A stretch of 64,000 nucleotides of DNA from an uncultured Methanoregula sp. (GTDB lineage Archaea; Halobacteriota; Methanomicrobia; Methanomicrobiales; Methanospirillaceae), in NCBI RefSeq assembly GCF_963667735.1, contig NZ_OY763919.1:2667539-2731538 (forward strand), in the 5' to 3' direction. The notes below the pieces were generated by a model. That model did not search any database. It was given only the letters and a program-made list of their open reading frames with translations, and had not been told where the DNA came from. Every line of letters starts with the position of its first letter. Position 1 is the first letter of the stretch. Shown in pieces: positions 1 through 64,000 of the stretch. The position numbers were made by a program, and so were the translations under genes.

Positions 1-52
1 CCTCCCATATGCCCTGACGTAACGGTCCTAAAAAATCATCCAGCCTGGTCAT
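1..52 (-). CDS. Possible 5' end of a gene running off the left edge
   Basis: An ATG at 52 on the minus strand opens a frame that stays open for 17 codons to the window edge (begins MTRLDDFLGPLRQG). The peptide looks protein-like, but it is too short to assign. No clear ribosome binding site is visible. It would be divergent from the kinase gene at 314. The 53-313 gap holds an AT-rich patch near 262-272 that could be a TATA element for that kinase. Confidence 0.35.
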   Translation of the reverse strand, partial: MTRLDDFLGPLRQGIWE

Positions 53-313
53 TATTCCCGCCTTCTGCCGTTCTCCTGCACACGACTGTTTTGCTCTCAT
101 CTGCCTTTAATAAAACGAATCTGCACGGACCGTTTTTCACGTGGTTATCCAGCTATCCGCTCATTGAAGCCAGAGAAGGTCACCCTTAGGGGCAGGGGTA
201 TTTTCTTAATCGGGTATGGGAATATCTGCTCCTCATAGTAAAAGTGAGTTTGCGGACGCGAATCTATTAATAATCGTCAGGAGAGTTGTTATTAAAAAAA
301 CCGGGCCGACTCC

Positions 314-3274
314 ATGAATCCCATCCCCACTCTCGAAGACGAGTTACAGTTCCTCAAAATATCCGTTGAGCGATCATCCGATGAGGTCTTCTGGCTTGAT
401 TTTGAGGGAAACATACTCTATGCCAATGACGCGGCCAGCCGGATTACCGGTTTTTCCCGGCAGGAACTCTGCGCCATGAAGATATTTGAGCTGGATCCGG
501 AGATGCCCCCGGGCGCATGGGAAGCCTCGGTTGCCGATCTGCGGGAGAAGAAGACCCAGTTCATCACATCCCGGCACCGGTGCAAAGACGGTACGATTAT
601 CGATGTCGATATCCTTGCAATCTATGTCAATCATGGCGACCGGGAGTTCAGTTTTGCCTATGTACGGGAGATAACGGAGCGCAAACGGGTCGAAGCCCTG
701 CTCCGGGAGACCGATCGGAAATATCGCCTGCTTGCGGATCATGTCCATGATGTCATCTGGACTACAGGCCGGGATATGCGTTTCACCTACATCTCTCCAT
801 CTGTCACGGCACTCCGGGGTCTGACTCCCGAAGAGGCCATGGCAGAGACCTTCCGGGAGGCGCTGACCCCGGAATCCTACCGGGTATTGATGGAGAGCCG
901 CGAACAGGGTCTGGCGGCGTGGAAAAAAGGCGGATCCGTTCCCCGCAACATTGTCCTGGAACTGGAATTCCGGCGGAAGGATGGAACAACGGTATGGACA
1001 GACGTGGCAATCACTCCCGTCTTTGACCCGGGCAGGGTGCCTGTCGGGGCTGTCGGCATTATCCGGGATATCTCCCAGAGACGGCAGATGGAGCAATCCC
1101 TGCGGGAGAACCAGGAAAAACTCCGCACGGTCCTGGATAACCTGCCGGATCTCGTTCTTGTCCACCGCAACGGGATCATCCAGTATGTCAATCCCTCCAT
1201 GATCGACAACATGGGAATAACTCCGGAAAATGTCCTGAACACATCGATCCTGGATTACATTCCCCCCAGGTACCATGCCCGCATAGCATCTGCCGTCCGC
1301 GAGCGGACCGAGAACGGCCGGCATGAACCGTACGAGATCGAGATCGAATCCCCCGTGAAAGGCCACCGGGTGGTCCTCATCCGGGGTTCGAATATTGAGT
1401 TCGATGGATCCCCTGCAGTCTTAACGGTGCTGACCGATGTCACCGATCAGAAACGGGCAGAAGAAGCGCTCCGGGAGAGCGAGGAGAAGTTCCGGTCGTA
1501 CGTGGAGAATGCCAATGACATTGTATTCTCCCTGACCCCCGAGGGGATTACCTCATATGTCTCCCCGAACTGGACCGAAGTGCTAGGGCACGATACTGCT
1601 GAAATTATCGGAAAACCGGTACGGCACATTCATCCCGACGATTTACCCCGGGTCCAGGAGTTCATCCGGCAGACTGTCGCGAATAAGAAAAAGGCGGGCG
1701 GGATCGAATACCGGATACAGCATAAGGACGGTACCTGGCAATGGCATACCCAGAACATCTCACCGGTCTATGATGCCGGCGGCAGGGTTGTTGCAATTCA
1801 CGGCATCTGTCATGATATCACCGAACGTAAAAAAGCGGAAGAAGCGCTCCGGGAGAGCGAGGAGAAATTCCGGTCGTACGTGGAGAATGCCCATGATATC
1901 ATTTATACCCTGACGTATGAGGGTATCTTTACCTATGTCTCTCCGCGGTGGACTGAACTGCTCGGACATGATGCCCGCGAAGTTGTTGGCAAGTCGTTCA
2001 GTGTGTTTATCCATCCCGACGATCATCAGGTCTGTCGAGAATTTATCCGGCAGGTTCTCTCGACCGGTGAAAAGAAGGGCGGGATTGAGTACCGGATTCT
2101 GCACAAAGACGGGACCTGGCGATGGCATACCACCACGGCTTCGCCCTTAAGAGACGATGCAGGAACTATAACCTCGTACCTTGGGATCTGCCGGGATATC
2201 ACGGACCGCAAGAGAGCCGAAGAAGCCCTCCGGAAAAGCGGGCAGCAGCTGGCCGATGCAATGGATATCGCCTCCCTGGTGAACTGGGAGTACGATGCCG
2301 CCACCAATCTCTTCACGTTCAATGACCGGTTTTATGCGCTCTATGGCACGACTGCAAAGCGTGAAGGCGGCCTTCAGATGTCTCCGGACATCTATGCCCG
2401 GGAGTTCATCCACCCGGACGACCGGCATCTCATGTTTATGGAACTTGAGAACCTCCTGAAGACAACCGATTCCAGGTACCTGGCCCATCTTGAACACCGC
2501 ATCATCCGGAGGGACGGGGAAGTCCGGCAGATCAGCGTGCATGTCCGGGTCACCCTGGATGCGGAAGGCAGGCTGGTCCGGACCCATGGGGCGAACCAGG
2601 ATATCACCGAGCGGAAACAGGCCGAGAAGGCTCTTGGCCGCGCAAACCGCCAGCTCACCCTGCTCAACGGCATCACCCGGCATGATATCCTCAACAAAGT
2701 CTCGATCATCCTCGGGTTCCTTGCTGTTGCAGAGAAAAAAGAGAGCGATCCGGAAATTTGCAGGTACCTTGAAAAGATAGAGTCCGCAACTGCCGCAATC
2801 CAGTCGCAGATCGAATTCACCCGGATGTACGAGAATCTCGGCACCCACGAGCCGCAGTGGATCGATCTGGATACTGTCATGCCCCGCCAGCATATCCCCC
2901 CTCCGATCACCCTGAATTCCGATGTGAAAGGCGTCCAGGTATTTTCCGACCCGATGCTGGAAAAGGTGTTCTTCAACCTTCTTGACAACTCGATCCGGCA
3001 CGGTCAGATGGTGTCTGAAATCCGAATCTCGGCCCGCCTTTCGGACGGGAACCTTGTGGTGGTGTGGGAGGACAATGGTGTCGGCATTGCAGCAGACGAG
3101 AAGGAGCGGGTCTTCGAACGGGGGTATGGGAGGAACACCGGCCTTGGTATGTTCCTGGTCCGGGAGATACTTACCCTGACGGGTATCACGATATCGGAGA
3201 CCGGGGAGCCGGGCCGGGGTGCCCGGTTCGAGATCCTGGTTCCGAAGGGAATGTTCCGGGTTCATGGTGCATAA
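314..3274 (+). CDS. Multi-PAS sensor histidine kinase, soluble
   Basis: This is a cytoplasmic signal-transducing kinase of 986 residues with no membrane segment. I count six PAS/PAC units, roughly at 12-125, 130-255, 262-385, 390-512, 517-640 and 645-770. Most end in the usual 'DITERK' type junction. A dimerisation helix follows with the H-box ITRHDILN, where His is the predicted phospho-acceptor (about residue 790). The HATPase_c domain has an N box (NLLDNSIRHG), a G1 box (EDNGVGI) and a GLGMFLV motif. PAS units 4 and 5 are so alike, also in DNA, that they look like a tandem duplication. No response regulator is adjacent, so partner and signal are unknown. Family call is secure. Confidence 0.93.
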   Translation: MNPIPTLEDELQFLKISVERSSDEVFWLDFEGNILYANDAASRITGFSRQELCAMKIFELDPEMPPGAWEASVADLREKKTQFITSRHRCKDGTIIDVDILAIYVNHGDREFSFAYVREITERKRVEALLRETDRKYRLLADHVHDVIWTTGRDMRFTYISPSVTALRGLTPEEAMAETFREALTPESYRVLMESREQGLAAWKKGGSVPRNIVLELEFRRKDGTTVWTDVAITPVFDPGRVPVGAVGIIRDISQRRQMEQSLRENQEKLRTVLDNLPDLVLVHRNGIIQYVNPSMIDNMGITPENVLNTSILDYIPPRYHARIASAVRERTENGRHEPYEIEIESPVKGHRVVLIRGSNIEFDGSPAVLTVLTDVTDQKRAEEALRESEEKFRSYVENANDIVFSLTPEGITSYVSPNWTEVLGHDTAEIIGKPVRHIHPDDLPRVQEFIRQTVANKKKAGGIEYRIQHKDGTWQWHTQNISPVYDAGGRVVAIHGICHDITERKKAEEALRESEEKFRSYVENAHDIIYTLTYEGIFTYVSPRWTELLGHDAREVVGKSFSVFIHPDDHQVCREFIRQVLSTGEKKGGIEYRILHKDGTWRWHTTTASPLRDDAGTITSYLGICRDITDRKRAEEALRKSGQQLADAMDIASLVNWEYDAATNLFTFNDRFYALYGTTAKREGGLQMSPDIYAREFIHPDDRHLMFMELENLLKTTDSRYLAHLEHRIIRRDGEVRQISVHVRVTLDAEGRLVRTHGANQDITERKQAEKALGRANRQLTLLNGITRHDILNKVSIILGFLAVAEKKESDPEICRYLEKIESATAAIQSQIEFTRMYENLGTHEPQWIDLDTVMPRQHIPPPITLNSDVKGVQVFSDPMLEKVFFNLLDNSIRHGQMVSEIRISARLSDGNLVVVWEDNGVGIAADEKERVFERGYGRNTGLGMFLVREILTLTGITISETGEPGRGARFEILVPKGMFRVHGA

Positions 3275-3467
3275 CCGGCTCTTGCGTTTTTTGCCGGGTT
3301 CCGGAGAGCCCGCTTGACGTGCTTCGGGAATATCGGGAGACCCGGGTCCGCGTACCCGCCTTGTAGCCGCCGGCCGGGAAGGTGACAGCCGGCTTTTCCA
3401 CCGGTGAATTTTGAGGGCAATCCGGAAACATTCCGGAATATTTTTCATTCGGCGTTTCTGAAGTCAG

Positions 3468-3484
3468 GCAACCGGGCCGGTTGC
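3468..3484. promoter_or_regulatory. Perfect inverted repeat upstream of the Cache lipoprotein gene
   Basis: GCAACCGG and CCGGTTGC flank a single G, giving 8-bp arms, 42 nt before the ATG at 3526. The position suits an operator or a 5'-leader hairpin for the downstream gene. It could also be a chance GC palindrome; no second copy was seen. Confidence 0.3.
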
Positions 3485-3525
3485 GATCACCTTTATCATC
3501 CCTGCCAAAAAACAGCTGATACATA

Positions 3526-4935
3526 ATGCGCTGCTCTGTTCCCGCAAGCCTGCTCTCTCTTCTGATCATTGCCTGCCTCATCGCTGCCGGCTGCACCGGA
3601 TCGACCGGGCCCGCACCGGCAACCCCGGCATCTCCCGCTCCGCCGGTTCCCGCCCGGGGAACTGCCGTCTCTCTCAAGGAGATCGTCCCGTACGTGGATG
3701 CTGCCGCACTCTATGCCCGCCAGGTGGGAAAAGAGCGGGCCATAGCCGAGTTCAACAATCCGGAGAGCGTCTTCAACCAGGGGGGAGCCTACATCTGTTC
3801 CGAAGGTCTCGACGGAACGGCCCTGGCCGAACCCTTCGAGCAGGGAATCGTGGGGACAAAAATTTTGAACCTGACCGACCCGTATGGCATACCGGTTGTA
3901 GAGAACCTGATCTATACTGCCCGTGACGGGAAGGGACTGGTCAGTTATCATTACCGGAACCCGTTGCATAACTTCACCCTTGAGTCCAAGGTCTCGTATG
4001 TGGTGAATATCGACGGGACCTACTACATTGCTGCAGGGTATTACGAGAACCTTGGCACGGTATTTCCCGCAGCAGGCATGGCCCCCCGGCAGCAGGATCT
4101 GACGGCAGATGATCTTGTTGCATTTGTCACCGGGGCCCGGGACTATGCCCGGAAATACGGCAGGGAGCAGGCACTCGCGGCATTCAACAACAGATCCGGG
4201 CCCTTTGCCCGGGAGGAACTGTACATCATTGCCTATGATTCCCGTGAGCGAAACCTTGCGCATCCCAATTCCCCGATGATCCGGAACCTCTCCCTGAAAC
4301 ATTACACCGACCAGGACTCGGTTGCAACCATTGCGGAGCTGGGGGATACCGCCCGGCGCGGGGGTGGGTTTGCCCACACAACCCAGCAGATCCCGGTAAA
4401 CGGGAGCCTCGTCTTTGCACCCAAACTCCAGTATGTGCTGCCGGTTGACGACACCTGGTGGGTCTCTGCGGCAATCCTCAACCCGGATTACACGCAGCTC
4501 CGGACAGGAAACCTCACCGGAGTCCGGATACGGAACCAGACGCAGGAAGATCTCTACAGCCTTGTCAACCGGGCGGTCCGGTATGCGCAGGAGAACGGGA
4601 ACGACAAGGCCCTTGCCGAGATCGGGAAGCCTGACGGCATGTTCGCAAGGGGCGATCTCTTTGTCTGGGCCGAGGGCTTCAACGGCACCATCCTCGCAGA
4701 TCCGTACCTGAAGGACGTTGTCGGGACGAACTGCATGGATTACACCGATGCCTATGGCGAGAAGACAACCCTGGCAGCCATTTCCGCAATCCAAAACGGC
4801 ACCGGGTATGCCCATGGCATGTTTGCCAATACCGCAACCGGATCGAACCGACCGGTGCCGAAACTTATGTACATGAAAGCGGTTGACGATACCTGGTGGA
4901 TAGGAGGCGGGATTTATGGCGTGGAGGTGCGATGA
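3526..4935 (+). CDS. Lipoprotein with three tandem Cache-like sensor domains
   Basis: This is a 469-residue exported protein. A hydrophobic signal segment (about 5-20) ends in a lipobox-like AAGC, so Cys23 is probably lipid-anchored, followed by a Pro/Ala/Thr-rich linker. The rest is three repeats of about 135-140 residues, each opening 'YAR..GKE.ALAEFNN..G.F..G..YI' and closing with a 'D.TWWV..G' type strand. That is the pattern of single Cache domains (sCache_2), which bind small ligands outside the cell. No kinase or methyl-accepting part is attached, so it may act as a free sensor or binding protein. The upstream kinase gene is co-directional but 250 bp away. Ligand unknown. Confidence 0.8.
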   Translation: MRCSVPASLLSLLIIACLIAAGCTGSTGPAPATPASPAPPVPARGTAVSLKEIVPYVDAAALYARQVGKERAIAEFNNPESVFNQGGAYICSEGLDGTALAEPFEQGIVGTKILNLTDPYGIPVVENLIYTARDGKGLVSYHYRNPLHNFTLESKVSYVVNIDGTYYIAAGYYENLGTVFPAAGMAPRQQDLTADDLVAFVTGARDYARKYGREQALAAFNNRSGPFAREELYIIAYDSRERNLAHPNSPMIRNLSLKHYTDQDSVATIAELGDTARRGGGFAHTTQQIPVNGSLVFAPKLQYVLPVDDTWWVSAAILNPDYTQLRTGNLTGVRIRNQTQEDLYSLVNRAVRYAQENGNDKALAEIGKPDGMFARGDLFVWAEGFNGTILADPYLKDVVGTNCMDYTDAYGEKTTLAAISAIQNGTGYAHGMFANTATGSNRPVPKLMYMKAVDDTWWIGGGIYGVEVR

Positions 4936-5068
4936 GGGCAATGTTGTGGAACTCTTTGCACCATGCGATACCTGCAGGATTTTCTGCGGGACTACCGGAA
5001 ACGGTGCCGGATCCGGAGCCGCTTTATTGTTCCTTACAGAATACTGAACTATTTCCTCTGGTGTAAAA

Positions 5069-5212
5069 ATGACAAAATCCCGGCCCTACGGTGCCATAAG
5101 AAATGTCGAAAAGGTATTGATCGTGCTTGCCATCATAGGCGCCCTGATTGTCCTTGTAATTTATTTCGGCATGGAACTCGCCAACCAGCACGCAGCGCTC
5201 TTTTCCCCGTGA
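5069..5212 (+). CDS. Small single-pass membrane protein
   Basis: A 47-residue frame starts at ATG 5069 and stops with TGA at 5210-5212. The N-terminus is basic (MTKSRPYGAIRNVEK). One strong transmembrane helix follows (about residues 16-33, LIVLAIIGALIVLVIYF-like), then a short polar tail. Composition and topology look like a real small membrane protein. A GGTGT just upstream is a weak ribosome binding site. Function unknown. It lies between the Cache lipoprotein (same strand) and the convergent legumain fusion. Confidence 0.5.
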   Translation: MTKSRPYGAIRNVEKVLIVLAIIGALIVLVIYFGMELANQHAALFSP

Positions 5213-5393
5213 GTCTGATATGGTGGTGCCGGTGTTTCAATAAAGATTCGCCCGGGAACCGACGCAGGGCAACCCGCCCTTTGGTCTGAAAAAAAGGCAC
5301 GTTGCCCATCCGGGTCGGGCGCCCGTGCCGCCACAATGATTGCAGAACTGCAGGGGCTCGTACCCCTGCCCAGTACCTGGAAATAATTCCGGT

Positions 5394-7493
5394 TCAGGAT
5401 GTCAGGTATTCCATGACCGGAGTATCAAGGTTGAAATTTCCCGTGCTGATCATGCGGACATGCGAGCCGGTCACTTTTTTGTACGCAGCAGGATAGAGTT
5501 CCCGGAACGTGACATTGCGGTCTTCCCGGAGCGTGCTCATAACGCCTGCGGTGAACTCGTCCGAGAGCCACTGCCGGATGTCCGCATCGTAGACCGCACC
5601 GAGCGATGGCTCGCTTTTGGCTGCCCCGGTCAGATAGAAGATGCCCGGGGCGGTAACATTGGTTGCCACGCTCTCCCCAAAGCAGGTATCCACGATGAAG
5701 ACCATCTGTCGGTACCGGTGGTTTGTCTCCATCGAATTCGTAAGCGAAGTAAAGTTTTCCGAAGTCATTACTGAATTCCCGGTTCCGAACACGAGGTTCC
5801 CCGGCACCCCGTGGCTTGCAATGTACACAAAGACATCGGTGCTGGCATTGCTCTCAAGGACAACCGGTGTGGATTCCGTCCTTGTGCCGGTCATGACATT
5901 TCTGAACGTGGCTGCATTCACATCTGTTCCGGTATAATCCGGCTGCGCTCCTGACCGGAGATTCGGCCCTTTGGGAACATTGTGGATATCGCCCCTGAGG
6001 GGATTTTCCGGAATCGTGGGAACATCGTCATAGATCATGAGGATGATGTGATCATCGTCAACCCCGTTCTGGCGGAGCAGGGTATAGAAGGCCAGGGCAT
6101 CGGCCTGGTGCCGGTAATTGTTCCATCCCCGCGAGGGACCAACGATCACTGCCCAAAAACCGGTCTTTTTGTCGGGACTGCTGTAGGATCCGGCCTGGGC
6201 TTGCGAAGAGGACATGAGCCCGGGCGAGGCACGGGACTGTCCTGCCGATTCCCCGCCGGTTTTTTCCGGAGCAGTGCTGTTCTTTGTGTCGAGAACCGCA
6301 AGGGTCCGGAACGTGCCGTTGTTCACCTGCCAGTATGAGTAATACGAAGCGATCGGGTCCACCCCGAGCGATTCATCGTACTCAAGGCCGCCGCTTGCAC
6401 CGGTGATCCAGGGCATGGGCCCGGATCGGATCTGCTCAAGCGCTGTCCGCACTCCCCGGGCATCCCAGCCGGTGACCGTTCCCTCGCCATACACGACCTG
6501 CCGGACCGAGTCCGCAAGCGACTCGAAGGGCGCGCTCTCCTGGCGGGCCTCGGCGAACGCAGCGATCAGGAGGGCATCATAGGAAGGCGCCGCGTAATCT
6601 GCCGGGGAATGCTTAAATTTCTTCCCGTACGCCTCAGTAAAACCGGTTGCCGGATCGGCCGTCGGGTTGGTACCTTCGAGCCCTTCAGCAGCAGCCCCGA
6701 GCGAGCTGATAAGGGCCGGCGTTGCTGCAGAATCGGAGAAGAAGAGTTTTGTCCTGCTGCCGGACCGGTCCACCGCCCGCTTGATCCTGGCAGCGTCCTG
6801 CGGATACGCAACTGCTACAAGATAATCCGGATTCGTCCTGAGAGCATCTGCAACATCGGCATCAAGCATTGGCGATCCCTCTTCGAACTGGCGGATGAAG
6901 GGGACATCGATACCATATTCGGTTGCAAAGAACCCGGTCCAGTCGTAGAATGTCTGTCCGTAGGTGCTGTTGTCCGCGAGGAGTGCAACTTTTGTCGTGC
7001 CCTTCCCCTTAAGGATCGTAAGGATTACCTTGACCTGGGCTGCGTCGCCCTGGACGGTCCGCCAGACGTACCCGCTCTTTCCAAACGCCCGCAGGATATC
7101 GCCGGATGTTGCGGACGGGGTGATGAGAACTTTCTTTTTTGCAATGAACGCGGGAGCGAGCGCGTACAGGTCATCACTTTTGTCCGGCCCAATCACAATA
7201 TGGATGGAATCATCGGCAAGGAGTTCCTGTGCCAGCTCTGAAATATTGCCGGAACCCGTGTCCTTGTACACAAGTTCAACATCTCTCCCCGAGATTCCGC
7301 CCTGGCTGTTGATGGTGTCCCTGGCCCAGTCGAGCGGCGCTTTGAATTCAACATCACCGGTTATCGGGAGGAGGACCCCGATGCGGACCGGGGTGCTTTT
7401 GTGGATAATCGTATACCCGGCCCAAGCTCCAGCGAGGATGATGACGACGATGAGTGCAATGAGGGCGAGAGTTTTTCTGTTGATGGTTATCAC
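5394..7493 (-). CDS. Exported fusion: periplasmic-binding-protein type 1 domain plus legumain-like C13 cysteine peptidase
   Basis: This 699-residue protein has an N-terminal membrane anchor or signal (about 8-30) and therefore acts outside the membrane. Residues about 36-385 match the branched-chain amino-acid/amide binding fold (Peripla_BP_6), with the opening IGVLLPITGDVEF and the later VALLADNSTYGQ. A Ser/Gly/Gln-rich linker follows. Residues about 445-699 match legumain/C13 peptidases, with WAVIVGPS, NYRHQADAL, YDD, NP.RGDI.N and DYTGTDV. The catalytic pair is visible as His561 in ASHG and Cys604 in IVDTC. C13 enzymes usually cleave after Asn (or Asp); that specificity is not shown here. 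The simplest reading is ligand-gated proteolysis at the cell surface, which is inference. No permease genes lie nearby, so transport is unlikely. Confidence 0.85.
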   Translation of the reverse strand: MITINRKTLALIALIVVIILAGAWAGYTIIHKSTPVRIGVLLPITGDVEFKAPLDWARDTINSQGGISGRDVELVYKDTGSGNISELAQELLADDSIHIVIGPDKSDDLYALAPAFIAKKKVLITPSATSGDILRAFGKSGYVWRTVQGDAAQVKVILTILKGKGTTKVALLADNSTYGQTFYDWTGFFATEYGIDVPFIRQFEEGSPMLDADVADALRTNPDYLVAVAYPQDAARIKRAVDRSGSRTKLFFSDSAATPALISSLGAAAEGLEGTNPTADPATGFTEAYGKKFKHSPADYAAPSYDALLIAAFAEARQESAPFESLADSVRQVVYGEGTVTGWDARGVRTALEQIRSGPMPWITGASGGLEYDESLGVDPIASYYSYWQVNNGTFRTLAVLDTKNSTAPEKTGGESAGQSRASPGLMSSSQAQAGSYSSPDKKTGFWAVIVGPSRGWNNYRHQADALAFYTLLRQNGVDDDHIILMIYDDVPTIPENPLRGDIHNVPKGPNLRSGAQPDYTGTDVNAATFRNVMTGTRTESTPVVLESNASTDVFVYIASHGVPGNLVFGTGNSVMTSENFTSLTNSMETNHRYRQMVFIVDTCFGESVATNVTAPGIFYLTGAAKSEPSLGAVYDADIRQWLSDEFTAGVMSTLREDRNVTFRELYPAAYKKVTGSHVRMISTGNFNLDTPVMEYLTS

Positions 7494-7542
7494 CGTTGCT
7501 TTGGGAAGACCGGATGTTCCGGAGGGACCGGCGGAGTTATGT

Positions 7543-7600
7543 ACAAAATGATGGGGATACCGGAAAGATAAGGATAGTTATCGGTAACCCCTCATTTTGT
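7543..7600. promoter_or_regulatory. Long imperfect hairpin in the 7494-7893 intergenic region
   Basis: ACAAAATGATGGGG (7543-7556) pairs with CCCCTCATTTTGT (7588-7600), with one bulged base. An inner ACCG/CGGT pair extends the stem. It lies 50 nt upstream of the legumain-fusion start on the minus strand, inside the 400-bp gap between two divergent genes. It could be an operator or a 5'-leader structure. The rest of the gap shows no gene. Confidence 0.4.
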
Positions 7601-7862
7601 GTCATCTTGTCTGTCCGTTCCGGCATAACCGCGGTACGAGCGTTCCTCGCGCCAGCAGATCCGTATGACAAAAACCCCACCGGAACCGGCCCCGGTATTA
7701 CCCGCTACACAAACCGGGTTTCCCGTAACGATTTCTCGGGCTGCCTCACTATCCTTTCCCGAATCCCGCCCGTTCTCCGGCCTGGCAGTCCGGACTTCCG
7801 TGCAGCCGCCCGAGACTAAATGTTTTTATCTGTTCTCTGGGTATTGTTGGGTAGAATACAGT

Positions 7863-7880
7863 ACTCCCTGATCCGGGAGT
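7863..7880 (+). promoter_or_regulatory. Hairpin just upstream of the V4R gene start
   Basis: ACTCCC (7863-7868) and GGGAGT (7875-7880) are perfect 6-bp arms around TGATCC. The repeat ends four bases before the GGAG ribosome binding site (7884-7887) of the gene starting at 7894. It could modulate translation or bind a regulator. The evidence is its position and symmetry only. Confidence 0.35.
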
Positions 7881-7893
7881 AACGGAGATTACG

Positions 7894-8421
7894 ATGACCG
7901 ACAGTGGCAGAAAGTACCGCTTTTCATGGGCTCTCCTCGGGGACCTTGTATCAGGCAGGCCAAGCCTCGGTCCCACAACCCGTCTTGATGTATACCGCCT
8001 TATGCAGTATACCATGCGGGATATCCTTGAACAGGAGTTCGGGACCGATAAAGCAGACGAGATTTTTTACAAGGCCGGGCTGCTTGCCGGAAAGGAGTTT
8101 TACAAAAATCTTCTGGGAACTCCTGCGGACCTCAACGAGTTTGTCCAGAAACTCCAGAAGATCCTCGTTGAAATGAATATCGGCATACTCCGGATCGAGA
8201 AGGCGGACCCGGTTAAGGGCTCCTTTGTCATGACCGTTTCGGAGGATCTGGACTGCTCCGGCCTGCCGGAGACGGGTTTTGGCATCTGCACCTATGACGA
8301 GGGGTTCATTGCAGGGCTTATGGAATCGTTCACCGGTGTTCCTTTCGATGTTAAGGAGATCGACTGCTGGTGCACCGGCGACCGTACCTGCAGGTTTGCA
8401 GCCGAGCGGAGAGCCCGGTAG
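7894..8421 (+). CDS. V4R (4-vinyl reductase) domain sensor protein
   Basis: This is a 175-residue soluble protein with the V4R small-molecule-binding fold. The signs are RLMQYTMRDIL near the N-terminus, 'EIFYKAGLLAGKEFYKN' in the middle, and the family's Cys-rich end 'VKEIDCWCTGDRTCRF' (C-W-C-x4-C). V4R domains bind hydrophobic ligands or metals and often control transcription or signalling. The start is supported by GGAG 6 nt upstream. The stop is only 9 nt before the next gene, a PAS histidine kinase, so the two are almost surely co-transcribed and V4R is probably the kinase's sensory partner (inference). Confidence 0.85.
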   Translation: MTDSGRKYRFSWALLGDLVSGRPSLGPTTRLDVYRLMQYTMRDILEQEFGTDKADEIFYKAGLLAGKEFYKNLLGTPADLNEFVQKLQKILVEMNIGILRIEKADPVKGSFVMTVSEDLDCSGLPETGFGICTYDEGFIAGLMESFTGVPFDVKEIDCWCTGDRTCRFAAERRAR

Positions 8422-8430
8422 ATCCTTCCT

Positions 8431-10749
8431 ATGGCAGACGGAAACCGCAGGGAGCCGGCTCCGGCCCCTGAATCGTCCGCTGGTCTGAAGGAGGCGCTTT
8501 CCTCCATCGAGAAAACCTTCCGGACCGGGACCGTGCCGGAAGATCTGGTTGCACTTCCCGATGAAGAGACCCAGAAAAAACTGATATCGCTGCTTGCCGA
8601 CATTGCAGCAACCCAGCAGTTTTCCCAGGCTCTTGCCAGGGGCGATCTCTCGCAGGACCTCGATGTTAAAGGGCGCTCAGCCGGGTGCCTCAAGGCCCTC
8701 CAGGCCAATCTCCGGCACCTGACCTGGCAGGCCGGACAGATCGCAAAGGGCGATCTTTCCCAGCGGGTCCATTACATGGGCGAGTTCTCGGACTCGTTCA
8801 ATACCATGGTTGAGCGCCTGTCCGAGGAGAAGACTTACCGGGTGCAGCGGGAAGAGGCGATCAGAAAGAACGAAAGCCACCTGCGCACCCTGCTCCAGAC
8901 CCTCCCCGATCTCATCTGGCTCAAGGATCCCCGCGGGGTATACCTTTCCTGCAATTCAACGTTCGAGCGGTTCTTCGGTGCGAAGGAATCCGATATTATC
9001 GGGAAAACGGATTATGACTTTGTGGAAAAAGACCAGGCCGACTTCTTCCGCGAACGCGATCGGGTAGCCATGGAGGCGAAGAAGCCGGTCAGCAACGAGG
9101 AATGGATCACCTTTGCCGATGACGGACACCGGGCCCTCCTGGAAACGGTCAAGACGCCGATGTATGCTGCCGGGGGAGACCTCATCGGCGTGCTCGGCAT
9201 CGGGCACGAGATTACCGGACGCAAGAAGATTGAGGATGACCTGCGCCAGAGCGAAGAGCGGTTCCGTACCATGAGCGAGACCTCGCTCACCGGTGTCTAC
9301 ATTTTCGTTGACGGGGTTGTGAAATATGTCAATCCCATGTTTGCACGGATCTACGGCTATACGCCCGAAGAGATGATCGGCATGAATCCCCTCTCTCTTG
9401 TTCATCCCGATGACCGGGCCCTCGTCTCTGACCGGATGAAGGGCCGTCTTGATCGCCGGGAAGAGATCAGTGTATATGAATGCCGGATGGTGACAAAGGA
9501 CAACAGGACCATCTTTGTCAGCATCATGGGGGTGCTCATTCCCTACGAGGGCCGGCTGGCAATTTCCGGTAACCTGCTGGACATCACGGACCGGAAACGT
9601 GCAGAGGAAGTGCTGCGGGAGAGCGAGGAACGGTACCGCACCCTTTTCGACGAATCCCCGATCTCGCTCCGGGAAGAAGACTATTCCGACATACAGTACT
9701 GGTTCGATACCAGAAGAGACGCAGGGGTCAGCGATTTCCGTAATTATTTTGAGATGCACCCGGAGGATGTCAGGTCCTGTGCCCTCATGGTGAATGTGAC
9801 GCGGATCAACCGGGCTACCATGACCCTGCTCGGGGCCCGTTCCCTCCGGGAATTTTCCGAGGGTCTCTCATCGGTCTTCGCTCCTGAATCATACGATCAG
9901 TTCCAGGAAGAACTCATTGCCCTGAGCCAGGGAAAGACCGGGTTCGAATGCGAGATTCCTGTCCAGACGCTCCAGGGTGAGAAGAAGATTGCGCTCATGA
10001 AAATGATAGTCGTGCCAGGCTTCGAACAGAGCCTCGCGAAGGTTGTCATATCCCTCATCGATATTACCGACCGCAAGAAGATGGAGAACGCGCTCCTCCA
10101 GGCGAACAAGAAGATCACCATGCTCTCTTCCATCACGCGCCATGATATCCGGAACCAGCTCATGACCCTGCAGGGGTACCTTGCGCTCTCCCAGATGAAG
10201 ATCGCGGACCCGGAGCTCCTCCGGTTTATCGGCAAAGGGGTGCAGGCAGCTGACGCGATCGGCAGCCAGATCGAGTTTTCGAAATATTACGAGAACATCG
10301 GAGTCAGTGCTCCCGAGTGGCAGGATATTTCCCGGCTTGTCCAGTCCGCCCGGTCCCAGCTGCCTTCCCTTGATATGATCGAATTTGTCAACGACCTTCC
10401 CCCGGTAAAAGTGTATGCCGACGGGCTGATCGAGAAAGTATTTTACAATCTTTTAGAGAACACACTCCGCCATGGCGAGAAGGTCAGCCGGATCCGCGTC
10501 TCTCTTTATGAAACAAACCGGGGTGCGGAGATAGTGTACGAGGATGACGGGGTCGGGATCTCTCCTGAGGACAAGCAGCATCTCTTCCAGAAAGGGTTTG
10601 GCAAAAATACCGGCCTCGGACTCTTTCTCTCCCGGGAGATCCTGGCGATCACGGGCCTGACGATCCAGGAGACCGGTGAACCCGGGAAAGGGGTGCGGTT
10701 CGTGATTACAGTCCCAAAGGAGGCGTACCGGATTTCCGGCAGGGAGTAG
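8431..10749 (+). CDS. PAS-domain sensor histidine kinase, soluble, partner of V4R protein
   Basis: This 772-residue cytoplasmic kinase has no membrane segment. Residues about 65-130 resemble two HAMP-like linkers ('LARGDLSQDL' and 'IAKGDLSQRV'). PAS units follow at about 145-265 and 272-395, with a more divergent one at about 400-545. The H-box is ITRHDIRNQL (His near 570). The HATPase_c domain carries NLLENTLRHG, EDDGVGI and NTGLGLFLSREIL. It shares H-box and C-terminal block with the other two kinases in this window, so all three are paralogues. It follows the V4R gene by 9 nt and no response regulator is adjacent. The cytosolic HAMP-like region suggests it relays a signal from another protein, plausibly V4R. 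Confidence 0.92.
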   Translation: MADGNRREPAPAPESSAGLKEALSSIEKTFRTGTVPEDLVALPDEETQKKLISLLADIAATQQFSQALARGDLSQDLDVKGRSAGCLKALQANLRHLTWQAGQIAKGDLSQRVHYMGEFSDSFNTMVERLSEEKTYRVQREEAIRKNESHLRTLLQTLPDLIWLKDPRGVYLSCNSTFERFFGAKESDIIGKTDYDFVEKDQADFFRERDRVAMEAKKPVSNEEWITFADDGHRALLETVKTPMYAAGGDLIGVLGIGHEITGRKKIEDDLRQSEERFRTMSETSLTGVYIFVDGVVKYVNPMFARIYGYTPEEMIGMNPLSLVHPDDRALVSDRMKGRLDRREEISVYECRMVTKDNRTIFVSIMGVLIPYEGRLAISGNLLDITDRKRAEEVLRESEERYRTLFDESPISLREEDYSDIQYWFDTRRDAGVSDFRNYFEMHPEDVRSCALMVNVTRINRATMTLLGARSLREFSEGLSSVFAPESYDQFQEELIALSQGKTGFECEIPVQTLQGEKKIALMKMIVVPGFEQSLAKVVISLIDITDRKKMENALLQANKKITMLSSITRHDIRNQLMTLQGYLALSQMKIADPELLRFIGKGVQAADAIGSQIEFSKYYENIGVSAPEWQDISRLVQSARSQLPSLDMIEFVNDLPPVKVYADGLIEKVFYNLLENTLRHGEKVSRIRVSLYETNRGAEIVYEDDGVGISPEDKQHLFQKGFGKNTGLGLFLSREILAITGLTIQETGEPGKGVRFVITVPKEAYRISGRE

Positions 10750-10794
10750 ACCGGCTCACACCTTCCGGATGAAGGTTCCCCCCATGGATTTTTG

Positions 10795-10810
10795 CCGGGT
10801 TTTCACCCGG
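10795..10810. terminator. Short hairpin between convergent genes
   Basis: CCGGGT and ACCCGG flank TTTC, giving 6-bp arms with a tight loop. It sits in the 112-bp gap between the kinase stop (10749) and the stop of the opposing zinc-ribbon gene. The position fits a shared transcript end, but it has no long T-run, which archaeal terminators usually need. Confidence 0.3.
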
Positions 10811-10861
10811 GATGGAATCATGCAATCTCTGCCGGGGGCCTGCGGCATATCATGGGAAAAA

Positions 10862-11224
10862 CTATCCGGGCCGCGAGTACCAGACCCGGCCATAGCGATC
10901 CTTCTCTTCAGCAAGGCGTTTGTCTTTCACGCACTGCCGCAGGTATTTTCTGAACAGTTCCTCGGAGATATCCCCGGCCTGCCAGGTCTGGGTTGCGAGA
11001 CAGAATTTTCCTTTGGACCGTTTGAGGTACCCTTCGAGTTTCCTCTCCAGCCTTGTTTCCAGGGGATCGGATCTTTTTGAACTCTTCAGCAATGCGCCCG
11101 GAAGCTCGGTGGCCGGGGATGAGTCCTCCTCTCCCTCCTTCCAGATATTCTTGCACCGCATGCACCTCAGGGTGTGGAGAAGAGAGTAAACCAACTCGCT
11201 GCCGCAGAAAGGACATGGTGTCAT
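10862..11224 (-). CDS. Zinc-ribbon protein of unknown function
   Basis: This 120-residue soluble protein has an N-terminal zinc ribbon, CPFC at 4-7 and CMRC around 20-23, typical of archaeal transcription- or DNA-associated proteins. The rest is charged, with 'RLERKLEGYLKRSKGKF' and a small wHTH-like tail (EELFRKYLRQCVKDKRLAEE). GGAG lies 9 nt before the ATG at 11224, which supports the start. It is downstream of herA on the same strand with a gap of about 140 bp, so it may be read through from the repair operon, but no functional link is shown. I do not recognise the family. Confidence 0.65.
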   Translation of the reverse strand: MTPCPFCGSELVYSLLHTLRCMRCKNIWKEGEEDSSPATELPGALLKSSKRSDPLETRLERKLEGYLKRSKGKFCLATQTWQAGDISEELFRKYLRQCVKDKRLAEEKDRYGRVWYSRPG

Positions 11225-11363
11225 GGTTCGTTACTCCCCGGCAGGAACGCACGTCTGCATCATGCAATGTTCCTGATCCGGCTTGCGCCGTCTGGTATTC
11301 ATATGTCTTTCACTCTTCATGACGCGAACTATTCCTTAATGCTGTTCTAGTAGATAGCAGGTA

Positions 11364-12983
11364 TCAGAACTTGGTCTCGAGCCCGTCCCGGATATTCTTT
11401 TTGGGCTCTTTGTTGAGTCCCGCGATATAGTCCTCGTAGTAGTGTATGCGGGTGCTGACAGGGAACGGGATCCCGATGGTCGAGAGGATGGCTTCGCCCT
11501 GGTCAAGGGTCTGGATCTCGATCTCCATTTTACTCAGATCCTGTTTGGCACTCCCCATGATGATGTCGCGGTCTCCCCGGTCGCCAAGCCCCATCACGAC
11601 AAACGTGTTGATCTGGGCGAGCACCTTCTGATCAATATTCTTTGGCTGCTGCGTGACAACACAGAGTCCGACGCCAAACTTACGGCCCTCCATTGCACAT
11701 TCGCGGAAGATCTGGGTGGACGAACCCCCGCTCGCAAGGACACGCTGAGCTTCCTCGATTGCAATTAATACTTGGGGGCTGGATTCTTGTCTCTCATCAA
11801 TGCCAAACCCCTGAGCCTCGGTCCGGTGTTTCTGCATAATCATCCGGGTGATAACTGATAGGACAAAGAGTTCACTACGTTCCCCCATATTAGGGATATC
11901 AATAAGGACTACCCGGTTGGCGTGAAGGTTGTTAATAATCTCATTCACCGATGAGCCCTGTGAGCGGAAAAATGGCTTGTTTATATTGACCAGGTTCTCG
12001 ATGTGCCCCTTGAGGACTCTAATCGGTCCTGAATAAGAGTTACGAATTTTCCATGCGAGACTCCCTTCAGCTACTTGTGCCGCAACTGGATCTTTTACTG
12101 GAAATATCTCGGGATCAATATTCAGAAAAAACTCAATGATATCTTTTCCATCTGTATGGGAAAATGCTTCAACAATGTCGTGTTGAGGTCCAGACAAATC
12201 ATAGAGGGTGGAGAGGTCACTGATTTTAAAGTCATTGTAATCCAGCCAGAGATGATTCATGGCATATTTTTTCCGGTCTGTTTCTCCGCGGATGGTGAAT
12301 ATGGCAAGACCTTCTTTACCGTTCGTGTAATGGACAAGACCTTTTGTAGGATTGCCTGTGGAAGATCTCTTACCGCTAACGTATTCACCGTGAGGGTCTA
12401 CAATGAGGAGACCAAATTGCTGCATTTTCATACAGGAAGCACAGAACGTTTTCATGAAGTTGGACTTACCCATACCGGTTGTGGCAAATACTCCCATGTG
12501 TTGGGGAAGTACTTTGCTGTGAATTTTGACGGGAACATCCTTCAAGTCCTCCTGCCCCGTCCGCATTACCCCTACTTCGATATCCCCCATAACTTTAGTG
12601 AGAAATGCAAAATCTTCTGATTTCGGAATCGTGACTTCGGAAAATTTTATTGGGACTGTACGGGGTTTCCGGAATTTTCCTGTATCATCGATAAAACCGA
12701 GAGGGACCGCTTCAATTCCGAGAAAAACATCTTCACCAAGACCATAGAACTGTTCGCTGAATGGACGGGTATCCCAGTTTTGATCGGCGAAATTACTCTC
12801 ATGGAATAGATCGATTACCTTTGCAAAAAAAGTATACTTTTTTCTTGCATCCTGAATTTTAACAATATCCCCAACAAACAGGTTCGCATCGTGAGGTACA
12901 ATAAACCGATATGACAGCACGCTCTTCCCGATCAATCGGAATTTTGTCTTGTCTGAATTTTCAATATCGTTTAAAGTCATCAT
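11364..12983 (-). CDS. herA: HerA DNA translocase/helicase
   Basis: This is a hexameric FtsK-like ATPase that works with NurA to resect DNA ends. An N-terminal HAS-barrel-like region (about 1-110) precedes the ATPase. Walker A is GMGKSNFMK, Walker B is LIAIEEAQRVL, and a sensor region CVVTQQPKNIDQ follows. The C-terminal 'QGEAILSTIGIPFPV' block is typical of archaeal HerA. I place the start at ATG 12983 (or 12980) rather than an upstream frame opening at 13007, because GGTGA lies just before it and the overlap with nurA is then about 20 nt. It is the last gene of mre11-rad50-nurA-herA, so translational coupling is likely. Confidence 0.92.
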   Translation of the reverse strand: MMTLNDIENSDKTKFRLIGKSVLSYRFIVPHDANLFVGDIVKIQDARKKYTFFAKVIDLFHESNFADQNWDTRPFSEQFYGLGEDVFLGIEAVPLGFIDDTGKFRKPRTVPIKFSEVTIPKSEDFAFLTKVMGDIEVGVMRTGQEDLKDVPVKIHSKVLPQHMGVFATTGMGKSNFMKTFCASCMKMQQFGLLIVDPHGEYVSGKRSSTGNPTKGLVHYTNGKEGLAIFTIRGETDRKKYAMNHLWLDYNDFKISDLSTLYDLSGPQHDIVEAFSHTDGKDIIEFFLNIDPEIFPVKDPVAAQVAEGSLAWKIRNSYSGPIRVLKGHIENLVNINKPFFRSQGSSVNEIINNLHANRVVLIDIPNMGERSELFVLSVITRMIMQKHRTEAQGFGIDERQESSPQVLIAIEEAQRVLASGGSSTQIFRECAMEGRKFGVGLCVVTQQPKNIDQKVLAQINTFVVMGLGDRGDRDIIMGSAKQDLSKMEIEIQTLDQGEAILSTIGIPFPVSTRIHYYEDYIAGLNKEPKKNIRDGLETKF

Positions 12984-13989
12984 GAATATCACCAAAAAGT
13001 AAGTCAAAAATTTCTTTGTTCAATCCGTGCGATGAAAAACCCTTCATGAGATCCTGTCGAATTTGTTCCATCACGGTTTTGTCGATAACAACTGTCCTGT
13101 GTGCATCCAGTAGGGGATACGGATATCCAGGTATTCGCCCATCATCGGAACATGCAACTATTGTGTTCATAATCATTTCGACCGTTTGTTCATCCGTTCC
13201 TTTTGGCAACTCCATTTTGAGGGGGAAATTCTTAGATGGATGTACGGAAGCCACATACAGATCTCCCTGTCGTCCCCGTTTGTAAACCGCACTATCAAGC
13301 AGATGCTCATTAATCCGAACCCACCAAGGCCCTGAAATACCAAATTTACGGGCCATGCCCCCAACTGTAGGTAATAGGGGATGCCCTCCCCCCCATGTCG
13401 CATGAGTCCGTTTCGTGATTGCTGCAAGGAGTACGCCACGGTACTGTGCGGTCTGGATAATTTCCTGCAATATGGGATCATGGTTCTGATCCGTTACACG
13501 TAATGCCCCATCAAGGAGAAGAAGGGATCCTTTGGGGAGCTGCTTGGTCTGTTGTAATGCAATCCAGTATTCGAGAGTGTCACGGAGAATTGCCGACACT
13601 TTTTCTGCATCATTGTTTTTCAGATTTGTTTCAGGAAAAATGCCAAAACAATCACTCATGAGAATTTTAAAATCTTCGTTCTCTTCTTCCGGGCCAACGG
13701 ATATTACGGTGAGGGGTGTTATTGCCCGTGAATGACGCTCTCCTTTGGAAAATGTAGTCTGGACTGCGCGAATTGCAGCGAGAGCAAAGCTTCCTGATTC
13801 CGCAATTATGGCATTACTCCCGTCAATTGCACAGACAATACCGGGAGATTTACTTTGGATGGGATGAATGTCCTGTTTGGTGAGATGGCTGAACTCACAA
13901 AACTTTTCAACAAGATCATAGGGCATCTGATGTGAGATTCGTTCAAGAATAAGGGTGATTGATTCATCATAGGATTTTTTCAGGGCCAT
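12961..13989 (-). CDS. nurA: NurA 5'-3' nuclease
   Basis: This is a 342-residue NurA-domain nuclease, partner of HerA in degrading the 5' strand at double-strand breaks. The diagnostic metal-binding motif is AIDGSNAII (about residue 51), followed by LLLDGALRV in the middle, both in RNase H-like arrangement. A C-terminal YPYPLLDAHRTVVI region carries a further Asp. The start is taken at ATG 13989, forming the TGATG junction with the rad50 stop; a GTG one codon upstream (13992) is possible. Its gene lies inside the four-gene resection operon. Confidence 0.92.
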   Translation of the reverse strand: MALKKSYDESITLILERISHQMPYDLVEKFCEFSHLTKQDIHPIQSKSPGIVCAIDGSNAIIAESGSFALAAIRAVQTTFSKGERHSRAITPLTVISVGPEEENEDFKILMSDCFGIFPETNLKNNDAEKVSAILRDTLEYWIALQQTKQLPKGSLLLLDGALRVTDQNHDPILQEIIQTAQYRGVLLAAITKRTHATWGGGHPLLPTVGGMARKFGISGPWWVRINEHLLDSAVYKRGRQGDLYVASVHPSKNFPLKMELPKGTDEQTVEMIMNTIVACSDDGRIPGYPYPLLDAHRTVVIDKTVMEQIRQDLMKGFSSHGLNKEIFDLLFGDIHDDFKRY

Positions 13990-16427
13990 CACTCCACCTC
14001 CTTCACCCGGCTTGCGCCGTCGGTTCCCATCTCAATGACGAGCGTGTTTGCAAACTCTCCCTGCATCTCGGCGATGTGCGAGATGAGGAGGATCTGGGGG
14101 AAGCGGGATTCCTGGGTCCGCAAGGCGGTTAAGAGATTGCTCCGCCGCTCCTCATCCTGGCTTCCGAAGATCTCGTCAAAGATGAGGAACGTGCTCTCGT
14201 GCACCTGGTGGAGTTCCGCAAGGTAGCGGGAGAGGGCTATTCTCAGAGCAACTGCGATGTCATCCTGCTCCCCGCCACTGAAGCGGTCAATCGCATAGTC
14301 CTCGTCCACGTCACGGACAAGCAGGTTGAAATCCTCGTCCAAGAGCACCTGCTCATACCGCCCACCCGTGATCTCGGAGATGATCCGGCTCACCTCGCCT
14401 TCAAGCCTGCTCCGCACGACCTGCATCAGGTACACCACGTACTCCGCAATAAGGGCCCGGGTTAGCTTGAGGAGTTCGATCTCATCTTTGAGGCCGGTTG
14501 CCTGCTGCTTTAAGCCGGCAATCTGCTCTGCGGCTTTTTTGTAGTCCGCGATCTTCTCTTCTGTGAAGCGGAGGTCTTTGGTTGCATTCGCAATGACGAC
14601 CTCCACGTTCCGAAGGGCTGCATCGGTTGCCGTGACAGTAGCCTCTGCTTTTGTGGCTTCAGCAGGATCGAATGCAGCTGCGTAAATCTCTTCGCCGAGT
14701 TTTGCCAGTTCCGCGTTCCTATCGGTAATCTTTCCAGTGAGATCGGCGAGTTGCTTCTTTGCCATGATGCCCTGCCCGATCTTCTTGCCGAGCTCGGTGA
14801 AACGGAGTTGCAGCTTCTGGACTTCTGTGGCTTCCCGTTCGCAGGCAAGGCAGTCCGCTTCGTTGTACCCGAGCTTCGCGATGGCCTCTGCGATCACCTG
14901 CTGCTCTGCGGTTTGCTTTTTGTGTTTCGCGACAAGCCCGGCCAGTTCCTCTTCATACAGGGGCTTCTGCCGGCATTTCTCCGCCAGCGTCCGAACCTGG
15001 TCGAGGGCGGGCTTCAGGGCCTCGATGACGGACTTTTCTTCACCGAGTTTCTCCTGCCGTTCGAGATCCGCGACTGCCTTCCCTGTGAGCTCCTGGAGTT
15101 TTGCATCGAACTCCGCATCGAGGCTCCCGAAGTGATCCCCGAGTTTCTGTCGGCAGAGCGGGCAGGTGCCATCCGCTCCTGCGGCCTGGATCGTTTTCCT
15201 GTCAGCGAGGATCTTCTCCCGCTCTTCCTTGTAGCGAACCTGCTGGGCGGCGAGGGTGCCCATCCGCTGGTGGATCTCCGCGAGCCGGAAATTAACCGCG
15301 ACTTCGAGCCGGTCGTCTGCGATCTCCGGTCCTGCTGCAAGACCCACTCGGATGTTCGCGATGAGCCCGGCCCGCTTCTCCGCATCGCCATCCAGTCCCC
15401 TGATGAGGGTACGCTGTTTCTCGGCTCTGGCTGCAAAGTCGGCGATCTGCTCAGTAGCGTGCTTGAGTTCTCCTGTGAGCCTGATATGTTCGGCCTTCTT
15501 CTCCCTGAGTGCGTCCAGTCGCAGACGGACTTCCGCATACGAGCCGGCGGACTTTTCTATCCGGTGGTACTCAACCTCCTCATCCGCGATCAGGGCAAGC
15601 GAGGCTTCGAGTTTCTTTGCCTGTGCGGTATCGGTATCCAGTTCGTGCTGGAGCGTCTGTTGCTGCTGGAGGAGCCGGGCATATGTAGTCTTCTTATCAG
15701 CGAGTACTTTGAGTTCTGCCTCGAGCTGTGCCCGCTTTGTCCGGTGAAGCTCCCTTGCTTTCGTGTGTTCTGCGATCACTGTGTGGAACGAGCTGACCGA
15801 TGCTTGCAGCTTGATAAACTCCTCTTCGCTCTGCCGGCCGGTCATGGCCGCGAGTTCGCCTTCCTTGCGCTGGAGTTCACCAGTCTTTCCATCGAGCTGC
15901 TCTTTGAGGATCGCATCGCTCTCGGTTTTTAAGAAATCGATCCCCAGGGCTTTCTGGAACCATTCCTTGCGCTTCCCAGGTGTGGTTTCGAGCAGCGTGA
16001 GAAGATCTTTCTGGCCGGCGTAGATGGTGTTCTTGAAATCCACCGGTCCCATACCAAGCGTCCGCTTGATCTCGGTCTCGACCTGGCTCACACCGGTTGC
16101 CATCAGTTTCCCGTTCCGGTGGAAGGTGGCATCATGATTCGCGGACTTTCCTTTCTTGAACGTTCGGACGACGGTATAATTATCGCCACCGATCCGGAAT
16201 TCCAGCCGGACTTCGCACTTCTCCTTGGGGGAGGCGAAACTTGAGACAACGTAGTCCGCCGCAATCCCGGTTGCCTGGACCCCATAGAGGGCAAAGAAGA
16301 TTGCCGTAACAAGACTCGACTTGCCCGTTCCGTTGTTCCCAAGGATACCGGTAATGCCGTCTCTGAAGCAGATCTCCTCATCACGGAACCGCTTGAAGTT
16401 CTTGAGAATGAGCCGGTCGAGGATCAT
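13989..16427 (-). CDS. rad50: Rad50 SMC-like ATPase of the Mre11-Rad50 complex
   Basis: This is an 812-residue ABC/SMC-type ATPase. Walker A is at about 30-38 (GNNGTGKSS). Two long coiled-coil arms flank the zinc hook CPLC near residue 420, where hooks from two molecules share a zinc. The C-terminal lobe has the signature DRFSGGEQDDIAVALR and Walker B TFLIFDEIFGSQDEERR. It bridges DNA ends and controls Mre11 nuclease access. The arms are of ordinary archaeal length. ATG overlaps the mre11 stop by 4 nt (ATGA) and the gene's TGA overlaps the nurA start, so the three are translationally coupled. Confidence 0.95.
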   Translation of the reverse strand: MILDRLILKNFKRFRDEEICFRDGITGILGNNGTGKSSLVTAIFFALYGVQATGIAADYVVSSFASPKEKCEVRLEFRIGGDNYTVVRTFKKGKSANHDATFHRNGKLMATGVSQVETEIKRTLGMGPVDFKNTIYAGQKDLLTLLETTPGKRKEWFQKALGIDFLKTESDAILKEQLDGKTGELQRKEGELAAMTGRQSEEEFIKLQASVSSFHTVIAEHTKARELHRTKRAQLEAELKVLADKKTTYARLLQQQQTLQHELDTDTAQAKKLEASLALIADEEVEYHRIEKSAGSYAEVRLRLDALREKKAEHIRLTGELKHATEQIADFAARAEKQRTLIRGLDGDAEKRAGLIANIRVGLAAGPEIADDRLEVAVNFRLAEIHQRMGTLAAQQVRYKEEREKILADRKTIQAAGADGTCPLCRQKLGDHFGSLDAEFDAKLQELTGKAVADLERQEKLGEEKSVIEALKPALDQVRTLAEKCRQKPLYEEELAGLVAKHKKQTAEQQVIAEAIAKLGYNEADCLACEREATEVQKLQLRFTELGKKIGQGIMAKKQLADLTGKITDRNAELAKLGEEIYAAAFDPAEATKAEATVTATDAALRNVEVVIANATKDLRFTEEKIADYKKAAEQIAGLKQQATGLKDEIELLKLTRALIAEYVVYLMQVVRSRLEGEVSRIISEITGGRYEQVLLDEDFNLLVRDVDEDYAIDRFSGGEQDDIAVALRIALSRYLAELHQVHESTFLIFDEIFGSQDEERRSNLLTALRTQESRFPQILLISHIAEMQGEFANTLVIEMGTDGASRVKEVE

Positions 16428-17566
16428 TCTGCTGTCCCCCGGTGCTCGTCCATCACAGACTGGAGGATCTCGCGTCCCCGCGTTGCAACAAATTCCTTCT
16501 GCTTTGCCGAGAGCTGCTTCTGGCCGATGAACTCCCCGAATTCCTGCAGGTAATCGATCATCCGAATGTCCTGCTGGAGTGGGACGGGTGAATCTTCTTC
16601 CTCCGACTTCACCCGGATTTTCAGGTCAAGGAGCTGTTCGCGAACACCTGCAAGGTCACGCATGTCGATGCCCTTGCCATGCTCCCGCGAGAGACCGTCA
16701 AGTGTCACCTGAGCCATCGCGTACTTTGGGAGATTCTTCTGCGTGATACGGCGAACAATCTCCTCAGTGATATCCCCGGGGTGGACGCCCTGGCATTTGA
16801 TCGTCCCGCAATCTGCCATGGGGGTTTTTGGGAGGTCGAGGTGCCGGACTTCGTGTGTTCTCGTATCGAATATGAGCCCGCCCTTCTCGTCCCGAATCTC
16901 CCCGTACGTGAGGTACTCGGTTGAGCCCGAGTACCAGGCATTGTCCGTGATCTGGCACTGGCGGTGGTAGTGGCCGAGCGCAATGTAATCGAATTTCTCG
17001 GAAAGGATCGTGCCGTCCAGTTCGTGCTCGGCAACGGTTGCGAGCCGCTTGTCCTTGATTGCAGTCGCGAGCCCGTGGGTCACGAGAACGTTGTTGTGCG
17101 AGGAAGAGAGTTCCACCGTGTCGAAAGCCGAGCGGTAATCTTCCACATGGAGCATGTTGGGGATGAGATGGAAGATCGTGTCGCCGATCTCCACTTTCTC
17201 GTACCGGAATTTGTAGGCCGCCGTGATCCTTGATTTGTGGTACGTGATGACTTCGAACGGCGAGGTTGTGTACCGGGTCTTGACCATGCTGTGGTTGCCG
17301 GCGATGATGACGAGCGGGATGTCTGCCGTACCCAGGCGCTCCAGTGCTTCGAGCACGGTTGTGTAGGCCTTGGTCTTCGGCTTGACCGTATCGAAGAGAT
17401 CGCCGGCATGGACGAGCACATCGGGTTTCTGGCTGATGATCTCATCTATCGCTCGGAGGAAGTTGTCGTACACCTGTTTTTCCCGGAGGTTCATGCCGCT
17501 TTCCGGATCGAGGCGGTTGAACGCCGCGAGGCCCAGGTGGGTGTCGGCGATGTGGATGAGTTTCAT
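16424..17566 (-). CDS. mre11: Mre11 DNA double-strand-break nuclease
   Basis: This is a 380-residue calcineurin-like phosphoesterase, the nuclease of the Mre11-Rad50 complex. Metal-binding motifs appear in order: HIADTHLG (5-12), HAGDLFD (about 53-59), IAGNHS (about 90-95), LVTHG and LGHYHRQ (around 195-200). The C-terminal part (about 300-380) is the Rad50-binding/capping region. It is the first gene of the resection operon. Upstream (17567-17624) lies the sharp transition from GC-rich to AT-rich DNA that opens the defence-type island. Confidence 0.95.
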   Translation of the reverse strand: MKLIHIADTHLGLAAFNRLDPESGMNLREKQVYDNFLRAIDEIISQKPDVLVHAGDLFDTVKPKTKAYTTVLEALERLGTADIPLVIIAGNHSMVKTRYTTSPFEVITYHKSRITAAYKFRYEKVEIGDTIFHLIPNMLHVEDYRSAFDTVELSSSHNNVLVTHGLATAIKDKRLATVAEHELDGTILSEKFDYIALGHYHRQCQITDNAWYSGSTEYLTYGEIRDEKGGLIFDTRTHEVRHLDLPKTPMADCGTIKCQGVHPGDITEEIVRRITQKNLPKYAMAQVTLDGLSREHGKGIDMRDLAGVREQLLDLKIRVKSEEEDSPVPLQQDIRMIDYLQEFGEFIGQKQLSAKQKEFVATRGREILQSVMDEHRGTAE

Positions 17567-17624
17567 TGTGTCTGTTTTTTATTTGGGGTGTACTGGGATA
17601 TAAGAGGAGGGGGGTGGGGTGAAA

Positions 17625-18236
17625 CTAAACCGGTGTTTTCTTAAATTTTGCGTATTTTTTCTGTTGTTGTGGCGTTAAATATGAATAAATTCTCTTAAAC
17701 TCTTGAGAATTTTTTTGATCCCGGAATTTAGGTCTTTGAAAATTAATATTAAAAATTCCAACGGGAACTCCGAGTTTATATATTTCACCCTTGTCGAGAA
17801 TACTATTCATTTGTCTAGTGCTGAAGTACCCATTGCCTTCATGAAATTCTTGGAGACTTTGAATAAATGGTGTGTCGTATTTTGACGAACGCCCCAACAA
17901 CTCAACGAAAAAAAGATCTCGTTTTAGTTTTTTGGATTCTTCCAGTATTCTTCTCTTTTCAGAATTTGTCTCCTCTAATGGTACACCCAAAAATCGGTTG
18001 ATGCATTTCGAGCCGACACCATCAATTCGGACATTAGTTATTTTATTTCTTATTGTGAAAACAAATCTGCAATCCGATTTACCACATAACGTGCAATTGC
18101 TCCAGTTTGAAGGATCTTCTCCGTTATCCAGAGAAGGTAGAACCATTTCCCATTCACTGAAAATTTGTTTTGAGGTTCCGTTAGAATTTTGACTTTGAGA
18201 TCTTAAAACTGAAAGAACTCTTTGAAAATACGTCAT
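17625..18236 (-). CDS. Unrecognised protein with a C-x2-C...VGSKCI zinc-like motif, AT-rich
   Basis: This protein of about 203 residues is encoded in AT-rich DNA unlike the repair operon beside it. It carries NCTLCGKSDCRFVF, then about 15 residues on VGSKCINRFLG. This C-x2-C...C...VGS-x-CI layout suggests a small zinc-binding fold, seen in some phage and mobile-element proteins of unknown role. The C-terminal half is charged and ends in KKYAKFKK. Start: ATG 18236 has a GGATGGAT before it and an AT-rich TATA-like tract about 60 nt upstream; the frame extends to 18323. It is divergent from the gajA-like gene and may belong to the same island. I cannot assign a function. Confidence 0.6.
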   Translation of the reverse strand: MTYFQRVLSVLRSQSQNSNGTSKQIFSEWEMVLPSLDNGEDPSNWSNCTLCGKSDCRFVFTIRNKITNVRIDGVGSKCINRFLGVPLEETNSEKRRILEESKKLKRDLFFVELLGRSSKYDTPFIQSLQEFHEGNGYFSTRQMNSILDKGEIYKLGVPVGIFNINFQRPKFRDQKNSQEFKRIYSYLTPQQQKKYAKFKKTPV

Positions 18237-18448
18237 GATATCCATCCAGAAATTTTTCCAGACTGTATGAATATTATTTATTTTCCATATCATATAAATA
18301 TCATTTTTTCTTGATAACCTCAAAATTCAAATAATTATAATTAAATCTTATTTACACGCAAATCAGATTAATGAAATATTTTTCGAAGCCAATGCAAATC
18401 AAATCTAGAAAAGAATCCGTGAATTTTGTCTGAAGGGATTTGGTAAGT

Positions 18449-20332
18449 GTGTATCTTTCTGAATTGAAACTTTGGAATTTTAGAAAATATGGGATTAAAG
18501 GAGATTCGTTTGAGAATTCAGACCCAGGCATTTCTATTCCTTTTCACGATGGCATGAATGTGTTGATCGGTGAAAATGATTCAGGTAAAACTGCAATTAT
18601 AGATGCAATCCGGTACACATTAGGAACGCAAAGCGGTGAGTGGGTTCGCTTTGAGGAATCGGATTTTCATGTGGCGGAGGGGTCAAGAACAAATGAACTT
18701 CGAATTGAATGTATTTTCCGTGATTTTTCTGAGATCGAAGCAGCTGGATTTCTCGAATGGCTCGGGATTGAACATGATCAAAAATATGTATTAGTTGTTC
18801 GTTTAATTGCCCGAAATAATGGGAATAGAATTATTACTGATGTTAGAGCGGGTCAGGATTCTGTCGGAATTCCGTTGGATGGTGATGCGAGAGCTCTATT
18901 ACGAACTACTTATCTGAAACCCTTGCGAGACGCCGACGCAGAATTAATTCCCGGACGGCGCTCACGATTTGCTCAAATTCTCAAATCCCATCCGCTTTTC
19001 AAGAATGGATCAACGGGCGATCACGAACTAGAAAATATTTTTAAGACCGCTAATTTAGCGATCGAAGAGTACTTTAAATTTAAAGATGATGGCACGGGTG
19101 CGAGTAAATTAATAGGTGAATTAAATAACTATGTGAAGGCATTTTTCCCGCAAAACGAGTCGCATTTACCCTCGGTTACAATTTCTGGAGGAGACTTATT
19201 CGATATTCTTCAACGCCTTTCCCTCTCACTTGACGCAAATCCTTCCGGACTCGGATCTGCCAATCTCTTGTTCATGGCTACGGAATTGTTATTATTGCAA
19301 TCTGATGAAAATCACGGATTAAAACTTGCTCTAATCGAAGAGTTAGAAGCCCATTTGCATCCACAAGCTCAGCTTCGTCTGATTAGGTATCTTGAAGAAA
19401 AATCTAAAAATGGTCAGTACATTCTTACAACACACAGTACGACAATGGGATCGAGCATTCCTCTTGAAAATTTAATAATTTGTAAAAATGATAAAGCATT
19501 TCCAATGAGTTATGAATACACAAATCTCTCACAAAAAAACTATGATTTTTTATACCGTTTTTTAGATGCAACAAAAGCAAACCTTTTTTTCGCCAAAGGG
19601 GTTTTGCTTGTCGAGGGTGATGCAGAGAATCTTCTAATTCCTACAATTGCAAAAATTATTGATCGTCCTTTGTATCAGTATGGTGTCTCGATTGTTAATA
19701 TTGGAAGCACCGCCTTCACTCATTTTGTTGAAATCTTTCATCGTCGCGATAATGATCAAATGGGGATCAAAGTCTCACTGATAACGGATATGGATGTCAG
19801 ACCCATTGATTATCCTGCAAAACCTGGAGAGACCAGAAATCCGACAACAATCGAAGCCGGAATAACAGAAAAAAAGAGAAAAATTTCTGAATTTGAAACT
19901 GGTGAAATCAAGGCATTTGTTTCACCTAATTGGACATTGGAATATGAAATTGCCCTATCATCATTTTGTAGTGATTTTTATCAATCGATATTATTAGCAG
20001 AAAAAATTACTACATCGAAAACCGGCGAGCCTCTTGAAACAAAAGTTAAGGAAGTTAACGCGAAAGTCGAGCAAGATTTTAAGACCTGGCAGGGGTCCTT
20101 TAAAAATGATCCTCGGATGGATCAGAAGATCGCTTATGATATCTATAAAGTGAATATGCTTGATAAAGATATTTCAAAGGCAGTAACTGCTCAAGTTTTT
20201 GCACAATTGCTAGAACGCATGTCCAATGATGAAGCCAATAAACGTACCTTAAAAGAAAAATTCCACGCTTCACCCACTCTAAAATATCTTCTCGATGCCA
20301 TCTATCATGCAACGGAGCCGCGGAGAGAATAG
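18449..20332 (+). CDS. gajA: Gabija-type OLD-family ATPase/TOPRIM endonuclease (GajA-like)
   Basis: This protein of about 627 residues has an N-terminal ABC-type ATPase: Walker A GENDSGKT near residue 45, Walker B LALIEELEAHLHP near 300 and an H-loop TTHSTTMGS. It is followed by a TOPRIM nuclease domain with LLVEGDAEN (catalytic Glu near 392) and ITDMDVRP (acidic pair near 450). This is the OLD nuclease architecture; with a UvrD-like helicase directly downstream it is the Gabija anti-phage arrangement, where GajA nicks DNA and is regulated by nucleotides. GTG 18449 follows the AAGGGA element by about 10 nt; TTG 18440 is the alternative. The stop TAG abuts the ATG of the next gene. DNA is AT-rich. 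Confidence 0.88.
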   Translation: MYLSELKLWNFRKYGIKGDSFENSDPGISIPFHDGMNVLIGENDSGKTAIIDAIRYTLGTQSGEWVRFEESDFHVAEGSRTNELRIECIFRDFSEIEAAGFLEWLGIEHDQKYVLVVRLIARNNGNRIITDVRAGQDSVGIPLDGDARALLRTTYLKPLRDADAELIPGRRSRFAQILKSHPLFKNGSTGDHELENIFKTANLAIEEYFKFKDDGTGASKLIGELNNYVKAFFPQNESHLPSVTISGGDLFDILQRLSLSLDANPSGLGSANLLFMATELLLLQSDENHGLKLALIEELEAHLHPQAQLRLIRYLEEKSKNGQYILTTHSTTMGSSIPLENLIICKNDKAFPMSYEYTNLSQKNYDFLYRFLDATKANLFFAKGVLLVEGDAENLLIPTIAKIIDRPLYQYGVSIVNIGSTAFTHFVEIFHRRDNDQMGIKVSLITDMDVRPIDYPAKPGETRNPTTIEAGITEKKRKISEFETGEIKAFVSPNWTLEYEIALSSFCSDFYQSILLAEKITTSKTGEPLETKVKEVNAKVEQDFKTWQGSFKNDPRMDQKIAYDIYKVNMLDKDISKAVTAQVFAQLLERMSNDEANKRTLKEKFHASPTLKYLLDAIYHATEPRRE

Positions 20333-22294
20333 ATGACCGTTGATATTACGGATGATGACATTTTATATGCGGAACAATTGTTGCTTAAACCAGGTGAGTC
20401 CTTTAATGGAGAGCGCAGAGATTTCATCAGAAGCATGGAATCCCGTGATGTAGTTGCATGTCCAGGTAGCGGAAAAACAACCGCTTTACTTGCTAAAATC
20501 TTAATATTGGCAAAAAAAATGCCATTTGCAGATGGTCGCGGGATTTGTGTTTTAACGCATACTAACGTAGCAATCAATGAAATCAAGAAAAAAGCAGGAG
20601 TTGCAGCAAATTCATTGTTTCGCTATCCCAATTTTTTTGGGACAATTCATTCCTTCGTAGGGACTTATCTTGCGATACCGGCGTATGTTGAGACATTTGG
20701 TCATCGCCAAATCAGAATTGATGATGATCTATATGGGCACAGAGCGAGTTATTTCTTCAGAAGAGAGGGTTTAGAATATAACGGTGCAATCTTTAACCAG
20801 GTGAAACGTCGGATTGATAATAAACCCAGAAAAGAGCAGTTAGAGATCAAGAAAGATTTTTTTATCGATCTTGTTTTTAATTTTGAAGGAGATTATGTAT
20901 CTTACTGTCGAGGAGATACAAACAATACTGTTGTCAAGGGATCGAAAAATCCTAGCAAGAGTTATTTACCAATTCATAACGCGAAATATGGATTACTCAA
21001 TGAAGGCTATCTTCGATATAATGATATATTTCCTTTAGCCACTGGTTATGTCAAAAGGAATCCTAACTTGCAGAAAATATTTTCAAATCGATTCAGTTTT
21101 GTTTTTTTTGATGAGATGCAGGATACGGATAATAATCAAAGTAAAGTAATTGATTCAATTTTTCTGCCAAATCAAAAAATGATTGTTCAGAAAATTGGAG
21201 ATCCGAATCAAGCCATATTCAAGAATTCCAATTTAGATGGCAATTGGTCCCCTCAAAAGCCGCTTTTTTTTTCAGATTCGATCAGATATGGTGAGAAAAT
21301 CTCTCATATATTAAATGCAATCAGAGTTCACACTGATATTTCACTGAAGGGTTCCGACTCGATAAAATCCAGCCCTGCCCAAATAATTACATTCAAGACC
21401 GGTGAAGAGAAATTTGTAATTGAAGCTTTCGCAAAATTAATTCAGAATTTTAACTTGCCTCAAGGAAAGTATTGTGCAGTAGGTTGGATACAACAAAATA
21501 ATGTTGAGGAGGGAAAATTATGTATTCCCGCTTACTTTCCAAAATATTGTAAGGCTCTGAAAAAGCCAACAACTCAATTCTCAAATCTTATTTCATATTC
21601 TACATATGCCATTATAATTGCGAAATCAGAAAATGTAAAGGAATTTTTTGAGGTCATTTTACATGGGATATCTCATTCCCTTGACGCTGCGAGCATTAAA
21701 ACAGAATCAAACCGGATGTATACTCCAAAATCAGCCGAAAGTTTTTGGAAACAAAAAGATGTAACTGCTTTTTATGAGTTCCGTTCTAAAATCTCAATGT
21801 TATACATTCAATCAAGAAACTCGACACTTACACCCATTTTCCTTAGAGATTTTATTGCTATGGCGATTTCTCCTATTTGGCATATACAAAATCCAGAAAA
21901 AATTGAATTTCTATCAAGCAATAGCATTGATGCAATAACTAAAATAGATGTGAAAGAGCCTGTTAATCAGGTTGAATTGGGAACCGGATCTTCAATAAGC
22001 GTTGGAACTGTGCACTCAGTTAAGGGTGAGACACACATTGCAACATTATATCTTGAAACCTATTATCAGAAATATACCGATTCAGAGCGCTTGATGGAGT
22101 TTTTAAAAGGAAATCGGCCAAAAGGAATTAAAAAACACCTAAATCAGAATTTGAAGGTTGCTCATGTAGCATTCAGTCGACCAAAACAATTGGTAGTGTT
22201 TGCTTGCCAGGTATCAAGCATTATAGGTCATGAAGAAGATTTACTGAAAAATGGGTGGGAAATTAATTCAGTATCTGATCTAATAAAAAAATAA
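20333..22294 (+). CDS. gajB: Gabija-type UvrD/Rep-like superfamily 1 helicase (GajB-like)
   Basis: This is a 653-residue SF1 helicase. Walker A/motif I is CPGSGKTT (43-50). Motif Ia is VLTHTNVAINEI. Motif II is FFDEMQDTDNNQ (about 257-268), and motif III follows at GDPNQAIF. Motif V is VGTVHSVKGETH (about 557) and motif VI is VAHVAFSRPKQL (about 609). In Gabija the helicase partner activates and assists GajA. Its start directly follows the gajA stop, so the two are one operon. As I recall, the Bacillus GajB is nearer 500 residues, so this copy carries roughly 150 extra residues, mostly between motifs III and V. It ends at a hairpin shared with the convergent gene. Confidence 0.87.
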   Translation: MTVDITDDDILYAEQLLLKPGESFNGERRDFIRSMESRDVVACPGSGKTTALLAKILILAKKMPFADGRGICVLTHTNVAINEIKKKAGVAANSLFRYPNFFGTIHSFVGTYLAIPAYVETFGHRQIRIDDDLYGHRASYFFRREGLEYNGAIFNQVKRRIDNKPRKEQLEIKKDFFIDLVFNFEGDYVSYCRGDTNNTVVKGSKNPSKSYLPIHNAKYGLLNEGYLRYNDIFPLATGYVKRNPNLQKIFSNRFSFVFFDEMQDTDNNQSKVIDSIFLPNQKMIVQKIGDPNQAIFKNSNLDGNWSPQKPLFFSDSIRYGEKISHILNAIRVHTDISLKGSDSIKSSPAQIITFKTGEEKFVIEAFAKLIQNFNLPQGKYCAVGWIQQNNVEEGKLCIPAYFPKYCKALKKPTTQFSNLISYSTYAIIIAKSENVKEFFEVILHGISHSLDAASIKTESNRMYTPKSAESFWKQKDVTAFYEFRSKISMLYIQSRNSTLTPIFLRDFIAMAISPIWHIQNPEKIEFLSSNSIDAITKIDVKEPVNQVELGTGSSISVGTVHSVKGETHIATLYLETYYQKYTDSERLMEFLKGNRPKGIKKHLNQNLKVAHVAFSRPKQLVVFACQVSSIIGHEEDLLKNGWEINSVSDLIKK

Positions 22295-22314
22295 AGGCGT
22301 TTTCACCCGCCTTT
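22293..22314. terminator. Bidirectional hairpin terminator between gajB and the convergent gene
   Basis: AAAGGCG (22293-22299) and CGCCTTT (22308-22314) are perfect 7-bp arms around an 8-nt loop. The hairpin overlaps the gajB stop and the stop of the opposing small gene. A run of A on the left and T on the right makes it work in both directions. Confidence 0.55.
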
Positions 22315-22674
22315 CTTCAAATTACTTGCTCTTGTGAACCCTTCTGGAGCAGATTCATATTTTTTGGGAAGATATGTATTGATGAGGGACTTATTATCCG
22401 ATTTTCGTCGCTCTATGGCCTTTTCAACCAATGGAGATTTTTCAATACAACTCATTATTTTTTCGACGTGCATGTCGATATATTGATTGTAATCGTTAAA
22501 TGCAGCATCTAATTTTTGAAGATCCTTTAATAAAATTTTATTGGACTCTGCACTTAAAGCCGCATTTTGAATGAGGTCGGAGATCCCTTGCTGAATTTTT
22601 TGCCTGCGATAACAATCCTGTGATATTGCTTCCAAATGACTGGCAATATTTACATCATCTTTCGAACCCCCCAT
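22303..22674 (-). CDS. Small helical protein of unknown function in the defence island
   Basis: This is a 123-residue, charged, probably all-helical protein without membrane segment. The middle has heptad-like stretches (LLKDLQKLDAAFNDYNQYI) suggesting a short coiled coil, and the end is basic (ASNLKKGG). Base composition is AT-rich like the neighbouring Gabija-like genes. It converges with gajB, sharing a terminator hairpin, and lies 141 bp downstream of nothing but a short spacer before the large nuclease-like gene on its own strand. No ribosome binding site is seen before ATG 22674. I do not recognise it. It could be an accessory or immunity factor, but that is a guess. Confidence 0.6.
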   Translation of the reverse strand: MGGSKDDVNIASHLEAISQDCYRRQKIQQGISDLIQNAALSAESNKILLKDLQKLDAAFNDYNQYIDMHVEKIMSCIEKSPLVEKAIERRKSDNKSLINTYLPKKYESAPEGFTRASNLKKGG

Positions 22675-22815
22675 GGATTAAAATAATGCGTACTCTATGA
22701 TAAAGGCAGTCCAACGGATTTCTTTCCATAAGCCGGGTTTTGGTCGTGCGGATTGGATCGTCCTTCAACCTAGGGGACAATTTATATGCATTAATTCTTG
22801 TATCATTCCCAAAAT

Positions 22816-25326
22816 TCAATCTTCATCTAGACGTAAATGATCAGCTACCCTTTCACCATTCAGCTCATCAACCTCTGGATCAAGAGAAATTACTTTTTGA
22901 AATAACTCGGATATAGTGCTTTTTTGAATTTCACAATATCCGCTTTCATTATCAACCCTTAAAAGCATCTTAAAAAATTCATCATAAAAATAATTTGGCC
23001 TTCGTAAAATCTCTTGTTGATACCTAGCATTTAGTTCATGGAGTTCAATAATGGCATCTGAATGGAAATTTACTACGCTTTTTTCACCATCCCATTTTCT
23101 TTTTCGATTTAATGACGTTGCAAAATTCTTAAAATTGCCAGGATCCACAGAATTCGAAATTATTAGATAATGATCCACTTTTTTATTGAAATTCTTCAAC
23201 TCTTCTGATTCGAGTGCTGCACGGATATATCCCCAAGCTTTGTTAATTTCAGCTCGATCTAGATCATAGGTAGCGTGTATTGCCAGTTTGCAGTCCCATA
23301 CAAAAACTCTCTTATGGCTCTGACGGGTTTTGAACTCTAAACCGACAAATCCTTCTGGAACAAAAGGTCCACCAGCTTTGTAGGCACTAGGAAAAATCTG
23401 TTTAAAAATATTGAATACATCCGTTTCGAATTCTTTCGGAGAATATTCAGTGAGTAGGGAAATTTTAGCCTTGATATTATTATAAGAACTACGAGCTGCG
23501 TTGGAAAATCTATCTGAAGAATATAGCAGCAATTTTTCGATTTTTCCCTCAATTTTTTGTAAGCCCTTTTCTTCATCAACAAGGATTTCGCTGAGTTCAA
23601 TTTGCTCGAACAATTTTTCTTGCATTTCTGTCGAATTCGCAACGCGTGCGATATTAATAAACAGAATTGGTAAACCCGATCGAACTAGATAATCTAAAGA
23701 GATTTTTGACAGTCGTTTAATATTCAAATAAACAAAAACCGGTTTGTTGTTTACCTGAATCTCATATAGGGTAAACTTTGTATTTTTAATCTGAATTTTC
23801 CGTGGTCTCTGAAATGAAAATTTTCTGCTTCGACGAATCAGATCTAAAAAGTAATTCTGGATTCCTCTTTCGGATAATTCAAGTTTATATGAATCATGAA
23901 CCTTGTGGGTATCAGATTCACAATCACGACATCGTTGGAACTCATTGGAGGAATATGCCGTGTGACCACAATTTCCGTTTAAACAGCGCAATCTAAATTC
24001 TTTTGTCGCGGTTATAATACCCGAATGTTTTAATTTATCGATCGAGACTATTTGGAAAGATTTCGGATTAATGACGCGTTTTTCTGAAAGTAAATAGTTG
24101 TAAATTGTTTGTTGATTTGGTGCTAAGTTGGTTGGATCTAATGGAATGTTCAATCGGATGCCGAATCTTTCCAAAAAAATCCTTGAAAACTCTAGACGAT
24201 CCACGTCTTTTAGTTCTTTATTATTTACTTCAAGTTCCAGAGCTCCATTCTCAAGTTCTTTAACTAAGACGTACTTTCTTTTTCCATTCTTTCGAGTTTT
24301 TGAATAACTAATTGCGAATTTATCAATGTCGGAAAGATTCTCTATAGATATTACATCTTTATCAACTAATTCGGAAATTGCAATTGAAATATCATTACTT
24401 ACGCTAAAATTGCCGATTTCAATTGGGATGCCTTGATCAAGTTTTGATCTTTTTGTTTTCAGTAATATTATCTCAAACTCATCACGACTGTCAGGATTTC
24501 GTAACCGTCCTAAAAACGTTTCGAGATTTCCACTCGATGTTGTTTCTGATTCATCAATTAGTTCCGTAGAGAATTGATTTTCAAGGATTTTTTTTATGCT
24601 TTCTGCGATGTATTTACTGCGCCCCCCCCGAATTTCCCGAATTTCCACCCCGTTCGGTTGAACCTTGATAAGCACGTATTTTGATGGTTTCAAACGTTTG
24701 TGTCCAGATGTTGTTTGAACTAATTTATCCCCAATCTGCTTATCAAAAATGAAAATCGAATCCGATGCCCCAATATACCGGACTTTTTTTGGCCCATCAT
24801 ACCAATTTTTTGTTGTAAGTTTTTTTGCAAAATTATTTGCCCCGTTCAGAAATTGTGTAGAAATATCGATGGGAAATGGATTTGCAGTTATTAATGGATT
24901 GAAAATTGTTCCCGTGGATGCAGCATTCCAATTATGATAGACAAAGATATTCAATAAATGATCTTGAGAATCATCGATTAATAGCTTGAACAAAAGAAAG
25001 AACTCTCTGTCTTCGGTGTTTACATTCGAAAAAATTTTTTTTAGATAATCGATGACGCTTTTTCTAAATCTTCTCAAAAAATCTTCTAACAATAATAGTT
25101 GTACAGCATGTGGTGAAGGAAGAATTGAATCAACGTAATTTGTTTGATCATCAAAAGGTGGTGTTGATAATTGTAAATATTGATGAATTTGTTTAAGATC
25201 GTTTAACGAAGTATCTTCAAGATAATTTTTAAGTTGCGATTTACCCCTTGATTTCCAACGATCCGTAAAGTATCCAAAATTAATTTCTTTCGCATTCCAA
25301 AATTTTTCATTATTTTTTTCGAACAT
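22816..25326 (-). CDS. Large zinc-ribbon protein with predicted PD-(D/E)XK nuclease domain, unknown family
   Basis: This protein of about 836 residues lies in AT-rich DNA next to the Gabija-like pair. A central zinc ribbon is visible (CLNGNCGHTAYS then CRDCESD, about residues 470-500). Near the C-terminus (about 660-760) the order 'EFETDVFNIFKQIFP', 'GGPFVPEGFVG' and 'VFVWDCKLAIHA' fits the core of a PD-(D/E)XK nuclease: a helix Glu, an acidic residue, and D-x-K. The first 450 residues match nothing I know. Size and layout suggest a stand-alone restriction-type or effector nuclease. Start at ATG 25326; an upstream TTG (25362) is possible. It faces away from gajB, so it is a separate unit. Catalytic assignment is inference from motif order. 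Confidence 0.65.
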   Translation of the reverse strand: MFEKNNEKFWNAKEINFGYFTDRWKSRGKSQLKNYLEDTSLNDLKQIHQYLQLSTPPFDDQTNYVDSILPSPHAVQLLLLEDFLRRFRKSVIDYLKKIFSNVNTEDREFFLLFKLLIDDSQDHLLNIFVYHNWNAASTGTIFNPLITANPFPIDISTQFLNGANNFAKKLTTKNWYDGPKKVRYIGASDSIFIFDKQIGDKLVQTTSGHKRLKPSKYVLIKVQPNGVEIREIRGGRSKYIAESIKKILENQFSTELIDESETTSSGNLETFLGRLRNPDSRDEFEIILLKTKRSKLDQGIPIEIGNFSVSNDISIAISELVDKDVISIENLSDIDKFAISYSKTRKNGKRKYVLVKELENGALELEVNNKELKDVDRLEFSRIFLERFGIRLNIPLDPTNLAPNQQTIYNYLLSEKRVINPKSFQIVSIDKLKHSGIITATKEFRLRCLNGNCGHTAYSSNEFQRCRDCESDTHKVHDSYKLELSERGIQNYFLDLIRRSRKFSFQRPRKIQIKNTKFTLYEIQVNNKPVFVYLNIKRLSKISLDYLVRSGLPILFINIARVANSTEMQEKLFEQIELSEILVDEEKGLQKIEGKIEKLLLYSSDRFSNAARSSYNNIKAKISLLTEYSPKEFETDVFNIFKQIFPSAYKAGGPFVPEGFVGLEFKTRQSHKRVFVWDCKLAIHATYDLDRAEINKAWGYIRAALESEELKNFNKKVDHYLIISNSVDPGNFKNFATSLNRKRKWDGEKSVVNFHSDAIIELHELNARYQQEILRRPNYFYDEFFKMLLRVDNESGYCEIQKSTISELFQKVISLDPEVDELNGERVADHLRLDED

Positions 25327-25625
25327 ATTTTCACTCTTTCTTGGTGAGGAGGACCAATTCAAACTCTTTTGAGATAGAATTCTTTATGAAATCGTATGGA
25401 TGATTATCATCAAAATTGAATTATATATCTTATGGTTTTGATTTTCTCTGCCCAGCGGCCCCCAAAACCTGCCTTCTTTTCCCTTTGACCGTGCTCTCCC
25501 TTAAACCATCTCCGGGCAAATCCTCTTCAACCCGGTCATCATTGAGTACCCAAACTCATTTTTAATTTTCACTCCGTGCTCCGCACCTATATCTCCCGCA
25601 TGGTCAATCCCTGATCAGGATTTTC

Positions 25626-26099
25626 ATGACTTTTTCCGATCTCCTCCTCCCCGCTATCGCGTTTATCCTGGGCATTGTCGTCGCATATCTCTTCTTCCGT
25701 CAGCAGATCAGCGCAATCGAAGGGCGGGCACGAAACGATCTCGAACGCTGGAAAATCGAATGCACCAATGATATCCGGAAGGATTCGATCAACCGCTCCC
25801 GCTCAACGCTGAAGGGAAGGATCTCCGAACAGATGGCCCCGCTCCTGCCGGAGTTTCCGTTCTCTTCCGCTGATGCCCGGTTCATCGGCAACCCGATCGA
25901 CTTTGTGGTCTTTGACGGGTATACTTCGGTAAAGGATGACAAAGGCGATATGATCAATATCGTTCTCGTGGAAGTGAAGAAAGGAAAAGGAAGACTTACG
26001 CGGGAAGAAACGCTGATCAAGCGGGCGGTCGAGGAAGGACGGGTTTCGTGGCAGACGATTTTCCTAAAAGATGAGGGACCGGGAGAGAATTCCGGATGA
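25626..26099 (+). CDS. Endonuclease related to archaeal Holliday junction resolvase (Endonuc_Holl type)
   Basis: This 157-residue protein has an N-terminal membrane helix (about 5-25, LLLPAIAFILGIVVAYLFF) followed by a basic helical linker and a nuclease core. The core shows 'IDFVVFDGYTS' (catalytic Asp), 'NIVLVEVKKGKGRLT' (E-x-K) and a final 'VSWQTIF', the pattern of archaeal resolvase-like endonucleases. The membrane anchor is a regular feature of this subgroup, so the nuclease probably works at the inner face of the membrane. Substrate unknown. Base composition is back to GC-rich here, marking the right side of the AT-rich island. Confidence 0.8.
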   Translation: MTFSDLLLPAIAFILGIVVAYLFFRQQISAIEGRARNDLERWKIECTNDIRKDSINRSRSTLKGRISEQMAPLLPEFPFSSADARFIGNPIDFVVFDGYTSVKDDKGDMINIVLVEVKKGKGRLTREETLIKRAVEEGRVSWQTIFLKDEGPGENSG

Positions 26100-26856
26100 G
26101 TGATGTCGGGGGTGGGGGGATTGATTGGCGGAAGCGGTGAGTGGTGGCAATATGGATTGGTTTTTTGTATTTGTTATTCAGGAATGAAGGATGATGATTG
26201 GGTTCGCATGAAAGTAAGACATTTTTTCCACCGATCAGCATACAATCAATACGGTATTTTTGCGGTGCAGGCTTGAAACAAATCTCCATCAGGAACAACA
26301 ATTCTGCACCAGAATACACTGCAGGACCGTGAATTTTTTCATCGTGATCATGATAGCGATTGAAAATCGATCGCAGATCAATCAATCTTTGATTTTTATT
26401 TTTAAACCAGGCTTGATTGAAATCGTTTCGGCGGATGTTGCCGGGAATTTTTCCGGCATTACCTCCATAGCCTCGCTACTAATCTTTCGGACGTCTCATA
26501 CCCGCTTCCCTGGTACAGCCCTCCCTTGGCGAGGGGGTGCCCCGTAAACCCTGTTCCCTCCGAAGGAGAAAACTATCTCTCCATCGTAGGGTCGATCCCC
26601 AAACCCCCCATTCCTTTCATCCATCCTACCCCAGTCCGATCCATTTAGGGATCGCCCCTCCAAACATGGCTACATATGACCTCCCAGCTCCGGCGTAAAA
26701 AGCGAAAAAAACGCCGAAACCAGCCCTCATTTTCCGGAAATATTACCTCTGGTTCCGGAAAAACAGGCAATCGGAGCCCTTTGCATGGAGATTTGGGTGG
26801 ATCTTCAAACAAGAGCCGCCACCCCGGTTTTCCATGAACTCTCCCAAATATTGCCA

Positions 26857-26866
26857 CATATATATT
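26857..26866 (+). promoter_or_regulatory. TATA-like element ahead of a possible non-coding transcript
   Basis: ACATATATAT-type sequence 26-35 nt before the palindrome at 26892. This spacing is right for an archaeal promoter starting transcription near 26890 and running rightward into the 273-bp repeat. No protein frame follows, so any product would be RNA. Evidence is position and sequence only. Confidence 0.3.
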
Positions 26867-26891
26867 AGTGCATATCCGGACTCCGAAAAAT

Positions 26892-26958
26892 ACCTGTGAC
26901 AGGTATCTTACCCGGTCGGAGCACCAGACCTGTCACGGGTCGTCTCCCCGTCACAGGT
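26892..26958. repeat. Three copies of ACCTGT(G/C)AC
   Basis: ACCTGTGAC at 26892-26900 (part of the palindrome ACCTGTGACAGGT), ACCTGTCAC at 26928-26936, and the complement of ACCTGTGAC at 26950-26958. Spacing is 36 and 22 nt. They could be a regulator's binding sites next to the TATA-like element. Confidence 0.4.
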
Positions 26959-27031
26959 CAGATCACCCGCAACTTCGGAAATCCGAAATTTCCGTTCCAG
27001 GACGTTCCCCCGGTCCCGGCTCCCCCCGACT

Positions 27032-27304
27032 TCACCATCCCCCCATGCCCAAATACGCCCGTACAGGGCTCCGTTTCCATTTTTTGAATTCCGGACTCTC
27101 GTTGTGGACAGCAATTTGAGCCCGGATTGTGTTCGCGTGGAGAAATCGCCCGTAAAATGGGTATTTTGCCGAAAATCGGCTGAAATGCACCTCGTAGAAC
27201 GACCCTTATTGGTGGTCCGGCAGCATCTTTTCCGGTGCTCTGCCATGGGTAGTTTTTACTAAGAAACGCGAAAAGAACGCGAATATGGGGGCCGGATTTT
27301 CCGG
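27032..27304. repeat. 273-bp dispersed repeat, copy 1
   Basis: This copy aligns without gaps to 34455-34727 in the same orientation. By eye I count about 25 mismatches in 273 bases (about 91% identity), with an identical core of over 50 bases (27065-27120 region). No transposase, terminal inverted repeat or target duplication is visible. A minus-strand frame is open across copy 1 but broken in copy 2, so it is probably not a gene. A short internal stem (GCCGA-AAA-TCGGC) is conserved in both. It may be a structured RNA, a mobile non-coding element or a recombination remnant. Confidence 0.85.
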
Positions 27305-27368
27305 AGACAAGTGAAAAAAACAGGAGATAGATATGATCCATGGAATGAACTAATCCCGACGGGCTTCC

Positions 27369-27923
27369 TCACCGGTGAAACAATCCTTCCAGACAATACA
27401 CCGTCAGCTTCCCGGCCGTACCTTCATCGATACATCGCGGTTTCATGTTACATTCCGGACACATCATGCAGCCCAGTTCTTTTTTATCGATATTCAGTGT
27501 CCCGCGTTTGTCATGAAGATCGTAAAGCAGCTTCAGATATTTGCCTTCGGCAATTCTCGGGATATCATCTTTTGCCCTGAGCCCTTTCCACTCGTACAGC
27601 CGCTTGCCCCCTTTACCCGAATTGCATGATGTGCAAACCCGGATGGCGTTGTCCGGGATATCCGGCCCGCCACACGATCGTGGCAGGATGTGTTCGGTTG
27701 TCAGCGGCCCTCCTGCCCCGCAATAGATACACTCATCCGCTTTTTCGTGTTCATGGACCCATTCACGGATTGTTGACGACCAGACTATTTTACCGTCACG
27801 GAGCTGAATAAACCGGCTCATCTGGAATCCCCGCTGGCCTTCGAGTCCGGCGGATTTCGAAATGAGTTTTGCGTACTGCCAGAAAATCTGGTCCCGGATC
27901 GTTTTGACAGCGGCTGGGGGCAT
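27369..27923 (-). CDS. HNH endonuclease
   Basis: This 184-residue protein has a central HNH nuclease. The zinc-binding CIYC is followed by 'TTEHILPRSCGGPD' (catalytic His in EHILP) and 'NAIRVCTSCNSGKGG' (Asn and second CxxC). A C-terminal CMMCPECNMKPRC adds a further Cys cluster. The N-terminal 60 residues include a 'SRFIQLRDGKIVWSSTIREW' strand-rich part. HNH enzymes cut DNA in restriction, homing or phage contexts. It stands alone, with a repeat copy to its left and a non-coding gap of about 240 bp to its right, fitting an accessory nuclease. Specific role unknown. Confidence 0.85.
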   Translation of the reverse strand: MPPAAVKTIRDQIFWQYAKLISKSAGLEGQRGFQMSRFIQLRDGKIVWSSTIREWVHEHEKADECIYCGAGGPLTTEHILPRSCGGPDIPDNAIRVCTSCNSGKGGKRLYEWKGLRAKDDIPRIAEGKYLKLLYDLHDKRGTLNIDKKELGCMMCPECNMKPRCIDEGTAGKLTVYCLEGLFHR

Positions 27924-28159
27924 GATTAGTTGTTGTGTAAATCTGGTGGAACAATAAAGATATCGGGATTAGCCGGGAATTTTTCGGAAATTCCGAAAAC
28001 CTTCGAGAAAATTATCCAAAAAAAACCTGAACCGGAAAAATACCTGTAGTCGCTTAAGGCCGGACCTCTCCGTTTCACTCCTTAGTCGAAACCCTGTGTT
28101 CCACGTCAGCGTTATCTCAGATAAATATGCCGGAATCTTGGTGTATGGCAGGATATCGG

Positions 28160-29158
28160 TCAGATATCCCGGTCACAGATTACGGCACGCCCCCCGTGGT
28201 CCGGATAGGTGACAATAATCACGAGGTGGGCGGGGACTGTTTCATTGCCCGAAACACCTTTTCCCTGTAACGTCACGGAAGCACCCTCATGGTACCGGAG
28301 TCCCTCCGGGGGATCAATAGTATCATCGTAACCTGATCCTGTTATTATTGACTGGTTGCTGACATCCATTTCATCAATGAAGATTTTTATGGATGGAACC
28401 TTGTCGGATGTTCTTTGTACGGTGTCCGGATCCGGTTCCATGACTATCCGAATGGAAAAAGGGCCGGTCCGTGAAACATTCACACTATCGTTAATAATTG
28501 GACAGCAGGAGGGGCTCTTGTCAATGAATCCTGTTCCCATCCCAATGTATGCAAGACCCGGCGGGATGACCAGGGCCGCGAGCAGGGCGAGTAATAAGAA
28601 TCGTTGCCGGTGAATCGCGGTGGCAATGGCAGACTTTCGGGAATCGTGTCGGTCTGATCCGGGTTCCTGCCGGGATCTCTGATACCATACGCCGATAGTC
28701 TGGAGGATCCCTGATACCAGGATGAATCCTGCAAGCGTGATCAACCATGGGTGAAAAAGCCTGTCCAGGAATGATCTCATCAGGAAAAGATCATGGGTGT
28801 AGTAAACCGTTAGCGGACGGGACAGAAGATCCTGATACGCAATAATCGGCACATACACGAGCGCTGAGGATATTCCTGATAACAATCCGGTCAGCACCGG
28901 GTCCCACCGCCCGGTCTCTCCCCCAATGCGGAACAGGTCAGCTGCCATCATGCCCAGAATCCACAAAATCAGGGCATACGTTATGATCATCTGGATCTGA
29001 TATGGCGGGGAAAGTGCGTAATTGAACGTAAAAATTGGTGTCCACATTGCCTGCAGGAAGAAATTCACCCCGGCCAGGCAGATCCCTCCGAAACAACCCC
29101 AAAGGACAATTGCCGGTATCAGGGCCAGTAATCTTCCATGCTCGTGAAAGGCTTCCAT
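28160..29158 (-). CDS. Multi-pass membrane protein with extracytoplasmic C-terminal domain, unknown
   Basis: This 332-residue protein has about five hydrophobic segments: about 10-35, 55-75, 90-110, 135-160 and 188-212. A C-terminal domain of about 120 residues follows that looks exported, with 'GPFSIRIVMEPDPDTVQ' and a Cys pair in 'SPSCCPI'. I do not recognise the family. It is the third gene of a minus-strand run with the PepSY-like and caspase-fold proteins upstream (gap 15 nt), so it is probably co-expressed with them. Confidence 0.7.
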   Translation of the reverse strand: MEAFHEHGRLLALIPAIVLWGCFGGICLAGVNFFLQAMWTPIFTFNYALSPPYQIQMIITYALILWILGMMAADLFRIGGETGRWDPVLTGLLSGISSALVYVPIIAYQDLLSRPLTVYYTHDLFLMRSFLDRLFHPWLITLAGFILVSGILQTIGVWYQRSRQEPGSDRHDSRKSAIATAIHRQRFLLLALLAALVIPPGLAYIGMGTGFIDKSPSCCPIINDSVNVSRTGPFSIRIVMEPDPDTVQRTSDKVPSIKIFIDEMDVSNQSIITGSGYDDTIDPPEGLRYHEGASVTLQGKGVSGNETVPAHLVIIVTYPDHGGRAVICDRDI

Positions 29159-29173
29159 GCGTAATCCAAAAAA

Positions 29174-29992
29174 TTATTGGATGGGGTTTGTCAATAACAC
29201 ACTGCCTGAAACAGCGTCAACAATGACCGTTCCGCCGTGGCTCATGTTTTCATTGTCCGGTTCAACGGTATCTACGATCCAGGCAAGTCTCTGGCTGTCA
29301 CCCGCGGGAATAACTGCCAGTTTTGACTGGATTTTTGCTTCGGTTCCCATATCAAAGGTACGCAGGGCTTTTTTCTGTGCATCAGCCTGTGATATTTTTG
29401 GCTTTGTATCAACAAGCAGCGGACGATCAATGCCGGTATAGGTGATTGAATTATCCCAATCCGGGAGAACAGAGACTTGGACTGCAGATAGTGTATATGC
29501 TTCACCGACCATTTCGTTCCAGACAAACAGGTATTCTTTTCCTGCATCGCCGTGATCAATAATCCTTGCTTCCGTAAGTACCATGTTTTTGTTGACGAAG
29601 GTCATAAATTTCTTTTCTACAAAGGCTTTGACCGTTTCTTTTATGTTTTCAAGATCCTTTTGATCAATGGAACGGACCCATGATTCATTCCGGATTATTG
29701 CAGATTCCACCTCTCCGGTTTTCGCATTTACCGAGAAACGACCAGTCTTCGTTGAGACTTCGTATACTTTTCCGAAGGGTAATTCTGTCATTCCATTGCA
29801 GGTGATTTCTTCATCCGGTGATCCCGTGAACTTCTGGATATTTTCTTTTACTATTCCGGCCCCGATTTTTTCAGGACAGAGAAATGCATTGGAATTCTTG
29901 TTATTATCCACAATTGCAGAAGCTGAACAAACCAGAATCAATGATAGTCCAATCGCTATTCCGATCATTTTAGTGAGGTTAATTTTCTTCAT
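29174..29992 (-). CDS. Secreted or membrane-anchored protein, PepSY-like, unknown
   Basis: This protein of about 272 residues has a signal-type N-terminus (MKKINLTKMIGIAIGLSLIL, with an ASA cleavage-like site). The rest alternates short strands and helices, with 'GRFSVNAKTGEVES' and 'GGTVIVDAVSGSVLL', which resemble PepSY/YpeB-type repeats that often inhibit or chaperone exported proteases. ATG 29992 is preferred over GTG 30001 because GGTGA lies 5 nt ahead. The gene sits 14 nt downstream of the caspase-fold gene. A protease-inhibitor pairing is a reasonable guess but is not shown. Confidence 0.7.
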   Translation of the reverse strand: MKKINLTKMIGIAIGLSLILVCSASAIVDNNKNSNAFLCPEKIGAGIVKENIQKFTGSPDEEITCNGMTELPFGKVYEVSTKTGRFSVNAKTGEVESAIIRNESWVRSIDQKDLENIKETVKAFVEKKFMTFVNKNMVLTEARIIDHGDAGKEYLFVWNEMVGEAYTLSAVQVSVLPDWDNSITYTGIDRPLLVDTKPKISQADAQKKALRTFDMGTEAKIQSKLAVIPAGDSQRLAWIVDTVEPDNENMSHGGTVIVDAVSGSVLLTNPIQ

Positions 29993-30006
29993 CTCATTCA
30001 CCGTCC

Positions 30007-30693
30007 TTAATATCCTGCCCTTGCCGGGTCGATTGCACAGGAAAGACAGCCCCGTATGACATAACTGTCCATTCCTCCGACATTATTATTGCCGTAAGCA
30101 CTCCGGGTATCCGATGTAGCGTATACCGCTGCATCATTGATGTTATACACCTCATCGAGATAGTACCAGAAGCGGTTTGACCAGTACCCGGATTGTGCTG
30201 AATTGATATTGTTACTGAAACCGACAGCAGTATCTACATTCTTTGAGGTCGATTCGTCCAGCAGGTTTCCATTTATGGAATTTGTGTTTGCGGTATTGCA
30301 TGCCATATAGACCGTGAGAGCAATATCATCTAACTGGCCGGATGTATACGACGATATCCTGGGATAATTCAGGTTGGTTGCGGTGATAATGGTGGAAACC
30401 CCGTTTTGCTTAAAAAGAATCCTTCCCGCATCACCATGGCCGTCAAAGAAAAAAATATTGTCAGAAGCCATCCTGGAAAATGCTGAATTAGCATCCGAAG
30501 TCAAGTAAGAACTCGCACTATATCCCATATTATTCTGTTCACTCTGCGCATTCTGGGCTGGGCCGGTAGTATCTAAGCCATCATTGTAGTTTGTTCCATA
30601 GTTGCTTGTCTGGTAGGCACCCACCATCGGTACCATCGCCATCGCTGCCAGCAGCAGTGCCAACAGAACGACGCTCCATTTGAAGGGTTTCAT
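30007..30693 (-). CDS. Secreted caspase-fold (clan CD-like) protein
   Basis: This is a 228-residue exported protein. A classic signal peptide (MKPFKWSVVLLALLLAAMAM..., cut after VGA) is followed by a compact domain. It shows 'NIFFFDGHGDAGRI' and, about 50 residues later, 'LTVYMACNTANT'. A GHG strand-end His and a Cys after a hydrophobic strand are the dyad of caspase/gingipain/CHAT-like peptidases. ATG 30693 has GGAGGT 9 nt upstream, so longer starts are rejected. First of a three-gene run with a PepSY-like and a membrane protein. Peptidase activity is predicted; substrate unknown. Confidence 0.72.
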   Translation of the reverse strand: MKPFKWSVVLLALLLAAMAMVPMVGAYQTSNYGTNYNDGLDTTGPAQNAQSEQNNMGYSASSYLTSDANSAFSRMASDNIFFFDGHGDAGRILFKQNGVSTIITATNLNYPRISSYTSGQLDDIALTVYMACNTANTNSINGNLLDESTSKNVDTAVGFSNNINSAQSGYWSNRFWYYLDEVYNINDAAVYATSDTRSAYGNNNVGGMDSYVIRGCLSCAIDPARAGY

Positions 30694-31036
30694 TTTTTTC
30701 ATACCTCCTTTTTTTGAGACGCTCCGCTCGTAAGGCACAGAGAAAACCTTCATAGGATCAGAAGATAACGATTACATGCCTACGGGCGGACCGGGTTCAA
30801 CAGAGTTTCGATGCTTGGTGAACCCGTTCTCTTCTTTTGGGACAACCCCCGGTCGTCCACAGGGAGCAATTTGTAAAATTATATTAAATCTTTTATCACC
30901 CGGCACCTTACCCATCATCTATTCCAAAATGTTTCCCAGAGTCCGGATTATCATTGTCCGGACCGGATCACATCCCGTGTAGTCCGACCGCCTCCAATCT
31001 CTCCTACCTGGCCCCGCGACTGAAACGTTCTTCGTT

Positions 31037-31303
31037 TTGCCGCTGCGTTACGATCTTGAAACCGGCATGCTCCGGGATCACGACGCCGACCTGTACGCGA
31101 AAGAATGCGAGGACGGGACGGTCATCTTCTGGTTCCGGCACTGGACCTGGAACCGGAACGAGACCGCTATCTGCCAGATCACATCACGGGACGAGGCGGC
31201 CCGGTTTATCCGTGAGCAGTTCACGAAGCCCGGTCTCTTCTCCGGCTGGAATCATAAGGGGCTGACCCGGTTTCTGCCGGAGGTGTACGGGAAGAAAACG
31301 TAA
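31037..31303 (+). CDS. Short protein, perhaps 5'-truncated gene
   Basis: This frame of up to 88 residues ends 'FTKPGLFSGWNHKGL...'. Composition is protein-like (Trp-rich 'FWFRHWTWNRNET', acidic and basic residues mixed). The only candidate starts are TTG 31037 or an internal ATG 31067; the frame is open back to a stop at 30980 without an ATG. It could be a small gene with a TTG start or the remnant of a larger one. A 30-nt part of its 3' half is repeated with two mismatches at 39812. Not recognised. Confidence 0.42.
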   Translation: MPLRYDLETGMLRDHDADLYAKECEDGTVIFWFRHWTWNRNETAICQITSRDEAARFIREQFTKPGLFSGWNHKGLTRFLPEVYGKKT

Positions 31304-31433
31304 GGAGACACTATACCATAGATCTTTTATCACTCGCTTACATTGGATAAATGCAGGTTTTCTATAAAACCTGAAAATATGTCCACCAAAATAAAATCAC
31401 AATCTTTTTCGCCACCCTCAATAATCCCTCAGT

Positions 31434-33053
31434 ATGAAATTCTGCCCGGAATGCGGTGCCAAGCAGGAGGGCTCACCCAAATTCTGTCCGGAGTGCGGAA
31501 CAAAATTTCCCCCGTCTCCTGAATCCCCTGAAGTATCCTCGCCCGTTCCTTCTTCATCCGAACTGGTGTCATCGATCCCGAAATCAACCCCGCAGCCTGC
31601 AATCAACAGTCACGAGCTGGGATTACGACTCGAAGAAGTTGTCGAATCGATCTACAAAGCTGACGGGTATACAACCCAGAGCCGCCAGCATATGAAGGGC
31701 GCGGTCCGTGGGTATAACAATGAGATTGATATCCTGGCAACCAGGGGAAACGAGAAGATTGCCATCGAATGCAAGAACTTCAAAAGCCCAGTCGGGATCT
31801 CGCAGGTCCGGGATTTTTCCGTAAAGATCCAGGATCTCGGCCCGGGGTGGCGGGGAGTCTTTGTCGGGTACAGTGATTTTACGGAAGACGCTTCGCAGTT
31901 TGCTGAAAGCAGGAACATCGAGACCCTTGACCGTGACGAAGTCAAGGAGAAATGGTTCGCGCTTTCTGTCGGTCGGTCGGGAAAACGGGGCGAAAAAATC
32001 TCAATCGAACATGGCCTCCCGGTGAACACCGGTTTTATCCCGGCAACACAGCTCGATCTCATTAATGCGGAAAAAGTTGTGATTTCTGATGTAAAATTGA
32101 TCTATCACCCCTATATCCGCTACCCGTATCATTTCAATAAGGTCTTCCTTGACCCTATGAAGGGAAAACATACTTTTGACGACCGGGGAACGGTTGTTAT
32201 TGATCTTCTTGACAACGAGATCCTTAATTCCTCCGAGGTTAGGGATGTCGGAGGGATTGCTCAGGCCCTGACCCAGACGTTTACTACCAAAGGAAGACAG
32301 GAAAATGCCCGGAGAAAACTTATCCTTCACGAAGTTCTTGATAATATTCCCTTAAGCGATATCACACTGACGATCGGCCAGGATTATCGTGTCACAAAGC
32401 TTGTGGTCAACTTTTCGAAGCGTGATGTAAACCGGATCGCTCTCGAATACGTGATTGATAAAAATTCCCGGCGGGTTACCTACTCTGTCGACTCAGGATC
32501 GATGTTCCCGGAGACCCGGAATGTCGATTTTATTCCGGAGAAAAAGGACATCGCACTCGACACCGGAGAAGTTGTCTACGTCCCGAAGTGGCAGATCTAT
32601 TTCAACGCATTCGGGACGGTATATACCCGCGAGGTTCTCGCATGCTCCGGTAAAACACTGGAAGATACCATCGCTTATTGTCCCAACCATTTCAAGATTG
32701 GTGTCCTTGAGATTCGCAAGAAAAATTCTGCGGTTTGTGAAAAATGCGGATCCGCTTTCTGCGATGCACATATCCGGCAATGTGCGGTCTGTAAAATCCA
32801 GATCTGCGAGAATCACTCCGTGATCTGCAGTTCGTGCAAAAAGGCGTTCTGCGAGGAACATATCTCCAAGATATGCGGCATCTGTGGTGAACTGGTATGC
32901 GATGAGTGTGCCCATGTCTGTAAAATCTGCGAAAAAGAGGTCGGGAAAGAGCATCTAGTGAAGTGCGACAGTTGTGGATCAGATGTTTGTCCCAATTGTG
33001 TTACGATTTCCGGGTTGATCAAGAAGAAAGCGACCTGTAAGAAGTGCAAATGA
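31434..33053 (+). CDS. Mrr-type restriction endonuclease with N-terminal double and C-terminal array of zinc ribbons
   Basis: This 539-residue soluble protein opens with a zinc ribbon, CPEC...CPEC at residues 4-21. Residues about 62-180 are an Mrr-like PD-(D/E)XK nuclease: 'LRLEEVVESIYKADGY', then NEIDIL (catalytic Asp near 98), IAIECKNF (Glu-x-Lys near 113) and 'VGISQVRDF'. The middle (180-400) is an unassigned beta-rich part. From about 404 to 539 come repeated C-x2-C and C-x2-H/C units ('CEKCGSAFCDAH', 'CAVCKIQICENH', 'CSSCKKAFCEEH', 'CGICGELVCDEC'), a zinc-binding array likely used to grip DNA or protein. The NERD gene starts 36 nt later on the same strand, so the two probably form one operon. 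Confidence 0.85.
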   Translation: MKFCPECGAKQEGSPKFCPECGTKFPPSPESPEVSSPVPSSSELVSSIPKSTPQPAINSHELGLRLEEVVESIYKADGYTTQSRQHMKGAVRGYNNEIDILATRGNEKIAIECKNFKSPVGISQVRDFSVKIQDLGPGWRGVFVGYSDFTEDASQFAESRNIETLDRDEVKEKWFALSVGRSGKRGEKISIEHGLPVNTGFIPATQLDLINAEKVVISDVKLIYHPYIRYPYHFNKVFLDPMKGKHTFDDRGTVVIDLLDNEILNSSEVRDVGGIAQALTQTFTTKGRQENARRKLILHEVLDNIPLSDITLTIGQDYRVTKLVVNFSKRDVNRIALEYVIDKNSRRVTYSVDSGSMFPETRNVDFIPEKKDIALDTGEVVYVPKWQIYFNAFGTVYTREVLACSGKTLEDTIAYCPNHFKIGVLEIRKKNSAVCEKCGSAFCDAHIRQCAVCKIQICENHSVICSSCKKAFCEEHISKICGICGELVCDECAHVCKICEKEVGKEHLVKCDSCGSDVCPNCVTISGLIKKKATCKKCK

Positions 33054-33089
33054 GAGCCGTGCACAATCCAGATTAATTCAGTATAAACC

Positions 33090-34085
33090 ATGGCTCACAT
33101 CCACCGCATATCCGGAAGTACAAACTATCTGATTAACGGTACGCTGCCTATGCGGGGAAAGAAGCTCGCGACGCTGGAAGAGATCCAGTACTTCTATGTC
33201 CATCATGATGAGATCCTCAAAGAAACCCCGGCAATCGTTGCCATGGAACAGGAAGAAATCATCTTCAATCTCACCCATGATGAGTCAAGATTGACGTTTC
33301 AGTTACAGGAAGCGATTATTCAGAAGACTGCTGAAGTAGATACCGGCATTCACGAACTGGACCAGAAAAGTTCATCTGAAAACGGTTTTATCACACGCGT
33401 GGGTTACCGGTTGCGGTACTGGATTGCCGTTGCGTTGAGGGATCACCATATTCATGGACCCTGCTCCGGGCTCTCCCGCGAATTATCTGCCGTCAGCAAC
33501 CGGAAACATCATCACATCAATAACAAACAATTTCTTATTCACCAGGAGTGTCTCAACATAACACACTCGTATGAGTTCCTGAAAGCAAATGAATCTTTTA
33601 TTGTCGGTGCAGAAGCCGAAGAAAAAGTAATCCGTGTTCTTTTGCAACTACCGGACGATTTCCACGTTCTGAACGATGTCAACCTCCGGTTCAACCGGGC
33701 TATCTACTGGCGAAAAAAGAACGAGTATATCAGAACATGTCAGATCGATCACATTGTCGCAGGCCCCACCGGCATTTTTCTGCTGGAAACAAAAAACTGG
33801 AAGACGTCCGATCTTGAACAGAAATCCGGGAAAATACTTCATCAGGTAAAGCGTGCGAACCTGGCATTGTGGTATTACACCAAGGATTATTATTTTGGAA
33901 AAGCGGACCAGCCAAAAATCCGCGGGGTTGTCGTATCCATGAGAGGAGCGCGAACCTGCCGAAAACTGGATCAATATACCGATGTGATCTCACCAAATGA
34001 GATATCCAGCTATGTCCTGAACCGCCCGGAAATTTTGTCAGAGGAGTCTGTCAATAAATTTGTTAGAATAATTTCCCGGGCTTGA
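33090..34085 (+). CDS. NERD (nuclease-related) domain protein
   Basis: This is a 331-residue protein. The first 160 residues are charged and helical and unassigned. Residues about 170-300 match the NERD domain: 'GAEAEEKVIRVLLQLP', 'NDVNLRF', 'QIDHIVAGPTGIFLLETKNW'. Asp in QIDH and Glu-x-Lys in ETKNW are the predicted PD-(D/E)XK catalytic residues. NERD proteins are likely DNA nucleases, sometimes linked to defence. It lies 36 nt after the Mrr-type nuclease gene and ends just before a gene-free stretch with the second repeat copy. Biochemical role unknown. Confidence 0.82.
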   Translation: MAHIHRISGSTNYLINGTLPMRGKKLATLEEIQYFYVHHDEILKETPAIVAMEQEEIIFNLTHDESRLTFQLQEAIIQKTAEVDTGIHELDQKSSSENGFITRVGYRLRYWIAVALRDHHIHGPCSGLSRELSAVSNRKHHHINNKQFLIHQECLNITHSYEFLKANESFIVGAEAEEKVIRVLLQLPDDFHVLNDVNLRFNRAIYWRKKNEYIRTCQIDHIVAGPTGIFLLETKNWKTSDLEQKSGKILHQVKRANLALWYYTKDYYFGKADQPKIRGVVVSMRGARTCRKLDQYTDVISPNEISSYVLNRPEILSEESVNKFVRIISRA

Positions 34086-34454
34086 TGAAGGGCAGCATGT
34101 TTCCAAATCGTAACCCTAAGAGAACAGCGGCATATCCGGAACATGCATCCAAAAACCACATTTCCCGGCCCCCCGGGGAAAATATCAAACTCCGGTTGAG
34201 ATGGCGAACCCCTGTTGTAACTATTATACACTCTCCGGTTATTCTCAGCGGAATATCCCCGGACGGATAAACCGGGACAATTTTGTGAATTTCCGGGAAA
34301 CTCCCTTAAAAATCCCCTGAAACTATCCGGTCGGATTTCCGGTAAACCTTGTGTTCCGGGTTCAGTTTAAGCCCGGATTGAATGAGACGGGGTTTAAACC
34401 CCCCGGGGATGATCCTGTGCGACAAATTTCCCCACAACCGCATTCCAGGATCCC
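34086..34454. other. Gene-free stretch upstream of repeat copy 2
   Basis: About 370 bp with no credible coding region. It holds several CCGGA/TTCCGG patches similar in texture to 26100-27031 and 27950-28060. A weak TATA-like TATTATAC lies near 34220. Nothing else recognisable was seen. Confidence 0.55.
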
Positions 34455-34727
34455 TCACCATTCCCCCATGCCCAGATAAGCCCTTACAGGGCTCCGTTTC
34501 CATTTTTTGAATTCCGGACTCTCGTTGTGGACAGCAATTCGGGCCCGGATTCTGTTCGCGTGGAAAAATCGCCTGTAAATTGGGTATTTTGCCGAAAATC
34601 GGCTGAAATGCACCTCGTAGAATGGCCCTAAACGGTGGTCCGGCAGCCTCTTTTCCGGTGCTCTGCCATAGGTGGTTTTAACGGGGAAACGCGAAAAGAA
34701 TGCGAATATGAGGGCCGGGTTTTCCGG
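34455..34727. repeat. 273-bp dispersed repeat, copy 2
   Basis: This is the gap-free match of 27032-27304 in the same orientation. Mismatches cluster near the right end (roughly 34624-34690) while the core of over 50 bases is identical. The two copies bracket 7.15 kb containing the HNH, caspase-fold operon, Mrr and NERD genes, so they could mark an excisable or amplifiable segment. Alternatively, they are members of a family scattered in this genome. Confidence 0.85.
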
Positions 34728-34923
34728 GGGATTTAAAATGGCATCTCAGACCGCGGATATGCAGACCTCCGGTTCCTGGTTTCGCTGGCCGGACTATTGT
34801 CCTGATCAACCAGTCGAAGCCGGGGCATTGCACCCCGCCCATGGCGGTTCTGGCCCCCGGGAGTACCCGGGTTTTTTTCCGGATGCTCCTCTGGATTATA
34901 CGAAAAAAAATGAATCCCTGGAA

Positions 34924-35265
34924 TCACGGCCTCATATCATCAAGAATCTGGTGAAGACCTTCAAAGACCAGCGGGATTTTTTTATCAATGGTCTGCCACA
35001 GGAGTTCGTAATCCACGCTGAGATACCCGTGAATAACCTTGTCCCTCAGGCCCGCGATACTGCGCCACGGGATATCCGGGTATTGTGCCCTGACCTGATC
35101 CGGCAACAGTTTTGTTGCCTCACCCATAACGGCAAACTTGTACAATACCGCTGATCGTGTCTTGTCGTCAGAGATAAAATCCTGCATGGAAATCCCCCTG
35201 GTAAAAAATTGGATATCTTCAGCGGACTGGAGAATATCGTGCAGAAGAAGGGTATATTCCCTCAT
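34924..35265 (-). CDS. hepT: HepT-type HEPN toxin (DUF86), intact
   Basis: This is a 113-residue HEPN-fold ribonuclease-type toxin. The catalytic R-x4-H-x-Y is complete: Arg74, His79 and Tyr81 in RDKVIHGY. The 'DDKTRSAVLYKFAVMGEAT' helix is typical of HepT. In known pairs the MntA antitoxin inactivates HepT by AMPylating that Tyr. Its ATG overlaps the mntA stop by 4 nt (35262-35265), so both are made from one message, antitoxin first. The target (often tRNA or mRNA) is not shown here. Confidence 0.9.
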   Translation of the reverse strand: MREYTLLLHDILQSAEDIQFFTRGISMQDFISDDKTRSAVLYKFAVMGEATKLLPDQVRAQYPDIPWRSIAGLRDKVIHGYLSVDYELLWQTIDKKIPLVFEGLHQILDDMRP

Positions 35266-35555
35266 GCGTACACAACATCCCGGTAAATTCCGTCACGGAT
35301 CTCCGGCCGGAGTGCCCGGGGGGTAGCAAGATCCACATGCCTCCCTGTCTTTTCTTCAAGATAGTCTGAAAGTTCGATGAGATCGAAGAGATCTGCCCCT
35401 TCATTAAAATCGACAAGGATATCTATATCGCTGTCAGCCCTTGCTTCTTTCCGGGCAAATGAACCGAACACCCCGATGCTGCGGACTTTATACCGTCCGG
35501 TAAGATCATTCTTTAAGGATCTGAGCAGATCGAGAATCTCGTCCCGGCTTGTCAT
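35262..35555 (-). CDS. mntA: MntA-type nucleotidyltransferase antitoxin
   Basis: This 97-residue minimal nucleotidyltransferase has the metal-binding pattern GSFARKEARADSDIDILV (G-S-x(n)-D-x-D). It is predicted to AMPylate the partner toxin's active-site Tyr, neutralising it. The start is taken at ATG 35555 (TSRDEILDLLRSL) because the second MntA in this window starts equivalently; an upstream extension to 35630 would add a poor N-terminus. It forms a pair with the HepT gene just downstream. Confidence 0.88.
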   Translation of the reverse strand: MTSRDEILDLLRSLKNDLTGRYKVRSIGVFGSFARKEARADSDIDILVDFNEGADLFDLIELSDYLEEKTGRHVDLATPRALRPEIRDGIYRDVVYA

Positions 35556-36017
35556 GGTGTTATCAGTTCCTATCTGATGTGCCTTGCAATAATTATTTCC
35601 ATAATAAAAGGCACGAATTTTTTTCTGCACCGGCCGGTACCGGGTGTTGTGTCATCGCCGTAAGTCATGCGGGGAGCGGCCTTATCAGAAATGAGTTGGT
35701 TGCGGAACTATCTGATCCATGGAGGGGGGTGATCCCCCGGCCGGTTTGATCCGGGTGGGGGGGTAGCCCCCCGCCTCAAATGTGAGTAGGGGACTGCGTT
35801 TTCTTGTACCGGTCGGGAAGATCCGGTGAATATGCCAAAAAATTCTGTCCTGTTTTCTCAATGACAATCAGAAACCTGTGCATTGTAGGATCATTCCTTG
35901 AATTGTGCCTGCTCAAAGATACTGTTCAATAGTTCCGGTTGCAAAACTATCCGCCAGGTATCCGGCTATCGTGATCCTAATGGCTATTTCCGTCAGAATT
36001 TTTTTTAATATCTCTGG
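35556..36017. other. Gap between the two toxin-antitoxin pairs with GC hairpins
   Basis: About 460 bp without a convincing gene. Around 35719-35733 GGGGG-TGAT-CCCCC, and around 35757-35773 a run of seven G, TA, then six C, form two strong adjacent hairpins. They may be terminators or leftover mobile-element ends. No tRNA-like fold seen. Confidence 0.5.
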
Positions 36018-36369
36018 CTAGCCCTGCTCATCCTTCATCAGGTTCTGGATCTGTTCCCTGAGCGGGGGTAATTCTTCATGAATGCTGGTCCAGAGCAGAT
36101 GCCAGTCAACACGGAAATACCGGTGCGTAACAATATCCCGGACCCCGGCAAGCCCGCTCCAGTCAACTTCCGGGTGTCGGGCAATGAGGGATTCCGGCAG
36201 GTTTTTTGATGCTTCTCCAATCACCTGAAGGTTACGGAGAATCGCATCCTTTGTCCGTTCGTCAGCCATCAGTTGATCAAAGGAAATATCACCGGTAAAA
36301 TTCCCGATTTTTTTCTATTGACTGGTGAATATCAAATAAAAGAAGGGCAGACGATCGTTTTTCAGACAT
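36018..36369 (-). pseudogene. hepT: HepT-type HEPN toxin with frameshift in an A7 run
   Basis: The C-terminal 83 residues (from MADERTKDAI) form a good HepT, including R-x4-H-x-Y in RDIVTHRY. The missing first 30 residues are present in another frame: ATG 36369 begins MSEKRSSALLLFDIHQSIEK and overlaps the mntA stop by 8 nt, as expected of an intact operon. The frames join at seven consecutive A (complement of 36308-36314). One A fewer would restore 'SIEKIGNFTGDISFDQL'. So the toxin is broken, slippage-expressed, or there is a homopolymer sequencing error. I favour mutation or error over programming. Confidence 0.85.
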
Positions 36370-36655
36370 ACACGACCTCATGCATAACCTGGTCTCGGAT
36401 CAGGGGATGAAGACCGTCAGGAGTGACAAGATCGACCCTGATATTGAGGCGATCCGCGATCAGGTTTTTCAAATGCACGAATGCCATCATACCGATTGGC
36501 TGATCGAACTCAACAACCAGATCAAGATCGCTCTGTTCTGTCTGGTGTTTTTTTGAGTATGAACCGAAGATACCAATATTTCTGACATGATACTGTTCAC
36601 TAAGCTCGTGCCTCATGCTTCGCAGCTGGTCCAGTATTTCAGGTGTATCCCGCAT
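36362..36655 (-). CDS. mntA: MntA-type nucleotidyltransferase antitoxin, second copy
   Basis: This 97-residue minimal nucleotidyltransferase has GSYSKKHQTEQSDLDLVV (G-S-x(n)-D-x-D). It is a paralogue of the MntA at 35262 with about the same length and start context (RDTPEILDQLRSM), which is why ATG 36655 is chosen over 36682. Its TGA overlaps the ATG of the toxin frame. If the toxin really is frameshifted, this copy may persist as an orphan antitoxin. Confidence 0.85.
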   Translation of the reverse strand: MRDTPEILDQLRSMRHELSEQYHVRNIGIFGSYSKKHQTEQSDLDLVVEFDQPIGMMAFVHLKNLIADRLNIRVDLVTPDGLHPLIRDQVMHEVVYV

Positions 36656-36780
36656 GTTCCTGAGGGAATATTCGCATTCCATATATATGATTGATATGGA
36701 GGGAGATTACCGTTTTATCCGTTCCCGCGATCCCCCACACCAGGTCAACCCGGCTTCAGTGCCCCGGCCCCCCGGATCAT

Positions 36781-37989
36781 TCAGCCGAACAGGGGAGCCA
36801 GCTCGACTTTCTGCCAGTCCTTGTCCATGGTCTTCATCCAGAGCACCCGTGACGCCGGCAGGAAAACGACCTGGTGGTTGGAGGAATATTTCTCGCCAAA
36901 GAGTTCCGAATGGCAGAACGTTGCCCCGCCGTTCTCCAGGCAGACATCGCGGATCTGCATCATCTTCTGTGCATCGATCGATCCTTTGGCCTCGCCTGCC
37001 TGCCGGAGGAGATTATTCTGCCGGGTGAGCGAGTGCCCGGGGGGAGCTGCGGTAAAATTCCAGGCCGGGTCGGCGAAATGGTTGGCTGCTGCAACAACCC
37101 CGGTGCCATTTCTCTGCCGGGTTTTGTTGGTCATCTTCTCGTACACATATGCGGTGTCCGGTCCTGCAACATCCACGATCCAGGGAAGATTCGCGTTTGC
37201 CCCCCGGATCCCGGCGTCAAGTCCTTTCAGGTCCGAATAATCGAGCATGAACCGGAAGAATTCCATGATGAGGTCGGGGCGGTTATCTTCCGCATTATAG
37301 CTGTCGTCAAGACCCGAGTTGTCATCCGCTATGAAAAGCCCTTTGCTGTTCATGAGGGTCTCGGGCCGCATCCCCGCTGGCCCCCAGGTTGCAACGCCGT
37401 TGCTGCCATCGGTCGGGCGGTACACGGCAAGGACGTACCACCTGGTGAACGGCAATACATGATCGTCTAAGTCCCAGTTGCGGGAGACCACAACGGAGCC
37501 GTCCGGTGTGTAGTTCCCCCATGCAGCAAGGTACGAGCAGGAGAGCGGGACGGGAGCTGCACTGAGGTAGAGTGCTCCTCCGTAATAGAGGACTGCGATA
37601 TCATCGGGCGTGAGACCCGAGGTCTCGGACATGCCCAGAAAGATCTCTTTTACGCGCTCGGGAAAAAATGCCGTTGCATCCCGTCCGATCGCCCGCACAT
37701 CCTGCTGCGTATATCCCCGCCGGGTGAGAGCGTCGAGCAGGAACGTGTACTCCTCGTTCAGCTCGTTTTTCATCAGGCCGCCGTACTGCCGGCCCATCTG
37801 CCGGTAGGAACCGGAGAGGACGATGACCGGGTAATCGCCTGCAGCAAACCGCTGCCCGCCTTCGAACGTGGCAACGGGTTCAAGGCCCGTGACCGCCGGC
37901 CGGGAGAAGGATCCCGCATTGGGGAGAGCGAGTGCAGCAGCGGGACCGGTGAGCATGCAGAGCACAATAAGTACGGCGATGAGTTTCAT
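36781..37989 (-). CDS. Exported C45-like (acyltransferase/Ntn-hydrolase) family protein
   Basis: This is a 402-residue exported protein. A signal peptide (MKLIAVLIVLCMLTGPAAALA) is followed by 'VIVLSGSYRQMGRQYG', the family's opening 'G..yemGrQyG' motif. Cys151 in PLSCSYLAAWG, followed by 'VVVSRNWDLDD', marks the expected N-terminal nucleophile after self-cleavage, as in peptidase C45/penicillin acylase-type Ntn hydrolases. Whether cleavage occurs here is inferred. An upstream extension to 38094 lacks a signal sequence and is rejected. It may hydrolyse amide or acyl bonds outside the cell. No linked genes point to a substrate. Confidence 0.78.
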   Translation of the reverse strand: MKLIAVLIVLCMLTGPAAALALPNAGSFSRPAVTGLEPVATFEGGQRFAAGDYPVIVLSGSYRQMGRQYGGLMKNELNEEYTFLLDALTRRGYTQQDVRAIGRDATAFFPERVKEIFLGMSETSGLTPDDIAVLYYGGALYLSAAPVPLSCSYLAAWGNYTPDGSVVVSRNWDLDDHVLPFTRWYVLAVYRPTDGSNGVATWGPAGMRPETLMNSKGLFIADDNSGLDDSYNAEDNRPDLIMEFFRFMLDYSDLKGLDAGIRGANANLPWIVDVAGPDTAYVYEKMTNKTRQRNGTGVVAAANHFADPAWNFTAAPPGHSLTRQNNLLRQAGEAKGSIDAQKMMQIRDVCLENGGATFCHSELFGEKYSSNHQVVFLPASRVLWMKTMDKDWQKVELAPLFG

Positions 37990-38283
37990 ACACGGTTGTA
38001 TTTTTTCAGGAGGGATTAACCCTGTGATTCGCGTTTTCTGTCTCTCCCATGGGCAATTATCTGAAGATGAGACTCCTTCCCCATAGGGCTGCACGAAGTT
38101 TTGCGGAGGTGTACGGGAGAGAGAGGCAGGAAGTCCAAAAAGAAATGATGCAAAAAATGGCTATTGGAATCACGGGTGAACAGGATTATTCAGTCTGCCT
38201 GCACCGCAACAAATGTTGCAGATGAATGTGACTGTGGGATCGGCAGCCCATCCCCGATTTAGTCCCCTGATGGACTTCCCCGT

Positions 38284-38505
38284 CTATCCCTTTTCAAAGG
38301 TGACGACATAATAATTATTCAGGTCATTCGAGGGGATAAAATCTAATCCTATACCCATATTTAACGGGACCTGCACGGCCTTCTGTGCCGGGAGATCCAC
38401 GGCTGCATAATGTGCCCCGGCAACACAACTACCGGCAATCGCCAAACAGATCACGAACAGTACGAGCCGGGCAAGCGGACTTGAAGCGGATGGGGTTATC
38501 GTCAT
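38284..38505 (-). CDS. Small membrane-anchored protein, unknown
   Basis: This protein of about 73 residues starts at ATG 38505 (GGGGA lies 9 nt ahead; a longer TTG start at 38538 exists). One hydrophobic helix (about 12-34, LARLVLFVICLAIAGSCVAG) is followed by a short exported tail 'VDLPAQKAVQVPLNMG...'. It could be a signal-anchored small envelope protein. Not recognised. It is divergent from the CPBP protease gene. Confidence 0.5.
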   Translation of the reverse strand: MTITPSASSPLARLVLFVICLAIAGSCVAGAHYAAVDLPAQKAVQVPLNMGIGLDFIPSNDLNNYYVVTFEKG

Positions 38506-38718
38506 TTTTGTTTTCCCCGTGAGACTTTCGTTATTCAATGAATTGGAGAGAAATCTATATTATTCTGTGGTGTTGAAGCAGCGTCCGGGACCGGCTGCTG
38601 GTATCCGGCACCATTTGCCAATGTTAATCCCGCGGGAGGTTTTACGGTGAAGCATGGATGACTATCATTCTTCTTCCGGGAGATCTCCCGTTGTTTCTGC
38701 AGCAGCCACAGGAGCACC

Positions 38719-39732
38719 ATGACAAAAGAACTGCCGGACCGGAGAACGGTGAAAAAGGAACTGATCGTGTTCCTGGCTCTCACCTTTGGAGCAACGTATC
38801 TTCTTGAACTTGCCGGCATCGCGATGTACGGATCAGGGATACTGGCCAACAAACTGGTACTCGTCCCGATGTACATCCCCGCGGTAGCAGCCATCCTCTG
38901 CATGGTGTACTTCAAATCCGCAGCCCTGACCCGGGAGGCGAAGATCTTCCTTGCATCATTCCTGATTGCATCGGCAGTTTCCCTGGTTGAGGGATTGTAC
39001 CAGCCCCTCCTCGGGACGATCGGGCCCATGCCCCTCTGCACCGTGGTTGTTTCGGTTGCCACGTTCCTGGTGGTGGTTATCCAGAACCTGAACAAACCCT
39101 GGCGGGTGAACCTTTCCCCTGCCCGGTTATCCGTTGGGAAAAATTACCGGTACTATCTGTGTCTCTCGGTGATCTTCGCGGCCCTCTTCATCCTGGGGCT
39201 GCTCATCAGTTATTATGCCGGCCTCGCTCTCCCGGCCCAGGAATTCAATCCGGGAATGTTTCTGACGTTCATGGGGATCTACCTCCTGACTTTCTTTGTG
39301 GCCTGGCCGAAGTACTTCGGGGAGGAGTACGGCTGGCGGTTTTATCTCCAGGACCGCATGTTCGCACTCTTCGGCGGGTACAAGGGAGTGATCCTCGTGG
39401 GTCTTATCTGGGGATTATGGCACCTGCCGCTCAGCCTTGTTGGGATGAATTTTCCCGCAAATCTTGTGGCGGGGAACCTGGTCTATCTCGTGTACGCGAT
39501 AGTGGTCGGCATCACCTTCAGCTACGCGGTCCTGAAGACCTCAAGTATCTGGGCAGCTGTCCTGCTCCACGCGATCACCGACTCCCTCGTGATGGTGGGC
39601 TATCCCTATCTTGCAAACGGGCAGATCCTTGTGGCATTCCTGCCGCTCCTGGTGCTCCTGGGAGTGCTTGCTGCAATACTCCTGCGGTCGAAGATCTGGA
39701 TCGAGGAGTGCCCCAAAACGGCAACCCCGTAA
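38719..39732 (+). CDS. CPBP-family intramembrane metalloprotease
   Basis: This 337-residue protein has about eight membrane helices. The conserved motifs of CPBP (CAAX-like) proteases are in order: EEYGWRFYL (E-E-x3-R), 'WGLWHLPLSL' (F/W-x2-x-H) and 'LLHAITDSLV' (H-x3-D). These residues hold the catalytic metal or water inside the membrane. An AGGAG lies ahead of ATG 38719, supporting the start. The role could be processing of membrane or exported peptides. Neighbours do not suggest a substrate. Confidence 0.85.
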   Translation: MTKELPDRRTVKKELIVFLALTFGATYLLELAGIAMYGSGILANKLVLVPMYIPAVAAILCMVYFKSAALTREAKIFLASFLIASAVSLVEGLYQPLLGTIGPMPLCTVVVSVATFLVVVIQNLNKPWRVNLSPARLSVGKNYRYYLCLSVIFAALFILGLLISYYAGLALPAQEFNPGMFLTFMGIYLLTFFVAWPKYFGEEYGWRFYLQDRMFALFGGYKGVILVGLIWGLWHLPLSLVGMNFPANLVAGNLVYLVYAIVVGITFSYAVLKTSSIWAAVLLHAITDSLVMVGYPYLANGQILVAFLPLLVLLGVLAAILLRSKIWIEECPKTATP

Positions 39733-39983
39733 TTGACGGGATGGAAAAAACGGTTGTGGAAATTCCGGGGAAACGGGGATGACCCCCCTCAACCGTGACC
39801 AATGCCAGGGTCCGGTCTCTTCTCCGGCGGGAATCAGAAGGAACCCATCCGGACTCCAACGGGTGCGTTCTGGAGAGAGATGTGAAGAAACAACTTATTC
39901 ACCCGGAGATAGTGCAGAGCTCCCCTCCCCGGAATATCCTTGCAAAAAACCAAAAAGCCAAATCCAATCATCCCTAAACCGGA

Positions 39984-40565
39984 ATGGTGCTTCTCTTTCT
40001 CGACACCGAGACCACCGGCCTCCCGCGGTACTCCGCAGCAGATCCCACGGATAAATGGCCCCGGGTGGTCCAGCTGGCCTGGGCATTATACGACAACGAC
40101 GGCAACTGCGAATGCTTGAACAGTTTCATCATTTACCCGACGGACTTCTCCATTCCTTCGGACTCTGCCAGGATTCACGGGATCACGACCGAGCGGGCGA
40201 AAGCGGAAGGGGTGTCACTCCACAAAGTGCTCCCGCAGTTCAATTATGATGTCGAGAGGGCGACAACCGTCATTGCCCATAACCTGGCTTTCGACCTGCC
40301 GATCGTCCATACTGAATTCACCCGGTGCCGGCTTGCAACAAACCTCCTGGAGAAAGAACAGTTCTGCACGATGAAACCCCGGGAGATTGTTGCGTGGTGC
40401 AAAATTCCCAAGGCCTCCGGGAACGGGTACAAATGGCCGAAGCTGAACGAACTGCATCTGCAGTTGTTCGGGACAGAGTTTGAAGGCAGCCATGATGCCG
40501 GTGCCGATGTGAAAGCCTGCGCCCGGTGTTATTTTGAGCTGAGGAAGAGGGGGATTATCGGGTAG
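39984..40565 (+). CDS. DnaQ/RNase T-like 3'-5' exonuclease
   Basis: This 193-residue stand-alone DEDDh exonuclease has FLDTETTG (Asp7, Glu9) at the N-terminus. IHGITTERA and 'VIAHNLAFDLPIV' (second Asp) follow, then 'HDAGADVKACARC' (His and last Asp). It degrades DNA or RNA 3' ends in proofreading or repair. It faces a RecB/Cas4-like nuclease gene 80 bp away on the other strand, continuing a region unusually rich in nucleases. The 250 bp before it (39733-39983) hold no gene. Confidence 0.88.
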   Translation: MVLLFLDTETTGLPRYSAADPTDKWPRVVQLAWALYDNDGNCECLNSFIIYPTDFSIPSDSARIHGITTERAKAEGVSLHKVLPQFNYDVERATTVIAHNLAFDLPIVHTEFTRCRLATNLLEKEQFCTMKPREIVAWCKIPKASGNGYKWPKLNELHLQLFGTEFEGSHDAGADVKACARCYFELRKRGIIG

Positions 40566-40646
40566 GGACCTGGATGTGAACGACCGTTCAACCGGTTGTT
40601 CATCTTTTTTATACCTGCCGTACTGAAAAATCCGTTCGTTCAAATC

Positions 40647-41510
40647 TTAAATTTTCACGACCGCGGTGTCCGGACAAACCTCCGCAAACCTGCAGCTCAG
40701 ACATTCCCGCTGCGACGGGTTTGCCGGGAAATCCCCGTATTCGTACGAAGCATTCATAGCCGCATACTCCCGGGGAATCATCTCCTGGATATCAACCAGC
40801 TGTTCCCAGAAAAATGCATAGGGCTTTGATCTTCCGGTCTTCAAAAAAACAAGTTCGGTACTGATATCTTCAGATCTCAACCGGTAATACTGCATTGCCC
40901 AGAGAACGTAGGCAGCCATCTGGAGTTCCGATTCGTACTCGTCATCGTCCCGGCCGGTCTTCCAGTCCGTGAGAACGAGTGTTCCGTCCGGCATCTTCCC
41001 GACAAAATCCACCTTGACCGTTACCCCCACATCCCCGATCCGGAAATGATCGAACTGCTCGTGCCGCAGGCATTCGCGTGTCTGGTAGCCCGGCCACTTC
41101 CCGAAGAAGGTCTGGAGGCAGGTCTTCCCGTTCTCATCGATTGCGGAGAAGAACGACGGGGGGATCTTCTCGCCGTTGTGGTATTCGGTGAAGGTCTCGC
41201 CGCCAACATCTTTGTACCGGGAAACTTTTTTGGAAAATGCGTTCATCGCCTCCGTGAGATCCATTGGCCGGTTCTCGCAGTGAATCTGGATCTGCTGGTC
41301 GATGATATCGTGGATGAGAGAGCCCTGGACAACGAATTTTGAGGTGAAATTCTTGAGCCACCGGATCTTTTCGGGGGGGACAACGGGTGCGGTTCTCACG
41401 TATTGGGCAATGTACTCGAAATAATACTGGCGCTGGCACCGGTTCCAGACCCGGTGTTTGGTGAAGGACCAGGTATTGATGGAGAAGAAGAATGGGTCCA
41501 GCTCTGCCAT
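40647..41510 (-). CDS. RecB/Cas4-like PD-(D/E)XK nuclease with four-Cys cluster
   Basis: This 287-residue nuclease has Cys25 in NRCQRQYYFEY and a C-terminal C-x2-C-x5-C (Cys270, 273, 279). Together these are the 1+3 cysteine layout of the iron-sulfur staple in AddB/Cas4/Dna2-type nucleases. The core has 'QGSLIHDII' (His), 'VKVDFVGKMPDG' (Asp) and 'LVLTDWKTG' (D-x-K), then 'ELQMAAYVLW' (Q-x3-Y). It is expected to cut single-stranded DNA ends. It is not with cas genes or a helicase, so it is not called Cas4. Start ATG 41510. Confidence 0.85.
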   Translation of the reverse strand: MAELDPFFFSINTWSFTKHRVWNRCQRQYYFEYIAQYVRTAPVVPPEKIRWLKNFTSKFVVQGSLIHDIIDQQIQIHCENRPMDLTEAMNAFSKKVSRYKDVGGETFTEYHNGEKIPPSFFSAIDENGKTCLQTFFGKWPGYQTRECLRHEQFDHFRIGDVGVTVKVDFVGKMPDGTLVLTDWKTGRDDDEYESELQMAAYVLWAMQYYRLRSEDISTELVFLKTGRSKPYAFFWEQLVDIQEMIPREYAAMNASYEYGDFPANPSQRECLSCRFAEVCPDTAVVKI

Positions 41511-41776
41511 AGGGTTTTAGTTGAGGGGATTCGAGGAAATAGGTTCCGGTTTTACCCGTGGTCCGGGTAACACATGTCAGTTTGAAAAAGTGTATACCGT
41601 AACCGGGGGAATCCCCGGTTTTCCCCCCTCTCGTGAAGTTTTCTCCAGAGACGGGAAGCGCTCCTGCCGGAAAAAAGCGATCGCAGAAAATTCCCGGGCT
41701 GGAGAGGGGTGCAAGTCTCCTCCCTGTTTTGGGCCTGTGTACTTAAATCTCCCGCCAACCCATATCAGCCTGCATC

Positions 41777-42418
41777 ATGGAAGACGATGACTGGACCGAG
41801 AATAAGATGCACCTCACCAAGGGGCGGCTTGAAGGACTTTCGGATGGCATCTTTGCCTTTGCAATGACGTTCCTTGTCATCAGTCTGATTCCGGGTGATC
41901 TGAATTCGGCCACGGTATTCGGACCGGAAACCATCGAGACATTGCTATCTGCCTTCACCCGGTGGATTCTGGGTTTTGTGATCCTGGGGGCATTCTGGCT
42001 GGATCATCATATCCAGTATCAGCCAATCCAGAGAATTGACGGAATCTTTGTCTGGCTCAACCTTACCATGCTGATGTTCGTTTCCCTGTTACCGTTCTCG
42101 GTCTCTTTTGCCGGGCATTACGGGCAGCCAATGCTGGGAAGGATAATCTTCTATGCAAATATCCTTGCCATCGGCCTGTGCATGTCCCTGCAGTGGATGT
42201 ATGCAACCGCCGGCCACCGTCTTGTAGATCCCAATCTGAAGAGAACATATATACAAAAAATCAGCTGCAGCATCAGTACAATCCCGGTTGTGTCTGTTTT
42301 CGCCCTCCTGTTTGCGCTCGCCGGGTTCTGGTGGGGCGGGGTTTTTTTCTTAACCCTGCCATTCCTCAGGGTGGGAATTGCCCGGATGAGCCGGGGATGG
42401 GTGGATACCGATAGCTGA
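41777..42418 (+). CDS. TMEM175-family potassium channel (DUF1211)
   Basis: This 213-residue membrane protein begins with the TMEM175 signature: 'GRLEGLSDGIFAFAMTFLVI' (R-x3-FSDG-like, TM1). The family forms potassium-selective channels as tetramers, each chain with six helices. I can see about six hydrophobic segments, at roughly 15-40, 55-80, 90-110, 120-140, 160-180 and 180-200. The start is ATG 41777. The preceding 41511-41776 gap has no gene. It may set potassium conductance or membrane potential. Confidence 0.85.
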   Translation: MEDDDWTENKMHLTKGRLEGLSDGIFAFAMTFLVISLIPGDLNSATVFGPETIETLLSAFTRWILGFVILGAFWLDHHIQYQPIQRIDGIFVWLNLTMLMFVSLLPFSVSFAGHYGQPMLGRIIFYANILAIGLCMSLQWMYATAGHRLVDPNLKRTYIQKISCSISTIPVVSVFALLFALAGFWWGGVFFLTLPFLRVGIARMSRGWVDTDS

Positions 42419-42630
42419 TACTTGAGTGGAGCTTGTGCCTCCTCCCCCTTTTAGTAAATCACGGGCAGGGGAAAATGTACGATCAGCGCATGGAACGTAG
42501 CTACCTATGACCTCACATTCTCCAACGTGAAAAGTTCGAAATATAGTCGAAACTCATTTTGCTATTCCCCCGGGTTTTTAAAAAAAAGGGGCAATCCGGG
42601 TTTTTATGGGCCCGGATCGTAATGGCGGGG

Positions 42631-44166
42631 TTATGGTCCCCTTACGGAAGGGGTGATATTGATTTCGAGATACTGCCCCTTCTGTCGGGTGTAGTTCGGC
42701 CAGGTAATGTTCATCCCGCCGTTCGGGTTGCCGGTCTTGGCAAACCGGGTCCAGAGATCCACGACATTATCGGCAACGGCCGGGTCAGGCTTCAGGCCGG
42801 GAATCCCGAACAACAGGATGGTCTCGCTGCCATGGAACGCTCCCATCTCCACCGGCTGCCCGGGAATGATGTAGGAGTACCGGTACACGTACGTATCCGG
42901 GCTCATGTCGCTCATCGAGCCTGCAGCAAACTTCACCGAATCAACAAAATCATTGTCCGTCATCATCTGCGCAAGCCGGAGCTGGACTTCGGCAGTGGAA
43001 TTGGCCGGGTATTTTTTAAAGACCGTGTCCGCATTGTTCCCGAACCGGCTCTTCAGGAAAGATATGTACTCGGGAACGCTCATGTTGGCATTTGCCGCAA
43101 GCGTTGTCCCGTCACCCGCATTGTTCCCTACCATCAGCGGCACCGGGTTCTCCTTATGGTTGAGGAACAGGTTGTCAAGGGTATCGGGCAGGACCCAGCC
43201 GTCCACGTTTGGTTCGAACATCACGGTATGGGTGCTCCAGAACGAGGACGGGGACGAGGGGGTTGCATTGATCAGCGTCTCAGGACTGAGGGTCCTCATC
43301 CGGGCAATGGCATCCGGGCCAGAGTACCCGAGGCTTTGTGCATACTGTGTCCCGAACGATTCTGCATATTCCTTTGAATGGGTGGCGTTGATGATCGTCC
43401 CGTGCGCCCAGAAGGGACCACTCTCGACAATGACCTGCCGGTACAGCCCCTGGCTTAAGGGCGAGACAAGATGGACGTAGTTGCTCTCGGCCCCGGCCGA
43501 CTGGCCGAAGATGGTCACCCTTGACGGGTCGCCGCCGAATGCGGCAATGTTGTTCTGTACCCACTTCAGGGCAGCCTGCTGGTCGAGGATCCCGTAATTG
43601 CCCGAGGCATGGTACGGGGACTCGTTGTCCAGCTGCGGATGGGCCAGGAACCCGAGGGCGCCGAGCCGGTAGTTCGGTGTAACAACGATGACTCCTTTCT
43701 CTGCAAGGGTTGTCCCGTTATAGGCAGGCATGGAGCCGGCAACGCCCGTGAATCCCCCGCCATAGAAGAAGACCATGACCGGCAGCTTCTCGCTGGCATT
43801 CTTTGCCGGGGTCCAGACATTGAGGTACAGGCAGTCCTCGCTCATGTTTTGGGGCTGCGATCCCGGGGAGGGAGTTGCTTTTACGGCTTCCGGACAGATT
43901 GCCGAATACTCTTTTGCCTGCTTTACCCCTTCCCATGGCTGAACCGGTGCCGGTGGTCTCCACCGCAGGTCCCCTGTCGGGGGAGCGGCAAACGGGATCC
44001 CGTGGTATACCCGGATACCGTCCTGGTTTATTCCCGATACGTACCCGGCATCGGTCTTTACGACCGTGGTATCCGGCGCCTTCTGCGTACATCCTGCAAA
44101 CAATACACATCCTGCAATTACCAGGCAGATAACCAGAATGTACCCGTTACGTCCACTGTTCTGCAT
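42631..44166 (-). CDS. Type-B carboxylesterase lipoprotein
   Basis: This 511-residue alpha/beta hydrolase is anchored outside the cell: the N-terminus has a hydrophobic stretch ending in AGC (lipobox), then an extracellular domain. Typical motifs are 'GIPFAAPPTGDLRWRPP', 'EDCLYLNVWTP', 'VFFYGGGFTG' (oxyanion hole), and IFGQSAGA with the nucleophile Ser. The catalytic His is likely in MGAFHGSE. It hydrolyses ester bonds; natural substrate unknown. Size is usual for carboxylesterase/cholinesterase family members. Archaeal homologues are few, so horizontal gain is possible. Divergent from the zinc-ribbon membrane gene at 44462. Confidence 0.88.
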   Translation of the reverse strand: MQNSGRNGYILVICLVIAGCVLFAGCTQKAPDTTVVKTDAGYVSGINQDGIRVYHGIPFAAPPTGDLRWRPPAPVQPWEGVKQAKEYSAICPEAVKATPSPGSQPQNMSEDCLYLNVWTPAKNASEKLPVMVFFYGGGFTGVAGSMPAYNGTTLAEKGVIVVTPNYRLGALGFLAHPQLDNESPYHASGNYGILDQQAALKWVQNNIAAFGGDPSRVTIFGQSAGAESNYVHLVSPLSQGLYRQVIVESGPFWAHGTIINATHSKEYAESFGTQYAQSLGYSGPDAIARMRTLSPETLINATPSSPSSFWSTHTVMFEPNVDGWVLPDTLDNLFLNHKENPVPLMVGNNAGDGTTLAANANMSVPEYISFLKSRFGNNADTVFKKYPANSTAEVQLRLAQMMTDNDFVDSVKFAAGSMSDMSPDTYVYRYSYIIPGQPVEMGAFHGSETILLFGIPGLKPDPAVADNVVDLWTRFAKTGNPNGGMNITWPNYTRQKGQYLEINITPSVRGP

Positions 44167-44461
44167 ATGCTGTCGTTTCCCCGCCAGTCACCGGGAAAAA
44201 ACGCCGGGCAATTCAGGAAACGGGAGATCCTGCCGGATACCCCTGCACCTTCCGCCACCGGGTTTTAACCCTGGTACCTGGTTTTGTGAATATCACGGTT
44301 TGTGAGTATAACATTTCGTATTCTTCACCGGCCGTAATGGCCGGTTGCCGGATACAACAAATCAAAAGCGGGTACGAAGGCCGGCATTGACCGGCACCGG
44401 ATGCCGGGATGCACTCTCCGCCCGATATTTTATAAAACCCGAACATCATACACACCGGGTA

Positions 44462-45568
44462 ATGAGTGTCTGTCCCCATTGCGGCAGGGAACTATCTGCT
44501 CCCGACCGGGAATGCCCGTCCTGTAAAAAACCGGTGAAGAAATCCTTCACGATCCTTTCCTTCTTATGGGATAATTTCCGGCTCTTCACGATGATAGGCA
44601 TTACCGGGACCATGATCTCCCTCATTCCCAATATGGGGAACCGGATTCTCGGAACCCTGTGGATATCCAATGCCGAAAGCCTGCTTCCTTTGTTCCTCTC
44701 CATCATCATATTTTTTGGGACACTCTTCCTCACGATCTGTTTTTTTCTGATCTTCTCCCTGATTCTCGCGGGCAGGAACACTGAGCCGGTCCGGAAGAAC
44801 GTATCCATCGGATCGAGAACGTTTCTTACATGGTATGAAGGGGATCTTCAGCGCCTCATCCTCCTCATCTGCCTGGTGCCGATGTGGTTTGGCCTTCTGA
44901 TGTTCTTCATCATGATAATGCCGCTGATCCCCAACCAGTACTCGTGGATCTTCTCCGTCATCATCGTGCTCACGCTCATTCCTCTTGCTCTTTATTCGTT
45001 CTTTGGCTGGAAGATCGGGAAAATTCTCTCGACACGCATTCCGGTGCTGCAAAAGTTCCCCCGACTGAGTACGGCTGTCTTCTGCATCCTGGTGATAGTG
45101 ATCCTCGTCCTTCTGCCCTATGTAATTCCCCCGCCGTATCATAACCCGGAGCCATATTCCGGGGATCTGACGATCAGGGCTGACCAGAAATATTTCTCAC
45201 CCCACGTCTCATCGGGGAAAGGACTGCGCCTGGAGCTTACGAACATGTCCGGCAAAGAATTGCTGGCAAGCCGGCAGACATGGTGTGCCGATTACGGCTA
45301 TTTCATCCGGGTGATCCCGTCAACGGGCGAAGTCTCCATTCTCGGGAATCCTGCGTATGATGAAAATTCCCGGGACATTTACTGGACCTTTTCCGGAACC
45401 GACCCTGACCTGAATAAAAAACCTGTAACGATCAACGTAATCCTGCATCCCAGAGTGGGCAATGAGGCGATCGCCAGCTCGTCGCTGTCCCTGAACTGGT
45501 TCACGAGCGATATCGTGTCTGTCAACACAACGGCCGGCGCCGGGCATCCCGTCTGCCGGGAGGTATGA
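44462..45568 (+). CDS. Zinc-ribbon membrane protein, unknown
   Basis: This 368-residue protein starts at ATG 44462 with a zinc ribbon (CPHC at 4-7, CPSC at 18-21). About five membrane helices follow between residues 35 and 225. A C-terminal exported domain of about 130 residues with 'GKGLRLELTNMSG' and 'DIYWTFSGTDPDL' completes it. A longer frame opening at 44345 has no plausible N-terminus. Zinc ribbon then membrane domain is common in Methanomicrobiales proteins of unknown role. Confidence 0.75.
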   Translation: MSVCPHCGRELSAPDRECPSCKKPVKKSFTILSFLWDNFRLFTMIGITGTMISLIPNMGNRILGTLWISNAESLLPLFLSIIIFFGTLFLTICFFLIFSLILAGRNTEPVRKNVSIGSRTFLTWYEGDLQRLILLICLVPMWFGLLMFFIMIMPLIPNQYSWIFSVIIVLTLIPLALYSFFGWKIGKILSTRIPVLQKFPRLSTAVFCILVIVILVLLPYVIPPPYHNPEPYSGDLTIRADQKYFSPHVSSGKGLRLELTNMSGKELLASRQTWCADYGYFIRVIPSTGEVSILGNPAYDENSRDIYWTFSGTDPDLNKKPVTINVILHPRVGNEAIASSSLSLNWFTSDIVSVNTTAGAGHPVCREV

Positions 45569-45673
45569 ACCGAATTTCGGCCTGAAGAGATCAGTGCAGA
45601 TGCCACAGACCGAAAGGACCGGGCAATGAAATCTCTATTTCGGAAAATCAGGTCCGACCGAGGTCCCGCGCCC

Positions 45674-47482
45674 TCATTTCCTGCGGGCCCGGCTCGCAAG
45701 CCAGTCCGGCAGCCGGAACCGGAACGGCTCTTCTTTTTTCGGTGCCGGGGTCGCAAGAAGCGTCTCGTGCACGCGGCTGCGTTCCCGGTCTATCTGGTCG
45801 GGAGTTGCCCCGAACTGTTTTAAGATCAGTTCGGTCATCGAGAGTGCCACTTCGCCCTCGGCAGAGAACACAACATCGGCTCCTGCGCCGAGCATCTGTT
45901 TCTGTTCGGAGAGATAGATGGACCGGGCAATGATCCGGATCTGCGGGTTCTTTTCCCGGACCTGCTGGAAGACCTCGAACCCCTCGTGGAAATCCGAAGC
46001 GCTGATGACGAGCACGTCGGCTGTTGCCACACCGGCTGCCTCGAGCGTATCGATACGGGAGGCGTCCCCGTATTTTGCTCTCAATCCCTTTGCATGGAGA
46101 TCTTTCACGGTCTGCACATTCAGTTCAACAACCGTTACGATGATGTTGTTCTCCTGGAGCAGCCGGGTTACGGTTTGGCCGACCGGGCCGTATCCCACGA
46201 CAATGGCCTGGGACTGCCCGGGCTGGAGGATCTCCTCTTCCCCTTCATCCGGCAGGGAAAAGGCCCGGGCATTGATCCGGTTCACCAGGCCCGGGGCATG
46301 CCGGTCCATCCAGGATTCTATCCTGCCACCGGCCCGGAACAGGAGCGGGTTTATGGTGATCGTTATGATCGCCGCTGCCACGAGAATGTTCTGCGCATTT
46401 GCCGGGAGGATCGCCATGTTCGCCCCCACGGTTGCAAGGATGAACGAGAATTCACCGATCTGGGCAAGCACGAGCGCTACCGAGAGTGCAACCCGGAACG
46501 GGTACCGCATCAGGACAACGATGATGAATGCCACCAGCGGTTTTCCAAGAAGGATGATTAAAACCGCGGCGATCACGAGGACCGGGGTGAGGATCAGGCT
46601 GCTCCAGTCAAAGAGCATCCCGACCGATACGAAGAAGAGCACGGCAAAGGCATCCCGCAGGGGAAGCGCTTCCGTTGCCGCCCGCAGGCTGAACTCCGAC
46701 TGGCCTACGATCATGCCGGCCAGGAACGCGCCGAGCGCCATCGAGACATCGAACATGAAGGAGGACCCGACCGCGATTGTCAGGGCGATTGCCAGGATCG
46801 CAAGGGTGAAGAGTTCCCGGGAATTGGTATCGGCGATCTTTGAGAGGATCCTTGGGATCACCCAGACGCCGATGGTAAACGTGAAGAGTATCAAAATTAG
46901 GATCTTGATGACCGTGAACCCGATGGCTGCGATGATGCCGGCCGGCCCGGCCACATTCGGGCCGAGAAGGACCGGGAGCAGCACGAGGATGAAGACCGTG
47001 AAGAGATCTTCCATCACGAGCCAGCCCAGGGCGATGTGCCCGGTCTGGGTATGGATCTGGTTGTTGTCCGAGAGGATCCGGGTCAGGACAACCGTGCTTG
47101 CAACCGAGATCGCAAGGCCAAAGACGATCCCCGCCCGCCAGTCCCAGCCAAGCGCATGCATCACCACGGCGCCGAGGGCTGCCGTCACCAGGATCTGGAT
47201 CAGCGCCCCGGGGAGGGCGATTCTCTTGACTGCCCAGAATTCCCGGAAATGGAACTGCAGGCCGACCCCGAACATCAGAAGGACGACTCCAATCTCTGCG
47301 AGCTGCTGGGCAAGGTCAGTGTTTGCAACAAACCCCGGGGTATGCGGGCTCACGACAATCCCGGCCAGCAGGTACCCGACAATGGGGGAAAGACCGATCC
47401 GATGAGTGAGGTAACCGAAGACCAGCGCTGCCGCAAATCCGCCGGTCAGCGTCAGAATGAGGTCGAGATTCTGCACGTCCAT
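45674..47482 (-). CDS. Kef-type cation/proton antiporter (CPA2) with TrkA-N domain
   Basis: This is a 602-residue antiporter. About twelve membrane helices (1-390) carry CPA2 landmarks such as 'GLSPIVGYLLAGIVVSPH' and 'LGAFLAGMIVGQSEF'. Residues about 420-540 are a TrkA-N/RCK nucleotide-binding domain, 'AIVVGYGPVGQTVTRLL' (GxGxxG). A short tail ends the protein. It exchanges K+ or Na+ for H+ under NAD(H) control. Start at ATG 47482 (MDVQNLDLIL); upstream codons to 47557 look like untranslated leader. It is divergent from the lipoprotein gene at 47694. Confidence 0.92.
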   Translation of the reverse strand: MDVQNLDLILTLTGGFAAALVFGYLTHRIGLSPIVGYLLAGIVVSPHTPGFVANTDLAQQLAEIGVVLLMFGVGLQFHFREFWAVKRIALPGALIQILVTAALGAVVMHALGWDWRAGIVFGLAISVASTVVLTRILSDNNQIHTQTGHIALGWLVMEDLFTVFILVLLPVLLGPNVAGPAGIIAAIGFTVIKILILILFTFTIGVWVIPRILSKIADTNSRELFTLAILAIALTIAVGSSFMFDVSMALGAFLAGMIVGQSEFSLRAATEALPLRDAFAVLFFVSVGMLFDWSSLILTPVLVIAAVLIILLGKPLVAFIIVVLMRYPFRVALSVALVLAQIGEFSFILATVGANMAILPANAQNILVAAAIITITINPLLFRAGGRIESWMDRHAPGLVNRINARAFSLPDEGEEEILQPGQSQAIVVGYGPVGQTVTRLLQENNIIVTVVELNVQTVKDLHAKGLRAKYGDASRIDTLEAAGVATADVLVISASDFHEGFEVFQQVREKNPQIRIIARSIYLSEQKQMLGAGADVVFSAEGEVALSMTELILKQFGATPDQIDRERSRVHETLLATPAPKKEEPFRFRLPDWLASRARRK

Positions 47483-47693
47483 GGTACTTTGTCCGCAGGG
47501 TAAAAAAAGTGACGGAGATGGCAGGAAATGTACGGCCGTGCGTGGAGCCCGGGGCACGTACGGTATTCCTACGGGAAACCCGGCTCACGGTATGGCGGAG
47601 AGGGGATTGATGGATGACAAGAACCGGACGGACTACCCGGTCCGGCAGAGCCAAAGAGGCGCCTATTTATTGTATGAGCCCTGTGGATTGTTC

Positions 47694-48194
47694 ATGAAGT
47701 TTGACACGCGATATTTCGCGTTATTCGCCGTTGTTCTGGCTCTTGCCGTTCTTACGGCCGGCTGCACCGGCACTTCCCCTGCCACGTCTTCTGCATCCAC
47801 TCAGGCCCCGCCCGCCGGCACGGCTGTCCCGGTCACTCCCCAGGTCACCGCTGCAGCATCCACCCCGAACCTTCTCGGCGTCTGGACCGGAACAACGGTC
47901 GGGAACACCAAAGCCGACGGGTTCCGTGAAACGAACACCACGCGGTATAACGTCACGGCACAAAAGGGACAGGCGTTTTCCGGGTCCAAGGATTATACCC
48001 GGGCAAACGGGATAACGTACCATGAGAATTTCTCGGGAGTCATCAGCCGTGACGGAAAGATCAGCATTGTCGGGCATGTGGCCGGGATCATGACCGGCCA
48101 GGTAACCGGCCCGAACGATGCCGAGTTCACCTTCCTCCAGCCGGGGGACGATGCAAAAGCCTTCATCATCCATCTCACCCGGCAACAGAGCTGA
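47694..48194 (+). CDS. Small lipoprotein, unknown
   Basis: This 166-residue protein starts at ATG 47694. The signal segment FALFAVVLALAVLTAGC ends in a lipobox, so the Cys becomes the anchor. A Ser/Thr/Ala/Pro linker leads to a small beta-rich domain ('LLGVWTGTTVGNTKADGFRE', 'GKISIVGHVAGIMTG'). The frame is open upstream to 47457, but the lipobox fixes this start. Function unknown; it may have an envelope role. Confidence 0.75.
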   Translation: MKFDTRYFALFAVVLALAVLTAGCTGTSPATSSASTQAPPAGTAVPVTPQVTAAASTPNLLGVWTGTTVGNTKADGFRETNTTRYNVTAQKGQAFSGSKDYTRANGITYHENFSGVISRDGKISIVGHVAGIMTGQVTGPNDAEFTFLQPGDDAKAFIIHLTRQQS

Positions 48195-48513
48195 TCCCTC
48201 CATCTCCTTTTTTGTCTCTCACTCTCTCTCATTGCCCATGCCCATTGGCCGCACGTTACCGCCCCGGGGTTCTGCAGCGGGGGACTGCTGTCCCTCAAAA
48301 TCCGGAAACGTATCCGGTTTTCCTGCACCGGCCGGGTCCTCACATGACGTTGTCGCGGGAATCGGATGCGGGCTCGCCGGTAACGCACAGGTAGTGAAAA
48401 TTTTTCATCGCATGGTGGATTAGCCCTGCTCCATGAAGGCGAGGCTCCGGGTTTTTTGCATCGGACCCGGCAGGGCTGTTGCTGCCAATTTTCCCGGACA
48501 GCGATCGAAAACG
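48195..48513. other. Gap without recognisable feature
   Basis: Between the lipoprotein stop and the convergent regulator stop I see no gene, strong hairpin or repeat. Short frames exist in several registers but lack starts with ribosome binding sites. Confidence 0.5.
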
Positions 48514-50160
48514 TCACCGCGAGCCGGGAATTTTTTTTCCTTTCCGGCTCTCGAGGGCCCGTGCAAGCCGGGATCGCTCCAGGGCTGTACCCAGCTGGAG
48601 GCCGAGCGATGCGATATTCTCAAGGCTGACCGGGAGATACTGCTTCTCCGCCCGGCTCCCCATGTTCAGGAGCCCCTCCACGGAATCCCCGATCCGGATG
48701 GGGATGATGATGAGGGTGCGGACACTGCTCTTCCGGATAGCCGGATCAAGCCCGGCATATTCCGGAAGATCCGGTGTCAGGTAAAGAACCGTCTTTTCGG
48801 CAAATGCCCGCTCGAAGAGGGTGTCGAAAATTCCCGAAACGCACATCTTCCTCAGGTTCTCCGGCATATTTTTCTGGACCCGGGGGATCATATCGTCCTT
48901 CTCATCTTTCAGGTATACGCATCCCATCTCGAACCCGAGCGAGTCCATAACAGATTCGATGGCCTGCGACAGGAGCGCTTCCTCGTCCCGTTCCTCATTC
49001 AGGATTCCCGAGAGCCGGTTCAGGGCAAGGAGCGTATTGATGTACTCGTTCCTCTCCCGGTCAAGGCGCTGCATCTTGAGAATGCTCGCGATCTCATCGG
49101 CAACGATCTCCACATTGCCGATATCGGTTGCCGAGATCTCTGTACCGGTGAGGAGGAGTATTACGCCGGAGGCCTCTTCCCCTTCAATGACCGGGACGGC
49201 AATCGCACCGGAAATTCCCTCTTCCCCTGCAATGGTTGCAAGAACGGGAAAGGCCGGGTCGTTCTTCCCGATTGCTACCGTTGCAAGGGAATCCCGGCAG
49301 CGGCTGATGAGTGGGGCAATCTGCGGCAGTTCCGAATCCGAAACCGGCCGGTCGGTATAGGCAATCCTCATCTCTTCAAGAAAAACAGCACCGAAACAAA
49401 ATGGTACCAGTTTTTCCCGGATGCCCTTCATCGCCACCCGGAGAAGATCCCCTTCGGTCCGGGTTGTTCCTGCCGCCCGTATGATGTACAGGAGCGAGGC
49501 GAGATCGCGTTTCGAGCGTTTCCGGCCTGCAAGGTCTTCCCCGACAACCGCGATACACCCGGCCAGATCCCCCGGCCCCGGAAAGACGAAGGTGACCAGG
49601 TACCTGCGCAGGATGCCGGTCTGCCCCCGGAGGCTGAGCTCAAGCGGGACGGGAGATCCGGTTTTTCCTGACTTCAGTTTCATCTGCAGGTATGCAGCCT
49701 CTTCGGGACGCAGGAGTTCCCGGAAGGTTGTGACCCCGGGGAAGAGCGATTCGGCAAGGCGGTTCCGGAAAACAATTGTCGAGTCTTCAAGGATGGAAAA
49801 GATGATGTTCTCGGGAGTATCGAGCAGGGTTTCGAGTTCGGCCCGGTGCAGCAGGGCGGCATGCACCTCAAACGCCTTTGATGCAAGCGCAAGGGTCTCG
49901 TTCAACGGCTCCGGTTCATGAGCCCGATCAGCCTGTACCGGGGACTGCTTCACCATCCAGAGCTTGTTCCTGCCGATGATCCGGTAACCGAGGATCCCTT
50001 TTGCATGGAGGGTCCCGAGATATTTGAGTACCGTTGCCCGGCTTTTGCCGGTTCCCATGGCTATCTTGTCGAGCATCCCCTCCTCGGGAGGGTTTGAATC
50101 GAGATAGGAGACTATCAGCTGTTCGGTATCGGTCAGGGATCCGGTCTGCGGCAACGACAT
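48514..50160 (-). CDS. Winged-helix regulator with PAS-like and two GAF domains
   Basis: This 548-residue soluble protein has an N-terminal winged-helix domain (about 10-75, 'SRATVLKYLGTLHAKGILGY'). A PAS-like stretch follows (about 85-205), then two GAF-like domains (about 215-360 and 375-540), the second with 'IGDSVEGLLNMGSRAE'. It senses small molecules or redox state and binds DNA. It is transcribed away from the DUF169/TusA-DsrE genes, and shared TTAGAC/GTCTAA elements lie between them, so it probably controls both itself and that operon (inference). Confidence 0.85.
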   Translation of the reverse strand: MSLPQTGSLTDTEQLIVSYLDSNPPEEGMLDKIAMGTGKSRATVLKYLGTLHAKGILGYRIIGRNKLWMVKQSPVQADRAHEPEPLNETLALASKAFEVHAALLHRAELETLLDTPENIIFSILEDSTIVFRNRLAESLFPGVTTFRELLRPEEAAYLQMKLKSGKTGSPVPLELSLRGQTGILRRYLVTFVFPGPGDLAGCIAVVGEDLAGRKRSKRDLASLLYIIRAAGTTRTEGDLLRVAMKGIREKLVPFCFGAVFLEEMRIAYTDRPVSDSELPQIAPLISRCRDSLATVAIGKNDPAFPVLATIAGEEGISGAIAVPVIEGEEASGVILLLTGTEISATDIGNVEIVADEIASILKMQRLDRERNEYINTLLALNRLSGILNEERDEEALLSQAIESVMDSLGFEMGCVYLKDEKDDMIPRVQKNMPENLRKMCVSGIFDTLFERAFAEKTVLYLTPDLPEYAGLDPAIRKSSVRTLIIIPIRIGDSVEGLLNMGSRAEKQYLPVSLENIASLGLQLGTALERSRLARALESRKGKKIPGSR

Positions 50161-50281
50161 CTATACTATACAGTCTAAAACCTCCCTCCAGATAAGGCTA
50201 TCCATCTTTTTTTCGGAGTTCGGGTTGCAGGAAAGTATCCGGATGTAACATCCAGTTCCTGTGATCGCCCCCGGGCAAAAG

Positions 50282-50328
50282 TTTATATTAGATTATGTGG
50301 ATCAATATGTTTAGACAATATAGTCTAA
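50282..50328 (+). promoter_or_regulatory. TATA element and palindromic operator for the DUF169/TusA-DsrE genes
   Basis: TTTATATT at 50282-50289 is a good archaeal TATA box. About 22 nt further, TTAGAC (50311-50316) and GTCTAA (50323-50328) form a perfect inverted repeat around six AT bases, placed near the expected transcription start, where a bound repressor would block. A single GTCTAA at 50173-50178 lies 13-18 nt before the regulator gene's ATG on the other side, and TTAGA near 50288-50292 overlaps the TATA box. Confidence 0.6.
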
Positions 50329-50363
50329 TTTTCCGGGGGTTCCCGGAACCAGGAGAATATACG

Positions 50364-51044
50364 ATGACCTACGAAGAAATCGGAAAGGAATTTATCGGGC
50401 TTCTCGGGCTGAAAGGGAGCCCGGTTGCGGTAAAACTTGCAAAAACCCCGGCTGATATCCCCCCGGGATACCAGAAGATTACGGCCAAAAGCCGGCACTG
50501 CCAGATCGTCCAGGATGCCCGGCTCAAGGGATTGACCGGGTACGCAACCCGGGAGGAGCATCTCTGCAAAGGCGGTGCTGCCGTCATGGGAATCGAGCCA
50601 TCCCCGGAGATCGTGGCTGACGGTACAACCTACCAGAAGCTCGGGAATTTCAAAACCGTCGAAGGAGCTGTGGAGACGGTCCATGCAATCCCGAAGCTTG
50701 ACGAGTCCTATTACGCCTCGGTCTATGCTCCCCTCGAGAAGGCGGAGTTCGATCCCGATGTCGTGGTATTCGTCGTGACCCCCCGGCAGGCGCTCCGCCT
50801 GTCGCAGGCCTATCTCCATACCAGCGGGGGCCGGATCTCCAGCGATTATTCCGGCATCCAGTCGCTCTGTGCCGATGCGGTTGTCGCGGTCCGGCAGCGC
50901 GGCGTCCCGAACATGACGCTCGGGTGCAACGGGTCCCGGAAATATTCCGGCATTGCCGAAGACGAAGTGATCCTCGGATTCCCGCCAAAGGATCTCGGTG
51001 CCATGGTCGAAGCTCTCAAAACCTTCCACCAGAAGTGGGGATAA
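50364..51044 (+). CDS. DUF169 family protein
   Basis: This 226-residue soluble protein has the DUF169 pattern: 'GLKGSPVAVKL', 'SRHCQIVQDAR', 'EEHLCKGGAAVMG', 'SYYASVYAPLEKAEFDPDVVV', and 'LCADAVVAVRQRG' with 'LGCNGSRKYSG' near the end. Four conserved Cys suggest a metal or redox centre. ATG 50364 follows AGGAGA by 6 nt; a frame extension back to 50295 lacks these signals. One nucleotide separates its stop from the next gene. Family role is unknown; the neighbours suggest sulfur or redox metabolism. Confidence 0.85.
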   Translation: MTYEEIGKEFIGLLGLKGSPVAVKLAKTPADIPPGYQKITAKSRHCQIVQDARLKGLTGYATREEHLCKGGAAVMGIEPSPEIVADGTTYQKLGNFKTVEGAVETVHAIPKLDESYYASVYAPLEKAEFDPDVVVFVVTPRQALRLSQAYLHTSGGRISSDYSGIQSLCADAVVAVRQRGVPNMTLGCNGSRKYSGIAEDEVILGFPPKDLGAMVEALKTFHQKWG

Positions 51045-51045
51045 T

Positions 51046-51891
51046 ATGGTAAGGATCGTCAAGGCCCTGGGTATTAGGGCACCGAACGCGGGAATTCTTA
51101 TCGGAAATGTCTTGAAAAACCTGGACGTTTCCGGAGAAGAGGTGAGGTTCCTTGTGAGCCCGGGAGCTGAAGCCGGCCTGGACGCCATTGCGCGGAAGTA
51201 CGGGTATTCGATGGAAGTGACCCGGCTCGGGAAAGATCTTGAAATCCGGATGGTGCCTGCCGGAAAGACCTTAGAAGAGATCGATGTCACCGGGGAGACC
51301 TGCCCCGGGCCGGTCATCCTTGCCGGGGAGCGTCTCTCCTGCCTTGCTGTCGGGGAGCGGCTGAAAGTAAAAAGCGCAAGTGCCGATACGATCGCCGATG
51401 TTTCCGCTGCCGTCACCGCATCCGGCTCCCGGATCCTGGGTGAGGGAACCGAAGGAGACCGGCATTTCATCCTGGTGGAGAAAGGGGCAAAATTGGAAAA
51501 TACAGGGAATGTTGCAGCTCTTGCGAACCGGGACCGGGTCCTCGTCTCCCAGAGCAACGGGATCGGAAATGCCGAACGGGCGTATGCGACCTTCATCTTC
51601 TCGAAAGTCGCGCTTGCCATGGGCAAGAAGGTGACCATCTTTCTTCTCATGGACGGCGTGGGAATTGCGCGGAACGGGAATCCCAAAGGTGTAAAACACC
51701 CGGCGTTCCCGCCGCTCGACCAGCTGATGGACGAAGTGATGAAAGCAGGTGCAACGATCTATGCCTGCGAACTCTCGGCCTCGTTCCGGAAGATCGGGCA
51801 GGCGGATCTCGTACCCGGGGTAAAACTGGCAGGGGCTGCGACTTATCTCCAGCTCCTGAGCGATCCCGCGAATGCAATCGTGAGTTTCTGA
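51046..51891 (+). CDS. Sulfur-carrier fusion: TusA-like x2 plus DsrE-like domain
   Basis: This is a 281-residue three-part protein. Residues about 1-72 look like a TusA/SirA fold that has lost the CPxP cysteine ('ALGIRAPNAGILIGNVLKNL'). Residues about 74-150 are a TusA-like domain with 'IDVTGETCPGPVILAGERL', where Cys is the sulfur-carrying residue. Residues about 160-281 are DsrE/DsrF-like ('VLVSQSNGIGNAERAYATFI' and 'LLMDGVGIARNG'), often also a persulfide carrier. A cytosolic persulfide relay is implied. It is in operon with DUF169 and a membrane protein gene. Confidence 0.82.
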   Translation: MVRIVKALGIRAPNAGILIGNVLKNLDVSGEEVRFLVSPGAEAGLDAIARKYGYSMEVTRLGKDLEIRMVPAGKTLEEIDVTGETCPGPVILAGERLSCLAVGERLKVKSASADTIADVSAAVTASGSRILGEGTEGDRHFILVEKGAKLENTGNVAALANRDRVLVSQSNGIGNAERAYATFIFSKVALAMGKKVTIFLLMDGVGIARNGNPKGVKHPAFPPLDQLMDEVMKAGATIYACELSASFRKIGQADLVPGVKLAGAATYLQLLSDPANAIVSF

Positions 51892-51901
51892 GGTGGAAAT
51901 A

Positions 51902-52231
51902 ATGGACATGACCTATCAGGTGATCGCGCTTGCGATCCTCTTCAGCAGTACGGTTACCGGTTTCATCGCGTTCCGAATGCAGGGCATGAAGCTTGCGCCG
52001 CATTTCGGTGCGATCATCCTTGCGCTGTTCGTAACCATCGCTGCAATAATAACCGGCATCCCGGCCATCGTTCTTGCGGCAGCAGTCCTGCAGCTGGTAA
52101 CAACGCTTACCGCGTATACCCAGTTGTGGCAGACCCTGAAAGACAGTTTCCAGACTTCTCCCGGGTACAGCGCCCACCTGGCGCTTGTGACCCTGCTTCC
52201 GGTACTGGCGTTTGCCAGCCTGCTTCTCTGA
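51902..52231 (+). CDS. Small membrane protein with four predicted helices
   Basis: This 109-residue protein starts at ATG 51902, 5 nt after AGGTGG. Hydrophobic segments at about 5-22, 34-52, 53-72 and 88-108 cover most of its length. Its gene is 10 nt after the TusA-DsrE gene, so it is the third gene of the operon. It could be a transporter subunit or a membrane partner for sulfur transfer. Not recognised. Confidence 0.7.
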   Translation: MDMTYQVIALAILFSSTVTGFIAFRMQGMKLAPHFGAIILALFVTIAAIITGIPAIVLAAAVLQLVTTLTAYTQLWQTLKDSFQTSPGYSAHLALVTLLPVLAFASLLL

Positions 52232-52612
52232 CCCGGATCTCTCCGGGGCCGAGTCCCCCCTGCCCGCATTTTTTCAGCAGGGCCGGGGGGGTTCACCCTA
52301 TCGCTCAAACCCGGGGGGTCCCATACACAATAACGGGCAGATTTGGTTTTAATGGCAGGTTTGACAACCCAGATCTTGTCAGGCTCTCATGGTTCGGATC
52401 CGGATTGGACTCTCACCCAAGGAAGCATGCAACCGACAGAATTTGAAGAGAAATGAAGAAAATCCAGGGGGATGCTGGCTTGGTTTTTGAAAACCGTTCG
52501 GTTGCTGAGTTCCCAAAAATAACCGGATAAAAACCGGAAGAGTGTAGCCGGAGCGGGGGTTCTCCCATATCATTAAAATACCCGGTCACGAAGATCATTC
52601 CGGTTGATTCAC
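52232..52612. other. Gap with no clear feature
   Basis: About 380 bp between the operon end and the flavoredoxin gene. No convincing gene was found. An AT-rich CATTAAAATA near 52571-52580, about 35 nt before the next start, is a possible TATA element for it. The AGGGGGGA and GGGGG tracts near 52260-52320 are simple sequence. Confidence 0.45.
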
Positions 52613-53173
52613 ATGGAGAAAGTGACAATCGGCGCCATGCCGTACATGAGTGTTATGCCCACCCTGCTGGTGGGTGCAAATGTGAAGGGAAAGCCAAACT
52701 ACATGACCGCTGCCTGGGCCACGGTTGCCTGCATGGCCCCTCCGATGGTCTGCGTTGCGCTCAACAAGGCACGCTACACGGTTCAGGGGATTGAAGAGAA
52801 CAAGACCTTCAGCCTGAATGTTCCCTCGGCAAAGTACACCATTGAGACCGATCACTGCGGCATCGTATCCGGTACCCAGGAAGACAAATCGGCTATCTTT
52901 ACATCGTTCTATGGAAAACTAAAAACCGCACCTTTGGCAAAAGAATGTCCCATCAATATCGAATGCAAACTGTTCAAATCCGTTGACTGCGGGAGCCACC
53001 TGCTGTATATCGGGGAAGTTATCGAGATCCACGCAGACAAGTCCTGCCTGACCGATGGGAAGCCCGACATTACCAAGGTTCATCCGATCGTATATGCCCA
53101 GGCAACCTATTGGGAGTTCGGAAAACCGATCGACAAAGCATTCTCGGCGGGTAAAAAATACCAGAAGTCGTGA
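52613..53173 (+). CDS. Flavoredoxin-type flavin reductase domain protein
   Basis: This 186-residue FMN-binding protein of the flavin reductase/flavoredoxin family has 'NYMTAAWATVACMAPPMVCV' (near the flavin), 'NKTFSLNVPSAKY' and 'TDHCGIVSGTQEDKS', typical of archaeal and Desulfovibrio flavoredoxins. It carries electrons in anaerobic redox chains. ATG 52613 is preferred over TTG 52604. It stands alone after the sulfur-carrier operon (gap 380 bp), so co-regulation is possible but not shown. Confidence 0.87.
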   Translation: MEKVTIGAMPYMSVMPTLLVGANVKGKPNYMTAAWATVACMAPPMVCVALNKARYTVQGIEENKTFSLNVPSAKYTIETDHCGIVSGTQEDKSAIFTSFYGKLKTAPLAKECPINIECKLFKSVDCGSHLLYIGEVIEIHADKSCLTDGKPDITKVHPIVYAQATYWEFGKPIDKAFSAGKKYQKS

Positions 53174-53576
53174 TATCCGGACATTTCCGGCCTACCCGAT
53201 CCATCTCTTTTCTTATATCGATTCGCAGGAATTATCAAAATCAACCTTGTTATCCAGACGATCTGAAGTTAACAGGGATTTTTAGTTTTACTCTCCCGTG
53301 AAAGCGTTGCATCTTTTTTTTGTACTTGCCGTTTCTTCTTTGCCCCGTGGAAAATAGGAACGAACTCAAATATATAAATACTCCTTTTTTGATTCGTTGA
53401 TTATTTGTGATTTTTTTTGTATACCATGCCAGAATATCTAGTAAAATTGTATAATACAAAAATAAAATCGATGTTCATATATAGGACATTTCTTTTAATA
53501 ATATCTTCAGATAACGTTTCCAAAAAGCCAGTCCACCAGGCACACAGAAACACCATTGCACGCAAGGACGATTCGC
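53174..53576 (+). promoter_or_regulatory. AT-rich leader region with TATA-like elements before the response-regulator gene
   Basis: This 400-bp gap is AT-rich. Strong TATA-like tracts lie at about 53366-53380 (AAATATATAAATAC) and 53478-53484 (ATATATA). They are about 200 and 95 nt before the start at 53577, so the transcript would have a long leader. A frame of 61 codons at 53417-53602 overlaps the gene start and is not believed. No hairpin was recognised. Confidence 0.45.
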
Positions 53577-55223
53577 ATGTATTCCATTCTCTACATCGAT
53601 GATGACGAAACGCTACTCAAACTGAATAAGCTCTATCTGGAAAAGACGGGTGAATTCACGGTTGCGATCGCATCATCGGCGCAGGATGCACTGGTAATGA
53701 TCCGGAACACGCTCTATGACGCTGTGCTTTCCGATTACCAGATGCCTGGCATGGATGGGATCGAACTTTTAAAAGAGATACGCAGGGAGTACGGACGCCT
53801 CCCGTTCCTGCTCTTTACCGGGAAAGGACGCGAAGAGATCGTTATAGAGGCTCACAATAACGGCGCGGACTTCTATATCCAGAAAGGCCCGGATATAAAA
53901 GCCATGATTGCCGAGCTGAAGCATAAACTTTCGAGCGCCATCGAACGGAGAAGAACGGAAGACGCTCTGCAGAAATCCCGGCAACAGCTCACCGATATCA
54001 TCAATTTTCTCCCGGACCCGACCTTCGTGATCGATGGGGAGGGAACGGTGATTGCGTGGAACAATGCGATAGAGAAGATGACCGGCGTACGGAAAAGCGA
54101 GATCCTGGGGAAAGGAAACTACGAATATGCAATCCCTTTTATCGGAACGCGAAAACCACTTCTCATCGATGCGGTCATGCAGGAGCCGTACCTGCATGAG
54201 ATGCCGTACACGAATCCATTGAACGAAGACAATAAAATAACCGCTGAAGAATTCTCCCCGTTCCTCAATGAGGGAAAAGGCGCCAATCTTCTCATAAGTG
54301 CGGGTCCGTTGTACGACCCGGCAGGAAAAATTGTCGGGGCCATCGAAACTATCCGGGATATAACGGTTCTCCGTACCATCAAGAGAGATCTGGATATTAC
54401 CCGGGAAAAGAGCCAGGGACTCATCAATATGTTTCCGGTCGCGGTGGCGGAAATGGATCTTTCCTGCAACCTCACCTTTGCCAACAATCTGGCGTACGAG
54501 TTATTTGGGGCAGCCCCTGGCATTGATCTGAAAAAGATTTCCATATTCGATTTTATCGCCCCTCAGGACCGGGATCGTATGCGCACAGCGGTCGGTTATG
54601 CACTTAACGGAAGAAAGAGCACGGGAAGTGAGTTCCTCCTCCAGAAATATGACGGGACAACCTTCCCCGCTTTGATCTACGGGGAAAGGATACGTGACCC
54701 GGATTCGGGAGAGCCGGCCGGATACCGGGCGATCGTTATCGATCTCACGGAGAAGAAAAAGGAAGCGCTGGCCCTCTGCGAGAGTCAGGGAAGGCTCCAG
54801 CTCGCACTCGAAGCAGGAAATATCGGGGTCTGGGACGTGGATCTGCAGAAGATGCAGGTCCGTGACCTCAGCCAATGGATCAATCAGATGATGGGTTATG
54901 ACCTGGACCAGCCGGTTCTTTCAGTGGAGAGATGTATTACCTTTGTCCACCCCCTTGATCTCCCCCATATCCTTCTCGCGTTCCGGGATTATACTCAGGG
55001 AAAAAAGCCTCTTTTCGAATGCTGTTTCCGGAGTCGCTGCCAGGACGGAACCTGGAAAAAGGTCGTAATCCGGGGACAGGTAATTGAGCAGGACCGGAAT
55101 GGCGAACCGGTCCGGATCACCGGTATAATCCATGCAGTCAACGATTCTGTAAAATCCCAGCCACCTGCCGCAGAACTGCAGAGCACCGGTTGGGAAAAGA
55201 CCGCGATATCGTATAATCCTTAA
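53577..55223 (+). CDS. Response regulator receiver with three PAS domains, no kinase
   Basis: This is a 548-residue cytoplasmic protein. The REC domain (about 1-120) shows 'YIDDDETLL' (acidic pocket), 'YDAVLSDYQMPGMDG' (phospho-Asp), 'FTGKG' (Thr) and 'DFYIQKG' (Lys). PAS units follow at about 135-265, 275-395 and 400-540. It ends after the last PAS with no histidine-kinase or DNA-binding part, so it most likely modulates another protein. The gene is 170 bp before a membrane-bound PAS kinase on the same strand, its likely partner. Start: ATG 53577. Confidence 0.87.
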   Translation: MYSILYIDDDETLLKLNKLYLEKTGEFTVAIASSAQDALVMIRNTLYDAVLSDYQMPGMDGIELLKEIRREYGRLPFLLFTGKGREEIVIEAHNNGADFYIQKGPDIKAMIAELKHKLSSAIERRRTEDALQKSRQQLTDIINFLPDPTFVIDGEGTVIAWNNAIEKMTGVRKSEILGKGNYEYAIPFIGTRKPLLIDAVMQEPYLHEMPYTNPLNEDNKITAEEFSPFLNEGKGANLLISAGPLYDPAGKIVGAIETIRDITVLRTIKRDLDITREKSQGLINMFPVAVAEMDLSCNLTFANNLAYELFGAAPGIDLKKISIFDFIAPQDRDRMRTAVGYALNGRKSTGSEFLLQKYDGTTFPALIYGERIRDPDSGEPAGYRAIVIDLTEKKKEALALCESQGRLQLALEAGNIGVWDVDLQKMQVRDLSQWINQMMGYDLDQPVLSVERCITFVHPLDLPHILLAFRDYTQGKKPLFECCFRSRCQDGTWKKVVIRGQVIEQDRNGEPVRITGIIHAVNDSVKSQPPAAELQSTGWEKTAISYNP

Positions 55224-55394
55224 GAATCTGCAGACCGGATGCCGGCTCTTTGACTTTTCCAGAAAACCAGACCGTGCAGGTATCCACTATTCAACCAAAA
55301 TTCCTCTTGTAAATGTTCTCATTCCCGTTTCGATTTGCCAAACATTAAAATGATAACAGTAAACACTGTTTTAGTCAATTGGGGAACGGCAGTA

Positions 55395-57557
55395 ATGGAT
55401 TTTAAATATTTTAATCATATAAATACACACCCCCGTATCATACCCGTCATTATAGGAATCAGCGGAACAATCACACTGATTCTCAACGGACTTGGACTTA
55501 TTTATGGTATCACCATCGTCCTTCCCCACCTCTTCTATATCCCGATCATCCTTGCAGCATATTATTATCCACATAAAGGGGTTCTCTTCTCTGCAGTACT
55601 CTCTGCATTGTACTTTTCTGAAGTATTCATTATAACTCCCGTTTTTTCCGAGATGTGGGTAGCTGCACTTGCCAGGATTGTCGTTTTTATCCTCCTTGCC
55701 GGGATAATCTCCTGGATCAGCGGGAGAATGCATCACGACACCCGGATGTGCCACCGGCTCGTATCCATGGTCAAGTCCTCCAACGATGCGATTATCGGAG
55801 AGACGCTGGATGGCATCATCACCGACTGGAATGATGGCGCAACGCGACTCTATGGGTATACTGCACGGGAAATGGAGGGTAAACCGATCTCGCTGATCAT
55901 TCCGGATTACCGTGAAACTGAACTTTCCGGGCTCTTTGCAAAGATACAAAAAGGAATGCCGGTTGAGCGATATGAGACCGAACGTAAGACCAAAGATGGC
56001 AGAATTCTCAAGGTCTCTCTTTCCCTCTCCCCCATCATTGATGAGAATGGAGAGATCATCGGAGCATCGGTCAGTGCTCACGATATTACCAAACAAAAAG
56101 AGATGCAGAATGAGATCCTCCGGGCGAAGAACGAATGGGAACTGACGTTTGATGCGGTTCCGGATATGATAGCCATCATCGATCGCAACCACCGGATCCT
56201 GCGGGTCAATCAGTCGATGGCACAGCGAATCGGGCTTGCACCGGATCAGATGATTGGCCGGGCATGCTACCAGCTCATCCATACACGAAATGAACCCCTG
56301 GGAATCTGTCCCCATTCCCGGCTCCTTGCCGATGGCAATCCCCATTCCGTTGAGATCCATGAAGATAACCTGAACGGGGATTTCCAGGTAACGGTCTCGC
56401 CATTACACAACGGGGCGGGCGAAGTGATCGGGAGCGTCCATATCCTGCATGACATTACCGAGGCCAAGAGGGCGCAGGAGAGCCTGGCTGACCGGGAACG
56501 TTTTCTCAACCGGCTTCTCGAAACCATCTCAAGCCCCATATTCTACAAGGATAAATCCGGAGTATTCATAGGCTGCAACTCATCATTTGAAAAATTTACC
56601 GGCTTTGGTAAGGACAGGATCATCGGAAAAACCGTATACGATATAGCGCCAAAGGACCTTGCGGATGTTTACTCCCGGAAGGATAACGAACTCTTTGCAT
56701 CACCCGGGTCCCAGGTATATGAATCCCAGGTCCGTTATGCTGACGGCTCGCTTCACGATGTCATTTTCACCAAATCCACGTTCAATGACCGGGATGGCAG
56801 GACAGAAGGGCTTGTGGGTGTGATCCTCGACATCACCGATCGCAAACGCGATGAAGTGGCGCTGCAGCAGGCCATCAAAAAACTCAATATGCTCTCGTCC
56901 ATCACCCGGCACGACATTCTCAACCAGCTCATGGGACTCCAGACATTTCTCGAATTATCAAAGGAGATTGCAACTGATGCGGACGTCAGGCATTATATCG
57001 AGAAAGAAGAGAAGGCGGCAGATGCAATCGGGAGACAGATCGAGTTTACCCGTTATTACCAGGATATCGGCGTCAATGTGCCGCAGTGGCACGATCTCGT
57101 GCAGACGATCCAGAAATCCATGGCGCAACTGAACCTGGAGGGGGTTGAAGTGACGGTCAACCCCCCACCGGTCGAGATCTTTGCAGATCCCCTTATCGAG
57201 AAAGTCTTTTACAATCTTGTTGAAAACTCGCTTCGCCACGGGGGCGGCGTGACAACAATAACCTTCACCGGAGAAGAGACCGATAAAGGGCTGGTTGTCA
57301 CGTATCGCGACAATGGTATCGGTATTCCCGGGGAAGACAAGACCCGTCTCTTCCAGAAAGGCTTTGGAAAGAATACCGGCCTTGGACTCTTCCTGTCCCG
57401 CGAGATCCTCTCGATTACCGGCCTCTCCATCCAGGAAAACGGAACTGCCGGAAACGGGGTCCGGTTTGATATCATTGCACCCAGAGGCAAGTACAGATTC
57501 CTGTCCAATCCCCCTGATTCCGGGGGAACTCCCTCGAATTCCAGCCAATCCCGGTGA
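55395..57557 (+). CDS. Membrane PAS sensor histidine kinase
   Basis: This 720-residue kinase has an N-terminal membrane sensor of about four helices (between residues 12 and 110, 'ILNGLGLIYGITIVLPHLF' and others). PAS units follow at about 120-240, 250-365 and 370-490. The H-box ITRHDILNQL is near 510, and the HATPase_c has NLVENSLRHGG, RDNGIGI and NTGLGLFLSREIL. It is the third kinase in the window with this H-box. ATG 55395 (MDFKYF) is chosen; ATG 55350 in frame is possible. It follows the REC-PAS gene and precedes the VIT1-like transporter by 6 nt, so these likely form one transcriptional group. Confidence 0.9.
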   Translation: MDFKYFNHINTHPRIIPVIIGISGTITLILNGLGLIYGITIVLPHLFYIPIILAAYYYPHKGVLFSAVLSALYFSEVFIITPVFSEMWVAALARIVVFILLAGIISWISGRMHHDTRMCHRLVSMVKSSNDAIIGETLDGIITDWNDGATRLYGYTAREMEGKPISLIIPDYRETELSGLFAKIQKGMPVERYETERKTKDGRILKVSLSLSPIIDENGEIIGASVSAHDITKQKEMQNEILRAKNEWELTFDAVPDMIAIIDRNHRILRVNQSMAQRIGLAPDQMIGRACYQLIHTRNEPLGICPHSRLLADGNPHSVEIHEDNLNGDFQVTVSPLHNGAGEVIGSVHILHDITEAKRAQESLADRERFLNRLLETISSPIFYKDKSGVFIGCNSSFEKFTGFGKDRIIGKTVYDIAPKDLADVYSRKDNELFASPGSQVYESQVRYADGSLHDVIFTKSTFNDRDGRTEGLVGVILDITDRKRDEVALQQAIKKLNMLSSITRHDILNQLMGLQTFLELSKEIATDADVRHYIEKEEKAADAIGRQIEFTRYYQDIGVNVPQWHDLVQTIQKSMAQLNLEGVEVTVNPPPVEIFADPLIEKVFYNLVENSLRHGGGVTTITFTGEETDKGLVVTYRDNGIGIPGEDKTRLFQKGFGKNTGLGLFLSREILSITGLSIQENGTAGNGVRFDIIAPRGKYRFLSNPPDSGGTPSNSSQSR

Positions 57558-57563
57558 TGCCCG

Positions 57564-58445
57564 ATGCCTGAAAAAACCATATCCCCCGACATGTTGCCAT
57601 CCTTTCTTGCCCTGCAGAAGGCCGAACTGACCGAGCACCTGATTTACACCAGAATAGCTGCAGTAACAAAAGACGTCCAGAACCGGAAGGTCCTTGAAAG
57701 GATTGCCGGAGAGGAACTCAATCATTACGGGATCTGGAAGCAGTACACAAAAAAGGACGTGGGACCCTCGTTCCTGCTCGTATGGGTATACACGCTGGCT
57801 GCCCGGATCCTCGGGATTACGTTCACGCTCAAGATACTCGAACGGGTCGAGCACCGGGCACAGGGAATGGACCGGATGATGCCCGAGGGTATCCCGGAAG
57901 TTGCAGGTATTCTTGAAAACGAGGAGCGGCACGAGCAGGAACTTATTGCCCTGATCGACGAAGAGCGGCTGAAGTATGTCGGCTCCGTTGTGCTTGGCCT
58001 CAACGATGCCCTGGTGGAATTTACCGGTACGCTCGCCGGGCTGACATTCGCCATCCAGAACTCGCAGATCATTGCAGCTGCCGGCCTTATCACAGGGGTG
58101 GCAGCCTCACTATCCATGGCCTCATCGGAATATCTCTCGCAGCGATCGGATGCCGGGCCTTCGGATCCATTCAAAGCCGCGATCTATACCGGGTTTACGT
58201 ACATCGTCACGGTAACCCTGCTGATACTGCCATTCCTCGTATTGTCTTCCCCCTACATTGCCCTGCTCTTTACCCTGTGCGGGGCAGTAAGCATCATCTT
58301 CCTCTTCACCTACTATATCTCGGTTGCAAAGGACCTTCCCTTCTGGCGGCGGTTCGGCGAGATGGCAGCAATCAGCCTTGGCATTGCAGGGATCTCTTTT
58401 GTGATCGGCCTGGTTATCCGGGTATTCCTGAATGTCAATGTATAA
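57564..58445 (+). CDS. Ferritin-like/VIT1 (CCC1) iron-manganese transporter
   Basis: This is a 293-residue protein. Residues about 10-140 form a rubrerythrin/ferritin-like helical domain with 'IAGEELNHYGIW' and 'ENEERHEQELIAL' (Glu and His metal ligands). A membrane part (about 150-293) follows with 'GLNDALVEFTGTLAGLTFA' and 'SMASSEYLSQRSDAG', typical of VIT1/CCC1 family transporters. Such fusions store or export Fe or Mn. It starts 6 nt after the histidine-kinase gene, so the kinase may sense metal or oxidative stress (inference). Confidence 0.88.
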   Translation: MPEKTISPDMLPSFLALQKAELTEHLIYTRIAAVTKDVQNRKVLERIAGEELNHYGIWKQYTKKDVGPSFLLVWVYTLAARILGITFTLKILERVEHRAQGMDRMMPEGIPEVAGILENEERHEQELIALIDEERLKYVGSVVLGLNDALVEFTGTLAGLTFAIQNSQIIAAAGLITGVAASLSMASSEYLSQRSDAGPSDPFKAAIYTGFTYIVTVTLLILPFLVLSSPYIALLFTLCGAVSIIFLFTYYISVAKDLPFWRRFGEMAAISLGIAGISFVIGLVIRVFLNVNV

Positions 58446-58696
58446 CACCGGATACCATACATCCCTGCTTTTTCCCAAAAGATTACCCCCAGGGACGCAA
58501 GGGAACAATTTCCATAAGAATCGATCCATGATGCGGCCCTGAACCGCAGGGCGACAAAGATCCAAATTGGTGGATTTATTACATCGGACGGTTCTTTAGA
58601 GTGTATGAATACCGGGAGAAGGAAGTCCGATCTCATGCGTATGGCTATAATTGAGCTATCCGCAGGCGCTCCTCCCGGATGCAGGAGATATCGTAT

Positions 58697-60823
58697 ATGA
58701 ACCGCTGGAATATTCGTCTGCCGGCCTGCAGTGTTCTTGTCAAGATTCTCCTGGTATTCCTCGTCCTCTCGGTCCTGTCGCTCCTGGCTTGCGGAATCGT
58801 GGCATTTATAACGATCAGTGATGTCGGGTATTCAGCGGAACAGGACACCCTCTCTCTCGGGAGCCAGGCCATCGATGATACTACCCGGGCCCTTGAAACA
58901 GCTGCCGAAAAACACTTGACCCAGATGGCCTTTGACGAGGCTGAGATCACCAATGTCCTTTTTGAAGATACGATCACCGAGATGGAGATCCTTGCAGCCC
59001 AGGCCAAAACCACCGGTCATAATCAGCCCCTGAATCCCATCACCCCGGTATATTCCCGGGAGACAATACCACCCGATCCAGCCGGTGCTACGGTCATCTT
59101 TTCTGCCCCCGGGGTCGATACCGCCCGTAATACCGAGGAGTACCGGACCCTTGGCGGCATGAGCGATATTCTGAAAGCAGTCTATTACGCTGACGGCAAC
59201 CTGACGAGTGTGTACATTACCACGGATTCCGGTATAACCCTCATGTACCCGTGGAGAGATTTCACAAACGATACGCTCGATTCCCGAAAGCACGAATGGT
59301 TCACCGGTGCAAAAAAGACCGGATCGGTCTACTGGTCGGAGCCGTATATTGATTCTGCCGGGCAGGGTATCGTTGTGACCGCATCAAAAGCGATCGATAC
59401 AAAGTACGGTACCTGGGTTGTCGGGAGCGATGTTACGGTTGATACGATCAATTCTGCGTACCTCAACCGGACCCTTGGGAGCCGCGGATATGCCGTTCTC
59501 ATGGACAACAGGGGAAATATCATCAGTCGCCCGGGGCTCTCGGCGGGTGTCGTAGATCCCGGAAGATATGTCCCGGAAAATGCATTCCGTAATAAGGATC
59601 CGGCAATCTTTGCGATCAGCCGGAATATGACTGCCGGCGGGGCTGGGATCGAGAAGACCCGTTTTGGGACAACCGAAACGTACGTTGCGTATGCCCCGGT
59701 CAGAGCCCTGAACTGGAGTTATGCGGTCTCCATACCGGTGGATGAAGTTACCGCCCCGATACAATCCACCCGGGAGCGAATATCAGCGGCAACCCTGAAC
59801 ACCAGCATACGGATCAATGAACAGACGGACCGCATCAGGGACATCTTTGCGGTCCTGACCCTGATACTCATATTCATAGTCGCGATACTGGCAGTATTCC
59901 TGGCCCGGATGATCACCCGCCCGGTTGAAGCATTAAAAGAGGGTGCATCTGCTCTCGGGCAGGGCAATCTGGATTACCGGGTTCACCTGGACACCCGCGA
60001 TGAGTTTGAGGAACTTGCCCGTTCATTCAACAAGATGGCAGGAGATCTCAAACAGAATATCGACGATCTCAGACGCACCACTGCCGAGAAGGAGCGCTAT
60101 ACAAAAGAGCTCGAGATCGCAAAAGAGATCCAGCTGAGTTTCCTCCCGGAGGTCATCCCTGAAATCCCGGGATATGATCTGGCAGCCACCTCGATCCCGG
60201 CAATGGAGATCGGGGGAGATCTCTACGACTTCATCCCCCTTGAAAACGGAAACTGGGGGCTCGTTATTGCGGATGTATCCGGTAAAAGCATCAGTGCCGC
60301 GTTATACATGGCATTGTCCCGGACACTTCTCCATGCGGGTGCAGGAGAGCATCCATTTCCAACATCTACCGTGCAGTGGGTAAACCGGATGCTCTTTGAC
60401 GATGGAAGATCGGGCATGTTCATCACGGTTTTCTATGGAGTCCTCGATCCGGTATCCAGGGTCTTCGGGTATGTGAATGCAGGACATAATCCCCCGCTTA
60501 TCCTTAAGAAAAATGAACAAAAAGCCCGGTACCTGGAAGGAAACGATATTGCTCTCGGTGTTCTCCCGGAAGTGAAGGCAAAATCATATGAGACCGTGCT
60601 TGAACCGGGGGATATTTTATTCCTCTATACCGATGGAGTAACAGAAGCGTTCAACAATCAGGATCAGGATTATGGCGAAGAGCGCCTGGTAACCTACCTG
60701 GAGAAGAACCGGACACTCCCGGCCCAGGAACTGCTTATGGGAGTTCTGAAAGAAATTTATCAGTTCCGGGGAGATGCGCCCCAGTCTGACGATATTACCC
60801 TGCTGGTCCTCCGGGTGAAATGA
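58697..60823 (+). CDS. Cache-HAMP-SpoIIE sensor phosphatase (PP2C type)
   Basis: This 708-residue membrane protein has TM1 (about 15-40), then an extracellular double Cache domain (about 60-375, 'YWSEPYIDSAGQGIVVTASK'). TM2 (about 385-408) and HAMP (about 410-460) follow, then a coiled linker. The C-terminal SpoIIE/RsbU phosphatase (about 495-708) has 'EIGGDLYDF', 'LVIADVSGKSISAALYMA', 'NAGHNPPLI' and 'LYTDGVTEAF' with metal-binding Asp residues. It dephosphorylates an anti-sigma-like or other Ser/Thr-phospho partner. ATG 58697 is favoured over 58679. No partner gene is adjacent. Confidence 0.9.
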   Translation: MNRWNIRLPACSVLVKILLVFLVLSVLSLLACGIVAFITISDVGYSAEQDTLSLGSQAIDDTTRALETAAEKHLTQMAFDEAEITNVLFEDTITEMEILAAQAKTTGHNQPLNPITPVYSRETIPPDPAGATVIFSAPGVDTARNTEEYRTLGGMSDILKAVYYADGNLTSVYITTDSGITLMYPWRDFTNDTLDSRKHEWFTGAKKTGSVYWSEPYIDSAGQGIVVTASKAIDTKYGTWVVGSDVTVDTINSAYLNRTLGSRGYAVLMDNRGNIISRPGLSAGVVDPGRYVPENAFRNKDPAIFAISRNMTAGGAGIEKTRFGTTETYVAYAPVRALNWSYAVSIPVDEVTAPIQSTRERISAATLNTSIRINEQTDRIRDIFAVLTLILIFIVAILAVFLARMITRPVEALKEGASALGQGNLDYRVHLDTRDEFEELARSFNKMAGDLKQNIDDLRRTTAEKERYTKELEIAKEIQLSFLPEVIPEIPGYDLAATSIPAMEIGGDLYDFIPLENGNWGLVIADVSGKSISAALYMALSRTLLHAGAGEHPFPTSTVQWVNRMLFDDGRSGMFITVFYGVLDPVSRVFGYVNAGHNPPLILKKNEQKARYLEGNDIALGVLPEVKAKSYETVLEPGDILFLYTDGVTEAFNNQDQDYGEERLVTYLEKNRTLPAQELLMGVLKEIYQFRGDAPQSDDITLLVLRVK

Positions 60824-60868
60824 ATGACGTTCTGACAGGGAGAAAAGCAAGGGGACAAGTAAAAAAAA

Positions 60869-61441
60869 TCAGGGAATCCCCTTGTCGCACCGTGCAGGAG
60901 TGCGATCAGAACTATTCAGGTTATGGGCATTCATTTCAGGCAAAACCTTGTGCAGGTTTTCTGCGATACTGGCTACATTCTCATCAAGGCTCCTGATGAG
61001 ATGTTCCAGTTCCAAAAGATTATGATCCTTTTTCAACTCGGCAAGCAGGACTGCAATGATCTCCCGTTCCGCAGGGTACCGCATTGAGGGGTCAACAGGG
61101 GAGCCGAGAAAGGCATAGCAGAGTGCAGCCTGATACGCCTGGGTAAGATGCAGGAGTTCACTCAAGAGGAGTTTTCGGAAGGCCGGCCCGGAGTTCTGTT
61201 CAAACTCCCCGAACTGGCGGGTGATCCGGGCATATTCCTGCCAAAGGACAGAGGGAATATCCATTTCCTCTGATGCAAGGGCATCGAAACAGGCAAGGGT
61301 ATGATGTCTCTCGTAATACGGAGCATAGGCCGGCAGTTCTCCGGTAAGATTGTGATCCATAAAACAGATCTGGTGATTCCTGACAGCGGTGTCGTATTTC
61401 TGCAATCGGTGCCGTAGTGAGTGAATTGTCGTCGAGTCCAT
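60869..61441 (-). CDS. Unknown helical protein
   Basis: This 190-residue charged protein starts at ATG 61441 (MDSTTIHSLRHRLQKY); an upstream extension to 61492 looks non-coding. It is almost all helical by composition, with 'LLSELLHLTQAYQAALCYAF' and 'EREIIAVLLAELKKDHNLLE'. No Cys motif or membrane segment is seen. It converges with the SpoIIE gene 45 bp away. I do not recognise it. The 61442-61739 gap before the next gene holds nothing clear. Confidence 0.6.
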   Translation of the reverse strand: MDSTTIHSLRHRLQKYDTAVRNHQICFMDHNLTGELPAYAPYYERHHTLACFDALASEEMDIPSVLWQEYARITRQFGEFEQNSGPAFRKLLLSELLHLTQAYQAALCYAFLGSPVDPSMRYPAEREIIAVLLAELKKDHNLLELEHLIRSLDENVASIAENLHKVLPEMNAHNLNSSDRTPARCDKGIP

Positions 61442-61739
61442 GGGGATGCCTGTTGTCACGTCGGATGATGGGGAACGGGGAAGGGAAAACAATAAGAAAT
61501 GTTCCTTTCATGTTGCCCGTTTTTCTTAAAAAATATTTCCGGGAAAGCACGCTATCCGGGTAGAGAATATCTCTTTCCTCCATGGATCCAAATCAGGAGA
61601 TATTCTACCCTTAAAAACAGCATCGGATTACTTTAATCTCCCTGGAATCACGAGCAGGTTTTTTTCTCCATTCGAATACCAACCGGGGATTTTGGGGGGC
61701 GGATAAAAGTAAAATTTCCCCTGGTTTTCAGATATGCGG

Positions 61740-63662
61740 CTATGCTTCGGGCTGTTGCTGCGTTCCGCAATGGAATGTTCCATAGCCTTCAACCATGGCC
61801 CGGGCATTGATTCCGACAACTTCCCGGGTGGGGAAAATCTCCCGGAGAATTGAAAGCGCCACGTTATCTGCAGGATCATCGAAGATCGGAACGATCACGG
61901 TCTTGTTGCCGATGTAAAAATTCGTGTAACTCGCCGGGTAGCGTCCATCCGCATCCTCGATCTTTTTTGGCATGGGCAATTTTATGACCGTGAACGGTCG
62001 TCCTTCCTCATCAGTGGACTGACTCAGGATCGTGTAATTTTCTAAAAGCGCAGAATAATTTGCATCATTACTATCGGTCTCATAGGCACAGACAATGGTC
62101 GAAGGCCCGACAAACCGGGCAATATCATCGACATGCCCATCCGTATCATCGCCTTCGACACCACAATTGAGCCAGATCACCTTCTCAATGCCAAGGAAAA
62201 CTTTGAGTTTCTCTTCGATATCCTCAGAGGAGAGTTTTGGGTTCCGGTTCGGGTTGAGAAGGCAGGCTTTTGTGGTCAGGACAGTACCTTTGCCATTGAC
62301 ATCGATTGAGCCGCCTTCCAGAATAATCCCCGGCTCGAAAAGGGGCAGACTGAGGCGACGGTTCATCATGAAGGGGATCTTGCCGTCCTGGATCTGCCGC
62401 TCATATTTTCCACCCCATGCATTGAAATTCCAGCGCACGAGTGCCAGTTTCTTCTGCGCACGATTCACAACAAAGGTCGGGCCGTAATCGCGGATCCAGA
62501 CATCAACATATTCACTGGTATGAAGCGTGATCCGGGCAAGATCAACACCCATCTCCCTCAGACGGGCCCGGACCTGGCGGTGGACGATGGCAGTAGGGAC
62601 GAACAGTTCAACGCGTTCGGAGGTGTGGATCTTCTCAATAAACTCGTAGTATGCTTTTTCCACGAGAGGTAATTGCGGGAACGTATCCTTGTTGTTCGGC
62701 CAGGAAAGCCAGACAGCTGCATGAGGTTCCCATTCGGCAGGCATGTGGAATCCGCGGTTCTTCGGGGTATCTCCTTCGCGCAAGGCCGGAAATTCCCCGC
62801 TCTCACCCGGGAACGGGGTGCCAATACGGCCATAGGTCTCAGGACGGCGGTTCCGGAAAAAGCCCCACGAATCCCTGACTTCCCGGTTCATCGTAAGGTC
62901 GAGAGTTGCGATCAGGGTCTCTTCAGAATCTCCTCCATGGGCAATAATCTTGCCAAACGCATCGCAGACAAAGGATCCGCCAAAGAACCGGATCTCCCCT
63001 TCCTGCCCGACACGGTTTACCGCAGCCACATGAACGCTGTTTGCTATTGCATGGCTGCGCTGGATCAGTTCCCAGGCCTCCTGCCAGTTTCCTTCCGCAG
63101 GGGTATTCGCATCGGGATGGCCGATTGCCGTCGGGTAAAAGACGATCTCTGCCCCGTCCAGTGCAACACACCTGGCAGCCTCCGGAAACCACTGGTCAAA
63201 GCAGATGAGAACTGCAATCCGCCCGAATTTTGTCGGAAAGACCCGGTAGGCTTCCCCGGGATAGAAGTACTCCTTTTCAAAGAAACCGGGATCCTGGGGG
63301 ATATGGACCTTATGGTAAGGAGCGCTGACACTTCCGTCTGCATCAATGACAACCGCGGAGTTGTAAATCCGGCCTCCGGGCGTCTTTTGCAGGATCGGAA
63401 CAATGATGACCACGCCGAGCCTGATGGCGAGGGATGAGAAAAACTCCGTTGATTTGCCGGGGATGAACTCGGCGAGTTCCGAAAGATCGGCACCCACGTG
63501 CTGGGGGAAGTACCGGGACCGGTAGAGCTCGGGCAGGCATATGATCCGGGCTCCAGATCTGGCGGCAGCTTCAACACGTTCCAGTGCTTTTTTCTGGTTC
63601 TCATCCATATCCGGGCCAACGGACATCTGGATGAGGCCGATCACAACGGTTCCCGATTCCAT
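61740..63662 (-). CDS. Fused N-carbamoylputrescine amidase and agmatine deiminase
   Basis: This 640-residue protein has two enzymes of one pathway in a chain. Residues about 1-285 are a carbon-nitrogen hydrolase with the triad Glu45 (CLPEL), Lys118 (YHKVHIP) and Cys154 (LICFDQW), matching AguB. Residues about 300-640 are a PAD-type agmatine deiminase, AguA: 'RGFHMPAEWEPHAAVWLSWP', 'ILEGGSIDVNG', 'GDDTDGHVDDIARF' and Cys632 in TFHCGTQQQP. Together they turn agmatine into N-carbamoylputrescine and then putrescine plus NH3 and CO2. Normally the two are separate genes. The reverse order of steps (second enzyme first in the chain) is notable. Confidence 0.9.
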   Translation of the reverse strand: MESGTVVIGLIQMSVGPDMDENQKKALERVEAAARSGARIICLPELYRSRYFPQHVGADLSELAEFIPGKSTEFFSSLAIRLGVVIIVPILQKTPGGRIYNSAVVIDADGSVSAPYHKVHIPQDPGFFEKEYFYPGEAYRVFPTKFGRIAVLICFDQWFPEAARCVALDGAEIVFYPTAIGHPDANTPAEGNWQEAWELIQRSHAIANSVHVAAVNRVGQEGEIRFFGGSFVCDAFGKIIAHGGDSEETLIATLDLTMNREVRDSWGFFRNRRPETYGRIGTPFPGESGEFPALREGDTPKNRGFHMPAEWEPHAAVWLSWPNNKDTFPQLPLVEKAYYEFIEKIHTSERVELFVPTAIVHRQVRARLREMGVDLARITLHTSEYVDVWIRDYGPTFVVNRAQKKLALVRWNFNAWGGKYERQIQDGKIPFMMNRRLSLPLFEPGIILEGGSIDVNGKGTVLTTKACLLNPNRNPKLSSEDIEEKLKVFLGIEKVIWLNCGVEGDDTDGHVDDIARFVGPSTIVCAYETDSNDANYSALLENYTILSQSTDEEGRPFTVIKLPMPKKIEDADGRYPASYTNFYIGNKTVIVPIFDDPADNVALSILREIFPTREVVGINARAMVEGYGTFHCGTQQQPEA

Positions 63663-63852
63663 AGATTTCGTGGTATACGGTTTTTCTTATTGGGATAATA
63701 GGATATCCATCTGAACCATAAATGCACCGGAAAAACGTGTTGCTCCGGGGATTATTGCAGTGTTGCGGATAGATGCAGAACGAATACATCAGGTTTTCCG
63801 GTTACGGAACTGCCGGGTTTCTTACAGTAAAAACAGATTATCCCGACGCTGG

Positions 63853-63870
63853 CGGACACCCGGGTGTCCG
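63853..63870. promoter_or_regulatory. 18-bp perfect palindrome CGGACACCCGGGTGTCCG
   Basis: Fully self-complementary 18 bases in the gap between the divergent amidase/deiminase gene and the gene at 63927. Its location suggests an operator or shared regulatory site. It could also be a small hairpin. Confidence 0.4.
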
Positions 63871-63898
63871 GAAAGACAGTCACTATTATATCACCTCA

Positions 63899-63916
63899 TG
63901 TCAAAAACATTTGACA
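63899..63916. promoter_or_regulatory. Inverted repeat TGTCAAA-AACA-TTTGACA
   Basis: Perfect 7-bp arms with a 4-base loop, ending 10 nt before the ATG at 63927. A regulator bound here would cover the start region of that gene. It lies 28 nt from the 18-bp palindrome, so both may act together. Confidence 0.45.
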
Positions 63917-63926
63917 AAGGCGCTGC

Positions 63927-64000
63927 ATGAAGAAAAATACCTTTTATCTTTTTATCGGATGTATTGCGCTCGTTCTTCTGGGGCTGTTCTGGTACTCGGT
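63927..64000 (+). CDS. 5' end of a membrane or exported protein, cut by window edge
   Basis: ATG 63927 begins MKKNTFYLFIGCIALVLLGL, a basic start followed by a strong hydrophobic segment, the look of a signal peptide or membrane anchor. About 24 codons are in view, so the product cannot be named. Two palindromes lie directly upstream and probably control it. Confidence 0.6.
   Translation, partial: MKKNTFYLFIGCIALVLLGLFWYS

What the first reader, a model, noticed from the sequence alone, without database searches (positions are those of the whole stretch)
18449..22294. Gabija-like defence pair in an AT-rich island inserted beside the DNA-resection operon
OLD-type ATPase/TOPRIM nuclease followed directly (TAG-ATG) by a UvrD-like helicase is the Gabija layout. 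Seen here: Walker A/B, TOPRIM LVEGD and DMD motifs, and helicase motifs I-VI. The DNA from about 17.6 to 25.4 kb is clearly richer in A and T than both sides, pointing to transfer. The helicase is longer than the Bacillus one as I recall it, mostly between motifs III and V, which may be a lineage-specific addition. Being adjacent to mre11-rad50-nurA-herA raises the question of whether the island uses that spot as a defence hotspot.
Basis: partly seen in the sequence, partly recalled or inferred. Interest (0 to 1): 0.7.

Follow-up and report, generated by a model that had tools for sequence, protein, structure and literature searches.

The report
Gabija defence genes at swapped repair locus
An antiviral gene pair called Gabija sits in a patch of foreign DNA next to the DNA-break-repair genes of a methane-making archaeon, and in related species that same spot holds other antiviral systems and sometimes even a different repair machine.

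Summary
Confirmed: 18449-22294 encodes a complete Gabija pair. GajA matches a PADLOC GajA profile over its whole length (E 4.5e-219) and GajB a GajB profile (E 1.3e-175). The helicase's length is normal for its subfamily, not a lineage-specific addition. The pair lies in a 7.8-kb AT-rich island with foreign codon use, starting just upstream of the mre11 promoter region.

Beside the resection genes, relatives carry a second Gabija clade, a helicase-DUF2290 pair, SIR2-HerA, DRT4, PDC-M68 or Shango. A strong defence hit lies within about 4 kb in 9 of 19 usable flanks and in 0 of 39 control stretches.

The larger surprise: the resection machinery itself is exchanged. In 12 of 39 genomes AddAB is present, mostly in place of Mre11-Rad50, several beside leftover ends of rad50 or herA. 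One gene tree needs at least seven swaps. Sister genome G018 has AddAB plus PDC-M68 where the window has HerA-NurA-Rad50-Mre11 plus Gabija. The window's Rad50 groups with G034's, which carries the same Gabija, against the SMC tree, so the block probably moved between species by recombination. No integrase or att repeat was found. Antiviral activity is inferred, not shown.

The parts
11364..13007 (-). HerA translocase; left part of the exchangeable resection module, GC 0.46, GC3 0.51
   Evidence: Pfam DUF87; relatives; codon use
12961..13992 (-). NurA nuclease; atypical composition (GC3 0.40), 44-73% identical to the relatives compared
   Evidence: Pfam NurA
13989..16427 (-). Rad50; closest to G034 (87%) against the SMC tree
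16424..17566 (-). Mre11; its 5' end faces the island
17567..17623 (-). mre11 leader and promoter-like element (TATA-like TTATATCCC with a C-rich tract on the mre11 strand; promoter reading is by eye). The ATATAAG core is in all 11 Methanoregula leaders compared, and in the cargo-bearing ones the cargo begins beyond it
17624..25440 (.). AT-rich island (boundaries: homology ends at 17613-17623 on the left; composition step about 25440 on the right)
17625..18323 (-). 232-aa protein, no family match; a 29% relative (208 aa) lies in the G034 island
18449..20332 (+). GajA, class 2 OLD nuclease (ABC ATPase + TOPRIM)
   Evidence: PADLOC PDLC00080 4.5e-219; Pfam AAA_15 and OLD-like_TOPRIM; B. cereus GajA structures 1.2e-12
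20333..22294 (+). GajB, UvrD/Rep-like SF1 helicase
   Evidence: PADLOC PDLC00131 1.3e-175; Pfam UvrD-helicase
22303..22674 (-). 123-aa protein, 86% identical in the G034 island, no match in the other 230 of 232 genomes searched
22816..25362 (-). 848-aa protein without family; Cys-rich middle and a WDCK stretch that looks like part of a PD-(D/E)XK site (read by eye)
25626..26099 (+). Endonuc_Holl gene, right-hand neighbour: adjoins mre11 directly in sister-genus genome G059

Best explanation
A complete Gabija system, foreign to the genome, occupies a defence hotspot next to the DNA-end-resection locus of a Methanoregula archaeon. By analogy with Bacillus cereus, GajA should form the nuclease core, held in check by normal ATP levels, and GajB should sense or process DNA ends and help trigger DNA cleavage and cell arrest on infection (inferred; not tested in this organism). 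The hotspot works by exchange of modules between the mre11 promoter region and right-hand genes. Cargo is swapped and the resection machine (Mre11-Rad50, NurA-HerA or AddAB) is swapped too. The exchange is most likely homologous recombination anchored in shared gene ends and flanks, leaving truncated ends of rad50, herA, addA or mre11 as scars.
For: Gabija. GajA relatives reach many bacterial phyla, and GajB lies next door in 76 of 80 named relatives; the other four are cut by a contig end. Foreign. Hotspot: PADLOC hits at E 1e-70 or better within about 4 kb of the mre11 5' end or addA 3' end in 9 of 19 flanks with at least 3.6 kb of DNA, against 0 of 39 control stretches (128 ORFs, best 2.2e-66); p 8.7e-6, 2.6e-5 without the window, 8.4e-5 with each shared system counted once. 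AT-rich runs of 2 kb or more: 11 of 16 flanks of at least 4.8 kb against 4 of 40 controls, p 2.6e-5. Exchange of the resection machine: AddB full-length in 12 of 39 genomes, AddA/AddB match the Bacillus AddAB structures, scars, at least 7 changes on an SMC tree, direct swap in sister genome G018 at 92-95% DNA identity. Block transfer: Rad50 of window and G034 are sisters (SH-aLRT 100) although SMC is 82% to G034 and 91% to G036 and G029. Arrangement without island in G059: mre11, 213 bp, Endonuc_Holl.
Against: No integrase, tRNA or edge repeat was found, so the exchange mechanism is inferred. Of the 19 usable flanks, G011, G029, G019, G016, G025 and G007 gave no defence hit; G030 and G006 gave only weaker ones (2.3e-70, 5.3e-40), G035 only a PDC-S05 candidate, and G001 (addA fragments) was not scanned. 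G000/G034 and G036/G027 share cargo and all genomes are related, so flanks are not independent. Many genomes are draft assemblies; G010 and G007 seem to hold both machines. The tree is one gene, quick search. GajB identity to G034 (50%) is far below GajA (74%) and p123 (86%), which a single block transfer does not explain without faster change or a further exchange. In one search the GajB profile scores general PcrA/Rep structures slightly above GajB structures.
Confidence: 0.78

Rival explanations
1. A single chance insertion of a Gabija island; the site next to mre11 is not special.
For: Other AT-rich patches exist in this genome, e.g. control stretches L204 and L205; 6 of 19 usable flanks show no defence hit and 10 of 19 none counted at 1e-70.
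Against: Seven different strong systems at the same border in one genus; 9 of 19 against 0 of 39; AT-rich runs start at offset 0 from mre11 or addA in 8 of the 10 flanks with runs of 2 kb or more.
Confidence: 0.08
2. The island is an integrating mobile element (integrase-driven genomic island) that recognises a target at the mre11 promoter, perhaps the G-rich element at 17597-17619.
For: Cargo begins beyond a conserved G-rich element that occurs once in this genome; sharp composition edges.
Against: No tRNA in the window, no repeat longer than 10 nt between the two edges, no integrase match among the island and neighbouring genes tested. The same element lies in front of nurA in G019 and of mre11 where there is no cargo, so it is better explained as a promoter.
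Confidence: 0.12
3. Functional coupling: the cargo guards the neighbouring resection enzyme and acts when a virus inhibits it, as P2 Old is toxic when RecBCD is lost.
For: Cargo changes beside both kinds of resection enzyme; OLD-family proteins occur in 5 of the 22 flanks: two Gabija clades in four genomes, and an Old-like protein in G030. P2 Old toxicity in recB/recC cells is reported (PMC10781630, passages).
Against: Most cargo types (DRT4, SIR2-HerA, Shango, PDC-M68) have no link to resection that I know of. The 80 named relatives of this GajA show no Mre11, NurA or HerA in the flanks held (up to 10 kb); there was one 31-residue Rad50 match, and three loci had partial AddA-like helicase matches of 28-39%.
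Confidence: 0.1
4. The OLD protein serves a housekeeping role, like the archaeal cell-cycle OLD ATPase Cran1.
For: A non-defence archaeal OLD class is reported (PMC12796447, start of abstract in listing).
Against: Patchy presence, foreign codon use, GajB partner in 76 of 80 relatives, best PADLOC match to Gabija profiles.
Confidence: 0.03

Closest known systems
Gabija (GajA-GajB; class 2 OLD nuclease + UvrD-like helicase), Bacillus cereus VD045
   Same: Gene order, ABC ATPase + TOPRIM with the E and DxD catalytic residues, SF1 helicase with DEXQD box, profile match over full length
   Different: Low sequence similarity to the B. cereus pair (GajA about 50 bits); helicase about 160 aa longer, a trait of its subfamily; archaeal host
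Core-gene-bounded defence hotspots (P. aeruginosa, PMC10250203; E. coli, PMC10121019; both seen in search listing only)
   Same: Fixed flanks, changing unrelated defence systems, foreign composition
   Different: In an archaeal genus; the border is the DNA-break resection operon, which is itself exchanged for AddAB, and gene-end scars record past exchanges
AddAB / RecBCD helicase-nuclease
   Same: AddA (UvrD + PD-(D/E)XK) and AddB (PD-(D/E)XK) match the solved Bacillus complex 3u44
   Different: In a methanogen, mostly in place of Mre11-Rad50; accompanied by an unknown protein of about 500 aa (x507 or x496) in 7 of 13 addB loci, counting the broken one in G010

Membership tests
Gabija | GajA: OLD-family ABC ATPase plus TOPRIM domain | tested here: met
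   Pfam AAA_15 (93.8 bits, cutoff 32.1) and OLD-like_TOPRIM (63.7, cutoff 23.2)
Gabija | TOPRIM catalytic Glu and DxD (E379, D432/D434 in B. cereus GajA) | tested here: met
   E389 aligns with the LIEG glutamate of B. cereus GajA; D447/D449 (TDMD) assigned by motif, outside that alignment; all three invariant in the 4 proteins aligned; B. cereus residues from PMC10781630 passages
Gabija | Adjacent UvrD/Rep-like helicase GajB with DEXQD box | tested here: met
   TAG-ATG junction; D260 E261 Q263 D264 invariant in the 19 aligned; PADLOC GajB 1.3e-175
Gabija | Best profile match inside GajA and GajB families over full length | tested here: met
   GajA 5-626 on profile 2-620/622; GajB 3-646 on 4-646/647
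Gabija | 4:4 GajA-GajB complex, ATP-inhibited nuclease, protection against viruses | not testable with these tools
   needs expression and infection
Defence hotspot | Several unrelated defence systems between the same borders in related genomes | tested here: met
Defence hotspot | Enriched over other places in the same genus | tested here: met
   9 of 19 flanks against 0 of 39 control stretches, p 8.7e-6; flanks are not phylogenetically independent
Integrative element / genomic island | Integrase and att repeats at the edges | tested here: not met
   no repeat longer than 10 nt between the two edges, no tRNA, no integrase match among the genes tested
AddAB (in relatives) | AddA with UvrD helicase and PD-(D/E)XK nuclease; AddB with PD-(D/E)XK nuclease | tested here: met
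   for the G030 pair: Pfam, PDB 3u44 A 1.8e-72 and B 4.1e-8

The most novel reading that the evidence does not exclude
The Methanoregula resection locus is a combined repair-defence switch. Mre11-Rad50, NurA-HerA and AddAB are themselves traded as immune modules together with accessory systems such as Gabija, because the end-resection enzyme is an early target of viruses and the neighbouring cargo is selected to act when it fails (a guard arrangement).
Probability: 0.12. Interest if true: 0.85.

Novelty: new variant of a known kind. Interest (0 to 1): 0.58.

Why it matters
Gabija itself is known and common (more than 15% of genomes; PMC10781630, abstract in listing). What is less expected is that an operon usually treated as core archaeal DNA repair is repeatedly exchanged, within one genus, for a bacterial-type AddAB enzyme, and that this exchange happens where defence systems turn over. 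It suggests that DNA-end processing is under the same viral pressure as immunity, and it gives a place to look for new archaeal defence genes: the unknown cargo proteins here, and x507/x496 beside AddAB. My searches (openly licensed PMC papers only, top of each list seen) showed nothing on such a locus. That is no proof of absence.

Tried and rejected
Lineage-specific helicase insertion: rejected, relatives in several phyla are as long. Integrase or att-driven island: no tRNA, no integrase match, longest direct match between the two edges 9 nt, inverted 10 nt. RNA feature: no Rfam match at gathering score in 10-42 kb. The 280-bp repeat at 27028-27306 and 34453-34727 as a local anchor: it belongs to a dispersed family with 12-17 matches, many partial, in four of seven genomes, so not specific. 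The 848-aa protein: no PADLOC match even at E 10, none in Pfam or NCBIfam at 0.01, one relative in 232 genomes, none found in viral contigs. Its AlphaFold model is poor (mean pLDDT 46) and the fold search found nothing at 0.001, so its nuclease reading is by eye only.

Rows dropped or not scanned in the hotspot count. Flanks shorter than 3.6 kb (G031, G002, G010, G013) were left out; counting 23 flanks of any length it is 9 of 23, p 4.0e-5. G001 was at first left out and is now counted as a miss, unscanned. The first Fisher tests used smaller or miscounted denominators and are replaced. Two PADLOC candidate hits (PDC-S05 in G035, 4.5e-150; PDC-S01 in G013, 2.7e-112) pass 1e-70 but were set aside as generic-looking. 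Some ORFs were not scanned: one in G007, at least one each in G006, G030 and G018. One of the 40 control stretches (L203) yielded no ORF under the rule, hence 39.
Full report
WHAT IS THERE. The two ORFs are as described: GajA on the + strand from GTG 18449 (or TTG 18440) to 20332, and GajB from ATG 20333, directly after the TAG, to 22294. PADLOC places GajA at E 4.5e-219 (profile PDLC00080, residues 5-626) and GajB at 1.3e-175 (PDLC00131, residues 3-646 of 653). Pfam gives AAA_15 and OLD-like_TOPRIM for GajA and UvrD-helicase for GajB, all above cutoff. Against solved structures GajA finds class 2 OLD TOPRIM domains and the B. cereus GajA chains at about 1e-12, and E389 lines up with the LIEG glutamate of B. 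cereus GajA. PMC10781630 (passages read) names E379, D432 and D434 as the active site; the window has LVEGD and TDMD, whose E, D and D are invariant in the four GajA proteins aligned.

HELICASE LENGTH. It is not: 18 relatives that I chose from archaea and several bacterial phyla run from 626 to 676 aa, and the best PADLOC profile is 647 positions long. In the profile search of solved structures, PcrA and Rep score slightly above the B. cereus GajB chains, so the link of this GajB to Gabija rests on its own family profile and on its partner.

RELATIVES OF GajA. A scan of named genomes found 491 relatives, of which the best 80 were kept. The nearest are 65-69% identical, in Methanoculleus, Methanocalculus, an unplaced Methanomicrobiales bin and a Methanocellaceae bin, with one Deltaproteobacteria bin at 67%; the rest lie in many bacterial phyla. 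GajB lies next door in 76 of 80, and the other four are cut by a contig end. In the flanks held (up to 10 kb, often less) no Mre11, NurA or HerA was found; there was one 31-residue Rad50 match (L158), and partial AddA-like helicase matches of 28-39% in three loci (L164, L175, L188). So in this set the link to the resection locus is not general. The window's own genus is identified as Methanoregula because G033, in the same genus, has a contig of 2,820,858 bp, the size published for M. formicica SMSP (PMC4155587, read whole).

FOREIGN ISLAND. GC drops to 0.335-0.383 across 18-25 kb. The five island genes have GC3 0.27-0.34. My first control (54 genes, 5th percentile 0.54, one gene as low) left out an AT-rich control stretch; with it (60 genes) the 5th percentile is 0.42, two genes are as low, and the island genes still lie beyond the 95th percentile of codon-usage distance (2.14-2.41 against 1.77). 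NurA (GC3 0.40) and, less so, HerA (0.51) also look atypical. On the left the homology with G034 and G036 stops at 17613 and 17623, just upstream of a promoter-like element whose core is present in all 11 Methanoregula mre11 leaders compared. On the right the composition step is near 25440, before an Endonuc_Holl gene. In sister-genus genome G059 that gene follows mre11 directly after 213 bp, an arrangement without the island.

HOTSPOT TEST. I fetched the flanks of the resection genes in 23 genomes of the genus. Next to the mre11 5' end or the addA 3' end there are: Gabija in the window and in G034 (1.0e-213), a second Gabija clade (G036 with a kinase; G027), a helicase with DUF2290 (G024), HerA + SIR2 (G033), DRT4 (G038), PDC-M68A/B (G018), Shango SngA-B-C (G003), and weaker hits, Old (G030, 2.3e-70) and an RT-associated DUF1848 (G006, 5.3e-40). 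No hit appeared in G011, G029, G019, G016, G025 and G007, within the limits told under Tried and rejected; G001 was not scanned. Counting E 1e-70 or better within about 4 kb, 9 of 19 flanks with at least 3.6 kb have one. In 39 control stretches from ten genomes of the genus (128 ORFs in 4 kb each) 8 profiles match at 1e-30, each in one ORF (five type II methyltransferase profiles, HEAT-ARM_XIII, Csa3, mad3); the best is 2.2e-66, so 0 of 39. Fisher p is 8.7e-6, 2.6e-5 without the window, and 8.4e-5 counting each shared system once. AT-rich runs of at least 2 kb occur in 11 of 16 flanks of at least 4.8 kb and in 4 of 40 controls, p 2.6e-5. The flanks are from related genomes, so p-values are a guide only.

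THE RESECTION MACHINE IS EXCHANGED TOO. Of 39 genomes in the genus, 24 give a Mre11 match, 14 of them full-length, and 14 give an AddB match, 12 full-length. AddA and AddB of G030 match the solved Bacillus AddAB (1.8e-72 and 4.1e-8). Genomes with signs of both are few: G018, whose full-length Mre11 is only 50% identical and lies elsewhere, and the fragmented assemblies G010 and G007. HerA is full-length in 17 of 39, but in only two of the twelve AddAB genomes (G030, G007). Truncated gene ends lie at these loci: rad50 3' ends beside AddAB in G030, G038, G033 (30 residues) and G013; addA 3' ends between intact mre11 and the DUF2290 cargo in G024; herA 3' ends in G034, G004, G010, G012, G029, G001, G003 and G007; mre11 5' ends in G026, G022, G005 and G037. 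In fragmented assemblies some may be contig breaks.

COUNTING AND DIRECTION. On an SMC tree of 32 genomes (quick search, one gene) the Mre11-Rad50/AddAB state needs at least 7 changes among 23 scored genomes; 9 with neither or both were not scored. The closest case is G018: SMC 98% identical, DNA 92-95% identical over window 1-5212 and 5422-11253, then x507-addB-addA-PDC-M68 instead of herA-nurA-rad50-mre11-Gabija, with matching sequence resuming near window 36.7 kb, partly rearranged. Conversely Rad50 of the window groups with G034 (SH-aLRT 100, 87% identity) though SMC is 82% to G034 and 91% to G036 and G029. Mre11 is less telling (87% to G034, 88% to G036). G034 carries the same Gabija and p123 (86%). 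A block of mre11-rad50-Gabija-p123 most likely moved between species; GajB (50% to G034) fits this less well than GajA (74%) and p123.

HOW IT PROBABLY WORKS. From B. cereus work (PMC10781630 and PMC10568477, passages): GajA and GajB form a 4:4 complex, GajA cleaves DNA and is inhibited by ATP, GajB is proposed to respond to DNA ends, and defence is described as abortive infection. This is inferred here. The locus itself works as an exchange site; recombination between shared flanks and gene ends explains the scars, the conserved borders and the incongruent Rad50 tree, but the process was not observed and no integrase or att repeat was found.

NOVELTY. Gabija and core-gene-bounded hotspots are known kinds. 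New to me are a resection operon as the border and as part of the exchange. Paper searches (openly licensed papers; listings only, apart from the papers named above and passages of PMC9960219 and PMC12977600) found nothing on point.

Noticed in passing
L068 3689-10163, L069, L070, L087-L096 (Methanoregula relatives): AddAB mostly in place of Mre11-Rad50 in 12 of 39 genomes, with rad50, herA and addA gene-end scars at several loci; at least seven changes of state on an SMC tree.
   Followed up: yes
window 17597-17619: G-rich element (GATATAAGAGGAGGGGGGTGGGG) on the mre11 leader, one copy in the whole genome (pattern). Copies precede mre11 in relatives and what is by position nurA in G019, G030 and G037, where nurA stands apart from rad50; none in 800 kb of controls. 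The strict pattern misses G011, G034 and G024. Possibly a dedicated promoter or operator.
   Followed up: partly
window 11364-13992: nurA-herA have atypical codon use and NurA is only 55% identical to the G034 protein while Rad50 is 87%, so the pair seems to be exchanged separately.
   Followed up: partly
window 22816-25362; L242 9222-11732: 848-aa protein of unknown family, AT-rich in both its known places (GC 0.36 among ORFs of 0.52-0.68 in G061); candidate single-gene nuclease.
   Followed up: partly
L069 11870-13393, L070 8339-9829 and homologues: Unknown proteins of about 500 aa (x507, x496) precede addB in 7 of 13 addB loci, counting the broken G010 one.
   Followed up: no
L068 10286-14121; L087 3744-8665: Metallophosphoesterase-like plus SMC/SbcC-like ATPase pairs beside AddAB, distinct from Mre11-Rad50.
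   Followed up: no
window 27028-27306 and 34453-34727: 280-bp dispersed repeat, 12-17 matches, many partial, in G000, G018, G036 and G029, none in G034, G033 and G011.
   Followed up: partly
L079 548-12626 (G089, Methanocalculus chunghsingensis): Gabija directly followed by genes that look, by size and reading, like BREX components (1158-aa ATPase, 1093-aa methyltransferase); not profile-tested.
   Followed up: no
window 27369-27923: 184-aa HNH protein with weak similarity to IscB/Cas9d HNH regions, native-like composition.
   Followed up: no
L073, L074, L077, L103 (G024, G029, G019, G017): herA stands about 8-20 kb from rad50 with other genes between, a possible further insertion site inside the operon (positions).
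   Followed up: no
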